A stretch of 64,000 nucleotides of DNA from Malaciobacter mytili LMG 24559 (lineage in GTDB: Bacteria > Campylobacterota > Campylobacteria > Campylobacterales > Arcobacteraceae), in assembly GCF_003346775.1 (NCBI RefSeq), contig NZ_CP031219.1, positions 2,294,001-2,358,000 on the forward strand. Direction: 5' to 3'. The notes under the pieces were generated by a model. It saw only the letters and a program-made list of their open reading frames with translations. It had not been told where the DNA came from and did not search any database. Position 1 is the stretch's first letter; every line of letters starts with the position of its first letter. Below are positions 1 to 64,000 of the stretch, piece by piece. The translations under genes and the position numbers were made by a program.

Positions 1-380
1 CCCTCTTCAAGGCCAAAAGCACTTACAATGATTTTTGGTACATGTGAGATAAATTTTCCTTCACTTGGCTCAAAATATGGTTTTGGAATAGTAAAGAATT
101 TATAAATACCTGGTCTTTTTATATTGTAAGTTGTACTCCAAGCAAGGTTATCAAATCTTTTTATCTCTTTTAACTCTAAAGCATTATTTTTACTATTTAA
201 AAATATTCCTTCTGGTTTTTCCATATGCATACCACTTTGCTCAAAGGGATGAATAAACATAGCTTCTATATTAAGCTTACTATTTTTTTTATCACTAATA
301 TTATCTGTATTTGGTATAAGTGTTAAAAAATGTGCTTTTGCAAAAATTGCAAAAAGAATTAAAAGTAAAAAATTCTTCAT
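1..380 (-). CDS. DUF4198 family periplasmic protein, 3' end missing
   Basis: The reading frame runs off the left edge, so only about 126 N-terminal residues are present. The start ATG at 378-380 has an AAGGAA ribosome site upstream. The protein opens with MKNFLLLILFAIFAKAHF, a typical signal peptide with a cleavage site after AKA, so it is probably exported. The mature part (HFLTLIPNTDNI, then IHPFEQSGMHMEKP) resembles DUF4198 proteins, which are often linked to nickel or cobalt uptake transporters. Whether a transporter follows cannot be seen here. The family call is from memory of the motif pattern; the metal role is inference. Confidence 0.6.
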   Translation of the reverse strand, partial: MKNFLLLILFAIFAKAHFLTLIPNTDNISDKKNSKLNIEAMFIHPFEQSGMHMEKPEGIFLNSKNNALELKEIKRFDNLAWSTTYNIKRPGIYKFFTIPKPYFEPSEGKFISHVPKIIVSAFGLEE

Positions 381-771
381 ATCTACTATTCCTTGTACTA
401 AATTTAAAGTATTATATTCATATAGAAATAATATAAGTATAAATTTTTACTTTTCTTATGTATTTTTTGAACAAATTTGAATAGTTATTCGTTATATAGT
501 AAACTATTTTTTTCTTTATAAAAAAGTATTAAATATGCTTTATAGCAGATAAAAAAAGCCTAAATAAGGGATTTGTACTTAAAATATATGCAAAATTTGC
601 TTTTATTTGCTTTTTTGGCTACAATGAAAAACTTAAAGATGATTTAGGGTTTATAACCTCTTTTGTTTGCTTTTACTGTTAACTACAATTAATACTAATC
701 TCTTACCAAAGAAAGCTTTATATTAAACTTTATATATATAACTTCATAGCGAAGAAAAACAAGGACATACC
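381..771. other. Intergenic region with probable cold-shock gene leader
   Basis: No gene is seen in these 391 bases between the divergent DUF4198 and cold-shock genes. The sequence is very AT-rich. A TACAAT box at 620-625 on the plus strand is a plausible -10 element; transcription from it would give a leader of about 140 bases before the cold-shock ATG at 772. Long untranslated leaders are known for cspA-type mRNAs, where they act as temperature-responsive structures; that function here is inference. Confidence 0.4.
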
Positions 772-990
772 ATGGCAAATCAATACAATGGAACTGTAAA
801 ATGGTTCAATAGTGAAAAAGGTTTTGGATTTATCCAATTAGAAAATGAGAATAAAGAATTCTTTGTTCATTATAGTGAGATTAACTATTCAGGATATGGA
901 AGATCATCGTTAGAAGATGGGCAAAAAGTATCTTTTGAAATAGGTCAAAATGTAAAAGGTGAACAAGCTAAAAATGTTAAAATCGTATAG
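772..990 (+). CDS. Cold-shock domain protein (CspA family)
   Basis: A 72-residue single cold-shock domain, the usual family length. It has the RNA-binding motifs RNP1 (KGFGFI, residues 16-21) and an RNP2-like FFVHY (30-34), and opens with the typical GTVKWFN strand. Such proteins bind single-stranded RNA or DNA in the cytoplasm and melt mRNA structure. It is monocistronic: a long leader lies upstream, and a perfect 13-bp hairpin that includes the stop codon follows. RNP2 has Y where many family members have I, and the middle loop ([10 protein letters not shown]) is slightly long. The family call is secure; whether it is cold-induced cannot be told from sequence. Confidence 0.95.
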
Positions 991-1012
991 TAAAATATCT
1001 ACTATACGATTT
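980..1012 (+). terminator. Hairpin overlapping the cold-shock gene stop codon
   Basis: Perfect 13-bp inverted repeat: AAATCGTATAGTA at 980-992 and its reverse complement at 1000-1012, with a 7-base loop. The stop codon TAG (988-990) lies in the 5' arm. Only a short T stretch follows, so termination may be modest. Confidence 0.6.
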
Positions 1013-1371
1013 AAATATCAAACTAAAAAGTTTGGTTCATATAAGAACTCTTAGAGATAAACAGCAATTTTATGATGAAGATAATATTGCAGAAAAACTA
1101 GATATTTCTAATGCACTATGGTCGTTATTTGGTATTATTTGGTCCTCAAGTGAGGTTTTAGCTAATTTAATATACAAATATTACTAAAACTTACTATCTT
1201 CTTGAAGAAAAATAAAATACTAAACTTAGTAAAAATAATGAAATAATATTTGTAAGAATGCAAGAAATAAAATGCTTGATTTTGGTTTTACATGTGTATC
1301 TTTTAAACCTTCAAACATAGATTATCTAGATAAACCTTATAAAGGTAAAATCTTTAAGTATATTAAAAATT
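1011..1371 (+). pseudogene. Decayed class I SAM-dependent methyltransferase
   Basis: Two disconnected coding pieces read like the ends of one methyltransferase. The N-terminal piece includes HIRTLRDKQQFYD and ALWSLFGIIWSSSEVLANL and stops at 1185-1187. An upstream stretch (FKYQTKKFGS) is in another frame, so there is a frameshift as well. The C-terminal piece, from 1272 to 1371, ends with DYLDKPYKGKIFKYIKN, a typical tail of this group. The SAM-binding centre (GxGxG region) is absent, so a large internal deletion occurred. The gene cannot make a working enzyme. Homology is judged from memory of the family. Confidence 0.6.
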
Positions 1372-1387
1372 AAAAAAAGGAGAGAAA

Positions 1388-1540
1388 ATGTCAATAATAA
1401 ATATTAGTATAAAAATTAAATATTTAGTTTTATTAAGACTTATTACAAAAGGCGAAAATTTAATTGATGCTTGTTCAAAAGCTGGACTTAGTATTCAAAC
1501 TGCTAAAGACTACTTATCTATTAAAAATATATCTTTATAA
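1388..1540 (+). CDS. Small helix-turn-helix protein, 50 aa
   Basis: A 50-codon frame with an excellent ribosome site (AAGGAG, about 6 bases before the ATG), which argues it is translated. The second half (GENLIDACSKAGLSIQTAKD) has the spacing of a DNA-binding helix-turn-helix, like those in small recombinase- or transposon-associated regulators. No other domain is present. It may be a free-standing mini-regulator or the surviving N-terminus of a longer protein. It sits between a decayed methyltransferase and the TRIC channel gene. Function is not known; no specific target site was recognised. Confidence 0.5.
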   Translation: MSIINISIKIKYLVLLRLITKGENLIDACSKAGLSIQTAKDYLSIKNISL

Positions 1541-1699
1541 TATATTTTTCAATACCCCATTTAACTACATAAACTAAAATACAATTTATCATATTTTTGT
1601 AGCTTTAAGTTTATTTTAGTTATCTCAATATTTATAAATAAATTTATTCTTTCTTATGCTTTATGGTTATACAATACGAAAATTTTTAAAGTAGGTCAA

Positions 1700-2314
1700 A
1701 TGGAAATTATATTATTTATTGAATACATAGGTATCGCATCAGCAACTCTTAGTGGTTTTTTATTTGGAGTAAAAAAAGGTTGCGATTGGCTTGGATTATT
1801 TTTGGCTGCATTTTTAACTGCACTTGGTGGAGGAATAATTAGAGATATTATGGTAGGAAGAGAAATATACTCTTTTACATACTATATGCCAATGCTTATT
1901 GTAATAACTGTTTTATTTATGTCTAGATTTTTTAAAGTTTATAAAAAAAGAGAAGAATTAGAGAAAAAATTTATTTTTATTTTTGCAGATGCTATTGACT
2001 TTATTTGTTTTTCTATTGTTGGAGCAATGGTTGCAATTGAGTTTGGGTATAATATTTTTGGTGTTGCCTTTATCGCATTTTTCAATGGTGTTGGAGGAGG
2101 TATTTTAAGAGATATTTTATTAAATGAAGTACCTTGGTTTTTAACAACAGGACTTTATGGAACAATAAGCTTTTGTGTTGGAATAATCTATTATCTTTTA
2201 TATCTAATGGATATAAATAATATCTTTGCTATTATAGTTTTACTAGCTTTTGGAATATCAATGAGAATGATTGCATATTATAAAGGTTGGCAATTACCTC
2301 CATTGAAAGATTAA
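1700..2314 (+). CDS. Trimeric intracellular cation channel (TRIC / UPF0126) family protein
   Basis: A 204-residue inner-membrane protein with about seven hydrophobic segments. It contains two copies of the family repeat, each with a kinked-helix glycine motif: GGGIIRD at residues 43-49 and GGGILRD at 132-138. Bacterial TRIC proteins form homotrimeric monovalent-cation channels. The length matches the family. It stands alone; the stop codon sits in a small hairpin (2311-2334). The physiological role in this organism is unknown. Confidence 0.85.
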   Translation: MEIILFIEYIGIASATLSGFLFGVKKGCDWLGLFLAAFLTALGGGIIRDIMVGREIYSFTYYMPMLIVITVLFMSRFFKVYKKREELEKKFIFIFADAIDFICFSIVGAMVAIEFGYNIFGVAFIAFFNGVGGGILRDILLNEVPWFLTTGLYGTISFCVGIIYYLLYLMDINNIFAIIVLLAFGISMRMIAYYKGWQLPPLKD

Positions 2315-2334
2315 GAGAAGTCTTATTCTCTTAA
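2311..2334 (+). terminator. Short hairpin at the end of the TRIC gene
   Basis: Perfect 9-bp inverted repeat, TTAAGAGAA at 2311-2319 and TTCTCTTAA at 2326-2334, enclosing the stop codon. There is no strong T-run after it, so this is a weak terminator candidate. Confidence 0.4.
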
Positions 2335-2430
2335 TCCATAAATTTAAAAATCTAATTTGTATATTTTATTAATTTAACTTTAGTTATACTATTTAAAATC
2401 ATAAGCAATAATTTTCTAAAGGGCTAACTT

Positions 2431-3555
2431 TTGTTCACATCAAAATCTATCTTTTCTATTTTAAAACAAATAATTATTAATATTAGTATATTTATATTAT
2501 TAATAATCTTTCTTGCTTTTTTATCAATCACTATTAGTTATTTATATTACTCTTTTATTAAAAAAGAACCAACTTTTGGTAAAGATTTTATTGCGTTTGA
2601 GAATAAAAATTGGTTAATTAAGTATTTTCAAGAAGTTGAAAAAGTAAAAAATCTAGTATATTATGATTCATATGTTGCTTGGAAAAGACTTCCTTTTAAA
2701 GGAGAATTGATAAATATAACAGAAGAAGGGATTAGAAAAACACCTCAACATCATAATTTAAAAGAAGATGCTAAAACCGTTTATTTTTTGGGAGGTAGTA
2801 CTATGTGGGGGCTTGGTTCAAGTGATAAACAAACAATTCCTGCATATTTTTCTAAATATTCAAAAGGAAATTTTAAGACAGTAAATTTAGCAGAACCAGG
2901 ATACTCTTCCTTTCAAGAATATATTACACTAAGTATTAAACTAGCAAAAGGAGGAACTCCAGACTTAGTTATAATGTATGATGGAGTAAATCAAGCAATA
3001 ACATTAGTTAAAGAATTTAATCAATTTTCTCATTTTGAAGAAAAAAGTATAAAATCTGCATTGGAGATTAAAAAAATTCAAGATTTAAAGAATATTACTT
3101 ATTCTAATTACTTTTATTCAATAATAAATCCTATTTCAAAATTATTAGAAAAGATTATTAAAAAAAATAAAGAACCTCTTTTTGATTTAAATGAACAAAG
3201 AGTATATGAAAGTGCAATAGAAACAATTGAAAGTTGGGCTATGGCAAAACAAATAGCAAATAGTAAAGGCTCAAAATTTATAGCCATTTTGCAACCTGTT
3301 TCAGCAATAGGAAAGCCAAAAATTGATCATTTAAATTTAGATGAAAATTTAATAGAAACATATAAATTATTATATACAGAAATAAAAAAACTTTTAAAAA
3401 CAGAAAAGTATAAAGATATATCAAAAAGTGTTTATGACTTATCAAATATATTTAATATTGATAAGTACCTATATTATGACTATTGCCATACATCTCATGA
3501 AGGTAATAAGATTGTGGCAAAAAAAATTATTGAAATTGTAGATAAATTAAAATAA
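2431..3555 (+). CDS. Membrane-anchored SGNH/GDSL-type hydrolase or acyltransferase
   Basis: A 374-residue protein starting with TTG; AAAGGG at 2418-2423 gives a well-spaced ribosome site, which supports that start. One hydrophobic anchor covers roughly residues 12-40, and the rest should face the periplasm. The SGNH pattern is visible: block I GGSTMWG with the nucleophilic Ser, a Gly block around AEPGYSSF, an Asn block (DGVNQ), and the Asp/His block as CHTSHEGN near the C-terminus. SGNH proteins of this build transfer or remove acyl groups on glycans, often beside an MBOAT protein. It faces, convergently, an MBOAT/SGNH gene set. Substrate unknown. Confidence 0.7.
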   Translation: MFTSKSIFSILKQIIINISIFILLIIFLAFLSITISYLYYSFIKKEPTFGKDFIAFENKNWLIKYFQEVEKVKNLVYYDSYVAWKRLPFKGELINITEEGIRKTPQHHNLKEDAKTVYFLGGSTMWGLGSSDKQTIPAYFSKYSKGNFKTVNLAEPGYSSFQEYITLSIKLAKGGTPDLVIMYDGVNQAITLVKEFNQFSHFEEKSIKSALEIKKIQDLKNITYSNYFYSIINPISKLLEKIIKKNKEPLFDLNEQRVYESAIETIESWAMAKQIANSKGSKFIAILQPVSAIGKPKIDHLNLDENLIETYKLLYTEIKKLLKTEKYKDISKSVYDLSNIFNIDKYLYYDYCHTSHEGNKIVAKKIIEIVDKLK

Positions 3556-3562
3556 TAAGAAC

Positions 3563-3582
3563 TAACTATTTTTAAATAGTTA
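3563..3582. terminator. Weak hairpin between convergent genes
   Basis: Inverted repeat TAACTATT (3563-3570) and AATAGTTA (3575-3582) between two converging genes; it overlaps the last codons of the leftward gene. AT-only stem apart from one GC pair per arm, so low confidence. Confidence 0.3.
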
Positions 3583-4591
3583 AATGTAAAAATATATTAG
3601 TTTTATCTTTATATGTTTTATAATTAACTTTATATTTTTTTTCGTTTTTAATAGAATTAATTATAAATGAATTTACAGTTTCATTATAATGTATAAAATC
3701 ATAGTATAAATTAGTATTTGTTATTAATTCAATATTATTTTGAAAATCATATAATTCCACATTATTATATTCTAATAAAGTTTTTGCAATATAATATTTA
3801 AAGTCCATCGTTGTTTTTAATTGAGAATTTCTATTTAAATATTTAAATAAATTTATTGAATATGGTGGATAAAATATTATAAATTTTATTTGAGGATTTT
3901 TTTTAATAATAGAAAGAATATTAAAATTAAAAGATTCTTTTAATTGTTCTAATTTATAACTATTTTTATTAAAGAGTTTATATAAGTTTTTTTCAAGTAA
4001 TAAATCAACTCCATTATTAGATGCTTCAAGAAAATACATAGTATTAAAATCAAATTTGGGATCATTTGAATAATAATAGCTTCTAAATAGACTTTTTAAT
4101 GATTCTTTTAATATATCAAAAGAGACTAAATATTTAAAATCATTGAAAATATTATTATCATAAAGATATTTTGGAAAATCCATATTATTATAATTTAATC
4201 TATCAATTTTACCACTAAATGAAAAAACATCTAATCCCAAAAATATTGTTTTTATATTTTTATTATTTTCTAATACACTATTTAATGTGATAAAATATTC
4301 ATAAGCACTACCATTGCTTATTCTAAGTTTAATAGGATTTTCTATAATAGTTTTTAATTCATCTATTTTAAAATTTGCAATCATTGAACTACCAATAGCT
4401 ATAGAGTCATAATTATATGTTTTTATCATTCCTGAATTTAAATATCTTGAAAAACTACTATTATAATAAACTTTATAAAGTTTTGCCTGTCTATATTGCT
4501 GAAAAGGGTCTATAATATAATTAAAAAGTCCAATAATAGGGATAATCATCAAGAAAAGAAACCAATATTTTATCCATTTTTTCTCACTCAC
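3572..4591 (-). CDS. SGNH-like membrane-associated protein, MBOAT partner
   Basis: A 339-residue protein with one N-terminal membrane segment (WFLFLMIIPIIGLFNYIID). The SGNH fold is suggested by AIGSSMIANF, with a Ser in the nucleophile position, and a C-terminal YYDFIHYNE that supplies Asp and His. It lies 9 bp downstream of an MBOAT gene and ends the leftward unit. MBOAT/SGNH pairs such as AlgI with AlgJ/AlgX, PatA/PatB and DltB/DltD O-acylate extracytoplasmic polymers; by analogy this would be the transfer subunit. It resembles in layout the protein encoded at 20156-21166. The acyl donor and acceptor are unknown. Confidence 0.6.
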   Translation of the reverse strand: MSEKKWIKYWFLFLMIIPIIGLFNYIIDPFQQYRQAKLYKVYYNSSFSRYLNSGMIKTYNYDSIAIGSSMIANFKIDELKTIIENPIKLRISNGSAYEYFITLNSVLENNKNIKTIFLGLDVFSFSGKIDRLNYNNMDFPKYLYDNNIFNDFKYLVSFDILKESLKSLFRSYYYSNDPKFDFNTMYFLEASNNGVDLLLEKNLYKLFNKNSYKLEQLKESFNFNILSIIKKNPQIKFIIFYPPYSINLFKYLNRNSQLKTTMDFKYYIAKTLLEYNNVELYDFQNNIELITNTNLYYDFIHYNETVNSFIINSIKNEKKYKVNYKTYKDKTNIFLHLTI

Positions 4592-4600
4592 AAATTATCC

Positions 4601-6070
4601 TTAGAAATTAAAATAAATAAATTCTGAAAACTTATTTAGTGATAATATACTACAAGAAAAAAGTATCACACTAATTATTAAAGTTTTATAGTTTAATTTA
4701 AAATTATCTCGTAACTGCATACTATTATTAAAAAATAAAACTACAATAAAAGCAGAAAGTAACCACAAAATAATATATTTATCTGCATTTATATTTTCAA
4801 AAAGATATCCAAAAGTAATATTATAATCTTTTAAAAAATAAAAACTTGAAGATAAAAATGATGGTAAAATTATACCATTAAAACCAAACATACCTTTTAT
4901 TACTTTTATAGCATCTGCCCATTCATTTGCTCTAAAAAATATAATAGAAATTACAAAGGTATTAAAAGTTAGCACCCAGCCTATGTATTTATGTATTTTT
5001 ATTTTAAACTTTTTCTTCCATATTTGATTAATTACAAGTGCTATAGCATTTATAAATCCAAATATTATAAATAACCAACTTGCTCCATGCCAAAGTCCAG
5101 AAATTAACATACTTAAAAAAATTGCTAGTAAAGCTTTTGAAAAACTATAAGTTCCTAATAAATTTAAAATAGGCTTAAATATATATTTATTTATAAAGCT
5201 TGATAATGTAATATGCCATCTATTCCAAAACTGTGTTATTGAAGTTGCTTTATATGGAGAATTGAAGTTTATAGGTAATTTTATATTAAATAGAAGTGCC
5301 AAACCTATTGCCATATCAGAATATGCACTAAAATCAAAATATAATTGAAATGCATAAGCATATGCAGTAGCCCAAGCTTCAAAAAAAGTCAATGTAATAG
5401 AGGTATCAAATCCTATATTTGCCCATTTTGCGAAAGTATCAGCAATAATTACTTTTTTAAATAATCCAATTGAAAAAATAAAAATACCTAAAACAATATT
5501 TTGATAATTGATTACTTTATTTCGTATATTAGAAAATTGTGGCATTACTTCTTTATGATGTACAATTGGACCTGCAATTAACTGAGGAAAAAAAGAGACA
5601 AATATTCCATAGTTTAATAAACTATACTCTTTTATTTCATATCTAAAAGAATCAACTAAATATGCTATTTGTTGAAAAGTAAAAAAAGATATTGCTAAAG
5701 GAAGTGCTAAATTTAACAACTCTTTATTTAAATTAAATACAAAATTAAAATTTTCAATAAAAAAGTCACTATATTTAAAGTAACCTAATAAAGCAATATT
5801 TCCTATTATACCTATGGCTAATAATTGTTTTCGAACCAATTGCTTAAATCTATTTTTTTTACATAAAGAAGAGCCTATTAAAAAATTAAATAATATTGAA
5901 GATAAAATCAAAGGTAAATAAATAATATTCCACCAACTATAAAAAAATAAAGAGCTAAGAAGTAAAAAAACTTTTGATAAAAGTGTTAATCTTTTTTTAT
6001 TTAAATAAAAATATATAAAAAAAGATATAGGTAAAAATAAAAATATAAACTCATAACTATTAAATAACAT
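4601..6070 (-). CDS. MBOAT-family membrane O-acyltransferase (AlgI-like)
   Basis: A 489-residue polytopic inner-membrane protein, the normal size for AlgI/PatA-type MBOATs. It shows family motifs AYSDMAIGLALL, FNSPYKATSITQFWNRWHITL and SGLWHGASW; the His of the WHGA motif is the expected catalytic residue. These enzymes move acyl groups, usually acetyl, across the membrane for modification of exported glycans. It is flanked by two SGNH-like genes (6078-7142 and 3572-4591) on the same strand with gaps under 10 bp, so the three form one acylation module. The specific target is not determinable. Confidence 0.9.
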   Translation of the reverse strand: MLFNSYEFIFLFLPISFFIYFYLNKKRLTLLSKVFLLLSSLFFYSWWNIIYLPLILSSILFNFLIGSSLCKKNRFKQLVRKQLLAIGIIGNIALLGYFKYSDFFIENFNFVFNLNKELLNLALPLAISFFTFQQIAYLVDSFRYEIKEYSLLNYGIFVSFFPQLIAGPIVHHKEVMPQFSNIRNKVINYQNIVLGIFIFSIGLFKKVIIADTFAKWANIGFDTSITLTFFEAWATAYAYAFQLYFDFSAYSDMAIGLALLFNIKLPINFNSPYKATSITQFWNRWHITLSSFINKYIFKPILNLLGTYSFSKALLAIFLSMLISGLWHGASWLFIIFGFINAIALVINQIWKKKFKIKIHKYIGWVLTFNTFVISIIFFRANEWADAIKVIKGMFGFNGIILPSFLSSSFYFLKDYNITFGYLFENINADKYIILWLLSAFIVVLFFNNSMQLRDNFKLNYKTLIISVILFSCSILSLNKFSEFIYFNF

Positions 6071-6077
6071 CTAAATC

Positions 6078-7142
6078 TCAATCTAAAAGTTTTGTATTTA
6101 ATATATAATTAGCTATTACTTCGTTACCTTTTGAAGTATGATGATAAAAATATAATTCTTTAATAGGTTTATTGTTAATTCTTGTTGCATTATATGTATC
6201 AATATATTCAATACCTAATTTTTTTAGTTTACTTAATAGATATTTTTTTTCTTCACTTATTATTTCATTCTCATCCCCACCATATTGTAATAAAAATATT
6301 TTTTTATAAGGCATTTTAGAAAACTCAGTTAATACAAAATCAATAATCTCTTCTTTACTTAATGCATCTTTATATGTTCTATCTAGTCTTTTTTGATAAC
6401 CTTGAATTTGTTTCGTAAATAAAAGTCTTATAAAGTGAGAATATTCTGATAGTGTAATAAAAATATTTTTATTAGTCTGCACTGAACTATATTTTGATCC
6501 TATTATATCTAAGTCATTTTTACTAGGACAAAAATATTTTATAATATTATTTTCATTTTTATAAAGTGCAGTAGAAGGAAAACCTGAATAAAAGTCATAA
6601 GTATCTCTAATAAAATCAAAGCCCACTAAGGTTTGTAATATAACTAGTTTAGGAGTAATATTATATTCATCAATAAATGTTTTAAGTCTTAATAAGCTTT
6701 GAGCTGTCCCATAACCACCAACACCTAAATTATAAATATTATATCCTGCTTTTTGTAAATATGCTGGCCAAGTTTCATCATCATTTACTTGATTACCAAA
6801 TACAAAAGAATCACCAGCTATTAAAATAGGATTATTTTTATCTATACTTTTTTCTATTCCTTTTCTAAATCCAAGTTCGTTTATGGTTAAAATTGATGAA
6901 TTCCAATTTTGTAAATCTACTTTAAAATGTATATTTTTAATAGGAACATATCCTAAAGTAGGTGAATATTCAATAATACTACGATATTTATCCATTATAA
7001 TTAAAGGTGGATTTCTTAAAAAAGATAACTCCATTTTATTAGTTATCATTAAATAAATTCGAGTAGAAAACTCTAAAAATATCAAACCTATAATAAGAAA
7101 AAAAACATTTATTCCTATTAATTTAACTACATTTTTAATCAA
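6078..7142 (-). CDS. SGNH/GDSL hydrolase-family protein with N-terminal anchor
   Basis: 354 residues; an N-terminal membrane segment (about residues 8-28) then a periplasmic SGNH domain. Visible blocks are AGDSFVFG with the nucleophilic Ser, the Gly block LGVGGYGTAQS, and HHTSKGNEVIA for the C-terminal catalytic His region. The HHTSKGN block is close to the HTSHEGN block of the protein at 2431-3555, so the two may be related. It lies 7 bp upstream of the MBOAT gene. A probable role is acyl transfer to, or trimming from, a surface glycan; inference from context. Confidence 0.7.
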   Translation of the reverse strand: MIKNVVKLIGINVFFLIIGLIFLEFSTRIYLMITNKMELSFLRNPPLIIMDKYRSIIEYSPTLGYVPIKNIHFKVDLQNWNSSILTINELGFRKGIEKSIDKNNPILIAGDSFVFGNQVNDDETWPAYLQKAGYNIYNLGVGGYGTAQSLLRLKTFIDEYNITPKLVILQTLVGFDFIRDTYDFYSGFPSTALYKNENNIIKYFCPSKNDLDIIGSKYSSVQTNKNIFITLSEYSHFIRLLFTKQIQGYQKRLDRTYKDALSKEEIIDFVLTEFSKMPYKKIFLLQYGGDENEIISEEKKYLLSKLKKLGIEYIDTYNATRINNKPIKELYFYHHTSKGNEVIANYILNTKLLD

Positions 7143-7308
7143 AAGAAAACTCTTTTTGTAAAATAAGTTGTTTCATAAAATTATTTTTGATGCTATGCTT
7201 CCTAAAAATTATTTGAATATAAATTTTTATAAAAATTAAATTGCAGTATATAATAAACTATTTAAAACTTATATAATTTTAATTAATAATCTAATTTATA
7301 AAAAAATT

Positions 7309-8151
7309 TCATATATTAAATAAATTTTTTATATATCTTTTTGTATATCTTGCATAATAATAAAAATTTGTCCAAAAAATTGATCCACCATTTTCAAAAG
7401 AGGATTCACGCACTTCTTTTATACCTTTAAAGTATTGAATATGAGAATTACCATCTAATGTAAAATAAGTAATTATATTTTCATTATATTTCCCTTTTAA
7501 TCCTTTTTTATACAATCTAAGTAACCAATCATAATCAGGTGCAACTTTTTTATTTAAATTATAAAAACCAACTATATCTAAGCACTCTTTTTTAAAAACA
7601 ATAGTTGGTTGATTTATCCTTGGCATAGTATATGAAATTTTTTTATAATAATACTTATCACCTTTTATCTTATGATTATACTCATTATAAGGTTTGCCTA
7701 TAAACATATCCCCAAAAACAAAAGCACTATTATTATCAAAAGTTTCTACTGCTATTTTTATAAAATCACTATTTACAAAATCATCCGCATTTAATAAAAA
7801 TATATAATCACCTTTTGCAATTTTAAAACCTTTATTTATTCCTTCTGTTGCACTTTCATCTTTTTGTGATAACCAAAAGCTAATATAAGCTTCATTTTTT
7901 TTAATAATATTAATTGTATTATCTGTTGATTCTCCATCAATTAATATATATTCTATATTTTTATAAGTTTGATTAATAACAGAATCAATAGTTTTTTGTA
8001 TAGTTTTTTCTGCATTTCTACAAACTGTAATAATTGTAACTAGTGGTAAATCTTTATTATATTTTACATCTTCTTTTAAATATTTGCCACCTTTTAATAA
8101 AGTATCATCTTTTATATATGTACTTAAATCATTATAAATATTATTCGTCAA
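7309..8151 (-). CDS. Family 2 glycosyltransferase
   Basis: 280 residues beginning with TTG, supported by AGAGGAAAAG upstream. The N-terminal two thirds are a GT-A fold: strand plus nucleotide-binding VTIITVCRNAEKT, IDGESTDNT, then the metal-binding region LLNADDF, and a later PDYDWLLRLYKKG acceptor segment. No membrane segment, so cytoplasmic. It would add one sugar from a nucleotide-sugar donor to a growing glycan or lipid carrier. It sits 37 bp after the cyclase gene; a 166-bp AT-rich gap separates it from the acylation module. It is the only glycosyltransferase in the locus, which argues against a complete polysaccharide assembly cluster here. Confidence 0.85.
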   Translation of the reverse strand: MTNNIYNDLSTYIKDDTLLKGGKYLKEDVKYNKDLPLVTIITVCRNAEKTIQKTIDSVINQTYKNIEYILIDGESTDNTINIIKKNEAYISFWLSQKDESATEGINKGFKIAKGDYIFLLNADDFVNSDFIKIAVETFDNNSAFVFGDMFIGKPYNEYNHKIKGDKYYYKKISYTMPRINQPTIVFKKECLDIVGFYNLNKKVAPDYDWLLRLYKKGLKGKYNENIITYFTLDGNSHIQYFKGIKEVRESSFENGGSIFWTNFYYYARYTKRYIKNLFNI

Positions 8152-8188
8152 TTAACTTTTCCTCTTTTTTTATAATTTTTATACTTAA

Positions 8189-8812
8189 CTATGTAGAATA
8201 AACAAAACAAGGTACACCATCTGCTTCATTTATAAGTAAAGGACCAACAATTATTTTATTTGGTTTTGAATTTAGTTTATTTAGTTTCATATCTTCAAGT
8301 AGTAAAATATTATTTTTGCATAAAAATTCTATATGTGCTTTTCTTCCCATTTGTCTATCAAGATAGCTAGAGATAGAAAGCATATCAAAACCTAATACTC
8401 TAAGGTTTTTAAATTTTTTTCTTAATATATTTGCTAAGATAGGTTTTACTATTGGTTGTTCCATAATATACTTTTTAGTTCCTCTATACTCTTCAAAACC
8501 TGTTTTAACAATCAATATTTCAATATTGCAATCAAGTAAATCTAATTTAGAAACTAATTGATCAAATGAAGACTCAATAAAACCTACATTATTAAATAAC
8601 CAAAAATCATCATTATAATTATTTAGACTTTTTCCATTATTACAAAAATGCTTAGGAAAATCAATATGCGTACCAATATGATTGGACATATTTATAAAAA
8701 GTGAATTAGAAGTAGCACCTTCACTTATAGAAGAAGATTTAATAATACTAATTTGTTCTTTTTTATTGCCATAAACTGGAGAATCATTATCTATAATATG
8801 CGATAATATCAT
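8189..8812 (-). CDS. Cyclase-family metal-dependent hydrolase (kynurenine formamidase fold)
   Basis: 207 residues with the signature metal-binding motif HIGTHIDFPKHF (family pattern HxGTHxDxPxH), followed by the conserved regions around KTGFE and GFDMLSIS. Members hydrolyse amides or lactones, arylformamidase being the best known, but many sit in sugar or antibiotic clusters with unknown substrates. The gene starts 4 bp after the epimerase stop codon, so it is co-translated with the sugar-modifying genes. No tryptophan-degradation genes are near, so a kynurenine role is unlikely. It may open or close a lactone made by the adjacent dehydrogenase or transketolase product; inference. Confidence 0.75.
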   Translation of the reverse strand: MILSHIIDNDSPVYGNKKEQISIIKSSSISEGATSNSLFINMSNHIGTHIDFPKHFCNNGKSLNNYNDDFWLFNNVGFIESSFDQLVSKLDLLDCNIEILIVKTGFEEYRGTKKYIMEQPIVKPILANILRKKFKNLRVLGFDMLSISSYLDRQMGRKAHIEFLCKNNILLLEDMKLNKLNSKPNKIIVGPLLINEADGVPCFVYST

Positions 8813-8816
8813 CTAC

Positions 8817-9686
8817 TTAGCCTTTATTTTGTATATCTATCATAATTTCAAGTAATCCTTGTCCAAAATCAATATAAGGATTATTTACAATTTTTTTACC
8901 AACTTTTGGATGATATAAAGAATAAGGTGAAAATTCATAATGTCCCTTATAATTTTCATTTGAGTATGTAATTACAATATCATCATTTATTATTTCTTTA
9001 ATAATATTTAGCAATTCTTTATAAGTATGTTTTTCAATACCTGTTAAAATTATATGTTCATTTTTATATGATTCATTAAGAATTTCTACACTTAATTTTG
9101 CGGCATCTTTTACATGAATATATTCTCTAACCTCATTACCTGTACCTTTATATGTAATAGTATTACTTTCTAAAGCTTCTTTAATTAAACAATATATTCT
9201 ATTTTGTTTATCTGCTCTTGGCCCATAAACAGAACCATATCGAATAATTGTATATTCTAAATTAAATTGTTCGTTATACTCTTCTATCATTTTTTCAGAT
9301 GCTTGTTTGCTTATACCATAAAAAGAGCCTTTTTGAGAAAATACATATGCACTACTTGCATAAATATACCTTTTAATATTACTTAACCTACAAGCTTCTA
9401 AAATATTTGTATTACCTAAAATATTGAGTTTAACAGTTTTTAAAGGCTCACTTATAGCAATATTTATATCAGCTAAACCAGCAAAATTATAAACTATATC
9501 ACAACCAGCAACTGCTTGTATAACACTATTTAAATCTAATATATCAACATATTTAAATATCTGTTTTTTAGATATATATAAAGACTCTTTAATATCAGCT
9601 ATAATTACCTCAAAATTATTATTACTTAACTCATCAGCAACATGACTTCCTAAAAATCCAGAACCTCCAAAAACTATAGCTTTCAT
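8817..9686 (-). CDS. NAD-dependent epimerase/dehydratase (extended SDR)
   Basis: 289 residues of an extended short-chain dehydrogenase. The Rossmann glycine motif GGSGFLGSH is at the N-terminus, and the catalytic tyrosine and lysine are in YGISK. RYGSVYGPRA matches the sugar-nucleotide-binding region of UDP-glucose-4-epimerase-like enzymes. It would epimerise, dehydrate or reduce an activated sugar. The ATG overlaps the upstream dehydrogenase stop by 4 bp (9683-9686), showing translational coupling. The exact substrate cannot be read from the sequence. Confidence 0.85.
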   Translation of the reverse strand: MKAIVFGGSGFLGSHVADELSNNNFEVIIADIKESLYISKKQIFKYVDILDLNSVIQAVAGCDIVYNFAGLADINIAISEPLKTVKLNILGNTNILEACRLSNIKRYIYASSAYVFSQKGSFYGISKQASEKMIEEYNEQFNLEYTIIRYGSVYGPRADKQNRIYCLIKEALESNTITYKGTGNEVREYIHVKDAAKLSVEILNESYKNEHIILTGIEKHTYKELLNIIKEIINDDIVITYSNENYKGHYEFSPYSLYHPKVGKKIVNNPYIDFGQGLLEIMIDIQNKG

Positions 9687-10612
9687 AAGTTTTTTTCTCC
9701 AAGGAACTTTTTTATATGTTTTATTGCACTTCTTCCCATTAATAAAATTGATTCATTTGAATTACCTCCAATATGAGGAGTACAAAATAATCTATCTTGA
9801 TTTATTAATTTTTTATCAAAATTTGGTTCTTTTTCATAAGTATCAAGTGCAGCTGCTGCAATTAATTTATCTTTTAATGCTATTTTTAAATCATTATTAT
9901 TTACGATTTCTCCTCTAGCAGTATTTATTAAAATAGCTGTTTTTTTCATTTTTTTAAATACTTCTAAATTAAACATATATTTAGTCTCTTTAGTTAAAGG
10001 GGTATGAATTGAAATAATATCCGAATTAGCAAATATTTCTTCTTTTGTTGCTTCTATTAAATTATATTTTTTATAAAACTCATCTTGAGAAAATATATCA
10101 TTTACTAATATTTTACAATTAAATGGTTGCAATAGCTTTATAACTTCTTTACCTATATTTCCTACACCAATTATTCCAATTACTTTATTAGATAAATTAT
10201 TACCACCTACTTTATTCCATAAGCCATTTTTCATTCCATATGAAGCAAATACCATATTTCTAATTGTAGTTATCATAAAACCTAAAGTCATTTCAGCAAC
10301 TGATAGTTTATTTACACCACTTGTCCAACCAATACCTATATTTTTTGCTTTACAATAATCAATATCTATATTATCAAGTCCTACCCCATATTTTGCTATA
10401 AATTTAAGCTTTGGACAACTATCAAGAAGCTCTTTATCAATAGTTTCCAAACCAATAATTGCAATATCAGCATCTTGAAGATATTCTTTTAATATATTAT
10501 CTTCAAAATGAATATTTGTATCATTTAATACAACATTATCAAAGTTATTTTTTAATTCTTCTATTAATATTGGATGAGTTGAAAAAGATGGAGAAGTTAC
10601 TTTAATTTTCAT
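9683..10612 (-). CDS. D-isomer 2-hydroxyacid dehydrogenase (SerA/GyaR-like)
   Basis: 309 residues. Cofactor-binding motif GIIGVGNIGKEV lies in the middle; catalytic Arg in NTARGE, Glu in YEKEP and the His in TPHIGG are all present, so it should be active. It lacks the C-terminal ACT domain of full-length phosphoglycerate dehydrogenases, so it is probably not the serine-pathway enzyme. It overlaps the radical SAM gene by 11 bp. Beside transketolase-like genes, it may reduce or oxidise a 2-hydroxy/2-keto acid intermediate that builds a modified sugar; inference. Confidence 0.85.
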   Translation of the reverse strand: MKIKVTSPSFSTHPILIEELKNNFDNVVLNDTNIHFEDNILKEYLQDADIAIIGLETIDKELLDSCPKLKFIAKYGVGLDNIDIDYCKAKNIGIGWTSGVNKLSVAEMTLGFMITTIRNMVFASYGMKNGLWNKVGGNNLSNKVIGIIGVGNIGKEVIKLLQPFNCKILVNDIFSQDEFYKKYNLIEATKEEIFANSDIISIHTPLTKETKYMFNLEVFKKMKKTAILINTARGEIVNNNDLKIALKDKLIAAAALDTYEKEPNFDKKLINQDRLFCTPHIGGNSNESILLMGRSAIKHIKKFLGEKNL

Positions 10613-12062
10613 AATTTCTTTCTAATTTTTTACTTGTCATAAATTTGATATGCTCTACTACTTTAACACCAAATTTTTCTTCAATCATATCTAAATATTT
10701 TTTACTTGTAAAATATTCTTGCCATGCTTTATCTCTAAATTTCAATACATCCATTGCACTTAAATATTTAGTTGATAAGGGTAATTGATTTTTTGCATGT
10801 TGAGAATAATCACCCCAATTTGAGGGTAATTTAATTCCTTTTTCAATTGCTTCATCATATAGTTTAGAACCAGGATATGCCATAGCACTATAGATATTAA
10901 AAAACTCTGTATTTAAATCAATAGCCATATCAAGAGTTTCTTGCATTGTTTTTTCATTATCATCAGGTAAGCCAACTATAAAGTTTGTAAGAACCCTTAT
11001 TTTGGCATCTTGAATTGATTTTACAACTTCTTTTATATCCCTATATTTTAACTTTTTATCTGCTCCATCTCTAACAAATTCACTTGCAGATTCAATACCT
11101 AAACAAAACCAATTAAATCCAGCTTTTTTCATCTTTGGTAAGAAATCTTTTTTTACAGTATCTACTCTTGCATAACACCAAATATTTATATCAAGATTTT
11201 TTTCTAATAGTAATTCTGTTATTTTCATATAATGATTTTCATTAAGTATAAACATTTCATCAATAAATTTTATATTTTTAACATTATATTCTTTAGCTAA
11301 GTGTTCAATTTCATCTACTACAAGTTTAGGACTTCTATATCTTATACTTGGTTTTCCAAAAGTTGCATTTATACAACAAAAACTACATTTATAAGGACAC
11401 CCCAAGCTTGTATATATTGCACCATAAGGTTGTCTTTCATCAATATTATCAAAACAGTGCCAATTGTGGGCTTTATACTTTTCCATTGGCAATAGATCCC
11501 AAGCTGCCATTGGTAAATATTCATCTAAATTATCAATTAATTTAGGCTTTTGGTTATTTACTATCATATTATTTTTATAATACCACAGCCCAGGTACCTC
11601 ATCAAGAGATAAATTATTTTTTAATACTTCAATTAATCTTTTTAAGGGTATTTGCTCTTCACCTTCTATTACATAATCTACATCCTCTTCTTCTAAAGTT
11701 CTTTGAGGTAAAGCTGAAGGATGTAATCCTGCTATAACTATAGGCATAGAACAATTTTGTTTTATGATAGTACACATTTTACTTGCAATTGCCATTGTTT
11801 GGGTTGAAGCAGAGGGTTGCCCTCCGTAAACAATCATACAAACTAAAAGAGGGTTTATTTCATTTATTTTTTTTGCTGTTTCTTCAGGAGTTAAATTCTC
11901 AGCATTTGAATCAATAATATTTACACTTATATCATTATTTCTTAAATAAGCAGCAATAGAGGCTATCATAAATGGTGGTTCAACTGCAGCTAAATCAACT
12001 CCTAAATTTTGAAAAGTTATTTTTTTATTTCCAGGATTTACAAATACAACATCTATTTTCAT
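10602..12062 (-). CDS. B12-binding-domain radical SAM protein
   Basis: 486 residues. The first 150 or so form a cobalamin-binding-type Rossmann domain (DSNAENLTPEE, IVIAGLHPSALPQ). The radical SAM core follows with the Fe-S motif CPYKCSFCC and then GIESASEFVRDGADKK. This architecture occurs in BchE-like and methylating enzymes that act on unreactive carbon atoms. A bound cobalamin is expected but the classic DxHxxG is not evident, so the N-domain may be only a structural relative. It overlaps both neighbours (4 bp with the transketolase gene, 11 bp with the dehydrogenase). A C-methylation or rearrangement of a sugar or acid is a plausible role; inference. Confidence 0.85.
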   Translation of the reverse strand: MKIDVVFVNPGNKKITFQNLGVDLAAVEPPFMIASIAAYLRNNDISVNIIDSNAENLTPEETAKKINEINPLLVCMIVYGGQPSASTQTMAIASKMCTIIKQNCSMPIVIAGLHPSALPQRTLEEEDVDYVIEGEEQIPLKRLIEVLKNNLSLDEVPGLWYYKNNMIVNNQKPKLIDNLDEYLPMAAWDLLPMEKYKAHNWHCFDNIDERQPYGAIYTSLGCPYKCSFCCINATFGKPSIRYRSPKLVVDEIEHLAKEYNVKNIKFIDEMFILNENHYMKITELLLEKNLDINIWCYARVDTVKKDFLPKMKKAGFNWFCLGIESASEFVRDGADKKLKYRDIKEVVKSIQDAKIRVLTNFIVGLPDDNEKTMQETLDMAIDLNTEFFNIYSAMAYPGSKLYDEAIEKGIKLPSNWGDYSQHAKNQLPLSTKYLSAMDVLKFRDKAWQEYFTSKKYLDMIEEKFGVKVVEHIKFMTSKKLERNYEN

Positions 12063-12994
12063 TCTTTGTCTTTATAATAAAATTTTTTTATTTTTTCAAT
12101 AATTGTATTAATATCTATACCAGATAATTTATGGATATATTCTCTTCCACCATTATCAAATACATATTTATCAACAATACCAATTCTTAAAACGGGTATT
12201 AAAATCTCTAAATCAGCTAATGTTTCTAATACACAGCTACCTAAACCTCCATCTAAGAAATGTTCTTCTAGAACTATTAATTTATTGTAGTTTATAGCTA
12301 TTTCTTTAAGTTTTTCTTTATTTAATGGTTTTATAGTAAAAATATCAACTAAACCTAAATTAATACCTTCTTTAGCTAATTTTTCTTTTACAATTATTGC
12401 TTTTTGAAACATATATCCATTTGTAAGTATAGCAATATCTTTACTCTTTTCAATTTCAGATATTCCATCTAAAGGATTTTTATTTATATATATATCTGGT
12501 AAATATTTTCTATCAATTCTAATATATCTAAATTTAGGTTTTTCATATGTGACTTTAGCAGCTTGAATAGTAGATTTTTCGTCACTTGGATTTAAAATTT
12601 CAATATTTGGAATTACTCTCATACAACTTATATCTTCAATTGCATAGTGTGTTGGCCCAGCATCATCATAACTATACCCTGCACCTACTCCTATTATAGT
12701 AACAGGAAGATTCATACTAGCAATTACAACTTTAATCTGCTCATAACAACGATAAGTAACAAAAGGAGCCATTGCATAAACATATACTTTTTTCCCACAT
12801 TGTGATAAACCAGCTGCAACATCAATCATATTTTGCTCTGATATACCACAATGAATAAACTGACTTGGAAGTTCTTGCCTAAATCGATCTAATGCTTTTG
12901 CTCCAAGATCAGCACTTAAGAAGTATATATCTTTATCTTTCTTTGCCAAATCAAATATAATATCTATAAACACATCTCTAGGTAAATTACTCAT
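12059..12994 (-). CDS. Transketolase-like subunit, C-terminal half
   Basis: About 311 residues comprising the pyrimidine-binding and C-terminal domains of transketolase. GISEQNMIDVAAGLS contains the catalytic glutamate that activates thiamine diphosphate, and LVDIFTIKPLNKE is typical of the C-domain. I chose the ATG at 12994 (MSNLPRDVF) because AAGGA sits 5-6 bases before it; a TTG eight codons upstream (13018) would overlap the preceding gene. It forms a functional enzyme only with the N-terminal subunit encoded next to it. Split transketolases of this kind are common in antibiotic and surface-sugar loci, where they transfer two-carbon units. Confidence 0.85.
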   Translation of the reverse strand: MSNLPRDVFIDIIFDLAKKDKDIYFLSADLGAKALDRFRQELPSQFIHCGISEQNMIDVAAGLSQCGKKVYVYAMAPFVTYRCYEQIKVVIASMNLPVTIIGVGAGYSYDDAGPTHYAIEDISCMRVIPNIEILNPSDEKSTIQAAKVTYEKPKFRYIRIDRKYLPDIYINKNPLDGISEIEKSKDIAILTNGYMFQKAIIVKEKLAKEGINLGLVDIFTIKPLNKEKLKEIAINYNKLIVLEEHFLDGGLGSCVLETLADLEILIPVLRIGIVDKYVFDNGGREYIHKLSGIDINTIIEKIKKFYYKDKE

Positions 12995-13002
12995 TTTCAT
13001 CC

Positions 13003-13830
13003 TTACTCTATTATGCAATTTGTTGCTAATTCTTTATATGCTTGCTCAATTTGCGCTTTAGTTGGCATTTTATTATGCCATAAAGGATGATTTTCCATAA
13101 AAGAAATACCTTTACCTTTTACTGTATGTGCGATAATAGCTTTTGGTTTACCATTTTTATTGTTTATTATTTTAAACCCTCTTTGTATATCTTTATGAGA
13201 ATGTCCATTTACATTAATAGTTTCAAAACCAAATGATCTAAATTTATTTTCTAAAGAACCTTGATCTATACAGTTTTTTGTTTCACCCATAATACATAAT
13301 CCATTAACATCTAAAATAACAATTAGATTATCTAACTTATAATGTGAAGCAAACATTGCACTTTCCCAAATAGAACCTTCATAACACTCCCCATCACCTA
13401 TAATTACAAATGACTTATAATCTTTATTATCTTGTTTTGCAGCATATGCATAACCATTTGAAATACCAAGTCCATGTCCTAAAGAGCCAGTGATAGCTTC
13501 TATTCCAGGAATTGTATGATCAGCATACATTCTTAATATCCCATCAGGTTTTGTAAATTTTTTTAATTCAGATTTATCAAAATAACCTAATTCTTGTAAA
13601 ATAGGATATAGTACCATCGCAGCATGACCTTTACTAACAATAAGTCTATCTCTATTAGGATTATTAGGATTTGTAACATCAAAATTCATAATCTTTCCAT
13701 AAAAAAGATTAAGTACAATTTCAAGCGATGAAAAAGAAGAAGGAATATGACCTTTCATATCTTGCATTACTAAATCAAATAACTTAATTCTTATTTCTTG
13801 TGATTTATTTATTAATCTTTCAATCTCCAA
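13003..13830 (-). CDS. Transketolase-like subunit, N-terminal half
   Basis: 275 residues with the thiamine-diphosphate motif: it opens with GDGECYEGS and ends at the Asn in LDVNGLCI. SKGHAAMVLYP and GSLGHGLGISNGYA match the transketolase substrate channel, with the conserved histidines. First gene of the leftward unit, beginning after an AT-rich divergent promoter region; 8 bp separate its stop from the start chosen for the C-terminal half. Together the two would move a ketol group between phosphosugars, or condense one to make a branched or chain-extended sugar. It is distinct from a housekeeping full-length transketolase, which should lie elsewhere. Confidence 0.88.
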   Translation of the reverse strand: MEIERLINKSQEIRIKLFDLVMQDMKGHIPSSFSSLEIVLNLFYGKIMNFDVTNPNNPNRDRLIVSKGHAAMVLYPILQELGYFDKSELKKFTKPDGILRMYADHTIPGIEAITGSLGHGLGISNGYAYAAKQDNKDYKSFVIIGDGECYEGSIWESAMFASHYKLDNLIVILDVNGLCIMGETKNCIDQGSLENKFRSFGFETINVNGHSHKDIQRGFKIINNKNGKPKAIIAHTVKGKGISFMENHPLWHNKMPTKAQIEQAYKELATNCIIE

Positions 13831-14213
13831 TAAGGAACTCCTTAATTATAATACTACACATTATTTAACTTAAAAATTGAAATAATAGTTTTCTTTTTAA
13901 TATTTTCTATATAAAAAACTGAAAAGCTTTTGTATTTTTTATAGTATTTGTTTTTTTAATTTATCTAATAATTTAAATAATACTATAAAAATAATAATTT
14001 TTTCATAAAGTATCTTTTTTATAACACCTAGTTTACTTTATAAGAAGACCTTTAAAAAGCCATATAAATTAAGATTTTATTAGATACAATAATAATTGAC
14101 TCAAATTTTAAAGTGTTCATAAAATAACTTTAATATCCTTCTTAAATTAAAAAATAGGTTATTTATAAAAAATGGCATTTAAAATATTTAATTTAATAAA
14201 GTTAATTTAATAT
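13831..14213. promoter_or_regulatory. AT-rich divergent control region of the accessory locus
   Basis: 383 bases between the two divergent units, with no credible gene on either strand. It is extremely AT-rich and should carry both promoters. Several TATAAT-like strings occur, so I do not assign individual -10 boxes. No strong hairpin or clear operator repeat was recognised. The ribosome site in front of the rightward start at 14214 is poor. Confidence 0.45.
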
Positions 14214-15314
14214 ATGATTGATAATAAAAAAGAAACTAAGTTAGTATATAGAACTATACAAAGACATCTAATCTCATCACCTAATTTAAAACCTGCTTAT
14301 GATATTGTTCAACAAATAATTCATATTTTTGCTAAACCAGCTTTTTATGAAATTAGTAATAAATGTAATTTAAAATGTGAAGGATGTTACTACTTTGACC
14401 CTTCAGTATTTAAAAGTGAACCTTTAGAAAATGAAATCTTTTCAAATAACTGGGAAAAGTTACTCGCTAGTGAATCAAAGCGAGGAGTAACAATGCCTTA
14501 TTTTTTAGGTGCAGAACCTGCTTTAGAAGAAAAGCGTTTAATTGTTGCTGCTAAATATTTTAAAAGAGGTAATATTGGAACAAATGGCACAGTTTTTTTA
14601 AGTTCTGAGATTCCCTTTCGTATAAGTATTTCAGCTTGGGCTGGAGATGAAACAGATGATATAGTTTATCGTGGAGGTAAAGCTTTACATAAGGCTTTAA
14701 AACTTTATAAAAATGACCCAAGAGCAATAGTTTTATATACACTTAATAGATACAATATTACGCAAACAAAAGATATTGTTAAACTAAGTAGAGATAATGG
14801 TTTACCTATAACATTTAATTTATGGTCTCCTCCAAAAAACTTATTATTAAATTCAAATAAATCTATAAATTTATCATTTAGAAATGAAGATTTAAAAAAA
14901 GTACGTGAAACTCTTGATGAAATGATTGAAAGTTTTCCTGATACTGTAATTTATTCTCATAAATATAATCAATGGTCTACAGCATCTGGTCCCTTATATG
15001 ATCTTGACTCTCAAGGAATTGCTAAAGATTGTGCATCTCGTCTTAAGGGTAATTTTGCATATTATGGACTTGATTTACAAAAAAAAGATTTTAAATGTTG
15101 TACATCATCTATTGAATGTAGTGAATGTAGACTCTATTCTGGTGGTTGGTCTAGCCATTTTTCTCCAAAAGAAGAACAAATAAGAACTATTAAAGATTTT
15201 TCCCAATGGATTGATATGATATTAACTATTGGACGAATTTTTCTTAGAAAAGAAATAGATACCAAAGCTTTTTTAAATAATGAAAACATCAACTACAAGG
15301 ATATAATAGTATGA
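14214..15314 (+). CDS. Radical SAM protein, possible peptide or small-molecule modifier
   Basis: 366 residues. The canonical Fe-S cluster motif CNLKCEGC gives Cys 51, 55 and 58. A C-terminal cysteine-rich segment (FKCCTSSIECSECRLYSGG) could bind an auxiliary cluster, as in SPASM or twitch domains. Between them, FRISISAWAGDE and LWSPPKN follow the expected barrel order. It starts the rightward unit, and its stop overlaps the P450 start by 4 bp, so the two enzymes are made together. Arginine is often coded by CGT/CGA here, unlike the AGA habit of most of the window, which hints at transfer. Substrate unknown; no precursor peptide gene was found nearby. Confidence 0.8.
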   Translation: MIDNKKETKLVYRTIQRHLISSPNLKPAYDIVQQIIHIFAKPAFYEISNKCNLKCEGCYYFDPSVFKSEPLENEIFSNNWEKLLASESKRGVTMPYFLGAEPALEEKRLIVAAKYFKRGNIGTNGTVFLSSEIPFRISISAWAGDETDDIVYRGGKALHKALKLYKNDPRAIVLYTLNRYNITQTKDIVKLSRDNGLPITFNLWSPPKNLLLNSNKSINLSFRNEDLKKVRETLDEMIESFPDTVIYSHKYNQWSTASGPLYDLDSQGIAKDCASRLKGNFAYYGLDLQKKDFKCCTSSIECSECRLYSGGWSSHFSPKEEQIRTIKDFSQWIDMILTIGRIFLRKEIDTKAFLNNENINYKDIIV

Positions 15315-16603
15315 AATCTTTAATTCCACCACAACTAAAATTTCAACCACTAAAAAATATTAAAGCAACAAGTGCATTACGAGCAATGTTATATGCTGAA
15401 GAGTTTTGGCCAGAAGAAATTTTAAATAAACCTTCAGTATCATTAAAAACAACAACAGGAGAATTACTTTTTTTATCTGATCCTTTTTTAGTAAAAGAAG
15501 TTTTAACAAGAAATGATGGAACAATTCCTAGATCTAGACTTCAACAAAGATTTGCAGGACATGGGACAGGAAGAGAAAATGTGATTACGGATATTGGAAA
15601 ACGAAGTGCTATGCATAGAAAAACTCTTGCACCTTTATTTTCTCCTGATAGATTTAATACATATTTTCCTTTTATCAAAATGACTTTAGAAGAAGCTATT
15701 AAACCTATATTTGATGCTATAGAAAAAAAAGAGCCCATAGATATAGGACGAGTATGTGTAAATGGAACATTTGGTGTTATTTGGCAAATATTATTTGGTG
15801 AAGACAAAAAATTAACACCTCCTTTAATCGTAGAACAAATGGCAAATACACTTTATGAAGCAGGATTAAGTGGCGAATTAACTCAGACTTCAAAAGCAGT
15901 TAAACAAGCAAAAGAAATAAGTTTATCTTTACGTCCTTTAGTACCTTTAGTATCAGATACACCCTTTGCAAAAAATCCTAAAATAAATTTACAATTAACA
16001 AATAAAGAATTAGAAGATAATGCGCAGTTTTTATTAACTTCAGGGCATGAAAGTACAGCTTTAACAATTACTTGGGCCTTATTTTTATTAGCTCATTATC
16101 AAGATGAACAAGAACTTATTGCAAATGAAATAAAAAATATTCTTGGAAACAAAGAACTTACATTGGATATTTTACATAAATTGCCAAGGCTTAATAATTT
16201 ATTCAATGAAACCATGCGTCTTTATCCATCAGCAATTTTAGTTAATCGTGAAACAATACAAGATGTTACAGTAGGAGAACTAAGTATAAAAAAAGGTACA
16301 CAAATAGCAGTTTGTTTTTATAGTATGCACCGGCATAAAAATTATTGGAAAGAACCAGATAGTTTTAACCCAGACCGGTTTAATACATTAAATAAAGAGC
16401 AACTTCGAGCTTTTATGCCTTTTTCAACAGGACATCACAGCTGCTTAGGTGGAAAACTAGCTTGGTTAGAAGCTATGACTATTTTAACAACTATTTTAAA
16501 AGATGTAAAAATACTTTCATGCAAAAATTCTATAAAACCCATAGCAAGATATACTCTTCGTCCAGATGGTCCTGTTATGTTAGAAGTTCAAAAAAGAAAT
16601 TAA
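15311..16603 (+). CDS. Cytochrome P450
   Basis: 430 residues, a complete soluble bacterial P450. The haem motif FSTGHHSCLGG places the axial cysteine at residue 378. The I-helix oxygen-activation motif is TSGHESTALT, the ExxR is in NETMRLYPS, and the PERF-like element is FNPDRF. No membrane anchor. It would hydroxylate or otherwise oxidise a substrate made by this locus; no ferredoxin or reductase gene is in the window, so redox partners must come from elsewhere. P450s are rare in Campylobacterota (the Campylobacter CYP172 enzyme is the known example, from memory), which makes this notable. The 4-bp overlap with the radical SAM gene implies a joint pathway. Confidence 0.95.
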   Translation: MKSLIPPQLKFQPLKNIKATSALRAMLYAEEFWPEEILNKPSVSLKTTTGELLFLSDPFLVKEVLTRNDGTIPRSRLQQRFAGHGTGRENVITDIGKRSAMHRKTLAPLFSPDRFNTYFPFIKMTLEEAIKPIFDAIEKKEPIDIGRVCVNGTFGVIWQILFGEDKKLTPPLIVEQMANTLYEAGLSGELTQTSKAVKQAKEISLSLRPLVPLVSDTPFAKNPKINLQLTNKELEDNAQFLLTSGHESTALTITWALFLLAHYQDEQELIANEIKNILGNKELTLDILHKLPRLNNLFNETMRLYPSAILVNRETIQDVTVGELSIKKGTQIAVCFYSMHRHKNYWKEPDSFNPDRFNTLNKEQLRAFMPFSTGHHSCLGGKLAWLEAMTILTTILKDVKILSCKNSIKPIARYTLRPDGPVMLEVQKRN

Positions 16604-16640
16604 TAGTTTGTATTTTTATTTAATATATGGATTTTAATCT

Positions 16641-18572
16641 ATGAAAAAAAAGACCTATTTTTTATCTATTTATGCCCATATTGGTGAATTAGAAGCAGCA
16701 TATAAAATTGTTAGAAGACATGACCAATGCATGGCATTATGGTATATTATTGAAAATAAACTCACTTTAGTTCGATATTGGGAATTTGAACGTTTAAGTG
16801 GTATTAAAAATCATGGTATCTCTTTTTCAAATATTGAAAATGCTAAAAAATTTATTATAGATCTTTTGAGTGAAGAAGGTTTAAAATTAGAAGATATTGA
16901 TAATATTATTGGGACACCAGGATTAGAAACTATATCAGATAAATTTAGCTTAAATACAAAAAATTCCTTAACATATCATAGCTTATGTCACTTATATACT
17001 GGTTTATTTATAGACTCCTCAATCTTTTATAAAGAAAAAATACTTTGTTTAGCCTTAGATGCTGGTCCAGATCATGTACTAGATTTAGATGTATGGGAAA
17101 AAGACAATTATTTAGCTGCATATGTAAATAAAGGTGTAATGACAACTTTTTCAGTGGACTCTCCTGCAATTTTATGGGCTTTTTTAAGAGAATATTGCAA
17201 TATGCAAGAAGGAACATTAATGGCTTTAGGAAATGCTTGTTTAGCAAAAGCAAATATTTCAATTTCTGCTTTACCAAAAATTTTTTCTTTAAAAGATAGA
17301 AATGAAGCTTATAAATGGTTTATTAATATAGCTGAACAAATTAATTCCTTAACAGAAAAAGATGAAGGGATTTTATTTGAAAATTTAGATTTAAGATTTA
17401 GTTTTTCAGAAAATAAAACTAGTATGCTTGTTAAAATCATACAAACATGTTCTGTAATGATGATTGAAAAAACTATTTGCAAAATTATTGATAGATTTAA
17501 TATTTCTCCTAGTGAAGTATATTTATCTTTAGTAGGAGGTTTTGCTTTAAATTGCCCAGCAAATGCTCAATTAATGAATATCTTTAAATTTAAAGGATTT
17601 AAAGCTCCACCTGTAGTTAATGACTCAGGTATGGCTCTTGGAATAGGACTAATTTATGCTCATTTAACTTTAAATAAGTTTGAATTTTCTTTAGATAATG
17701 CCTATTATGGAAGAAAATATAATAATAAAGAATTACTCAAACAAACTAATAGCTTTAACAACTTAATTGAAAAAGTTGAAAAAGTAAATTATGATAAAAT
17801 CGTTTCAGATATTATTGATAATCCAATTGTTTGGTTTGATGGTAGTGCAGAAATTGGACCTAGAGCTTTAGGTCATCGTAGTTTACTTGCTGATCCCCGT
17901 TATTTAGAATCAAAAGATAAACTTAATGATATAAAACAGCGTCAATGGTGGCGTCCAGTTGCACCTATTGTTCTTTTAGAATTTGTACATGAATGGTTTA
18001 ACCTAATTGGAGATTCTCCTTTTATGTTGCAAGCAGTTGATGTTATAGATTCAAAAAAAGATAAGATACCTGCCGTATGCCATTTAGATAAAACTGCAAG
18101 AATCCAAACAATCACTTCTAAAGATTCTTCTAAACTATATGAAGTAATACAATGTTTTTATAAAAAAACTGGCGTACCAATGTTATGTAATACATCTTTA
18201 AATGCAAAAGATGAACCAATTATTGATACTTTAGAAAGAGCTATACTCTTTGCTTTAGAAAAAAATATCAAAATTGTTTATTTAAATGGTTATCGTATTC
18301 AATTAAGAAATACTATAAAAAAGCACTCTATAAGTTATAAAAGAACAAAACTTGATTACTTTATAAAAAACAATACATTAATAGATATTAAACTTAATCC
18401 ATATAATTTGGCAAGAGAAGAACTTGTGGCTTATTTTTCAGACCCAAGGCTTATGAAAAAATATGATTTAACTAAGTATAAAGATGTTTGTATTATTCGT
18501 CGTCATTTAAATATAGAAAAAAAACAAAATAGTATAAGAATGCAAACAATGTTATCTAATGTTAGAAAATAA
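16641..18572 (+). CDS. Carbamoyltransferase (NodU/CmcH family)
   Basis: 643 residues, normal for the family. The N-terminal part is the Kae1-like carbamoyl-adenylate domain, with HSLCHLYTG, VGGFALNCPANAQL and NDSGMALGIGL. The C-terminal part is YrdC-like, with the hallmark GSAEIGPRALGHRSLL and later CNTSLNAKDEPI. Relatives transfer carbamoyl from carbamoyl phosphate to a hydroxyl of a sugar or antibiotic (NodU on Nod factors, TobZ on tobramycin). It lies 37 bp after the P450, so a hydroxyl made by the P450 could be the acceptor; inference. The last roughly 80 residues are lysine-rich and less typical. Confidence 0.88.
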   Translation: MKKKTYFLSIYAHIGELEAAYKIVRRHDQCMALWYIIENKLTLVRYWEFERLSGIKNHGISFSNIENAKKFIIDLLSEEGLKLEDIDNIIGTPGLETISDKFSLNTKNSLTYHSLCHLYTGLFIDSSIFYKEKILCLALDAGPDHVLDLDVWEKDNYLAAYVNKGVMTTFSVDSPAILWAFLREYCNMQEGTLMALGNACLAKANISISALPKIFSLKDRNEAYKWFINIAEQINSLTEKDEGILFENLDLRFSFSENKTSMLVKIIQTCSVMMIEKTICKIIDRFNISPSEVYLSLVGGFALNCPANAQLMNIFKFKGFKAPPVVNDSGMALGIGLIYAHLTLNKFEFSLDNAYYGRKYNNKELLKQTNSFNNLIEKVEKVNYDKIVSDIIDNPIVWFDGSAEIGPRALGHRSLLADPRYLESKDKLNDIKQRQWWRPVAPIVLLEFVHEWFNLIGDSPFMLQAVDVIDSKKDKIPAVCHLDKTARIQTITSKDSSKLYEVIQCFYKKTGVPMLCNTSLNAKDEPIIDTLERAILFALEKNIKIVYLNGYRIQLRNTIKKHSISYKRTKLDYFIKNNTLIDIKLNPYNLAREELVAYFSDPRLMKKYDLTKYKDVCIIRRHLNIEKKQNSIRMQTMLSNVRK

Positions 18573-18713
18573 GTATAATAAAGAAAAATATTATATTCAG
18601 AAATATTTAGATAAAAGTTACTTTAGTTTCTAAAGATATATTACTATTCAAGAGATTATAAGTAATTAAATTGTATTTTAAGAAAAAATTATTTTAAAGT
18701 GTCATAATATTTC

Positions 18714-20147
18714 ATGCAGTTTCACAGTTTTGAATACGCTGTTTTTTTAGTTCTTATTGTAATTAGTTATTATTTAATTCCTCACCGTTTTAGATGGGGA
18801 TTATTATTGGCAGCTAGTTACTTCTTTTATGGAGCTTGGAGAATAGATTTCCTCCTATTATTAGTTATTTCTACATTAACAGATTTTATATTATCAATAT
18901 TTATTGAAAAAGAAAAATCTGCTTATATACGAAAAGTATTATTAATCGTTAGTTTATCAATTAACTTGGGACTTCTATTTATTTTTAAATATATTGGTGT
19001 AATTATTAATTTTATTATAGGTATTATTTCTTTTGAAAACTTTTCTGAAATAGATATTATATTACCACTTGGAATATCATTTTATACTTTTCAAACTATT
19101 AGTTATACAGTTGATGTATATAGAAAAAGAATTCCTGCTGAAAAGCATATTGGTTATTATGCTCTTTATGTTGCCTTTTTCCCTCAATTACTTGCAGGTC
19201 CAATAGAGCGTGCATCAATGTTACTAAAACAGTTTAAAATTCCTAAAAAAATTAATTTTACAGGGATTAAAATTGGATATGGTTTAATTTTATTTGGTTT
19301 ATTTAAAAAAATAGTAATTGCAGATAGTATTGATGAATACTTTGATCCAATTAGATTAAATCCACAAACATATAATGCTTTTGATGTATTTTTAGCTGCA
19401 CCTGCAACAATATATCAGTATTATTGTGATCTATCTGGCTATGCTGATATTGCTATTGGTTCAGCACTTTTATTAGGTATTCAACTAAGTCAAAACTTTG
19501 ATAGACCCTTTGCTGCCACAAGTACAAGAAAGTTTTGGTACAAGTGGCATATTACTGTTACAAGTTGGTTTAGAGACTATTTATTAAGGCAGTTTACAAC
19601 AAAAGATAAACGTTCAGTTACAACAATTAGACCTATGCCACTTATTTTGACAGGATTATTAATTGGATTATGGCATGGGGCACAATTGGGTTGGATAATT
19701 GCAGGAATTTCTGTTGGAGTTTTATCTATATTAGAAAGTAGATGGATAAAGTGGAAAGTTAAATATAAAATTACTCCTAAAAATCGTTTTCAAAGAAGAA
19801 TTTTTGATTGGATTGGACGATTTTATGTTTGGATAATTGTTTTTTTTGTAATAGGCTTTCCTTTAACTTGGGAAAATTTCAATAATATTCAAGCTGTTAT
19901 AAATCAATTTATTTTATTCCTTCCTACGGATATTTTTCAATGGAAATTTAGTTTTATCTCATCAAAAATCATTATCTTAATTATAATCTTGGAGCTTTGG
20001 CAATGGCTAAATGAACAAAAAAAAATAAAACAAATAAAAGAAGCTGTTCCTTTTGAACTTTGGTGGTTCTTTCAACTTTTTTTCTTGATTTTTATTTTAA
20101 ATTTTGCGGTATATGGAAAACCAGGCTTTTTATACTTTAAGTTTTAG
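18714..20147 (+). CDS. MBOAT-family membrane O-acyltransferase, second copy
   Basis: 477 residues, polytopic, with the same architecture as the MBOAT encoded at 4601-6070 but clearly a different sequence. Motifs include LPLGISFYTFQTISYTVD, FFPQLLAGPIER, CDLSGYADIAIGSALL, the ATSTRKFWYKWHIT segment and GLWHGAQLG with the catalytic His. It follows the carbamoyltransferase after 141 bp of AT-rich sequence and is 8 bp ahead of an SGNH-like gene, forming the second acylation pair of the locus. The upstream gap may hold its own promoter; ribosome site weak. Acceptor unknown. Confidence 0.9.
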   Translation: MQFHSFEYAVFLVLIVISYYLIPHRFRWGLLLAASYFFYGAWRIDFLLLLVISTLTDFILSIFIEKEKSAYIRKVLLIVSLSINLGLLFIFKYIGVIINFIIGIISFENFSEIDIILPLGISFYTFQTISYTVDVYRKRIPAEKHIGYYALYVAFFPQLLAGPIERASMLLKQFKIPKKINFTGIKIGYGLILFGLFKKIVIADSIDEYFDPIRLNPQTYNAFDVFLAAPATIYQYYCDLSGYADIAIGSALLLGIQLSQNFDRPFAATSTRKFWYKWHITVTSWFRDYLLRQFTTKDKRSVTTIRPMPLILTGLLIGLWHGAQLGWIIAGISVGVLSILESRWIKWKVKYKITPKNRFQRRIFDWIGRFYVWIIVFFVIGFPLTWENFNNIQAVINQFILFLPTDIFQWKFSFISSKIIILIIILELWQWLNEQKKIKQIKEAVPFELWWFFQLFFLIFILNFAVYGKPGFLYFKF

Positions 20148-20155
20148 GAGAAAAA

Positions 20156-21166
20156 TTGCATCAATTAAAACAACTTATAAATCTTCGTAAAATATTAATT
20201 ATTATCATAGGAACTATTATTATAGTAACTGGTTTAAATAAAATTAGTATAGTTTATCCTTCTAGTCATGAAACATACAACAAATATATTGATGAGGGTA
20301 TTAAATTATTATCTACTAATGAATATACTGCAATTGCAATAGGAAGTTCAATAGGTTTTTCACTAAATTTTGATGATTTAAATATTAAAGGTCTAAATTT
20401 TTCTTATGCTTCAAGAGACCTCTTAGAAGATGCTTACTTATTAAAACTTTTAGTAGAACAGTCTAATTCCATAAAGTATATTTTTTGGAGTGTTGGTGGA
20501 GCAAATAGTATGATGACAAATAATGCTTGGTATGCACCTTTTGTAAGAAGAGAGTTCTACCGCGCTGTAAATAAATATGAAACTAGTTTATTAGAACCAA
20601 TAGCTAATGATTGGAGTAATTATATACAAGGAAATTTTTTCCCTTTAATAAGAAAAGATTTTTGGAAAGAGCCTATAAAAAAAATTTTTAAACCTTCTAA
20701 AACTTATGAACAAAAAGATCTTTTTAAAGCTTTAAAAATAGTTAGTAAAGACTCACTATTAAGTAGAAATAGTAATACATTAACTCAAGAATATAATATT
20801 CAAAAAAATAATATGAAACAATTTGAAAACTCTCAATACTATTATCATAACACACCACAGTTAATTATGGAAGAAGTAATCAAAATGTGTAAATTTGTTG
20901 CTTCAAAAAATAAACAATTAATTTTTATCACTCCTCCATTTACTAAAAGTTATTTAGAACTTTCTAATACTCTTAATATCAAAGGAAAAGAATATTGGCA
21001 AAAAGTTATAAAAGAATGTAAAGAAAATAAAGCAATAGTTTTAGATTGGTCAAAAGATGATAACTATAAAAATAATTATAAATATTTTTATGATTATATT
21101 CATCTAAACCAAGAAGGCAATAAAATTTTTATGAAAGACCTATATAAAACTTTACAAAGACTTTAA
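20156..21166 (+). CDS. SGNH-like membrane-anchored protein, MBOAT partner
   Basis: 336 residues starting at TTG, supported by AGGAG a few bases upstream and the 8-bp spacing from the MBOAT gene. One N-terminal membrane segment (IIIGTIIIVTG) precedes a periplasmic domain. AIGSSIGFSLNF provides the Ser block, and YDYIHLNQEGNKIF provides the Asp/His block. Its layout matches the protein at 3572-4591, suggesting that each MBOAT has its own dedicated partner. Last gene of the rightward unit. Confidence 0.65.
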   Translation: MHQLKQLINLRKILIIIIGTIIIVTGLNKISIVYPSSHETYNKYIDEGIKLLSTNEYTAIAIGSSIGFSLNFDDLNIKGLNFSYASRDLLEDAYLLKLLVEQSNSIKYIFWSVGGANSMMTNNAWYAPFVRREFYRAVNKYETSLLEPIANDWSNYIQGNFFPLIRKDFWKEPIKKIFKPSKTYEQKDLFKALKIVSKDSLLSRNSNTLTQEYNIQKNNMKQFENSQYYYHNTPQLIMEEVIKMCKFVASKNKQLIFITPPFTKSYLELSNTLNIKGKEYWQKVIKECKENKAIVLDWSKDDNYKNNYKYFYDYIHLNQEGNKIFMKDLYKTLQRL

Positions 21167-21611
21167 TAATATTATTTATATTAACTAATAACAAAAAAAA
21201 CATAGAGTGTTTAATTTATATAAAGATAATTTCACTTTACTTTTTCAAGTTTAATTAAAATATTCATATCTTTGTTCAAATCAATCCATTGCCTTTTTGA
21301 TTTATAGCCATCTTTTGTATTAAAATATCATATTTATCTTTTTTAACATAATTCCTTGTTTAAACTTTGTTTTTATATTCATTATTTTGATTATTGGGTT
21401 ATCTACTTTCACTAATTTTAACATAATGTTTTTCTATGTCCTATTTAGTGTAGCCAGATCAAATAAACCTACTGTACCACTTAACCACTTTATTGCATTA
21501 TTAATATTATTAAACATTAAATACTTTTATTTTTATAGAATTCTATTTGTTTATAAATTAAAATAGTTATACATGCTTCAAAATTTGGACATGCTAACAA
21601 TTTTAAATTTT
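21167..21611 (-). pseudogene. Remnants of decayed coding sequence
   Basis: No intact gene in these 445 bases. On the minus strand short open pieces remain, for example MFNNINNAIKWLSGTVGLF near 21520-21450, a piece containing VDNPIIKIMNI, and TKDGYKSKRQWIDLNKDMN near 21325-21255, in different frames and separated by stops. They read like broken protein, possibly mobile-element cargo, but I do not recognise a family. The stretch lies between the glycan locus and the Fic/integrase island. Confidence 0.35.
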
Positions 21612-21749
21612 CTAATCTAAAATCTTTTTTTGTTCAATTGCAAATAAAAAATCAGTTATTACATCTGTATGGTGTTCATCTTTTTTCAATTGATTTACTG
21701 CATTTATATAATCATCTTGTGTAATTTCTTCTAGTTTTGATATTTTCAT
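21612..21749 (-). CDS. Small hypothetical protein, 45 aa
   Basis: A 45-residue frame (starts MKISKLEEITQDDYINAV, ends FAIEQKKILD) with a strong AAAGGAG ribosome site 6-8 bases before the ATG. It is acidic, probably helical and without membrane segments. It lies 30 bp downstream of the Fic gene on the same strand, so it is probably co-transcribed. It could be a small partner of Fic or the surviving start of a longer gene. No family recognised. Confidence 0.45.
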   Translation of the reverse strand: MKISKLEEITQDDYINAVNQLKKDEHHTDVITDFLFAIEQKKILD

Positions 21750-21779
21750 ATTAGAACTCCTTTTATATTAAATTAATTA

Positions 21780-22970
21780 TCAGTTCTCAAATAAATCAGG
21801 TATAAGATAGCTAGACAACTTACTATTTAATTTAAATCTTAATTTCCCTCTAGGACTATCTGTTTGTAAATAATCTTCTTCTAGTAACTCTTTTACAATA
21901 GCTATAGCCTTAGGAGCACTTACACCTAAGATTTCTTGAGCATCGCCTCTAGTTACTTCTCCATGAACCAATAAATACTCTAAGAGTTTATTTGAGTTTT
22001 TTGGTAGAGGTTTGACATTATGAATTAATTTTTTTTGTGATAGTTCAACATAAGCTTTTATTTTTGTTGCCATAGAATCTAATTTTAAATATTCACTCAT
22101 AAATAATACTTGATCTAATGCAATATCTAACATAAATTCTAAAAAGTTTTCAAGTCCTTTTAATGTTAATGGTCCTCTTCCATCATTATATCCACTAAAC
22201 TTTTCATCTGCTAATGATAAAAACTTTCTATACTCTTTTTGATTTCTAGCAAGCCCTCTTGATATATTCCATAGTCCATAACCTTGGATATCGCAATGAT
22301 ACATTAAGTAATCTAAATAAAGTCTAGATACTCTTCCATTTCCATCATAAAATGGATGTATATATGTTAATCTATGATGGGAGCACAAAGCATAGATTAG
22401 TTTCATTGTATGTGTAGAGTTTTTAGATTGATTATATAACATCTCAAATTCATTGAAACAAGCTATTAATTCATCACTTTGAGGTGGAATATGTTCTCCA
22501 ACTTGAACATAACCTTCTCTTAGTTTACCAGGTATCATTTCTACTTCTAACTCACCATTTTTAATATTTAGTGCATATTTCATCTCTTCTTTACTATAAA
22601 ATTCTTTATGAATCTCTAGTATTTTTTCTAATGAATATGGTTTAGTTGAGATATCTAGTGTTGTTTCTAAAAATTTTTGTACTTCAATATGTACCAATGA
22701 CAGTTGTTGCATACTTTTCTTTTTAGTATCTTTAGAAAATTCATTTTTCATTGCACGTTCAATATCAATAGGATGTGTACCTTCTGATTCAATTTTATTT
22801 GAGTAATAAGAGTTTATAGTCCGTAAATTTTCTTTTATTGCATTAATTATATGAATATTTAAATTTCCTGTTAACTTAGCACTCTCAATTATAATACGTT
22901 CCGCTTTATTAAGTATCTCTTGTTTTAAAGGATAATGTTCAGTTTGTGGTATAATTGGAGTTGTGTACAT
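21780..22970 (-). CDS. Fic-domain protein with C-terminal winged helix
   Basis: 396 residues. The active-site loop HPFYDGNGR is at 205-213 and matches the consensus, so AMP-transfer activity is expected. The N-terminal region has an SNKIE element like the inhibitory helix motif of self-inhibited (class II) Fic proteins. The C-terminal part (about 325-376, GEVTRGDAQEILGVSAPKA) looks like a winged helix-turn-helix, suggesting DNA binding or autoregulation. It lies next to an integrase, an accessory setting. Targets unknown. Two identical 19-base repeats lie just upstream. Confidence 0.9.
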   Translation of the reverse strand: MYTTPIIPQTEHYPLKQEILNKAERIIIESAKLTGNLNIHIINAIKENLRTINSYYSNKIESEGTHPIDIERAMKNEFSKDTKKKSMQQLSLVHIEVQKFLETTLDISTKPYSLEKILEIHKEFYSKEEMKYALNIKNGELEVEMIPGKLREGYVQVGEHIPPQSDELIACFNEFEMLYNQSKNSTHTMKLIYALCSHHRLTYIHPFYDGNGRVSRLYLDYLMYHCDIQGYGLWNISRGLARNQKEYRKFLSLADEKFSGYNDGRGPLTLKGLENFLEFMLDIALDQVLFMSEYLKLDSMATKIKAYVELSQKKLIHNVKPLPKNSNKLLEYLLVHGEVTRGDAQEILGVSAPKAIAIVKELLEEDYLQTDSPRGKLRFKLNSKLSSYLIPDLFEN

Positions 22971-23014
22971 TCGTAACCTTTTTATAGAAAAAGTATAGAT
23001 TATATATACTTTTT

Positions 23015-23124
23015 TTTAAATTCTTTTTTAAATCTTTTAATAGATTAAATATACCATAAAATAGATATTTATAACACTATTTTTTTAAATTATATTATAA
23101 AGTTTTTAAATTCTTTTTTAAATA
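23015..23124. repeat. Pair of 19-base direct repeats upstream of the Fic gene
   Basis: The 19-mer TTTAAATTCTTTTTTAAAT occurs at 23015-23033 and again at 23106-23124, both between the Fic start and the integrase end. It may be an operator pair for the Fic winged helix or a duplication. AT-rich background makes chance repeats commoner, but 19 identical bases is notable. Confidence 0.5.
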
Positions 23125-23151
23125 AAGGAAATTGATACTTATTTATCAGTT

Positions 23152-24381
23152 TTAAACTAATTTAATATTATCCAACCAATCAGCATACCACTGTATCAAT
23201 TCTCTTTTCTCTTCAAAATACTTAAATTTTGATTCTCTATTATAAGCCCTTCTTACAGCATTTCTATCTTTATGAGCTAAACAAGCTTCTATAACATCAC
23301 TATTAAATCCATGAGATTTCATATTATCATGACATACAGTTGAAAACATACTTCTAAAGCCATGAAATGTATGTTTATCTTTATAACCTAATTTGTTAAG
23401 TGTATCAGATAAAGTTGCACCAGCAACACCCCTATCATTTTTATAAGGAGAAGGAAAAACAAATTCACTTCTATTTTTAGAGTAAATTTCAACATTTTTA
23501 AGTATTTGAATTGCTTGTGTAGGTAAAGGGAAAATAAAATCATTATTAGTTGATACTTTCATATTCTTTTTAGAAATAGTCCATATACCTTTTTCTAAAT
23601 CTAATTCTTTCCATCTCATTAATCTAATATTTGCACTTCTTACAAATACATACGGTACTATTTTCAATATCAATGCAGTACTAATATCAGTTTTAAATTT
23701 TTTTTGAATAGTACTAATATCTTTTAAAAGCTCTTTTATTTCATTTGGTTCTGTAATTGCAGGTAGATGATTTTCACTGTTTTTAACCAAAATAGATGAC
23801 TTATCTATATCACCAATTATATTACGTTCAACATACTCATTAGTAACTGCAAATTTAAATATTTTATCTAGTAATGAAAATAGTCTATGAGCTGTTTCAA
23901 TGTTACCTTTTTTTTGTACAACCTGTAAAGCAGAGATAATATCAACTCTTTTAATATCTTTTAGTGCAAAATCACCTAAAGTAGAAGTTACATTTTTTAG
24001 TATTCTTTCATTTTGTGTTACAGTAGCAGGACTACTATTTAACTTTCTTAAATCAAGCCATTTTGATACAATAAAGTTTAAGTTAATACCCTCTTCTAGC
24101 TTTTGACTATTTTTATATGTTATAGGGTTAATATTCTTTAAAAGTTGTTCTTTTGCTCTTTCCCTAGATTCTCGTGCTTCTTTTAAAGAAACAAGAGGAT
24201 AAGTACCAAAAGACATTGATTTTCTTTTACCACCATAAGAAAAATCAAATCTCCACATTTTGTTTCCACTTTTTCTAACAAGTAAAAAAAGTCCATTTCC
24301 ATCAGATAACTTGTATTCTTTATCTTTTGGCTTAGCTTTTCTAATTTCTGTATCAGTTAGTGGTTTTACGGTAGCTGGCAT
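23152..24381 (-). CDS. Tyrosine-type site-specific integrase with DUF4102 N-domain
   Basis: 409 residues. The N-terminal arm-binding domain (LTDTEIRKAKPKDKEYKLSD, then FGTYPLVSLKEARE) is typical of P4-like island integrases. The catalytic domain shows Arg in RSANIRLMRW, His340 and Arg343 in HGFR, His370 in LAHKDR and the nucleophile Tyr380 in RRAYNR, so it looks intact. Such enzymes normally integrate at tRNA 3' ends, but no tRNA is adjacent here. It and the Fic gene appear to be the remains of a small genomic island. Confidence 0.92.
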   Translation of the reverse strand: MPATVKPLTDTEIRKAKPKDKEYKLSDGNGLFLLVRKSGNKMWRFDFSYGGKRKSMSFGTYPLVSLKEARESRERAKEQLLKNINPITYKNSQKLEEGINLNFIVSKWLDLRKLNSSPATVTQNERILKNVTSTLGDFALKDIKRVDIISALQVVQKKGNIETAHRLFSLLDKIFKFAVTNEYVERNIIGDIDKSSILVKNSENHLPAITEPNEIKELLKDISTIQKKFKTDISTALILKIVPYVFVRSANIRLMRWKELDLEKGIWTISKKNMKVSTNNDFIFPLPTQAIQILKNVEIYSKNRSEFVFPSPYKNDRGVAGATLSDTLNKLGYKDKHTFHGFRSMFSTVCHDNMKSHGFNSDVIEACLAHKDRNAVRRAYNRESKFKYFEEKRELIQWYADWLDNIKLV

Positions 24382-24434
24382 TTTTTACGGTACTCCATAT
24401 TAAAAATCAATTTTATACCGTAAAATATACCGTA
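24364..24434. promoter_or_regulatory. Cluster of TACCGTA heptamers at the integrase start
   Basis: Four copies of one heptamer lie within about 70 bases: as TACGGTA at 24367-24373 and 24386-24392, and as TACCGTA at 24416-24422 and 24428-24434. The first two are inverted relative to the last two, and each pair extends into A- or T-rich flanks. They straddle the integrase start codon, as expected for integrase arm sites or an autoregulatory operator. Function is inference. Confidence 0.5.
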
Positions 24435-24503
24435 TAAAAGCTGAAATTTGTTTGAAAAAATATGAAAAAATATGAAGTAATATGAAATATATAAGATAGA
24501 CAA

Positions 24504-24523
24504 AGCCCCATTTTAAAGGGGCT
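24504..24523 (-). terminator. Hairpin downstream of the YciI gene
   Basis: AGCCCC (24504-24509) pairs with GGGGCT (24518-24523) across an 8-base loop; reading leftward the stem is followed by TTTG. A modest intrinsic terminator for the YciI gene. Confidence 0.5.
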
Positions 24524-24541
24524 ATATGATTTTAAATGAAG

Positions 24542-24826
24542 TTATTTGTTAAGTAATTTAACTGGCACGATTTGGAATTCTTCCATATTCCAAACACCAT
24601 TTGTTACATATGGCTCATTATCTAACCAGTCATTTAATTCATCTTCTGTTTCAAAATCTACAAATAAAGTTGAACCTACCATTTGTTCTTCTTCAATTAA
24701 TGCACCAGCATTGATAATTTTACCCTCAGCCATTAGTTTTTTTGCACCTTCAACATGAGCTTCTCTAACAGCTAATCTTTTTTCTAAAGCATTATCATTA
24801 TCATATGCGATTATTAAATATTGCAT
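24542..24826 (-). CDS. YciI-family protein
   Basis: 94 residues, a full-length single YciI domain of the dimeric alpha/beta-barrel type. It opens with MQYLIIAYDNDNALEKRL, has the conserved His in REAHVEG, and ends with the typical FQIVPVKLL. Family members are cytoplasmic; a few have dehalogenase- or muconolactone-isomerase-like activity but most are uncharacterised. Single gene with its own terminator. Exact reaction unknown. Confidence 0.85.
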   Translation of the reverse strand: MQYLIIAYDNDNALEKRLAVREAHVEGAKKLMAEGKIINAGALIEEEQMVGSTLFVDFETEDELNDWLDNEPYVTNGVWNMEEFQIVPVKLLNK

Positions 24827-24883
24827 TTTTTTCCTTTTTAATTTTTAGAAATTATATCATAAATAAATAATATTAAAAAACAG

Positions 24884-25591
24884 TTAGACAACTATTTGAT
24901 ATTCATCAAAATAGTAGCCTTGAACATAATCACAATCTAAAGTTTTAACTAGATTATAATCAGCTTGTGTTTCTACTCCTTCTATAATACTTAATTGGCC
25001 ATTTAATCTAATTGTTTTTAATATACCTTTTAAATAGTGTAAATAGTTTCTATTACACTCTATTTGTCTTAAAAAAGATTTATCAATCTTTATATATTTA
25101 CTTCCATTCATCATATAAAATGAAAACATAGAACCATCTTGCCCAAAATCATCAAGTGCAGTATCTATTTGCTTGGAATTAAGCCAAAGAGAAAAGTTTC
25201 TCATTATATTTGCACTTGTTTCATCATCACTACCATTTTCAGTAATTTCAACTACGATATTATCTTTTAGTTCATTTAAAAAAAGTTCCCAATAAGATTG
25301 CTGTTCATTCGAGACACAAATATCAGCATCAAAATTTAAAAATAACTTTTTTTTCTTAGGGAAATTTTTTATTTGTAATAATTTATTTCTTTTTTCAAGT
25401 TCAAAAAATAATTTATTATTATGGTGTAAATGTCTAAAAATTTCTTCAGTAGAAATTAGATTATTATCAATTTCAAATTTTGACAAAGCCTCATAGGCAA
25501 AGATTTTTTGTGTTTTTATATTAATTATGGGTTCATATTTTGTAAAATATTTCGCATTTAAAATTAAGTGTTTAAACTCTATATTATTCAT
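24884..25591 (-). CDS. EAL-domain protein, probable c-di-GMP phosphodiesterase
   Basis: 235 residues consisting of one EAL domain. The signature is YEAL (residues 33-36). Metal and catalytic positions are present in LFLNFD, VVEITENG, DDFG, KIDKSF, EGVETQ and QGYYF, so the enzyme should hydrolyse cyclic di-GMP. No sensor or membrane domain is attached, so control must come from partners or expression. It is 54 bp downstream of a small membrane protein gene on the same strand, which may anchor or regulate it; inference. Confidence 0.88.
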   Translation of the reverse strand: MNNIEFKHLILNAKYFTKYEPIINIKTQKIFAYEALSKFEIDNNLISTEEIFRHLHHNNKLFFELEKRNKLLQIKNFPKKKKLFLNFDADICVSNEQQSYWELFLNELKDNIVVEITENGSDDETSANIMRNFSLWLNSKQIDTALDDFGQDGSMFSFYMMNGSKYIKIDKSFLRQIECNRNYLHYLKGILKTIRLNGQLSIIEGVETQADYNLVKTLDCDYVQGYYFDEYQIVV

Positions 25592-25645
25592 AAATAATAA
25601 TATAACAAAAAACTACTTAATATTTTATGATAATTAGTATCAATA

Positions 25646-26032
25646 TTAAAAATAATCGGAAGCAAATAGAAAAGTTATAGGATAAGCAACTGCATTAAAA
25701 TATCTAAGCATAGGAGTGATTTTAATATTTGGCATAATCTCTTCAAAATATGCACCTTGATTTAGTTTTTGCATAAGTGAAAGTTTAAAAGCAATATCAA
25801 AAAATTTAATTCCAACAATACTTAACATTAAAAAATTATAATTATGTAAATATACAGTTAAAAAAATAGAGTAAATAAATCCAGTATTTAATAAGAAATA
25901 TAAAAATAGGCTTTTATTAAAAACCATCAAATTGTTAGATAATAAACCATAAAGAGTTTCAGCTTTTTGCCAGTTTGATTCAAAAAGCTCAATAGCAATA
26001 AAAATAAAAAACAGAATTAATATTGTATCCAT
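25646..26032 (-). CDS. Small integral membrane protein, unknown function
   Basis: 128 residues with about three hydrophobic segments (near residues 1-16, 38-62 and 66-76) and a last one near the C-terminus. No family recognised. The start codon lies only 4 bp beyond the palindromic terminator of rpoC and has a poor ribosome site; it may depend on read-through or a promoter inside rpoC. An EAL-domain gene follows 54 bp on. Confidence 0.55.
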   Translation of the reverse strand: MDTILILFFIFIAIELFESNWQKAETLYGLLSNNLMVFNKSLFLYFLLNTGFIYSIFLTVYLHNYNFLMLSIVGIKFFDIAFKLSLMQKLNQGAYFEEIMPNIKITPMLRYFNAVAYPITFLFASDYF

Positions 26033-26036
26033 AGGT

Positions 26037-34761
<8,725 letters not shown>

Positions 34762-34774
34762 TTAGCTTTTTTTA

Positions 34775-34881
34775 TAAAGCGCAAAAAGCATCCCTAAAGG
34801 ATAAGGTTAAAATTCTTTGAAAATTCTAAACTTAGCCCTCAGTGATGCTAATCTTCTGTAAGGTAGGAAGTTCTACCTTAC
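34775..34881 (-). promoter_or_regulatory. Hairpins between rplL and rpoB (possible attenuator or processing site)
   Basis: Just after rplL, GTAAGGTAG (34858-34866) pairs with CTACCTTAC (34873-34881), a perfect 9-bp stem that can extend through CTGT/ACAG. Further on, AGCATC/GATGCT pairs across a longer loop and is followed by TTTTT when read leftward. In E. coli this position holds an RNase III site and a partial terminator; the same roles here are inference. Confidence 0.5.
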
Positions 34882-34904
34882 ATACAGTAAATTTAAAAGA
34901 GAAA

Positions 34905-35276
34905 TTATTTAATTTCTACTTTTGCTCCAGCAGCTTCTAATTGAGCTTTTGCAGCTTCTGCATCTTCTTTAGATACACCCTCTTTAATTGTAGATGGAGT
35001 TTCTTCAGCAGCAGCTTTTGCTTCTTTTAATCCAAGACCAGTTAAAGCTCTGATCTCTTTAATAACATTGATTTTTTTGTCACCTGAATCAACGATAACT
35101 ACGTCAAATTCAGTTTTTTCTTCAGCAGCATCAGCAGTAGCAACTGCAGCACCAGCTACAGCAACTGGTTGAGCAGATACTCCAAATTTTTCTTCAAATT
35201 CTTTTACTAATTCAGATAATTCTAATACAGATAAACCTGAGATGTATTCTAATACGTCTTCTTTAGAAATTGCCAT
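34905..35276 (-). CDS. rplL: 50S ribosomal protein L7/L12
   Basis: 123 residues. N-terminal dimerisation helices ([20 protein letters not shown]), an Ala-rich hinge, and a C-terminal factor-binding domain with [18 protein letters not shown]. It is the multi-copy stalk protein that recruits translation GTPases, bound through L10, whose gene lies 56 bp upstream. Confidence 0.99.
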
Positions 35277-35332
35277 TTCATTTTCCTTATAATATTTTTT
35301 TTATTTATTATTTAATTATATAATGCTTAAAA

Positions 35333-35821
35333 TTAAGCAGCCTCTTCTTCTTTTTTTCTTCTAAGAGCATCAAGACCAATAGTAAAGTTTCTAACAGGTC
35401 CCATCCATACAGATGCAAGCATTCCAAGAAGTTCTTCTCTAGATGGTAATTTAGCAAATGCATTAACTCTTGCAAGATCAGCAATTTGACCTTCAATGAT
35501 ACCAGATTTAATTGCAAATTTTTCTTTATTTGCTTCAGCAAATTTATCAGCAACTTTACAAGCAGAGATTTGATCTTCTGACCATAAGAAAATGTTAGTT
35601 CCACTTAACTCAACATCTCCTAACTCAGCATTTTTAACTGCAACTGTTACTAATGTATTTTTTGCAACTTGAACTTTAGTATTGTTAGCTTTTGCTTCTT
35701 TTCTTAATCTTTCTAACTCTTTATGAGTAAGTCCTTTATAATCACATACTACTATAGCTAATGATTGTTTAAACTCAGAAGTTAAGAAATCAACTACTTC
35801 AGCTTTTTGTTGTTTAGTCAT
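35333..35821 (-). CDS. rplJ: 50S ribosomal protein L10
   Basis: 162 residues, starting MTKQQKAEVVDFLTSEF and including CDYKGLTHKELERLRKE and GPVRNFTIGLDALRRKKEE. It forms the stalk base and binds L7/L12 dimers. Preceded by a structured L10 leader (35822-35935) through which it probably represses its own operon. Normal length. Confidence 0.99.
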   Translation of the reverse strand: MTKQQKAEVVDFLTSEFKQSLAIVVCDYKGLTHKELERLRKEAKANNTKVQVAKNTLVTVAVKNAELGDVELSGTNIFLWSEDQISACKVADKFAEANKEKFAIKSGIIEGQIADLARVNAFAKLPSREELLGMLASVWMGPVRNFTIGLDALRRKKEEEAA

Positions 35822-35935
35822 TTTTTATTCCTCCTTCCAAAACATGAAACTTAAGCAGGTCTTACAAAAAACGGAGGTGTTTTTTACCGGCTGTCTTCAG
35901 TTTTATATCAGTGTTTTGATAACACTCAATAATAT
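35822..35935 (-). ncRNA. Ribosomal protein L10 leader
   Basis: The transcribed leader of rplJ contains AGACAGCCGG, then a hairpin A6CACCTCCGTT-type stem (around 35865-35885), then GACCTGCTTAAG before the GGAGG ribosome site. This order matches the conserved L10 leader fold, whose kink-turn binds L10-L12 and blocks translation. Recognised by pattern, not by a covariance search; ends are approximate. Confidence 0.6.
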
Positions 35936-35984
35936 TGAAAACTTCAACACTATTGAATGTTATGGTTAAATAAGGAGTTTATCC

Positions 35985-36683
35985 TTATTTAACATCCATT
36001 AATTCTACTGTGTCTAATCTAATTGATGGAGACATAGTTAATGATACTGCTGCATTTGTAATATATTTACCTTTAGCAGTAGAAGGTTTTGCTTTATTAA
36101 TTGCTGCAACGAAAGCTCTAATGTTTTCGTTAATTGCTTCACCAGAGAAAGAAACTTTTCCAACTGCTGCTTGCATATTACCTTTTTTATCAACTCTATA
36201 TGTAACTTGACCACCTTTAGCATCATTAACTGCTTTAGTTACGTCCATTGTTACTGTTCCAGTTTTTGGATTTGGCATTAAACCTTTTGGTCCTAAGATT
36301 CTACCAACTTTTCCTACAATTCCCATGCAATCAGGAGTTGCAATTAAAACATCAAAGTTGATATTACCAGCTTGAATATCAGCTGCTAAATCATCATTTC
36401 CAACAATATCTGCACCAGCTGCTTTTGCTTCATCCATTTTAGTTCCCTTAGCAAAAACTGCAACTCTAACAGTTTTACCAGTACCATTTGGAAGAACAAC
36501 TGCACCTCTAATCATATGGTCAGCATGTCTTGGATCTACATTTAGGTTTAATGCAATTTCAACACTTTCGTCAAATTTTGCAGACTTTAACTCTTTTAAG
36601 TGATTACAAGCTTCTGCTAAAGAGTAGCTTCTATCTTCAATTTTTTCTAATAATGCTTTATATCTTTTTGAAACTTTTGCCAT
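35985..36683 (-). CDS. rplA: 50S ribosomal protein L1
   Basis: 232 residues, full length. Contains [20 protein letters not shown] and the signature [14 protein letters not shown]. It builds the L1 stalk that guides E-site tRNA and in many bacteria represses the L11-L1 operon. A small hairpin (near 36720-36744) lies between rplK and this gene and could be an L1 target; inference. Confidence 0.99.
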
Positions 36684-36754
36684 TTTATTCTCCGCAATTT
36701 TTTTATTTGCTACCGCCTATTTATAGTCTGGTGGTGAGACTTATAAAACACGAA

Positions 36755-37180
36755 TTATGCTTCTACGTCAATACCCATAGATCTAGCAGAACCAGCAACA
36801 ATTTTTGCAGCTTGCTCTTTATCATCTGTATTTAAGTCAGCTATTTTCATATCAACTATTTCTAAAACTTGTTCTTTAGTTAATTTTCCAACTTTGTTTT
36901 TAAGTGGATTATCTGAACCTTTTTTAACTCCAGAGATTTTTTTAATTAAATCTGTCATTGGTGGTTGTTTTAATTCAAATGTAAAACTTTTATCTGTATA
37001 AACAGTAATTTCTACAGGGATTGTGTATCCTGCTTTATCTTTTGTTTTTTCATTAAATGCTTTACAAAATTCCATAATATTAACACCTCTTTGACCAAGA
37101 GCAGGTCCTACTGGAGGTGATGGATTTGCAGCACCAGCTGGTATTTGAAGTTTAAGTTTACCTTGTACTTTTTTAGCCAT
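36755..37180 (-). CDS. rplK: 50S ribosomal protein L11
   Basis: 141 residues. Proline-rich N-domain ([20 protein letters not shown]) and the C-domain signature region [10 protein letters not shown] are intact. It is part of the GTPase-associated centre with 23S rRNA. A striking 18-bp inverted repeat (37213-37272) separates it from nusG. Confidence 0.99.
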
Positions 37181-37212
37181 CTAAAATTCCTTTTCTAAAT
37201 TTAATAATAATG

Positions 37213-37272
37213 TATAGGCATTAGGCAATAAAACTACAGTGAGAAGCAAGTTTATATTGCCTAATGCCTATA
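37213..37272 (-). repeat. Perfect 18-bp inverted repeat between nusG and rplK
   Basis: TATAGGCATTAGGCAATA at 37213-37230 and its exact reverse complement at 37255-37272, with a 24-base loop. It begins 8 bp after the nusG stop. No T-run follows in the direction of transcription, so a processing site, mRNA stabiliser or protein-binding hairpin fits better than a terminator. Confidence 0.75.
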
Positions 37273-37279
37273 GATAATG

Positions 37280-37807
37280 TTATATTACTCTTTCTACTTG
37301 CGTATAAGAGATTTCAACTGGAGTATTTCTTCCAAAAATAGAAACATTCAGTTTTAAAATACCTGCAGTCATATCAAAATCTTCAACAATTCCGTTGAAG
37401 TTTGCAAATGGACCTTCATTAATTCTAACCATTTCACCTTCATCAAATGAAACTTTTGGTTTAGCAGCTGATCTATTATTAACTTTTTCTAAAATTAAAT
37501 TAATATCTTTTTCTGCTAATGGAGTTGGTTTTTTTGATTCACCAATAAATCTTCCAACTTTTGGCATTGATTGAATTCTATGCCATAATGCTGTATCTAA
37601 ATCAATTTTAGCAAAAGCATATGCTGGATATAAAGGTCTTTCAACAATTACTTTTTTGCTTTTTTTAATTTCAATTAAATCTTCTGTTGGAACTAGAACC
37701 TCTGCTATTCTATCATTACCCATCTCTTCAGCTAATTTTTCTAAAGCTTTTTTTACAGTTAATTCACTTCCAGAGTGAGTTTGAATTGCATACCATTTAT
37801 GTGCCAT
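37280..37807 (-). CDS. nusG: Transcription termination/antitermination factor NusG
   Basis: 175 residues. The NGN domain (KWYAIQTHSGSELTVKKAL, then RPLYPAYAFAKI) is followed by the KOW domain (EGEMVRINEGPFANFNG). It rides on RNA polymerase and links it to Rho or ribosomes. It starts 10 bp after secE, the usual pairing. Confidence 0.99.
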   Translation of the reverse strand: MAHKWYAIQTHSGSELTVKKALEKLAEEMGNDRIAEVLVPTEDLIEIKKSKKVIVERPLYPAYAFAKIDLDTALWHRIQSMPKVGRFIGESKKPTPLAEKDINLILEKVNNRSAAKPKVSFDEGEMVRINEGPFANFNGIVEDFDMTAGILKLNVSIFGRNTPVEISYTQVERVI

Positions 37808-37817
37808 TATTAAATCC

Positions 37818-38000
37818 TTAATTCATTACAGAAGATAAGCTTAATGACATTACTGCATCAATTAATGCTAAAAATAAAGTAATTACTGTTACCACAATAA
37901 ACACTGATAAATAAGCTGATCTGATTTGTTCTTTTATAGGAAAAATAACTTTAAATAGTTCTTCTTTAGCGTTTTTATAATAAGTTTTGAATTTATTCAC
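37818..38000 (-). CDS. secE: Preprotein translocase subunit SecE
   Basis: 60 residues, the short single-span form. An amphipathic N-terminal helix (TYYKNAKEELFKVIFPIKEQ) precedes one membrane helix (VFIVVTVITLFLALIDAVM). Essential partner of SecY in the inner-membrane protein channel. Lies between tRNA-Trp and nusG. Confidence 0.95.
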   Translation of the reverse strand: MNKFKTYYKNAKEELFKVIFPIKEQIRSAYLSVFIVVTVITLFLALIDAVMSLSLSSVMN

Positions 38001-38076
38001 AAGTGACTCCAGTATTTATTAAGCTTATAAAATTCTTTTAAAAGAAGTCAACTACTGCTTTTAAAAAAATTTAAAA

Positions 38077-38152
38077 TGGCAGGCCAGGAGGGACTCGAAC
38101 CCCCAACCATCGGATTTGGAATCCGGCGCTCTACCATTGGAGCTACTGACCT
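38077..38152 (-). tRNA. tRNA-Trp (anticodon CCA)
   Basis: 76 bases with encoded CCA end and a complete cloverleaf; the anticodon loop ATTCCAAAT gives CCA. It lies between rpmG and secE, as in many Campylobacterota and other bacteria. Confidence 0.97.
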
Positions 38153-38176
38153 GTGAGTAAAGAGTAAGTCAAAGTC

Positions 38177-38344
38177 TTACGACTTTAACTTAACTTCTTT
38201 ATGAATTGTGTGTTTTTTTAATCTTGGACTATATTTTTTAACCTCAAATTTCTCACTATGAGTTTTTGGGTTTTTCCAAGTAGTGTAGTTAATATCTCCA
38301 CTTTCTTGACATTTTAATCCAATTTTTATTCTAATTGCTGCCAT
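38177..38344 (-). CDS. rpmG: 50S ribosomal protein L33
   Basis: 55 residues: starts [20 protein letters not shown] and ends [13 protein letters not shown]. It has only one of the four zinc-binding cysteines of classical L33, so it is the zinc-independent form. It lies 10 bp after tuf in the same transcription unit and is too short to be picked up by size-based gene calling. Confidence 0.95.
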
Positions 38345-38354
38345 GAATCAACCC

Positions 38355-39563
38355 TTACTCGATGATTTCTGCAACAACTCCAGCACCTACAGTTCTACCA
38401 CCTTCTCTAATAGCAAACTTAGTACCTTTTTCTAGAGCAATTGGAGCAACTAATTCAACTGTCATTTCTACGTTATCACCTGGCATAACCATTTCTACAC
38501 CCTCAGGTAAAGAAATTGAACCAGTAACGTCTGTTGTTCTTACATAGAATTGTGGTCTATATCCTGAGAAGAATGGAGTATGTCTTCCACCCTCTTCTTT
38601 AGAAAGAATATACACTTCACATCTGAATTTTGTATGAGGTGTGATTGAACCTGGTTTAACTAAAACTTGTCCTCTTTCAACATCCTCTTTTTTGATACCT
38701 CTTAGTAAAACACCGCAGTTATCACCAGCAACACCTTGTTCCATTTCTTTTCTGAACATTTCAATACCAGTAACTGTAGTAGTTTGAGTATCTTTGATAC
38801 CAACGATCTCAATAGTTTCACCTAATTTAACTGTACCTTTTTCAATTCTACCAGTAACAACTGTTCCTCTTCCTGAGATAGAGAAAACGTCTTCTACAGG
38901 CATTAAGAATGCTTGATCAACATCTCTAGCTGGAGTTGGAATATAAGTATCAACTGCATCCATTAAAGCCATGATTTTTTCAGACCATGCACCTAAAGTA
39001 CCAGTTTTAGCTTCTTCTAAAGCTTTAAATGCAGAACCTGCAATAATTGGAGTGTCATCACCTGGGAAATCATACTCAGATAATAATTCTCTAATTTCCA
39101 TTTCAACTAGTTCTAACATCTCTTCTCTATCTTCTTCATCTAGTTGATCTTCTTTGTTCATAAATACAACGATATATGGAACACCAACTTGTTTAGATAA
39201 TAGAATGTGCTCTCTTGTTTGAGCCATTGGTCCATCTGTTGAAGCAATAACTAAGATAGCACCGTCCATTTGTGCAGCACCAGTAATCATGTTTTTAACA
39301 TAATCGGCGTGTCCTGGACAATCTACGTGTGCATAGTGTCTTGCATCTGTTTCATACTCAATATGAGAAGTAGCAATTGTAATTCCTCTTTCTCTTTCTT
39401 CTGGTGCATTATCGATTTGATCGTAATCCATCATTTTTGCGTTACCCTTAACTGCTAATACTGCAGAAATTGCAGCAGTTAAAGTAGTTTTACCGTGGTC
39501 AACGTGACCAATTGTACCAATGTTAACATGCGGCTTGCTTCGTTCGAACTTTTCTTTTGCCAT
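38355..39563 (-). CDS. tuf: Translation elongation factor Tu
   Basis: 402 residues. The GTPase motifs are G1 GHVDHGKT, G3 DCPGH and G4 NKED, where most EF-Tu have NKCD or NKAD, followed by an acidic QLDEEDREE stretch. Domains 2 and 3 are intact ([33 protein letters not shown]). It delivers aminoacyl-tRNA to the ribosome. It is preceded by a tRNA cluster in the same order as at the E. coli tufB locus (Thr-Tyr-Gly), so it may be cut from a tRNA-mRNA precursor. Confidence 0.99.
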
Positions 39564-39592
39564 TGAAATTCCCCTTAAAGATTTTAAAAATT

Positions 39593-39636
39593 CCCTCTGA
39601 GTAGATAAGCCATATAAAGCTTCTCTATTCAGAGGG
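39593..39636 (-). promoter_or_regulatory. Hairpin in the tuf leader
   Basis: CCCTCTGA (39593-39600) pairs with TCAGAGGG (39629-39636), with extra pairing inside the loop. It lies about 30 bp before the tuf start and is followed by AATTTTT in the transcribed direction, so it could act as an attenuator or a processing signal. Confidence 0.5.
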
Positions 39637-39655
39637 TTTAATATTTTTATTATCG

Positions 39656-39707
39656 CATACAGCTTAGAAATAGTGCCAAAAACTTAGCAAAATTTCTAAG
39701 CTGTATG
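39656..39707 (-). repeat. Perfect 16-bp inverted repeat between tRNA-Gly and tuf
   Basis: CATACAGCTTAGAAAT (39656-39671) and its reverse complement (39692-39707) enclose a 20-base loop. Position between tRNA-Gly and tuf suggests an RNase III-type cut that separates tRNAs from tuf mRNA; inference. Confidence 0.65.
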
Positions 39708-39812
39708 ATTAAAAATCGTATTATATCAAAAATTAGATTACAGGGAGATTACATATTTAGAGTTATATACAAGAATGTGCTTATAACTCAGCTCCCAGTA
39801 TCAATAAATAAA

Positions 39813-39889
39813 TGGAGCGGGAGACGAGACTCGAACTCGCGACAATCTGCTTGGAAGGCAGAAGCTCTAGCCAACTGAGCTACTCCCGC
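39813..39889 (-). tRNA. tRNA-Gly (anticodon TCC)
   Basis: 77 bases with CCA end; complete cloverleaf, acceptor GCGGGAG paired with CTCCCGC, anticodon TCC. Confidence 0.97.
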
Positions 39890-39900
39890 AATCATTTGCG

Positions 39901-39985
39901 TGGTGGTGAGAGAAGGATTTGAACCTTCGAAGCCATAGGCGGGAGATTTACAGTCTCCTGGATTTGACCACTCTCCAACCTCACC
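39901..39985 (-). tRNA. tRNA-Tyr (anticodon GTA)
   Basis: 85 bases with a long variable arm, as expected for bacterial tRNA-Tyr; acceptor GGTGAGG; anticodon GTA in CTGTAAA; CCA encoded. Confidence 0.97.
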
Positions 39986-40046
39986 GTTGAAAATTATTAA
40001 TCTGGTCAAGCGCTGATCTTTTAAAGATTACGCACGACAATAAAAA

Positions 40047-40123
40047 TGGAGCTGGTGAAGGGACTTGAACCCCCGACCTGCTGATTACAAATCAGCTGCT
40101 CTAGCCAACTGAGCTACACCAGC
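40047..40123 (-). tRNA. tRNA-Thr (anticodon TGT)
   Basis: 77 bases with acceptor GCTGGTG paired with CACCAGC, anticodon TGT in TTTGTAA, CCA encoded. Confidence 0.97.
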
Positions 40124-40131
40124 GTCCAAAA

Positions 40132-40207
40132 TGGTGGCGCGGGGCAGAATCGAACTGCCGACACAAGGATTTTCAGTCCTTTGCTCTACCGACTGAGCTA
40201 CCGAGCC
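40132..40207 (-). tRNA. tRNA-Phe (anticodon GAA)
   Basis: 76 bases with anticodon GAA in CTGAAAA and CCA encoded. The acceptor stem GGCTCGG faces CCGCGCC, leaving a T-C mismatch at positions 4 and 69. First gene of the tRNA-tuf-rpo transcription block. Confidence 0.95.
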
Positions 40208-40245
40208 ACTTCCTAAATTGGAGTGAAATTATACACATAGTTTTA

Positions 40246-41406
40246 TTAAATTTTGCTTAATTTAGATACAAGTTCTTTAAAAAGATTTCCTCTATGTGCA
40301 TATGAACTAAATTGATCTAAAGAAGCAGCAGCAGGCGAAAGCATTGCAACTGCGCTTTTATGGTGTTTCAATGCTATTTCTTCAACTGCTTTTTCTAAGA
40401 TTTCACAAGCAGTTACTTTTATATTATATTGTTTGCAAAAGTTTAAAACTCTTTGTAAATTAATCCCTATAGCAAAAACTTCAATATTTAACTCTTTAAT
40501 ATACTCAAATAAAGGTTCTAAGTTTGCACCTTTATCATCTCCACCAAGAATTAAAAATATCTCTTGTTGTTTATAAGGAATTATTGCATTTATAGTAGCA
40601 TCCACATTAGTAGCTTTACTATCATTTATCCATAATCTATCTAAACTATCATAAACTTCTTCAATTTTATGCTTATCTATTATAAAAGAATTGATTTTTT
40701 CATAATCAATTTCATCAAATAAAATTTTTTGAGTTGCCATTGCTAAAAGAGCATCTAATAAAAATGGCTCTTTAAATTTAATTTTTGATTTATCTATATT
40801 AAACTCTTTTGCTAAATCATTACTATTTTTATATGTGATTTTATAAGCATTTGTAGGATAATCTTTAAATTCTTCTGGTATTATAGCTATTTCACCTTCT
40901 TTCATAAAATCAAGAGGTTTTAATTTAGCTAATTTATACTCTTCATATGAACCATGCCAAGAGATATGATCTTCACTAATTGGAAGCAAGATATATAAGC
41001 TTGGTTTTGCTTTATTTGTATAATGTAAAGTAAATGAAGAAGTTTCTAAAATCCATATTTTAGCATTTGTATCTAATTTACATGTGGGAACTCCAATATT
41101 TCCTCCATATACACTATTATACTTTTCTAAAAGATACTGTGTCATTTGAGTTGTAGTTGTTTTTCCATTTGTTCCACTAATCCAAATAGAAAATGGCATT
41201 ACATCAAATAAATAGTCATAATCACTTTGAAGATTTTTTGCTTGTTTCACCATATTATTTGAAGGGGGAATTCCAGGACTTACAATTGTTACCTCATCAG
41301 AATTTTTATCATATAAATTAAAATCATTATCATCATATAAAGTTACATCAACAAACTTTTCTTTTAATGCTTGTGCAGTAATACCTTTACCTAAAACTCT
41401 AATCAT
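40246..41406 (-). CDS. murD: UDP-N-acetylmuramoylalanine--D-glutamate ligase
   Basis: 386 residues, shorter than the approximately 440 of E. coli but usual for Campylobacterota. ATP loop SGTNGKTTTTQM, the central SEDHISWHGS, DRLWINDSKATN and GGDDKG motifs are all present. Adds D-glutamate to UDP-MurNAc-L-Ala in the cytoplasm. Its start codon overlaps the mraY stop by 1 bp, so the two wall genes are co-translated. Confidence 0.96.
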   Translation of the reverse strand: MIRVLGKGITAQALKEKFVDVTLYDDNDFNLYDKNSDEVTIVSPGIPPSNNMVKQAKNLQSDYDYLFDVMPFSIWISGTNGKTTTTQMTQYLLEKYNSVYGGNIGVPTCKLDTNAKIWILETSSFTLHYTNKAKPSLYILLPISEDHISWHGSYEEYKLAKLKPLDFMKEGEIAIIPEEFKDYPTNAYKITYKNSNDLAKEFNIDKSKIKFKEPFLLDALLAMATQKILFDEIDYEKINSFIIDKHKIEEVYDSLDRLWINDSKATNVDATINAIIPYKQQEIFLILGGDDKGANLEPLFEYIKELNIEVFAIGINLQRVLNFCKQYNIKVTACEILEKAVEEIALKHHKSAVAMLSPAAASLDQFSSYAHRGNLFKELVSKLSKI

Positions 41407-42467
41407 TATCTAACCTTTAAACTCATTAGTGCCAATAGATTTGTCATAAATGAAATTATCCAAAATCGTACAATAATTTTATTTTCTTTCCAACCTTTTT
41501 GCTCAAAGTGGTGATGTATTGGAGCCATTAGAAAAACTCTTTTTTGTCTTAATTTATATGAACCAACTTGTAGTATCACAGAAACTGTTTCTAAAACAAA
41601 AATAAACCCAATTAAGATTAAAAGAATTTCAGACTTACCAACAATAGCCATATAGCCCATAAAAGCACCAAGAGGTAAGCTTCCACTATCTCCCATAAAA
41701 ATTTGTGCAGGATGAGAGTTATACCATAAAAATGCGATTAATGAACCAATAATACAAGCACCTAAGATTGCTAATTCTCCTGTAAGCTTTATATTTGGTA
41801 AGAGAAGATAAGAAGATAAAATAGCATGACCTGTAATATAAATAATAATGGATAAAGTAAAAAAAGCCATAATTGAAGGAACTGTAGCAAGGCCATCTAA
41901 ACCATCAGTTAAATTAACTGCATTTGAAGTTGCAACTATTACTAAAATCCAAAAAAATGTAATAAAAAAGCCAATATCAAATAATGGCAATTTATAAAAA
42001 GGTGTATAAAGTTCAGTTGTGTGGTTGTAAAAAAAAAGTATTAAAACTACTATTGCTGCAGAAAAAACTTGAAAAATCAATTTCATTCTAGCACTTAATC
42101 CTGCATCATTTTTATTATTTGAAATCTTTGCATAATCATCTTTTATTCCAATTAAAGAAAAAAGAGCTAAAGTTAATAATCCTCCAACCACATAAAAATT
42201 GTTTAATTTTACTGTTAAAAGTGTAGCAATTATCGTTGAAAAGATAAAAACAACTCCACCCATTGTAGGAGTACCTGCTTTTACTTGGTGTGAATCTGGT
42301 GCATATTTATAAATAGGTTGTGATGCTTTTTTATTTTTAGCCCAAACAATGAACTTTGGTAAAAGATACATAGTTAAAAAAAATGAGATAAAAAAACCAA
42401 TTCCTGCTCTAACAGAAATATATTGAAATATATTAATATCTAAGTGTCTATAAAACCAATAAAACAA
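41406..42467 (-). CDS. mraY: Phospho-N-acetylmuramoyl-pentapeptide transferase
   Basis: 353 residues from a TTG at 42465-42467 that has AAGG upstream and gives [10 protein letters not shown] as the N-terminus, matching the length of Campylobacter MraY. The longer frame to 42569 would run into the opposite gene gpmI and is rejected. About ten membrane segments; catalytic motifs DDYAK, TDGLDGL and [11 protein letters not shown] are present. It transfers phospho-MurNAc-pentapeptide to undecaprenyl phosphate to make lipid I. Confidence 0.93.
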
Positions 42468-42562
42468 ATTTAAACCTTCATTTGGATATAATCGTGCGAT
42501 TATATTATATAATACCAAATAATTAGATAAATTTTTTGATTGGTAATAAAAAAAGGTTTCGA

Positions 42563-44038
42563 ATGACAAATAAAACTATTTTAGTAATAACTGATGGTAT
42601 TGGACACAATAACTCAGATAGTTTTAATGCTTTTAAAAATGCAAATACTCCTACATATGACTATCTATTTAAAAATGTTCCATATTCATTAATTCATACT
42701 TACGGGAACTATGTTGGACTTCCAGATGGACAAATGGGTAATAGTGAAGTTGGACATATGACAATAGGAAGTGGAAGAATTTTATATCAGGATTTAGTAA
42801 AAATTAATCTAGCAATAAAAGATAATACTTTAAAAGATAATGAGATATTAAAAAATACAATTTCTAACTCAAATAATCTTCACTTAATTGGTTTAGTAAG
42901 TGATGGTGGTGTTCACTCTCATATTGAACATATTATCGCCCTTGCAAAAATTGCAAAAGCTAATGGAAAAAAAGTATTTATTCACGTAATAACTGATGGA
43001 AGAGATGTTGCATATAATTGTGCAAATAAGTATATACAACAATTAATTGAAATTTGTGATGAAGATATTGTAATTGCAACTATTTCAGGAAGATACTATG
43101 CTATGGATAGGGATAACAGATGGGAAAGGGTAAAAAAAGCTTATGATGCTATTGTTTTTGCTAACCCTAAAACTTCAATGCCTATTTGTACATATGTAGA
43201 AGAATCATATAAAAAAGAGATATTTGATGAGTTTATTGAGCCAACTTCTTTTGAAGGCTTTAATGGAATACAAAATAATGATGGAATAATTTTTTGTAAT
43301 TTTAGAAGCGACAGAATGAGAGAAATCTCTTCAGTTTTTGCAAAAAAAGAGTTTAGTGAATTTGAAATAAAAGAATTATCATTAAATATTGCAACAATGA
43401 CGCAATATGATAAAAATACTCCTTTACCTATTTTATTTCCAAAAGAAAGCCCTAAAAATACCCTTGCAGAAGTTATTTCAAATGCAGAATTATCACAGTT
43501 ACATACAGCAGAAACAGAAAAATATGCCCATGTTACATTTTTCTTTAATGGAGGAGTTGAAGAGCCTGTATTAAATGAAAGTAGAGTATTAATTCCATCT
43601 CCTAGTGTTGCAACTTATGATTTACAGCCACAAATGAGTGCACCTGAAGTTGGTGAAACTGTAAGAAAAGCAATGCAAGAAGAACAAGATTTTATTGTAG
43701 TAAATTTTGCAAATGGAGATATGGTAGGACATACAGGAGTTTATGAAGCTGCCATTAAAGCTGTTGAGGCAGTGGATTTAGAGCTAGGACTTATAATTGA
43801 AAAAGCAAAAGAAAAAGGATATAATCTAATACTTACAAGTGATCATGGAAACTGTGAAATGATGAAAGATGAAAATGGAAATACTCTTACAAATCATACA
43901 GTTGGTGATGTATATTGCTTTGTAATTGCAAATAATGTAAAAGAAGTTAAAACTGGTGGACTAAATAATATAGCTCCAACTGTTTTAAAACTGATGAATT
44001 TAGATATTCCAGAAGAGATGGATGAACCATTAATTTAA
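42563..44038 (+). CDS. gpmI: 2,3-bisphosphoglycerate-independent phosphoglycerate mutase
   Basis: 491 residues from ATG 42563 ([16 protein letters not shown]), with AAAGG upstream; an earlier ATG at 42536 would add unrelated residues. Metal-binding ITDGIGHN, phosphoserine nucleophile in MGNSEVGHM, and later [11 protein letters not shown] and NHTVGDV are present. Interconverts 3- and 2-phosphoglycerate in glycolysis, needing Mn(II). Divergent from mraY across 95 bp of AT-rich promoter sequence. Confidence 0.97.
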
Positions 44039-44048
44039 AAGGAAAAAT

Positions 44049-44429
44049 ATGGCATTAAATGAAATTAAATCAGATTTAAAAAATTTAAATATATTAATAG
44101 TAGAAGATGGAAAAGATATTATTAATATTATGAATAGAACTTTTAAAATGATAGTAAATCAAATATCCTTGGCAAATGATGGCGATAAAGCAATGGAATT
44201 ATATAAAACAAATAATCCAGATTTAATTCTAACTGATTTAAGAATGCCACATAAAGATGGTGTAGAATTTATAAAAGAGTTAAGAAAGATAGATTTAGAA
44301 ATTCCAATTATTGTAATTACAGCTTATGAAGATGATTTAAAAGAAGAAGAGAAGCAATTAGTAAATGCAATTTTTCCAAAACCTATAAATTTTATAGCAT
44401 TAGTAAATAAAATGAACGAGTTTTTATAA
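44049..44429 (+). CDS. CheY-like response regulator, receiver domain only
   Basis: 126 residues, a single receiver domain. Acidic pocket EDGKD near the N-terminus, phospho-acceptor Asp in LILTDLRMP, the switch Thr in VITAYEDD and Lys in FPKPINF. No output domain, so it must act by protein contact. Good ribosome site (AAGGA); 10 bp after gpmI and 7 bp before an ABC ATPase gene. No kinase gene is adjacent. Partner unknown. Confidence 0.9.
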   Translation: MALNEIKSDLKNLNILIVEDGKDIINIMNRTFKMIVNQISLANDGDKAMELYKTNNPDLILTDLRMPHKDGVEFIKELRKIDLEIPIIVITAYEDDLKEEEKQLVNAIFPKPINFIALVNKMNEFL

Positions 44430-44436
44430 GTTTATT

Positions 44437-45132
44437 ATGTTAAAGATTGAAGTTAAAGAATTAAATATATCACATCAAAATAAGCAATTAGTAGATATTA
44501 GTTTTAATATTGAAAATACTACTGCCTTAATTGGCGAAAGTGGTAGTGGAAAATCTTTAACTTTAAAAGCCCTTTTAAATTTATTACCTAGTGAGCTTAA
44601 TGTAAAACTTAATTTAAAAAGCCAATTTGAATTAGATGTTTCAAATATTGGATTTATTCCACAAAATCCTTTTACTTCTTTATCTCCTATGACAAAAATT
44701 AAAAATCAATTTTTTTGTGATAAGGAAAAGAAAAAAGAGCTATTAAACCTTGTAGGATTAGAAGAATGGGTTTTAAATAGATTTCCCATACAATTAAGTG
44801 GTGGTCAGCTTCAAAGAGTTGTTATTGCAATGGTATTAAGCAAAAAGATTAAACTTTTATTACTTGATGAACCAACTACTGCTTTAGATGAAAAAAGCAA
44901 AATAAAAATTATTGAGCTTATTAAACAAATTACTTCAAAGTTACAAATACCAATACTTTTTGTAACTCATGATATAGAATCAATTAAAACAATTTGTGAA
45001 AATTTAATAATTATAAAAAAAGGTAAAGTTATAGAAAAAGGTAAAACTTTAGAACTTATAAAAAATCCAAAAAATGACTATACTAAAGTATTAATTGATT
45101 CAAATTTTAAAAATAGAGAGTTTAGGAAATAA
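44437..45132 (+). CDS. Orphan ABC-transporter ATPase (DppD/OppD-like)
   Basis: 231 residues, one nucleotide-binding domain. Walker A GESGSGKS, Q-loop FIPQNPF, signature LSGGQLQ, Walker B LLLLDEP and the switch His in FVTHD are all present, so it should hydrolyse ATP. The Q-loop and TTALDEKS resemble peptide/nickel importer ATPases, but the C-terminal extension of that family is missing and no permease is adjacent. It ends 2 bp before the PBP1 gene. Transport substrate cannot be assigned. Confidence 0.85.
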   Translation: MLKIEVKELNISHQNKQLVDISFNIENTTALIGESGSGKSLTLKALLNLLPSELNVKLNLKSQFELDVSNIGFIPQNPFTSLSPMTKIKNQFFCDKEKKKELLNLVGLEEWVLNRFPIQLSGGQLQRVVIAMVLSKKIKLLLLDEPTTALDEKSKIKIIELIKQITSKLQIPILFVTHDIESIKTICENLIIIKKGKVIEKGKTLELIKNPKNDYTKVLIDSNFKNREFRK

Positions 45133-45134
45133 AG

Positions 45135-47141
45135 ATGTTAAAATATATATTTGGTTTTTTTGCAGTAGTTACTATTGGTGTAATGGGATGGCTATTATAT
45201 CTTTATTCAAATATTAGATTTGAGTTAGATAAAGTAGTTGATTATAACCCAAAATTAACAACACAATTTTTTGATAAAGATGGAAGACTAATTTCAAATC
45301 TATTTTATCAAGAGCATAGACTATATGTGAAATATGAGGATATTCCAGCACGTGTTATTGAAGCCTTAGTAGCAATTGAAGATACACAATTTTTTGAGCA
45401 TAATGGAATTAATCCAGATGCAATAAGCAGAGCTATTATAAAAGATATTAAAGCTGGTGCATTAGTTGAAGGAGCTAGTACCTTAACTCAACAATTAATA
45501 AAAACTTTAGTTCTTTCAAGGGAAAAAAAACTTATTAGAAAAATAAAAGAAGCCCTACTTTCACTTAGAATTGAAACTTTATTAACTAAAGAGGAAATTT
45601 TAGAAAGATATTTAAATCAAGTATATTTTGGACATGGTTATTATGGAATTAAAACAGCTGCACTAGGATATTTTAAAAAAGAGTTATATGAACTAAATTT
45701 AAAAGAGATTGCTATTTTAGTTGGACTTCCAAGAGCTCCAAGCTTTTATGACCCAACAAGAAACTTACAATTTGCCCTTGCAAGAGCAAATCAAGTTATT
45801 TCAAGAATGAATACTCTTGGATGGATTAATCAAGAAGAATATAGTGAAGCTATGAAATATACACCAAATGTATATGATGAAACATTAACTCAAAATAAAG
45901 CTCCTTATATAATTGATTATGTATTAAAAGAGTTATCAAATGAAATAAAAGATATAAAAACTGGTGGATATAAAATTTATTTAACTGTAGATTTAGATGC
46001 ACAAGAAATTGCAAAAGAAGGATTAAAATTTGCATATAATCAAATACTTTCAAGAGATAAATATTTTCAAGAATTAAATAAAAAAAATAAAATTGAAAAA
46101 GAGTATGATGAAGAAGGAAATGAGTTAGACCCAAATAGATATATAAATAAATTAAATGGTTCACTAATTTCAATTGAAAATAAAACAGGTAAAATCTTAG
46201 CTTTAGTTGGAGGAATTGATTATAAAACTTCTTCATTTAATAGAGTAATACAAAGTAAAAGACAACCAGGTTCTGCAATAAAACCTTTTATTTATCAAGC
46301 AGCATTAGATTTAGGTTATTCTCCTGCAACTCAATTAGCTGATATTAGTAGAACTTATGAATTTGAAACAAATGATTCAGAAGAGAAAAAATTTTGGCAA
46401 CCAAAAAACTATAGTGGAAAATATAAAGGTTTATTAAGTTTAAGAGAGGCTTTAGTTCATTCAAGAAACTTAGCAACTATAAATTTAGTTACTGATATAG
46501 GAATAGATGTGGTTTATGATTCTTTAAAAACTTATGGTTTTAAAGATATGCCTTTAGATTTATCAATTACTTTAGGTTCTTTTGTTATTTCTCCTCTTGA
46601 TTTATCACAAGCTTATTCTATTATTTCAAATGATGGAGAAGAGGTAAAACCTTATATTATTAATTCAATTATAAATAAAAATGGAACTGTTATAAATTTT
46701 GAAGCTCAAAAAAGATATGTAACAAGTCCTGAGCAGGCTTTTTTAGTAAAAGATATTTTACATGATGCTGTTGATAGAGGAACAGGAAGAAGAGCAAAAG
46801 TTAAAAACTTAGAAATTGCAGGAAAAACAGGAACTACAAATAATAATGTGGATGCTTGGTTTTGTGGATTTTCGCCTACAATTCAAACTGTTGTATGGTT
46901 TGGACAAGATGATAATACACCTATGAGAAAAACAGAAACAGGTGGAAGAACAGCAGGTCCTGCTTTTGCATATTTTTATGAAAAGTATTTAAAACTACAT
47001 CCTGAATTAAAAAGAGAGTTTGATATGCCAGAAGGTGTAAGAACTTCTATTTTAAATGGACAAAAAGAGTATTTTACAACTACTTCAAAACTGCCTACTG
47101 ATGAAATTAATATTCCAAAAGAAAATCAAATTCAATTTTAA
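45135..47141 (+). CDS. mrcA: Bifunctional penicillin-binding protein 1A
   Basis: 668 residues. One N-terminal membrane anchor, then glycosyltransferase family 51 with VAIEDTQFFEHNG (catalytic Glu) and EGASTLTQQL. The transpeptidase domain has SxxK in GSAIKPF, SxN in SRNLA and KTG in GKTGTTNNN. It polymerises and cross-links peptidoglycan in the periplasm. Single-copy in this window; a bidirectional terminator (47154-47183) separates it from glnA. Confidence 0.95.
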   Translation: MLKYIFGFFAVVTIGVMGWLLYLYSNIRFELDKVVDYNPKLTTQFFDKDGRLISNLFYQEHRLYVKYEDIPARVIEALVAIEDTQFFEHNGINPDAISRAIIKDIKAGALVEGASTLTQQLIKTLVLSREKKLIRKIKEALLSLRIETLLTKEEILERYLNQVYFGHGYYGIKTAALGYFKKELYELNLKEIAILVGLPRAPSFYDPTRNLQFALARANQVISRMNTLGWINQEEYSEAMKYTPNVYDETLTQNKAPYIIDYVLKELSNEIKDIKTGGYKIYLTVDLDAQEIAKEGLKFAYNQILSRDKYFQELNKKNKIEKEYDEEGNELDPNRYINKLNGSLISIENKTGKILALVGGIDYKTSSFNRVIQSKRQPGSAIKPFIYQAALDLGYSPATQLADISRTYEFETNDSEEKKFWQPKNYSGKYKGLLSLREALVHSRNLATINLVTDIGIDVVYDSLKTYGFKDMPLDLSITLGSFVISPLDLSQAYSIISNDGEEVKPYIINSIINKNGTVINFEAQKRYVTSPEQAFLVKDILHDAVDRGTGRRAKVKNLEIAGKTGTTNNNVDAWFCGFSPTIQTVVWFGQDDNTPMRKTETGGRTAGPAFAYFYEKYLKLHPELKREFDMPEGVRTSILNGQKEYFTTTSKLPTDEINIPKENQIQF

Positions 47142-47153
47142 TATTTCATAAAA

Positions 47154-47183
47154 AAAGGGAAGAGATAAAATTCTCTTCCCTTT
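47154..47183. terminator. Bidirectional terminator between mrcA and glnA
   Basis: AAAGGGAAGAGA (47154-47165) and TCTCTTCCCTTT (47172-47183) form a perfect 12-bp stem with A-run before and T-run after, so it works in both directions between converging genes. Confidence 0.85.
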
Positions 47184-47201
47184 ATATTCTCTTTTAAACT
47201 C

Positions 47202-48629
47202 TTAGCAAGAATAAGTTGTTTTAAACTCAAATGCAGTTGGTCTAGCTTCGTATGGCCAAACTTGTGTTTCAAATTTATAGTGTTGATAAATATCAATCAT
47301 CTCTTTTGTAAATACTGGTTGTAAGAACTCATTATCTCTAATTAATGCTTCTAATGAACCTCTTAATGTATGAGGCATTTGTGGAATTTCTCTTTCTCTA
47401 ATTTCATCTAAAGATAATTCAAATAAATCATCATCCATTGGTCCAATAGGTTCATATTTATTTTTAATACCATCTAATCCAGCACATAACATTGCAGCAA
47501 ATGCTAAGTATGGACAAGCAGTTGAATCTGGGAATCTCATCTCAATTCTAGTTGCTTTTTCTCCAGCACCATAAGGAATTCTACAAGATGCAGATCTATT
47601 TTGTGAAGAGTAAGTTAAAATTGATGGTGCTTCAAATCCTGGAATTAATCTTTTATAAGAGTTTGTTGAAGGGTTAGTAAACGCAGCAACAGCTCTAGCA
47701 TGTTTAAAAATTCCACCCATATAATGTCTAGCCATATCAGAAAGATTTCCATACTCACCTTGTTTATAAAATAAGTTTTTACCATCTTTCCAGATTGATT
47801 GGTGTACGTGCATTCCATTTCCATTATCACCAAATAATGGTTTTGGCATAAATGTTGCAGATTTACCATTTAAATGTGCTACCATTTTAACAACATATTT
47901 TAATTTTTGAACATTATCAGCAGCTTCAATTAAATCACCAAATACTACACCAATTTCATGTTGTCCTTGTGCAACTTCGTGGTGTCCTAAAACAACTGTT
48001 AAACCAACTTGTTTTAATACTTGCATCATTTCAGCTCTTAAATCAACACCATTATCAATAGGAGCTACTGGGAAATAACCACCTTTTGTTCTTGGTCTAT
48101 GTCCAATATTTCCAACTTCATAGTCAGTTGAATCATTCCACTCACCATCTTCTGAATCAACTTTATAATAAGACTCATTGATTGTATCTTTAATTTTTAC
48201 ATCTTCAAATACAAAGAATTCATTTTCTGGTCCAAAATAAGCAACATCACCAACACCTGACTCACTTAAGTGTTGTAAAGCTTTTTTAGCAATTGATCTT
48301 GGACATCTTTCATACATTTGACCTTTGTAGATATCATAAACATCACAAAATACAATAATTGTTGGATCAGCAGTGAAAGGATCTAAAAATGCAGTTTCAA
48401 CATCTGGTTTTAAAATCATATCAGATTTATTAATTGGTTGCCATGCTTCAACTGATGAACCATCAAATGGTAAACCATTATCTAATTGTTCTGCACTTAC
48501 AGCATCCATCATATAAGTTACATGGTGCCAAGTACCTTTTAAATCTGTAAATCTAAAATCTACAAATTCTACTTCATTTTCCTTACAAAATTTAAAAAAT
48601 TCTTCTGTACTGTTTACAAACTTACCCAT
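47202..48629 (-). CDS. glnA: Type I glutamine synthetase
   Basis: 475 residues. Beta-grasp N-domain ([18 protein letters not shown]), then GPENEFFVF, the ammonia/ATP sites around [10 protein letters not shown] and MHVHQS, and [15 protein letters not shown]. Makes glutamine from glutamate, ammonia and ATP as a dodecamer. The segment that carries the adenylylated Tyr in enterobacteria (NLYDLPPE) reads DLFELSLDE here, so the modifiable Tyr is replaced by Phe, as reported for Helicobacter; control must be by other means. Monocistronic. Confidence 0.97.
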
Positions 48630-48742
48630 TTCAATAACTCCTTGAATTTATAATTGCACAATTGTAGCAAAATAAAAGAAAAAAAACATAAATTAACTGT
48701 ATATTTTTTATACAGTTTGATATTTTTTAAACTTTTTATTTT

Positions 48743-49549
48743 TTAAAAATCTACTAACTGCCTATCTCTTGATTTAAAAATTGCACATTTTGTAAAACCT
48801 ATTGATTTTGCAAGCTTTATTGCTTTATCATAACCATAACCAACTTGTTCAACACTATGGGCATCACTACTAAATGTTATGGGAATATTTTCTTCATAAA
48901 TTAATTCTAACAACTCTTTTGAAGGATATTGTTCCTCAATAGGTTTTCTAAACCCAGCAGCATTTATTTCCACTGTCATATTTGATTTTTTAATCTGTTT
49001 AATTGCATTTTTTGCAAGTAAACGAATATCTTTTTTAGGAAGAAATTTAAATACTTTTATTAAATCTAAATGACCTACAATATCAAACTTATTTGATTTT
49101 GCTAATTCTTCTATTGCTCTAAAATATTCTTCCCAGATTTTATCAATATTTACATTTTGATATTTACCAATAAATTCTGGATTATCAAATCCCCAAGGCT
49201 CATCATTATTATTATTTTTTGATTCTAAAAAATGTACAGAGCCTATTAAATAATCAACATTTGAAGTTAATATTTCATCAAGCATTGTAATACTTTTTAT
49301 AAAATCAACTTCATAACCAAGTAAAATATCTATACTTTTTGAATATTTATCTTTAAAATATAAAATTGTACTTTCATAAAACTCTTTTTCTTCAAGTCTC
49401 ATTCTATATTTTTCATCAAAATTCATAGGAGCATGTTCACTAAAACCATAAACATCTATTTTTAACTCAATTGCTTTTTTAATATACGCTTGCATAGTTC
49501 CAGTTGCATGGTTACATAAAACTGTATGATTATGTAAATCTACTCTCAT
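48743..49549 (-). CDS. PHP-family histidinol-phosphatase
   Basis: 268 residues of a PHP metal-dependent phosphoesterase of the HisK/HisJ kind. Metal-binding motifs DLHNHTVLCNHA, GYEVDF, GSVHFLE, VGHLDLIK and FSSDAHSVEQVG are in the expected order. In histidine synthesis it would remove phosphate from histidinol phosphate; no other his gene is near. Its ATG overlaps the stop of the diguanylate cyclase gene by 4 bp, so the two are coupled. Confidence 0.85.
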   Translation of the reverse strand: MRVDLHNHTVLCNHATGTMQAYIKKAIELKIDVYGFSEHAPMNFDEKYRMRLEEKEFYESTILYFKDKYSKSIDILLGYEVDFIKSITMLDEILTSNVDYLIGSVHFLESKNNNNDEPWGFDNPEFIGKYQNVNIDKIWEEYFRAIEELAKSNKFDIVGHLDLIKVFKFLPKKDIRLLAKNAIKQIKKSNMTVEINAAGFRKPIEEQYPSKELLELIYEENIPITFSSDAHSVEQVGYGYDKAIKLAKSIGFTKCAIFKSRDRQLVDF

Positions 49550-50799
49550 CCTCTATACCTTATTTGATTTCTTCCAGCATCTTTTGCACAATAAAGCTCT
49601 TTATCTGCATCTTGAAGCATTAGATCTAATGTAGGTGCAATTGAAAAACTACATCCTATTGAAACCGTAAAACTTAACTCTATATTATTAACTTCAATAG
49701 TATTATTTTCAAATTCAAGTCTTATTATTTCTAATTTATCTTTTATTATATCTTCATCTTCACCATAAAAAACAATACAAAACTCTTCACCACCAAGTCT
49801 TGCTACTATTTCATTATTATAAAAATGGCTTTCTAAAATCTTACTTACTTCTTTAATAGCAATATCACCCACATCATGTCCATAAGTATCGTTTATTTGT
49901 TTAAATTTATCTATATCTATCAAGGCTACACTAATCTTTTCATTTTCCAATCTGGCATTAATTAATTTTTTAGTACCTTCTTCAAATAAATATCTTCTAT
50001 TATATAAATTTGTTAAAAAATCTTTATTTGCCCTATTTTTCAACTCTTCAAAAAGTTCTAAAACTTCTAAATTAGCACTTAATCTTACAAATAATTCTTC
50101 TTGAGTAAAACCTTTATATAAAAAGTCATTTGCTCCATATTTTAAAAATTTTGAAGCAGTATTTTTTTCTTGTGTTCCAGAAGTTACTATAATTGATAAT
50201 TCATCTTTATTATATTTTTTTCTAATAGTTCTTACTAATTCTAAACCATCCATAATAGGCATATAATAATCTGTTAGTATTATTTTTATATCTAAATTGT
50301 TTTCTAATATTTCTAAAGCTTCTTTTCCATTAGTTGCTGTAAATACTTCTAATCTATATCTTTGTATTAAGCTTTTTGTTGTTTCTAAAAAGCTTATTGA
50401 ATCATCTACTATTAAAACTTTAATATTTTCATTTTTAATTACTCTTTTAATTACAGATAAAGCATATTTAAAAGAGTATAAACCATCTTTAATTACATAA
50501 TCTACAATATTTTTATTTCGATATTTTATTTCATCTTCAACTAAAGTTGAACCTGTTAGTATAATTGTTGGTATATTAAATTTTGTTACAAAATCTACTA
50601 TTTCTCCATTTGTTGAATCAGGTAATCCTAAATCAAGAAGTGCAACATCAAATTTACCTTTATATTCTAATAATATTTTAGCACACTCTTTTACAGAAGA
50701 GGCAAGTACTGTTTTGTACCCCAAATTTTCTTTTATCATTAAACTTAATGTACTTGCTACAGATTTACTATCTTCAACAATTAAAACTCGTTTTGACAT
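49546..50799 (-). CDS. Two-receiver response regulator with diguanylate cyclase output
   Basis: 417 residues: receiver 1 (about 1-118, Asp in ALLDLGLP), receiver 2 (about 128-245, Asp in LTDYYMP), then a GGDEF domain (about 255-417). The active-site motif is GGEEF at 336-340, which is competent for making cyclic di-GMP. The RxxD inhibitory site expected just before it is absent (FYNN), so product feedback is unlikely. It is a cytoplasmic signal protein; its cognate kinase is not nearby. Overlaps the moaE stop by 1 bp. Confidence 0.92.
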   Translation of the reverse strand: MSKRVLIVEDSKSVASTLSLMIKENLGYKTVLASSVKECAKILLEYKGKFDVALLDLGLPDSTNGEIVDFVTKFNIPTIILTGSTLVEDEIKYRNKNIVDYVIKDGLYSFKYALSVIKRVIKNENIKVLIVDDSISFLETTKSLIQRYRLEVFTATNGKEALEILENNLDIKIILTDYYMPIMDGLELVRTIRKKYNKDELSIIVTSGTQEKNTASKFLKYGANDFLYKGFTQEELFVRLSANLEVLELFEELKNRANKDFLTNLYNRRYLFEEGTKKLINARLENEKISVALIDIDKFKQINDTYGHDVGDIAIKEVSKILESHFYNNEIVARLGGEEFCIVFYGEDEDIIKDKLEIIRLEFENNTIEVNNIELSFTVSIGCSFSIAPTLDLMLQDADKELYCAKDAGRNQIRYRG

Positions 50800-51242
50800 T
50801 AATTTAAAATTCCTGCACCAAAAATAGGAGTACTTCTATCTTCAGCATAAACTCTATTTCCATTTATAATATCATATTTCCAAATGGGAGCATTTGCTTT
50901 AAAATCTTCAACAAATTCATCAATCATTTCTAAAGCAACTCTTCTTTTAGGAGAACACACAGCAGCTATATAAGAGCTTTCATGATTTAAAACATCTCCC
51001 CTACTATGAGCCATTAGAACAATTGCATTTTTTTCATTTGCTTTTTTTTGCCAAGCTTCAAACCATGATTTTAAAATTGGTTCATAAATATCAAAAGATA
51101 ATCCTTGAATATTACCTTCATCTCTTACTACACCAACAAATGTAATTATTGCACCATAATTTGAATTTTTAAATTCATTATACCAAGAGTTTGTAATCTC
51201 TTCTACTGGTAAACTTCCATCGAATAACTCTAATTTATCCAT
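50799..51242 (-). CDS. moaE: Molybdopterin synthase catalytic subunit MoaE
   Basis: 147 residues from the ATG at 51242 (MDKLELFDGSLPVEEI), just downstream of GGGGGA; a longer frame upstream reads through moaD and is rejected. Family motifs: TFVGVVRDEG, VLMAHSRG, the catalytic lysine in CSPKRR and IWKYD. With MoaD it makes molybdopterin from precursor Z. Start 4 bp after the moaD stop. Confidence 0.93.
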   Translation of the reverse strand: MDKLELFDGSLPVEEITNSWYNEFKNSNYGAIITFVGVVRDEGNIQGLSFDIYEPILKSWFEAWQKKANEKNAIVLMAHSRGDVLNHESSYIAAVCSPKRRVALEMIDEFVEDFKANAPIWKYDIINGNRVYAEDRSTPIFGAGILN

Positions 51243-51246
51243 TAAA

Positions 51247-51468
51247 TCATCCCCCACAAACAGGAGGTAATAAAGATATTTTATCTCCATCATTTAAAGT
51301 TATATCTTTTGAAGTAACTAAAGTATCATTAACAGCAACTGCACACTTTTGTAACCAAGATGAAATCTCTGCATCATCTTTTAATACTTCACTTAATTGT
51401 GAAAGATTTGAGATTTCTAAATTCAATTTTGCTTTATTTATAGGTCCAAGAAATTCCACTTCAACCAT
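51247..51468 (-). CDS. moaD: Molybdopterin synthase sulfur-carrier subunit MoaD
   Basis: 73 residues with a ubiquitin-like fold ending in the essential diglycine (LLPPVCGG), where sulfur is carried as thiocarboxylate. Ribosome site GGGG upstream. Forms a two-gene unit with moaE. Confidence 0.92.
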   Translation of the reverse strand: MVEVEFLGPINKAKLNLEISNLSQLSEVLKDDAEISSWLQKCAVAVNDTLVTSKDITLNDGDKISLLPPVCGG

Positions 51469-51535
51469 CTTAACCCCTTATTTACCAATTTTTTATTATT
51501 ATATCCAAATTAATTTTAGTTTTAGGAATAGCAAA

Positions 51536-52195
51536 ATGAACTTTGCAAAGATAGATTTTATTAATTTATTACCATTTAATGTATATTTAAAAAAGAATTT
51601 TAAATCAAGTCAAATTAAAGCTATAATCGAGTATAAAAAATCTTATCCCTCAGCAATTAATAAAAAATTTAAAAGTAGAGTTGTTGAATCTGCTTTTATT
51701 TCTTCTATTGCTTCAAGAAGAGAAAAAGGTTTAGATTATGGAATAATTGCAAGAAGTAATGTACAATCAGTTTTATTGGTCCCTGGAGTATATGAAAAAG
51801 ATTATCAATCTGATACTTCTAATGCTTTAGCAAAAGTTTTAAACTTAGAAGGGAAAGTTATAATTGGAGATAAAGCACTTAAATATTTCCATACACATAA
51901 TCAAGATGAATTTATTGATTTAGCAAAAGCTTGGCAAGATAAATATAATCTTCCTTTTGTATTTGCAAGATTGTGTTATAACAAAAATGCAAAACTTTTA
52001 AAAGAATTAACAAAAAATTTCGATAAAAAACATATAAAAATACCACAATATATTTTAGCAAAATATGAAAAACGTTCTGGAATTTCAAAAAAAGATATTT
52101 TAAACTATTTAACAAAAATTGATTATGATATAGGAATAAAAGAGAAAAGAGCTTTAAAACTATTTTTTAAATTAGCAAAACAAAAAGGTATATAA
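51536..52195 (+). CDS. mqnA: MqnA-family chorismate dehydratase (futalosine menaquinone route)
   Basis: 219 residues of the MqnA/MqnD substrate-binding fold ([54 protein letters not shown]). MqnA converts chorismate to the enolpyruvyl benzoate used to make futalosine, the menaquinone pathway of Campylobacterota. Shorter than the approximately 280 residues of other phyla. MqnA is preferred over MqnD by resemblance of the N-terminal motif only. Its stop overlaps the uppP start by 1 bp. Confidence 0.75.
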
Positions 52196-52980
52196 TGACA
52201 ATATATGATTCAATTATATTAGGAATTATTGAAGGGTTTACAGAATTTTTACCAATCTCTTCAACAGGGCATTTAATTGTAGCAAGTGAATTTTTAAAAT
52301 TGGAACAAACAAGTGTAAATAAAGCATATGAAGTAATAATTCAATTTGCTGCAATATTAGCTGTAATTTTAAATTATCCAGATAAATTTAATTTTAAACA
52401 TATTAATTTATGGACAAAAATATTTATAGCTTTTTTACCAATAGCCGCTATTGGATTTATTTTTTCATCACAAGTTAAAGCACTTTTTTCTATACAAATA
52501 GTTGCTTATATGTTTATAATTGGAGGTATTATATTTTTAATTGTAGAGAAGTTTTATGATGAAAGCAAACATACAGTTTCAAATGTTGAAGATATTAGTT
52601 TTAAACAAGCAATATATATAGGATTAGCTCAAATTTTTGCTTTAATCCCAGGAACTAGTAGAGCAGGTTCAAGTATTATTGGTGCAATGCTTGTGGGACT
52701 AAATAGAAAAGCTAGTGCTGAATTTTCTTTTTTACTTGCCTTTCCTGTAATGTGTGCAACAACAGCTTATGATTTATTAAAACATCATAATGAGCTATTG
52801 CAAGGAGCTAACCTTGCAAATTTAGCTATAGGATTTGTAGTATCTTTTATAGTTGCTTTTTTAACTATAAAACTATTTTTAAAATTCCTTGAAAGATTTA
52901 CTTTTGTAAGTTTTGGAATTTATAGAATTTTATTTGGTATTTTACTTTTAATTATTTTCAACAATAATATCAACTATTGA
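52195..52980 (+). CDS. uppP: Undecaprenyl-diphosphatase (BacA type)
   Basis: 261 residues, polytopic inner-membrane protein. The two family motifs are present: [18 protein letters not shown] near the N-terminus with the catalytic Glu residues, and [11 protein letters not shown] in the middle. It recycles undecaprenyl pyrophosphate to the phosphate for wall and surface-glycan lipid carriers, and can confer bacitracin tolerance. The 3' end overlaps murG on the other strand by 33 bp. Confidence 0.95.
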
Positions 52981-53973
52981 TTCAATGGCATCACAGCCTA
53001 CTGAATCAATAAGCCCCTTACTCATACTATTTATATCACTAGCTAAAATCTTATCTAAAACCTCTACTGATAAATTTTTTTCTCTACAAATAAAACATAA
53101 ACCTTTATCTTTTAAAAATTTTGCATTATAATATTGATGGTCTTGTGCAGCATGGGGAAAAGGTACAAACATTGCAGGAAGGGAATTAGCAGATAGTTCC
53201 CATAAAGTTGAAGCTCCACTTCTACTAATAGCAAAATCTGCTTGACTCATCTTTTTTGCAATATCAGGTGTAAAATCAAATACATCAGCATTAATATTTA
53301 ATTTTTCATACTCTTTTTTTACCCTTTCATAATCAACTCTACCAGTTTGATGAATTATTTTTATTCCTAAACTATCTAATTTAGAAGCAACACTTAATGC
53401 AAAATTATTAATTGCTACTGCCCCTTGAGAGCCACCTAAAAAAATAATTGCATTTATACGTTCCCTAACTCTTGCATTATCAAAAAATTCACTTGAAACA
53501 GGATAGTCTTTAACTAATGAAGAGGGAAGATATGAAGAAAAAATTTCTTTTGCAAATCTTGAAGTTAATTCATTTAATTTTCCCATTTTTGAATTTTGTT
53601 CATGAATAAATAAATCACAACCCATTGATAAAATTGAAGCAAAAGTTGCTGGTGCAGCAGAAAATCCTCCCACTGAAATGACTGTACCAACTTCTGCTTT
53701 ATCAAAAATATCCATACATCTATTTGTTTCTTTTAGTATTTGAAAAAGAGATTTTATTTTACCCCAAAGATTTTTATTTACAACACCTTTTGTATCTAAA
53801 AAAAATGCTTTTTTTACTTTTCTATCATCTTTAAACCATGCTTCATCTTGTCCATTTTTTGAACCAATAAAAATAACAGGTATTCCTCTTTTATGAAACT
53901 CTTCCACAAAAGCCTTTGCAACTTTTAAATGGCCTCCTGTTCCTCCACCTGTAACTACTACTCTACCTTTCAT
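52948..53973 (-). CDS. murG: UDP-N-acetylglucosamine--MurNAc-pentapeptide-lipid GlcNAc transferase
   Basis: 341 residues. Opens with [16 protein letters not shown], the glycine-rich acceptor loop; later [13 protein letters not shown] and [11 protein letters not shown] form the UDP-GlcNAc site. It turns lipid I into lipid II on the inner face of the membrane. Directly follows ftsW (no gap), the standard division-wall order. Overlaps the end of uppP tail to tail. Confidence 0.96.
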
Positions 53974-55200
53974 CTATTTACTACTCTCCTTTTTTACTGT
54001 TCTGCTAATTGATAAAACTAACCCTATTGATAAAGCCATTGAAAGCATAGAAGAACCTCCATAACTTAAAAAAGGAACTGCAATACCCTTTATAGGAATA
54101 ATTCCTGAAATACCATAAGAATTAATTAAAAAAGCAATAACTATCATAAGTGCAATTCCTAGTGAAAAAAGATGATAAATTGGATTATCAACTCTTCTAC
54201 TTATTTTAAAAATTCTCCAAACTATAAAAAACATTAATATAATAATACAAATTAAACCTACTAAACCTAACTCTTCTGTAATACCTGCTAAAACAAAGTC
54301 CGTATGAACTTCAGATAAAAAGCCAAGTTTTATATCCCCTAAAGAGACCCCTTGACCAAAAATTCCTCCATTGTGTATAGCATTTAAAGAGTGGGATACC
54401 TGATATGGTTCTGGTAACTCATCAATTCTTAAATATTTATCTACCCATGAAGGCATAATTGCTAAAATCCCATCTTGGTTCATAGCCCACCAAGAATAAA
54501 TTCTATTAATTCTATGGGGAGCTGAAACAATTAAAATTACAAAGGCTATTAAAGCACTTGCACCTAAAGATAAAAAGACTTTGAAACTTCTATTTGCAAA
54601 AACTAATAAAACAATTAAAATAAGTCCAAGTAAAACAACTTGTCCTAAATCTTTTTGTAAAAAAGCTACAATAAATACAACAAGTAAAAATGCACCAAAA
54701 TAAGGAGCTAGTAAAAGTAACTCATCTTTTAAAGTCATCTTTTTAGGCATAACCATCACCCTTCTATGAAAAGACCAAGATAAAAAATATATAAATCCTA
54801 TTTTAAAAAATTCAACAGGAGATAAAGAAACTCCAGGTAACCTAATCCACCTATTAGCTCCTCCACTTTCAGTAACAAGTGATGAGGGTAAAAATGGCAT
54901 TACAGCCATAAGAAGAAAAAACACTATAAAAAGACTCATTCCAATACGACCAACAATTTTATCAGGATTAACCTGTGCTAATCCCCACATAATAAAAAAT
55001 GAAACAACTCCTACTAAAAGTTGTCGTATAAAAAAATGAAATTGGTTATACCCATAATATTCAATAGTATATATAGTTAATGAGTATGAAAAAATAATAC
55101 TTACTATAATTAGCATACAAACTAAGACAAAAAGTAAATAGTCTGGCTGATTATTAGAAGGTTGGGCTTTTGATTTAATCTTATTTTTGCTAAAATTCAT
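53974..55200 (-). CDS. ftsW: Cell-division lipid II polymerase FtsW
   Basis: 408 residues with about ten membrane segments of the SEDS family. Conserved motifs: GGANRWIRLPGVSLSPVEFFK, the essential Asp-containing KDLGQVVLL, GQGVSLGDIKLGFLSEVHTDF and FLSYGGSSML. FtsW rather than RodA because murG follows at once and an ftsI-like gene diverges 28 bp upstream. It makes septal glycan strands with the class B PBP. Confidence 0.93.
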   Translation of the reverse strand: MNFSKNKIKSKAQPSNNQPDYLLFVLVCMLIIVSIIFSYSLTIYTIEYYGYNQFHFFIRQLLVGVVSFFIMWGLAQVNPDKIVGRIGMSLFIVFFLLMAVMPFLPSSLVTESGGANRWIRLPGVSLSPVEFFKIGFIYFLSWSFHRRVMVMPKKMTLKDELLLLAPYFGAFLLVVFIVAFLQKDLGQVVLLGLILIVLLVFANRSFKVFLSLGASALIAFVILIVSAPHRINRIYSWWAMNQDGILAIMPSWVDKYLRIDELPEPYQVSHSLNAIHNGGIFGQGVSLGDIKLGFLSEVHTDFVLAGITEELGLVGLICIIILMFFIVWRIFKISRRVDNPIYHLFSLGIALMIVIAFLINSYGISGIIPIKGIAVPFLSYGGSSMLSMALSIGLVLSISRTVKKESSK

Positions 55201-55228
55201 TTCCTATTATAATATATAATGGATAAAT
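55201..55228. promoter_or_regulatory. 28-bp divergent interval between ftsW and ftsI
   Basis: The interval contains TATAAT on the plus strand at 55208-55213 and again at 55215-55220, and the AT pattern gives a -10-like box on the minus strand too. AGGAA for ftsW is in the same bases. Promoter parts must extend into both coding regions. Site-level calls are tentative. Confidence 0.4.
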
Positions 55229-57103
55229 ATGACTTCAAACAATATCGAAAATATAAATAAAACTAAAAAAATTGTAATCTTATTTTTATTAATTTTATTA
55301 TTTCTTATAATTTTAATATTTTCTATTGCAAATACAATGACAAATGATAGAAGATTACCCTCTTTACAAAGCACTAAAAAAGAGTTAGCTGTAAGGGGAG
55401 ATATAGTAAGTTCTGATAACTTTAAAATTGCTTCATCAAAAAAATTGTATAAAGCATCAATAGATACAAGATATTTAGATTTAAATAAAAAAGAGCTATT
55501 TATAAAATTATTTTCTATTTACAGTGATATTTCTTATGGGAAATTAAAAACTAAAATAGATGAATCATTAAAAGACCCAGGGAATTTAGTATTATCATAT
55601 AATATTGATTCAAGAACAGCAAAAAACTTAAAAGAATTAGGATTTAAGTTAAGAAGACTTGGTGTTTTTAAACAATTAAAAATTGATGGTGGAAGAATTT
55701 TAAGAGGACTTAATATTAGTGAAAGTGGTGAAAAAAGAATTTATTCTTATGAAACTACTTTAACGCCTGTTGTTGGATATATTACAAAATATGAATCAAA
55801 TATTGGAAAGACTAAAGTTAGAGGAATAAAAGGTTTAGAAAAAAAATATGATGATATTTTAAATAAAACAGAAGATGGTGTTTTACAAGGGAATAGAGAT
55901 GTTTTATCATATATCTCTTTTGATAAAAATTCTATTATTAAAAAAAGAGAAGATGGAGCAAAACTTGTACTTAATGTACCTTTAAAACTTCAAAAAAATA
56001 TTGAGATGATTTTAGATAAACATAAAGAGAAATTAACTGCCGATGAAATTATAGTTTCTATAATGAATAGTAAAACAGGTGAAGTAATCTCTTTAGCCTC
56101 TTCTAATAGATTTAACCCAGAGAGTATTAAACAAGAAGATATTCCCTCACTAAATGTTAATGCTGTTGAGTATCAATTTGAACCAGGTTCTGTTATAAAA
56201 CCAATTGCACTGGCTTTAGTTTTAGATAAAAATAGAGCTAAAACAAATGAACTTTTTTATGCATATAATAAAGGAACACCAAATTCAAGAGGTGAATATC
56301 CAAGAGGTAGATATAAAATAGATAGATTTTATATTAAAGATGACCATAGATTTAAGAAAAATTATCTAACACTAGATGATATTATGATTTTTTCAAGTAA
56401 TATTGGTCTTTTACAATTGGCTCAAAGATTAAAAGGTGCTGAAATTTTTGAAGGTTATAAAAGATTTGGCTTTACAAGAAAAACAGGGATAGATTTACCT
56501 TATGAAAAAGTAGGACAAATTCCTCCTGTATTTAGACTAGCAGCAGGAGAAAATAAAAATCAAGATAATGTATTTAAAGCTACTGTTTCTTATGGACAAG
56601 GTATGACTTCAACTTTTATGCAAGTCTTAAAAGCTTATAGTGTATTTAATAATGATGGATTTAGTGTAACACCAAGAATAGTTTCATATGTAGAAATGGA
56701 TTCAGGAAAATATAAACTTGATACTCCTCCAAAAGAAAAAGTTATTTCTAAAGAATCAGCTGATGAGATAAAAAGAATGCTTATAAAAACAGTTACTGAT
56801 GGTACTGGGAAAAGTGCCCAAATGGAAGGCCTAGAAATTGGTGGAAAAACAGGAACTGCACAAATTGCAAGAAGAGGTAGCTATTTAAAAAAATATATTT
56901 CTTCGTTTTTTGGTTTTGTAAATGATGATAATAATTCATATACAATTGGAGTTACAGTTATAAATCCAAATTCAACAGGAAAATATTGGTATTATTACTA
57001 TGCAGCACAATCTGCTGTTCCTGTTTTTAAAGAGGTTGTAAAAAATTTAGTTTCATTAAACTATATCACACCAAAAAACGATATAATTTCAAATAAAAAT
57101 TAA
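55229..57103 (+). CDS. ftsI: Class B penicillin-binding protein, division transpeptidase FtsI (PBP3)
   Basis: 624 residues. N-terminal membrane anchor (about 11-35), pedestal domain beginning LAVRGDIVSSDNFKIASS, then the transpeptidase with SxxK in EPGSVIKPI, SxN in FSSNIGLL and KTG in GGKTGTAQIA. It cross-links septal peptidoglycan alongside FtsW. No convincing ribosome site precedes the ATG at 55229; a 13-codon frame from 55219 overlaps the start and may affect translation. Divergent from ftsW across 28 bp. Confidence 0.93.
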   Translation: MTSNNIENINKTKKIVILFLLILLFLIILIFSIANTMTNDRRLPSLQSTKKELAVRGDIVSSDNFKIASSKKLYKASIDTRYLDLNKKELFIKLFSIYSDISYGKLKTKIDESLKDPGNLVLSYNIDSRTAKNLKELGFKLRRLGVFKQLKIDGGRILRGLNISESGEKRIYSYETTLTPVVGYITKYESNIGKTKVRGIKGLEKKYDDILNKTEDGVLQGNRDVLSYISFDKNSIIKKREDGAKLVLNVPLKLQKNIEMILDKHKEKLTADEIIVSIMNSKTGEVISLASSNRFNPESIKQEDIPSLNVNAVEYQFEPGSVIKPIALALVLDKNRAKTNELFYAYNKGTPNSRGEYPRGRYKIDRFYIKDDHRFKKNYLTLDDIMIFSSNIGLLQLAQRLKGAEIFEGYKRFGFTRKTGIDLPYEKVGQIPPVFRLAAGENKNQDNVFKATVSYGQGMTSTFMQVLKAYSVFNNDGFSVTPRIVSYVEMDSGKYKLDTPPKEKVISKESADEIKRMLIKTVTDGTGKSAQMEGLEIGGKTGTAQIARRGSYLKKYISSFFGFVNDDNNSYTIGVTVINPNSTGKYWYYYYAAQSAVPVFKEVVKNLVSLNYITPKNDIISNKN

Positions 57104-57112
57104 AGGAAAATA

Positions 57113-57622
57113 ATGTTTGGTTTTAGAAAAGAACTAAAAGAATACAACTATACAAAAGAAGAATTAGAAAAATTTAAATATGCAAAAATAACTACAGAAA
57201 ATGGAGTTATTTGGATTAATCTATTTTATAATGAAACACCAAATACAGTATCTAACTTTGCAACATTAGCAAATGATGGATTTTATAATGATTTAAACTT
57301 TCATAGAGTAATCCCAGGATTTATGGCTCAAGGTGGTTGTCCACATGGAACAGGTACAGGTGGTCCAGAATGGGCAATTCCTTGTGAAACAGATGCAAAT
57401 AAACAAGTACACCATAGAGGAAGTTTATCTATGGCTCATGCAGGACCAAATACAGGGGGAAGCCAATTTTTTATTTGTTTTGTACCTTGTCCACATTTAG
57501 ATGGTGTTCATACAGTATTTGGTGAAATTGATGCTGAAGATAAAGATAGCTTTATAGCTTTAGATGCAATTAATCAAAATGATAAAATTATCTCTATTGA
57601 AATCAAAGATTCAAGAGAATAA
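57113..57622 (+). CDS. Cyclophilin-type peptidyl-prolyl isomerase
   Basis: 169 residues, no signal peptide, so cytoplasmic PpiB-like. Core motifs [13 protein letters not shown] (catalytic Arg), [15 protein letters not shown] and [12 protein letters not shown] are intact. It speeds proline isomerisation in protein folding. AAAGGA ribosome site; 9 bp after ftsI, so probably co-transcribed, and followed by a clear terminator. Confidence 0.95.
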
Positions 57623-57640
57623 TAAAATATATTTTTTGTA

Positions 57641-57669
57641 AAAGGTCAGCAAATTGCTGGCCTTTTTTT
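57641..57669 (+). terminator. Terminator after the cyclophilin gene
   Basis: AAAGGTCAGCA and TGCTGGCCTTT pair with one G-T wobble across a 3-base loop and are followed by a run of T. Confidence 0.88.
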
Positions 57670-58062
57670 ATATCTAAAAAAAAGTAAAATAAAAAACAAT
57701 ACAACTAATATAAAAGCCTTATAAGATGTCTAGAAGAAAAAGAAAAGAGAGATAAGTATATTTACTTGTTTTTTATAAATTAATCCATTTAAAGCTTTAT
57801 TTTAATGACTCTTTACACAACTTATACTTTTTAGTTCATTAAAGTTAAATTACTAGATAAAAGGGTGAGCATTTAAAAAAAGATTTAGCGTAATTTTTCA
57901 TCTAGCGAACGATTTTTTTTGTTTACTTTTTTTATAAAAAAAAAGTATTTTAGTCTAAATATTAATTATAGAAATATATATATTTTTTATAAATGATAAA
58001 AGAATAAGAACTATTGAAATTTAAAATATATAAATCAATTTATTTTATATTTCTTTTTTTAA
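57670..58062. other. Gene-free AT-rich interval
   Basis: About 390 bases with no credible gene or RNA on either strand. Long A and T runs around 57915-57955. It separates the ftsI unit from the rRNA operon. Confidence 0.4.
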
Positions 58063-58290
58063 TTGCCTTTCTTTAACCGTAAAGAAAGGTACAAAGAAAC
58101 TCCCAGACAAGTTATTGAAGGCATAAATGCTTCCCAAAAATATTATTCTAATTTTCTGCCTTGCGGAACTTATAAAAAGAGTGAATTTATCACTCTTTTT
58201 ATTTCAAACAGTCCTCAGGCTTTCTCGAAAATTATCTTCCTATTTTTGGCTTCAATAAAGTCTGGCTCTTTTTCTAGTAATCAAAGATAA
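58063..58290 (+). repeat. rRNA-flanking hairpin element with a spurious-looking frame
   Basis: The stretch starts with a perfect 10-bp inverted repeat, CCTTTCTTTA and TAAAGAAAGG at 58067-58090, and holds a second 13-bp one at 58172-58202. An open 75-codon frame crosses both (contains RYKETPRQVIEG and FLPCGTYKKSEF), with no ribosome site and no recognised family. CTTTCTTT/AAAGAAAG hairpins are typical of dispersed intergenic elements in many bacteria, so I read it as a repeat element rather than a gene. Copies elsewhere cannot be checked here. Confidence 0.35.
58172..58202. terminator. Perfect 13-bp hairpin with flanking T-runs
   Basis: ATAAAAAGAGTGA (58172-58184), loop ATTTA, TCACTCTTTTTAT (58190-58202). 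A/T-rich ends on both sides allow termination in either direction; a possible back-up terminator for the rRNA operon. Confidence 0.55.
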
Positions 58291-58305
58291 AAGTAAAATA
58301 TATAT

Positions 58306-58357
58306 AAAAAAAAGCCTCTATCGAAATCAACAGTAAATATTGACTTAGATAAAGGCT
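58306..58357 (-). terminator. rRNA operon terminator
   Basis: Reading leftward after 5S, AGCCTTTATC pairs with GATAGAGGCT (one wobble) and inner bases also pair (GTCAATA with TGTTGAT); an 8-base T-run follows directly. Ends about 25 bp beyond the 5S gene. Confidence 0.8.
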
Positions 58358-58381
58358 AAATTGTTATATAAAAAACTCAAG

Positions 58382-58499
58382 AGCTGGCAGAGACCTACGT
58401 TTCCACAACTGAAAGCTGCAGTATTATCAGCGCTGAAGTGCTTGACTTCCAGGTTCGGTATGGGTCTGGGTATTTCCACTTCGCTATATCCACCAGCAA
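58382..58499 (-). rRNA. rrf: 5S ribosomal RNA
   Basis: About 118 bases; the 5' end TTGCTGG pairs with the 3' CCAGC, and the core ACCCATACCGAACCTGGAAG and TTTCAGTTGTGGAAACGTAGG regions fit bacterial 5S. Ends estimated to within a few bases. Confidence 0.93.
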
Positions 58500-58567
58500 G
58501 TTGAGTGATAAAAATAGTTCTTCTATTCTTAACACTCAACTTTGTGAGTTTTTTGTTAAAGTCTTTT

Positions 58568-61608
<3,041 letters not shown>

Positions 61609-61800
61609 TTTCTTTTTTGAAATTTTATTTTTTATTAAAACTTTCGTTTCAATAAAACTCTTTCGAAAAATTTAAAGACTTTAACATTGTGTTTTTAAAT
61701 AACTTTTAGGTTTTTTAAACCTAATATAAAAACTAATCTCTTTTAGTTCTTATATTAAGTTTCTTTTCTCACCTTATTTTCTTCTTTTTTATTTATAAGT

Positions 61801-61876
61801 TGGTGGAGAATAGCGGGATCGAACCGCTGACCTCCTGCGTGCAAGGCAGGCGCTCTCCCAGCTGAGCTAATTCCCC
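61801..61876 (-). tRNA. tRNA-Ala (anticodon TGC)
   Basis: 76 bases in the 16S-23S spacer; acceptor GGGGAAT, anticodon TGC in CTTGCAC, CCA encoded. The second spacer tRNA in transcription order. Confidence 0.97.
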
Positions 61877-61895
61877 ATAAAGATTATCTTTCTTA

Positions 61896-61972
61896 TGGTG
61901 GGCCTAACAGGACTTGAACCTGTGACCTCACGATTATCAGTCGAGCGCTCTAGCCAGCTGAGCTATAGGCCC
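61896..61972 (-). tRNA. tRNA-Ile (anticodon GAT)
   Basis: 77 bases in the 16S-23S spacer; acceptor GGGCCTA, anticodon GAT in CTGATAA, CCA encoded. Typical Ile-Ala spacer pair. Confidence 0.97.
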
Positions 61973-61990
61973 CTTTCACCTATCTTTAAA

Positions 61991-63730
<1,740 letters not shown>

Positions 63731-63750
63731 CTTTCCTTATAAACTTTTTG

Positions 63751-63764
63751 TTTTTAAAGAACTC
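63751..63764 (-). promoter_or_regulatory. boxA-like antitermination element
   Basis: GAGTTCTTTAAAAA on the transcribed strand of the 16S leader resembles boxA (core TCTTTAA), which recruits Nus factors for rRNA antitermination. Assigned by resemblance and position. Confidence 0.5.
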
Positions 63765-63813
63765 AATTTCTATCTCTCCCGCTTCTTAAGCGTTCCAGCG
63801 AATTTGGACGGGA

Positions 63814-63842
63814 ATTATAATAGATTTTTTACCCCTTGTCAA
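63814..63842 (-). promoter_or_regulatory. rRNA operon promoter
   Basis: On the minus strand TTGACA (63837-63842) and TATAAT (63814-63819), both perfect, are spaced by 17 bases and followed by a GC-rich discriminator (CCCGTCC), typical of stringently controlled rRNA promoters. Transcription would start about 235 bases before 16S. Confidence 0.85.
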
Positions 63843-64000
63843 GGGTTTTTCCTAAATTCTAACTTAAATTTTTAAATTCTTTACTCTTTTTTCTCTTTGC
63901 TTTCTTCTTATTATCCTATTTCTCTATATTTTATAGATATTACCTCCCTCATTTTCTATTATTATTTCTCTATATTTTCCTTTTTTATCTATTAATTTTA
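63843..64000. other. AT-rich sequence upstream of the rRNA promoter
   Basis: 158 bases of T-rich sequence with no gene visible. The A/T tracts just upstream of the -35 box could act as an UP element; inference. Confidence 0.3.

Follow-up and report, generated by a model that had tools for sequence, protein, structure and literature searches.

Background

Transmembrane acyl transfer is known for simple groups, e.g. acetyl and D-alanine, and its acyl-shuttle chemistry, which runs over a tyrosine and then a serine, is established for PatA/PatB and Dlt. According to the available part of PMC12148441, FXYXXF is the acyl-shuttle motif of MBOAT proteins, with a described mechanism; most bacterial MBOAT-SGNH pairs use acyl-CoA as donor without a carrier, and the donor of PatA is acetyl-CoA. 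A TPR-LPLAT acyltransferase, VexE, belongs to the Vi antigen (available part of PMC9597891).

Here we analysed a 64,000-nucleotide stretch of the Malaciobacter mytili LMG 24559 genome (NZ_CP031219.1, 2,294,001 to 2,358,000; the window), in which an MBOAT-SGNH pair is encoded together with a radical SAM enzyme (rSAM), a P450 and a carbamoyltransferase (CT). The five genes look like a mobile assembly line in which a small molecule is oxidised and carbamoylated and an acyl group is transferred to the cell exterior. In the open-licence PMC literature, outside which most subscription papers lie, no described pathway with this gene set was met, in line with the preliminary description of this DNA, whose author knew of no characterised one.

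Results

Layout of the locus

The operon (14214-21166, plus strand) consists of five co-directional genes in the ORF listing (Table 1), and the coordinates agree with the preliminary description of five same-strand genes with overlapping rSAM and P450 frames, a CT gene close behind and an MBOAT/SGNH-like pair at the end. CT and MBOAT genes are spaced by 141 bp. No terminators were found between the operon genes, where 2.0 would be expected by chance. Profile searches recognised no redox-partner gene among the five genes or the scanned neighbours, as had been stated before, and the ORF listing of the operon contains neither a ligase nor a carrier protein.

Table 1 Features of the locus (positions in the window)
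Feature	Position	Strand	Details
Island stretch absent from congener G1073 (L141)	2315..24541		Flanking genes about 135 bp apart there
Radical SAM enzyme (rSAM)	14214..15314	+	366 aa, Cys-rich C-terminus; ORF, CX3CX2C, AlphaFold model
CX3CX2C radical-SAM cluster motif (C51-C58)	14364..14387	+	Sequence and alignments
Cytochrome P450	15311..16603	+	430 aa; 4-bp overlap with rSAM gene; PF00067
O-carbamoyltransferase (CT)	16641..18572	+	643 aa; begins 37 bp after P450; PF16861, PF02543
MBOAT membrane acyltransferase	18714..20147	+	477 aa; DltB-like
C-terminal FLYFKF of MBOAT (Tyr474)	20127..20144	+	Fits FXYXXF acyl-shuttle motif
SGNH-fold protein	20156..21166	+	336 aa; TTG start; one N-terminal helix
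Tyrosine integrase, right island end	23152..24381	-	PF00589, PF13356

The encoded proteins

At E<=0.001 neither the rSAM, the MBOAT nor the SGNH protein matched Pfam, PF04055 included in the case of rSAM, and a PHROGs comparison gave no match to rSAM or SGNH. By its motif CNLKCEGC, which is of the CX3CX2C type, and by the radical-SAM fold of its AlphaFold (AF2) model (pLDDT 85.9), the first protein is assigned to the radical SAM superfamily. Residues C51, C55, C58, C295, C302 and C305 are invariant in 27 alignment rows, and C273 likewise in an alignment of 18 rows. A structure search with the model returned SkfB (Z 17.5), SuiB (Z 17.3) and BlsE as best matches, with DesII also among them; the matches span sugar, nucleotide and peptide enzymes, and no single substrate class stands out. 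BlsE and DesII act on sugar-type substrates.

The second protein is identified as a cytochrome P450 by its Pfam match (PF00067, 196.2 bits, above cut-off), its heme cysteine C378 and its ExxR residues E300 and R303, all three invariant in 9/9 relatives. It resembles ApyO at 101 bits, far below the 525-bit NCBIfam cut-off. P450s had been called rare in this phylum, which did not hold: the window P450 was matched at E<=0.001 in 60/298 genomes, nearly all from two families. Identities were 30-38%, and the alignments covered parts of the C-terminal half.

The CT scored 181.2 bits with PF16861 (cut-off 27) and 33.2 bits with PF02543 (cut-off 24), and the solved TobZ and GdmN structures match it by phmmer. 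H113, H117, D140 and D328, which by TobZ we take to be metal ligands of the N-terminal domain, are invariant in all eight CTs aligned. A NodU/Nod-factor reading was rejected, with 148.7 bits against the 1000-bit NCBIfam NodU cut-off. The nearest relatives of the CT on plasmids are Streptomyces proteins (35-40% identity), whose gene clusters also contain cupin, methyltransferase, YcaO/TfuA, peptidase and transporter genes. A third CT of the same genome (L150) lies among housekeeping genes.

The MBOAT protein carries an LWHG motif, scored 124.5 bits with NCBIfam DltB, below the 375-bit cut-off, and matched DltB structures by phmmer at E about 1e-19. Its C-terminal FLYFKF is found both in the window and in the Hyphomicrobiales locus described below (L019), satisfying FXYXXF; the motif is inexact in three other loci (FLYFGY in L020, FIYGQ in L130 and VIYENF in one L161 MBOAT). 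The model of the fifth protein (pLDDT 73.3, built on a 3-row alignment) resembles SGNH/GDSL esterases, the best Foldseek match having E 1.1e-3 and probability 1.00, with nothing at E<=0.001; S65, D313 and H316 are invariant in three relatives. From the modelled fold and these conserved residues we make the SGNH call, and with it the two genes are assigned as an MBOAT-SGNH pair, bearing the acyl-shuttle signature of a predicted transmembrane acyl transfer via acyl-Tyr and acyl-Ser.

A mobile island

The operon lies on an integrase-bearing island of ~22 kb, the site of which is empty in one congener (Table 1). Relatives of the integrase (62-65% identity) stand beside the same gene in two congeners, with fragments in a third, and the CT is absent from 5/5 congeners. 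No 12-mer was in common between the stretches compared at the island ends as candidate direct-repeat attachment sites. Arginine codons of the operon lean to CGN (34/89, whereas twenty ORFs between 26 and 57 kb of the window have 12/357; Fisher p 2.8e-17), unlike those of neighbouring genes, as the preliminary description had noted, with AGA still the commonest at 58%; island genes on the other strand have 9/70. Horizontal acquisition, proposed in that description partly from codon usage, is supported by the integrase island with its empty congener site, the missing CT in congeners and the codon skew. The island also holds a GT2, sugar-nucleotide-type enzymes and a second MBOAT/GDSL pair.

Recurrence and module exchange in other genomes

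All five genes are clustered also in Hyphomicrobiales UR115 (L019) and in a gammaproteobacterial MAG (L020), giving three genomes of different higher taxa with the full set. Identities to the window in L019 and L020 were 56 and 56% for rSAM, 51 and 56% for P450, 49 and 52% for CT, 52 and 50% for MBOAT, and 27 and 26% for SGNH. The contiguous order CT-MBOAT-SGNH is the same in all three and the rSAM-P450 adjacency is retained; the two halves of the operon point away from each other in L019 and towards each other in L020. Since all five genes recur together in two further genomes, the grouping is not due to chance, and the conserved five-gene set is well supported. The expectation that the genes would stay together in related genomes was borne out for distant genomes but not for close relatives, from which they are wholly absent. 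In L020 the set adjoins leucine genes and no further pathway gene was recognised, so the five genes may suffice. No exporter, regulator, NRPS or PKS is conserved with the set, and the L019 and L020 clusters contain neither the island GT nor the genes of the opposite strand.

Wherever both were called (9/9 loci), rSAM and P450 frames overlap by 1-8 bp. Among the 15 closest rSAM loci (L019-L033, 36-56% identity; from the best 80 of 116 relatives), a P450 stands beside rSAM in nine and a CT also in six; L026 and L027 come from two strains of a single species, and the contigs of L027 and L030 are short. The pair counts of the two modules depend on BLAST thresholds. The scan for relatives is not exhaustive, because it used two short peptide patterns; an unannotated locus (L014) entered only one clustering. 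A TPR/LPLAT-like gene follows rSAM, P450 and CT, with no MBOAT/SGNH, in L025, L028 and L029 (reordered in L026), Leisingera and Amphritea being among the carriers of this gene set; a methyltransferase occupies the CT slot of this arrangement in L126 and L127, L030 and L032 have rSAM-P450-TPR/LPLAT without CT, and L021, L023, L024 and L031 have rSAM-TPR/LPLAT. These module classes fall into separate clades of an rSAM tree of 29 hand-picked rows, only five of them from L036-L098, with warnings for long branches (L033, L128, L129) and for an atypical composition of the window row. Class I P450s are 20-27% alike to those of classes II/III. The partner proteins of classes II/III/IV begin with TPRs and end in a VexE-like part (86.6 bits in L025); the usual LPLAT motif H(X)4D/E was not seen in any of 12 LPLAT-like rows, where xGP comes after the conserved His and position +5 is not acidic.

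In the genome surveys, which are samples (the order-level group of L019 is one genome), rSAM occurred patchily at E<=1e-20, in 6/341 and 3/293 genomes of two orders. More distant rSAM relatives stand with fatty-acid/polyene enzymes (L040) or with ACP and NRPS genes (L011).

L130, another cluster of this genome

A second locus of this genome (L130) has the order FAAL-P450-P450-like-ACP-CT-MBOAT-SGNH-like-B12 rSAM and so encodes an acyl-AMP ligase and an acyl carrier protein of its own; its ACP gene overlaps the CT start by 4 bp. The ACP-CT adjacency, ligase and ACP recur in the counterparts L161 and L164, and two roseobacter plasmids carry the FAAL-P450-ACP-CT core. Only CT (34%) and MBOAT (26%) are clearly related to the window operon, over parts, and the SGNH-like gene gave no family match; by these comparisons L130 combines the same classes of enzyme but is not orthologous. 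Its ligase and acyl carrier protein suggest that what is tailored is itself the acyl group that is transferred.

Discussion

The reading that we prefer, with a probability of roughly 0.4, is that a thioester-bound acid is radical-modified, hydroxylated, carbamoylated and then passed via MBOAT/SGNH onto a surface acceptor by a self-contained, horizontally moved gene set; the acyl nature of the substrate we infer. The substrate would be an acid bound as thioester to ACP or CoA of the cell itself, and the rSAM would functionalise it at an unreactive position. The translationally coupled P450 would then, judged from its family, hydroxylate the product with the help of housekeeping redox partners, and the CT would likewise carbamoylate the hydroxyl so made. 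If the motifs are followed, the MBOAT would move the acyl group from the thioester to Tyr474 of FLYFKF, from where Ser65 of the SGNH protein would accept it and hand it over to an acceptor outside the cytoplasm, which is probably a surface glycan. The preliminary description had a single product built, oxidised, carbamoylated and acylated; the acyl-shuttle motif and the L130 ligase and ACP sharpen that proposal without proving it, and the tailored molecule may be either the acyl donor or the acceptor. The grouping of the genes as one functional unit made there is supported, with all five together in L019 and L020. The preferred reading is further favoured by the module exchange, the overlapping rSAM and P450 frames, L130 with its counterparts, and the fatty-acid/polyene, ACP and NRPS neighbours of more distant rSAM relatives. 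Against it count the lack of orthology with L130, the inexact shuttle motifs of L020, L130 and L161, the missing LPLAT motif of the TPR proteins, the mixed substrate classes of the rSAM fold matches, the low similarity between P450s of class I and classes II/III, and the full set being seen in only three genomes.

A more tentative and wider version holds that a carrier-built surface acyl group is modified by rSAM, hydroxylated by P450, carbamoylated and shuttled from MBOAT to SGNH, and that at least two non-orthologous cluster families, both present in this genome, have come to this set of enzymes. The exchange of caps (carbamoyl or methyl) and of release modules (MBOAT/SGNH or TPR/LPLAT-like) makes the order of steps testable.

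The roles could also be reversed. As the operon lacks ligase and carrier and PatA uses acetyl-CoA, the MBOAT/SGNH pair may merely add acetyl to an exported product; the rSAM/P450/CT product, a small molecule or glycan unit, would then be the acceptor, O-acetylated after export in a PatA/PatB-like manner. We regard this as rather unlikely. It fits the use of acyl-CoA by most MBOAT-SGNH pairs (available part of PMC12148441), the GT2, sugar-nucleotide-type enzymes and second MBOAT/GDSL pair of the island, and the sugar-type enzymes BlsE and DesII among the rSAM fold matches. However, the island GT and the opposite-strand genes do not recur in L019 or L020, and the TPR/LPLAT-like swap (class II) and the ligase and ACP of L130, L161 and L164 are left unexplained.

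Unlikely, too, is a diffusible natural product, such as a lipid- or alkaloid-like antimicrobial or signal, with a fatty acyl tail from the MBOAT or TPR/LPLAT protein. The Streptomyces clusters of the closest plasmid CT relatives and the patchy occurrence of rSAM (6/341 and 3/293 genomes) speak for it; yet exporter, regulator, NRPS and PKS genes are not conserved with the set, and the SGNH partner and acyl-shuttle motif favour an extracytoplasmic polymer. A secreted product would still make this a compact and portable natural-product pathway, of which no member was met in the open-licence PMC literature.

That rSAM and P450 modify the precursor peptide of a RiPP, later carbamoylated and acylated, seems very improbable, in spite of the SkfB and SuiB fold matches and the likeness to ApyO: no convincing short ORF is common to the window, L019 and L020, the best candidate among ORFs of 20-120 aa and intergenic gaps of the three loci (E 0.007, few hydrophobic residues) being rejected. 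Chance adjoining of two unrelated operons within the island, to which the 141-bp CT-MBOAT gap and the separate transcription units in L019 and L020 could point, is largely refuted by the clustering of the five families in three genomes of different higher taxa with CT-MBOAT-SGNH contiguous throughout.

If the preferred reading, a tailored acid moved onto a surface acceptor, is true, transmembrane acyl transfer would extend to an acyl group that is carbamoylated and densely functionalised, and an rSAM family outside every Pfam model would gain a substrate logic. On the wider version, tailoring by P450 and CT within a Dlt-like route would amount to a new class of envelope modification.

Among the known systems, VexE is similar to the class II/III/IV partners in TPRs and C-terminus (as far as the available part of PMC9597891 goes), but these stay far below the 1200-bit cut-off, have HxGP in place of H(X)4D/E and have no counterpart in the window. 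The tandem-rSAM fatty-acid clusters of Desulfobulbaceae contain distant rSAM relatives (28-31%) beside ketosynthases and a FabA-like dehydratase; unlike the window they are without P450, CT, MBOAT and SGNH. They may be compared with those of Kuenenia/Desulfotalea (available part of PMC2649909), by which identity with the Desulfotalea genes of that paper is not implied. With TobZ, GdmN and NodU the window CT shares both Pfam domains over cut-off, but its N-terminal half is divergent. The PatA/PatB, alginate and Dlt types have in common with the window pair the LWHG MBOAT, the FXYXXF peptide and an SGNH-fold partner with Ser, Asp and His, whereas the window pair is co-encoded with rSAM, P450 and CT and has no known polymer partner gene in L019 or L020. 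Dlt itself (DltA-DltC-DltB-DltD) would work alike if the acyl group is carrier-borne, and L130 combines ligase, ACP, MBOAT and SGNH-like gene; in contrast to Dlt, the window operon lacks ligase and carrier, adds P450 and CT, and has the shuttle peptide fused to the MBOAT protein instead of on DltX.

Conserved features of the five gene products

In alignments the radical SAM enzyme (rSAM) of the operon carries a CX3CX2C motif and conserved C-terminal cysteines. Its predicted model (pLDDT 85.9) matched the structures of SkfB, SuiB, BlsE, DesII and viperin, so the fold does not name the substrate. Residues C378, E300 and R303 of the P450 as well as H113, H117, D140 and D328 of the carbamoyltransferase (CT) are unchanged across the aligned relatives; hydroxylation by the former and O-carbamoylation by the latter follow from family knowledge. 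The SGNH model was weaker (pLDDT 73.3), with CgnD of crocagin biosynthesis as top-ranked structure match (E 1.1e-3), and Ser65, Asp313 and His316 are unchanged in three relatives.

Genes of the operon (window 14214-21166) and a second cluster of the same genome
Feature	Size	Position	Strand	Basis or extent
rSAM	366 aa	first gene	+	ORF
P450	430 aa	4-bp overlap with rSAM gene	+	Pfam cut-off reached
CT	643 aa	starts 37 bp past P450	+	Pfam cut-off reached
MBOAT	477 aa		+	resembles DltB
SGNH-fold protein	336 aa	last gene	+	predicted model resembles SGNH/GDSL esterases
L130 cluster		L130 5635-15385, own genome about 2.78 Mb		fatty-acyl-AMP ligase (FAAL) to B12 rSAM

Recurrence of the complete set

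A contig scan with the rSAM, and then a tblastn search using each of the five proteins, revealed the whole set in two further genomes among the best 80 of 116 rSAM relatives: Hyphomicrobiales UR115 (L019, complete chromosome; identities rSAM 56, P450 51, CT 49, MBOAT 52, SGNH 27%) and a gammaproteobacterial MAG (L020; 56, 56, 52, 50 and 26%, respectively). Both keep the order CT-MBOAT-SGNH and adjacent rSAM and P450 genes, the two halves being divergent in L019 and convergent in L020. Since leucine genes flank the set in L020, the five genes may suffice, with a substrate taken from primary metabolism. Open-licence literature yielded no description of such a pathway; subscription journals could contain one.

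Location on a variable island

In congener G1073, about 135 bp separate the genes that lie on either side of window 2315-24541. The right end of this island holds an integrase and a Fic gene; at the same place congener G131 has a 98% identical Fic gene and a 65% identical integrase, G1072 a 62% identical integrase and G186 fragments. No attachment repeat was found in the stretches compared. Recent exchange of the Fic gene (window 21780-22970 versus 15548-16738 of L142) between two congeners at this integration hotspot is probable, since the core genes beside it share about 80% identity. The CT was absent from all five congeners searched, and the 297 other genomes of the order contained no close rSAM, with six weak partial matches (E 9e-5 to 7e-4). 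Of the arginine codons, CGN accounts for 34/89 in the operon, for 9/70 in island genes on the opposite strand and for 12/357 in further genes of the window.

The island's other half (window 4601-13830, minus strand) encodes a second MBOAT (C-terminus FIYFNF), a GDSL-type protein, a GT2, cyclase-like, epimerase, 2-hydroxyacid dehydrogenase and B12-binding rSAM proteins and a split transketolase; it resembles an independent operon for a glycan or a small molecule.

Modular variants of the rSAM-P450 core

Loci of Amphritea (L025), Oceanobacter (L028), Leisingera (L029) and Pseudovibrio (L026) combine rSAM, P450 and CT with a protein having TPRs and a VexE-like/LPLAT-like C-terminus in place of MBOAT/SGNH. 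LPLATs usually carry an H(X)4D/E motif, which the TPR proteins lack. L126 and L127 have a SAM methyltransferase where the CT would be, between P450 and TPR protein; L030 and L032 combine rSAM, P450 and TPR/LPLAT but lack an adjoining CT (none was found in the L032 genome at E<=1e-20), and L021, L023, L024 and L031 retain rSAM and TPR/LPLAT only. A 29-row rSAM tree separated the loci with the complete set (100/100), grouped the rSAM-P450-CT-TPR/LPLAT loci with L030/L032 (96/92), and recovered L126/L127 (100/100) and class IV (100/100). Where both genes were called, rSAM and P450 frames overlap by 1-8 bp (9/9 loci); the P450s of the complete sets are only 20-27% alike to those of other classes. 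In our reading, the variants share a core of rSAM and usually also P450, in which both the cap placed on the new hydroxyl and the transfer enzyme can be exchanged.

In Pseudovibrio and Leisingera (L026, L027, L029) the rSAM-P450 cluster is followed by three phage-tail-collar-domain proteins, a GNAT and a small DUF6916-type protein.

Carrier proteins and wider relatives

The sole other strong P450 match of the genome and a second CT sit together in the L130 cluster, which encodes a methyltransferase, an FAAL-like protein, a P450, a P450-like protein, an acyl carrier protein (ACP; 84 aa, PP-binding 45.7 bits, 4-bp overlap with the CT start), the CT, an MBOAT, an SGNH-like protein assigned solely from its motif and position, and a B12-type rSAM. 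The P450-like protein (8404-9471) scores below the Pfam threshold and is perhaps not an ordinary monooxygenase. Kinship to the window operon is distant (CT 34%, MBOAT 26% identity, over parts). Plasmid pSC52_1 of Rhodobacteraceae strain SC52 (L161) carries a B12 rSAM, FAAL, fused double P450, ACP, CT and two pairs that include an MBOAT, of which the second is 39% like the MBOAT of the window; a Phaeobacter sp. G2 plasmid (L164) has FAAL, a fused P450-like protein, ACP and CT, and the 21.7 kb examined contain no MBOAT. As the carrier protein lies between P450 and CT, L130-type clusters are most naturally read as tailoring an acid bound to the carrier; by analogy, the window operon might act likewise.

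Most of the more distant rSAM loci, including L040, have two adjacent rSAMs amid ketosynthases, a dehydratase resembling FabA and proteins resembling thioesterases (of the loci examined, 57/66 contain the FabA-like cluster and 57/66 the ketosynthase cluster). L011 contains ACP, TauD-type oxygenase, rSAM and NRPS; in L012 and L013 a PaaA-type protein is accompanied by a gene of thioesterase or MaoC type. Such surroundings tend to favour thioester-bound substrates. Rattray et al. (PMC2649909) tied Kuenenia and Desulfotalea rSAM genes to unusual fatty-acid clusters.

In the Desulfobulbaceae cluster (L040 9360-20309) the tandem rSAMs are accompanied by two ketosynthases, by proteins of FabA-like and PS-DH type and by an MMPL exporter that has a methyltransferase fused to it; clusters of this type are widespread among distant rSAM loci (best 80 of 116 relatives). 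The closest full-length CT relatives, on Streptomyces plasmids (L015, L016), are flanked by YcaO/TfuA, cupin and methyltransferase genes and by an additional dnaE that might serve for self-resistance. On a Planktothrix agardhii plasmid (L165) a CT adjoins three Rieske proteins, two P450s and other oxidoreductases. A third CT of the own genome (L150 8260-10146) stands alone amid housekeeping genes.

Probable acyl transfer by the MBOAT/SGNH pair

According to PMC12148441, the MBOAT of such pairs acylates the Tyr of its own C-terminal FXYXXF peptide, which then delivers the acyl group to its SGNH partner. The MBOAT ends in FLYFKF in both window and L019 and in FLYFGY in L020; transmembrane acyl transfer is therefore the best-supported step. 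Gene set, recurrence, motifs and island are directly demonstrated, whereas the whole model, in which MBOAT and SGNH protein would move the tailored molecule itself as their acyl group, is tentative, with a probability of roughly 0.4. Its main rival, acetylation of an exported product by the pair, seems somewhat less probable. In the Dlt system, by the same account (PMC12148441), the same transfer proceeds from a carrier protein via DltX.
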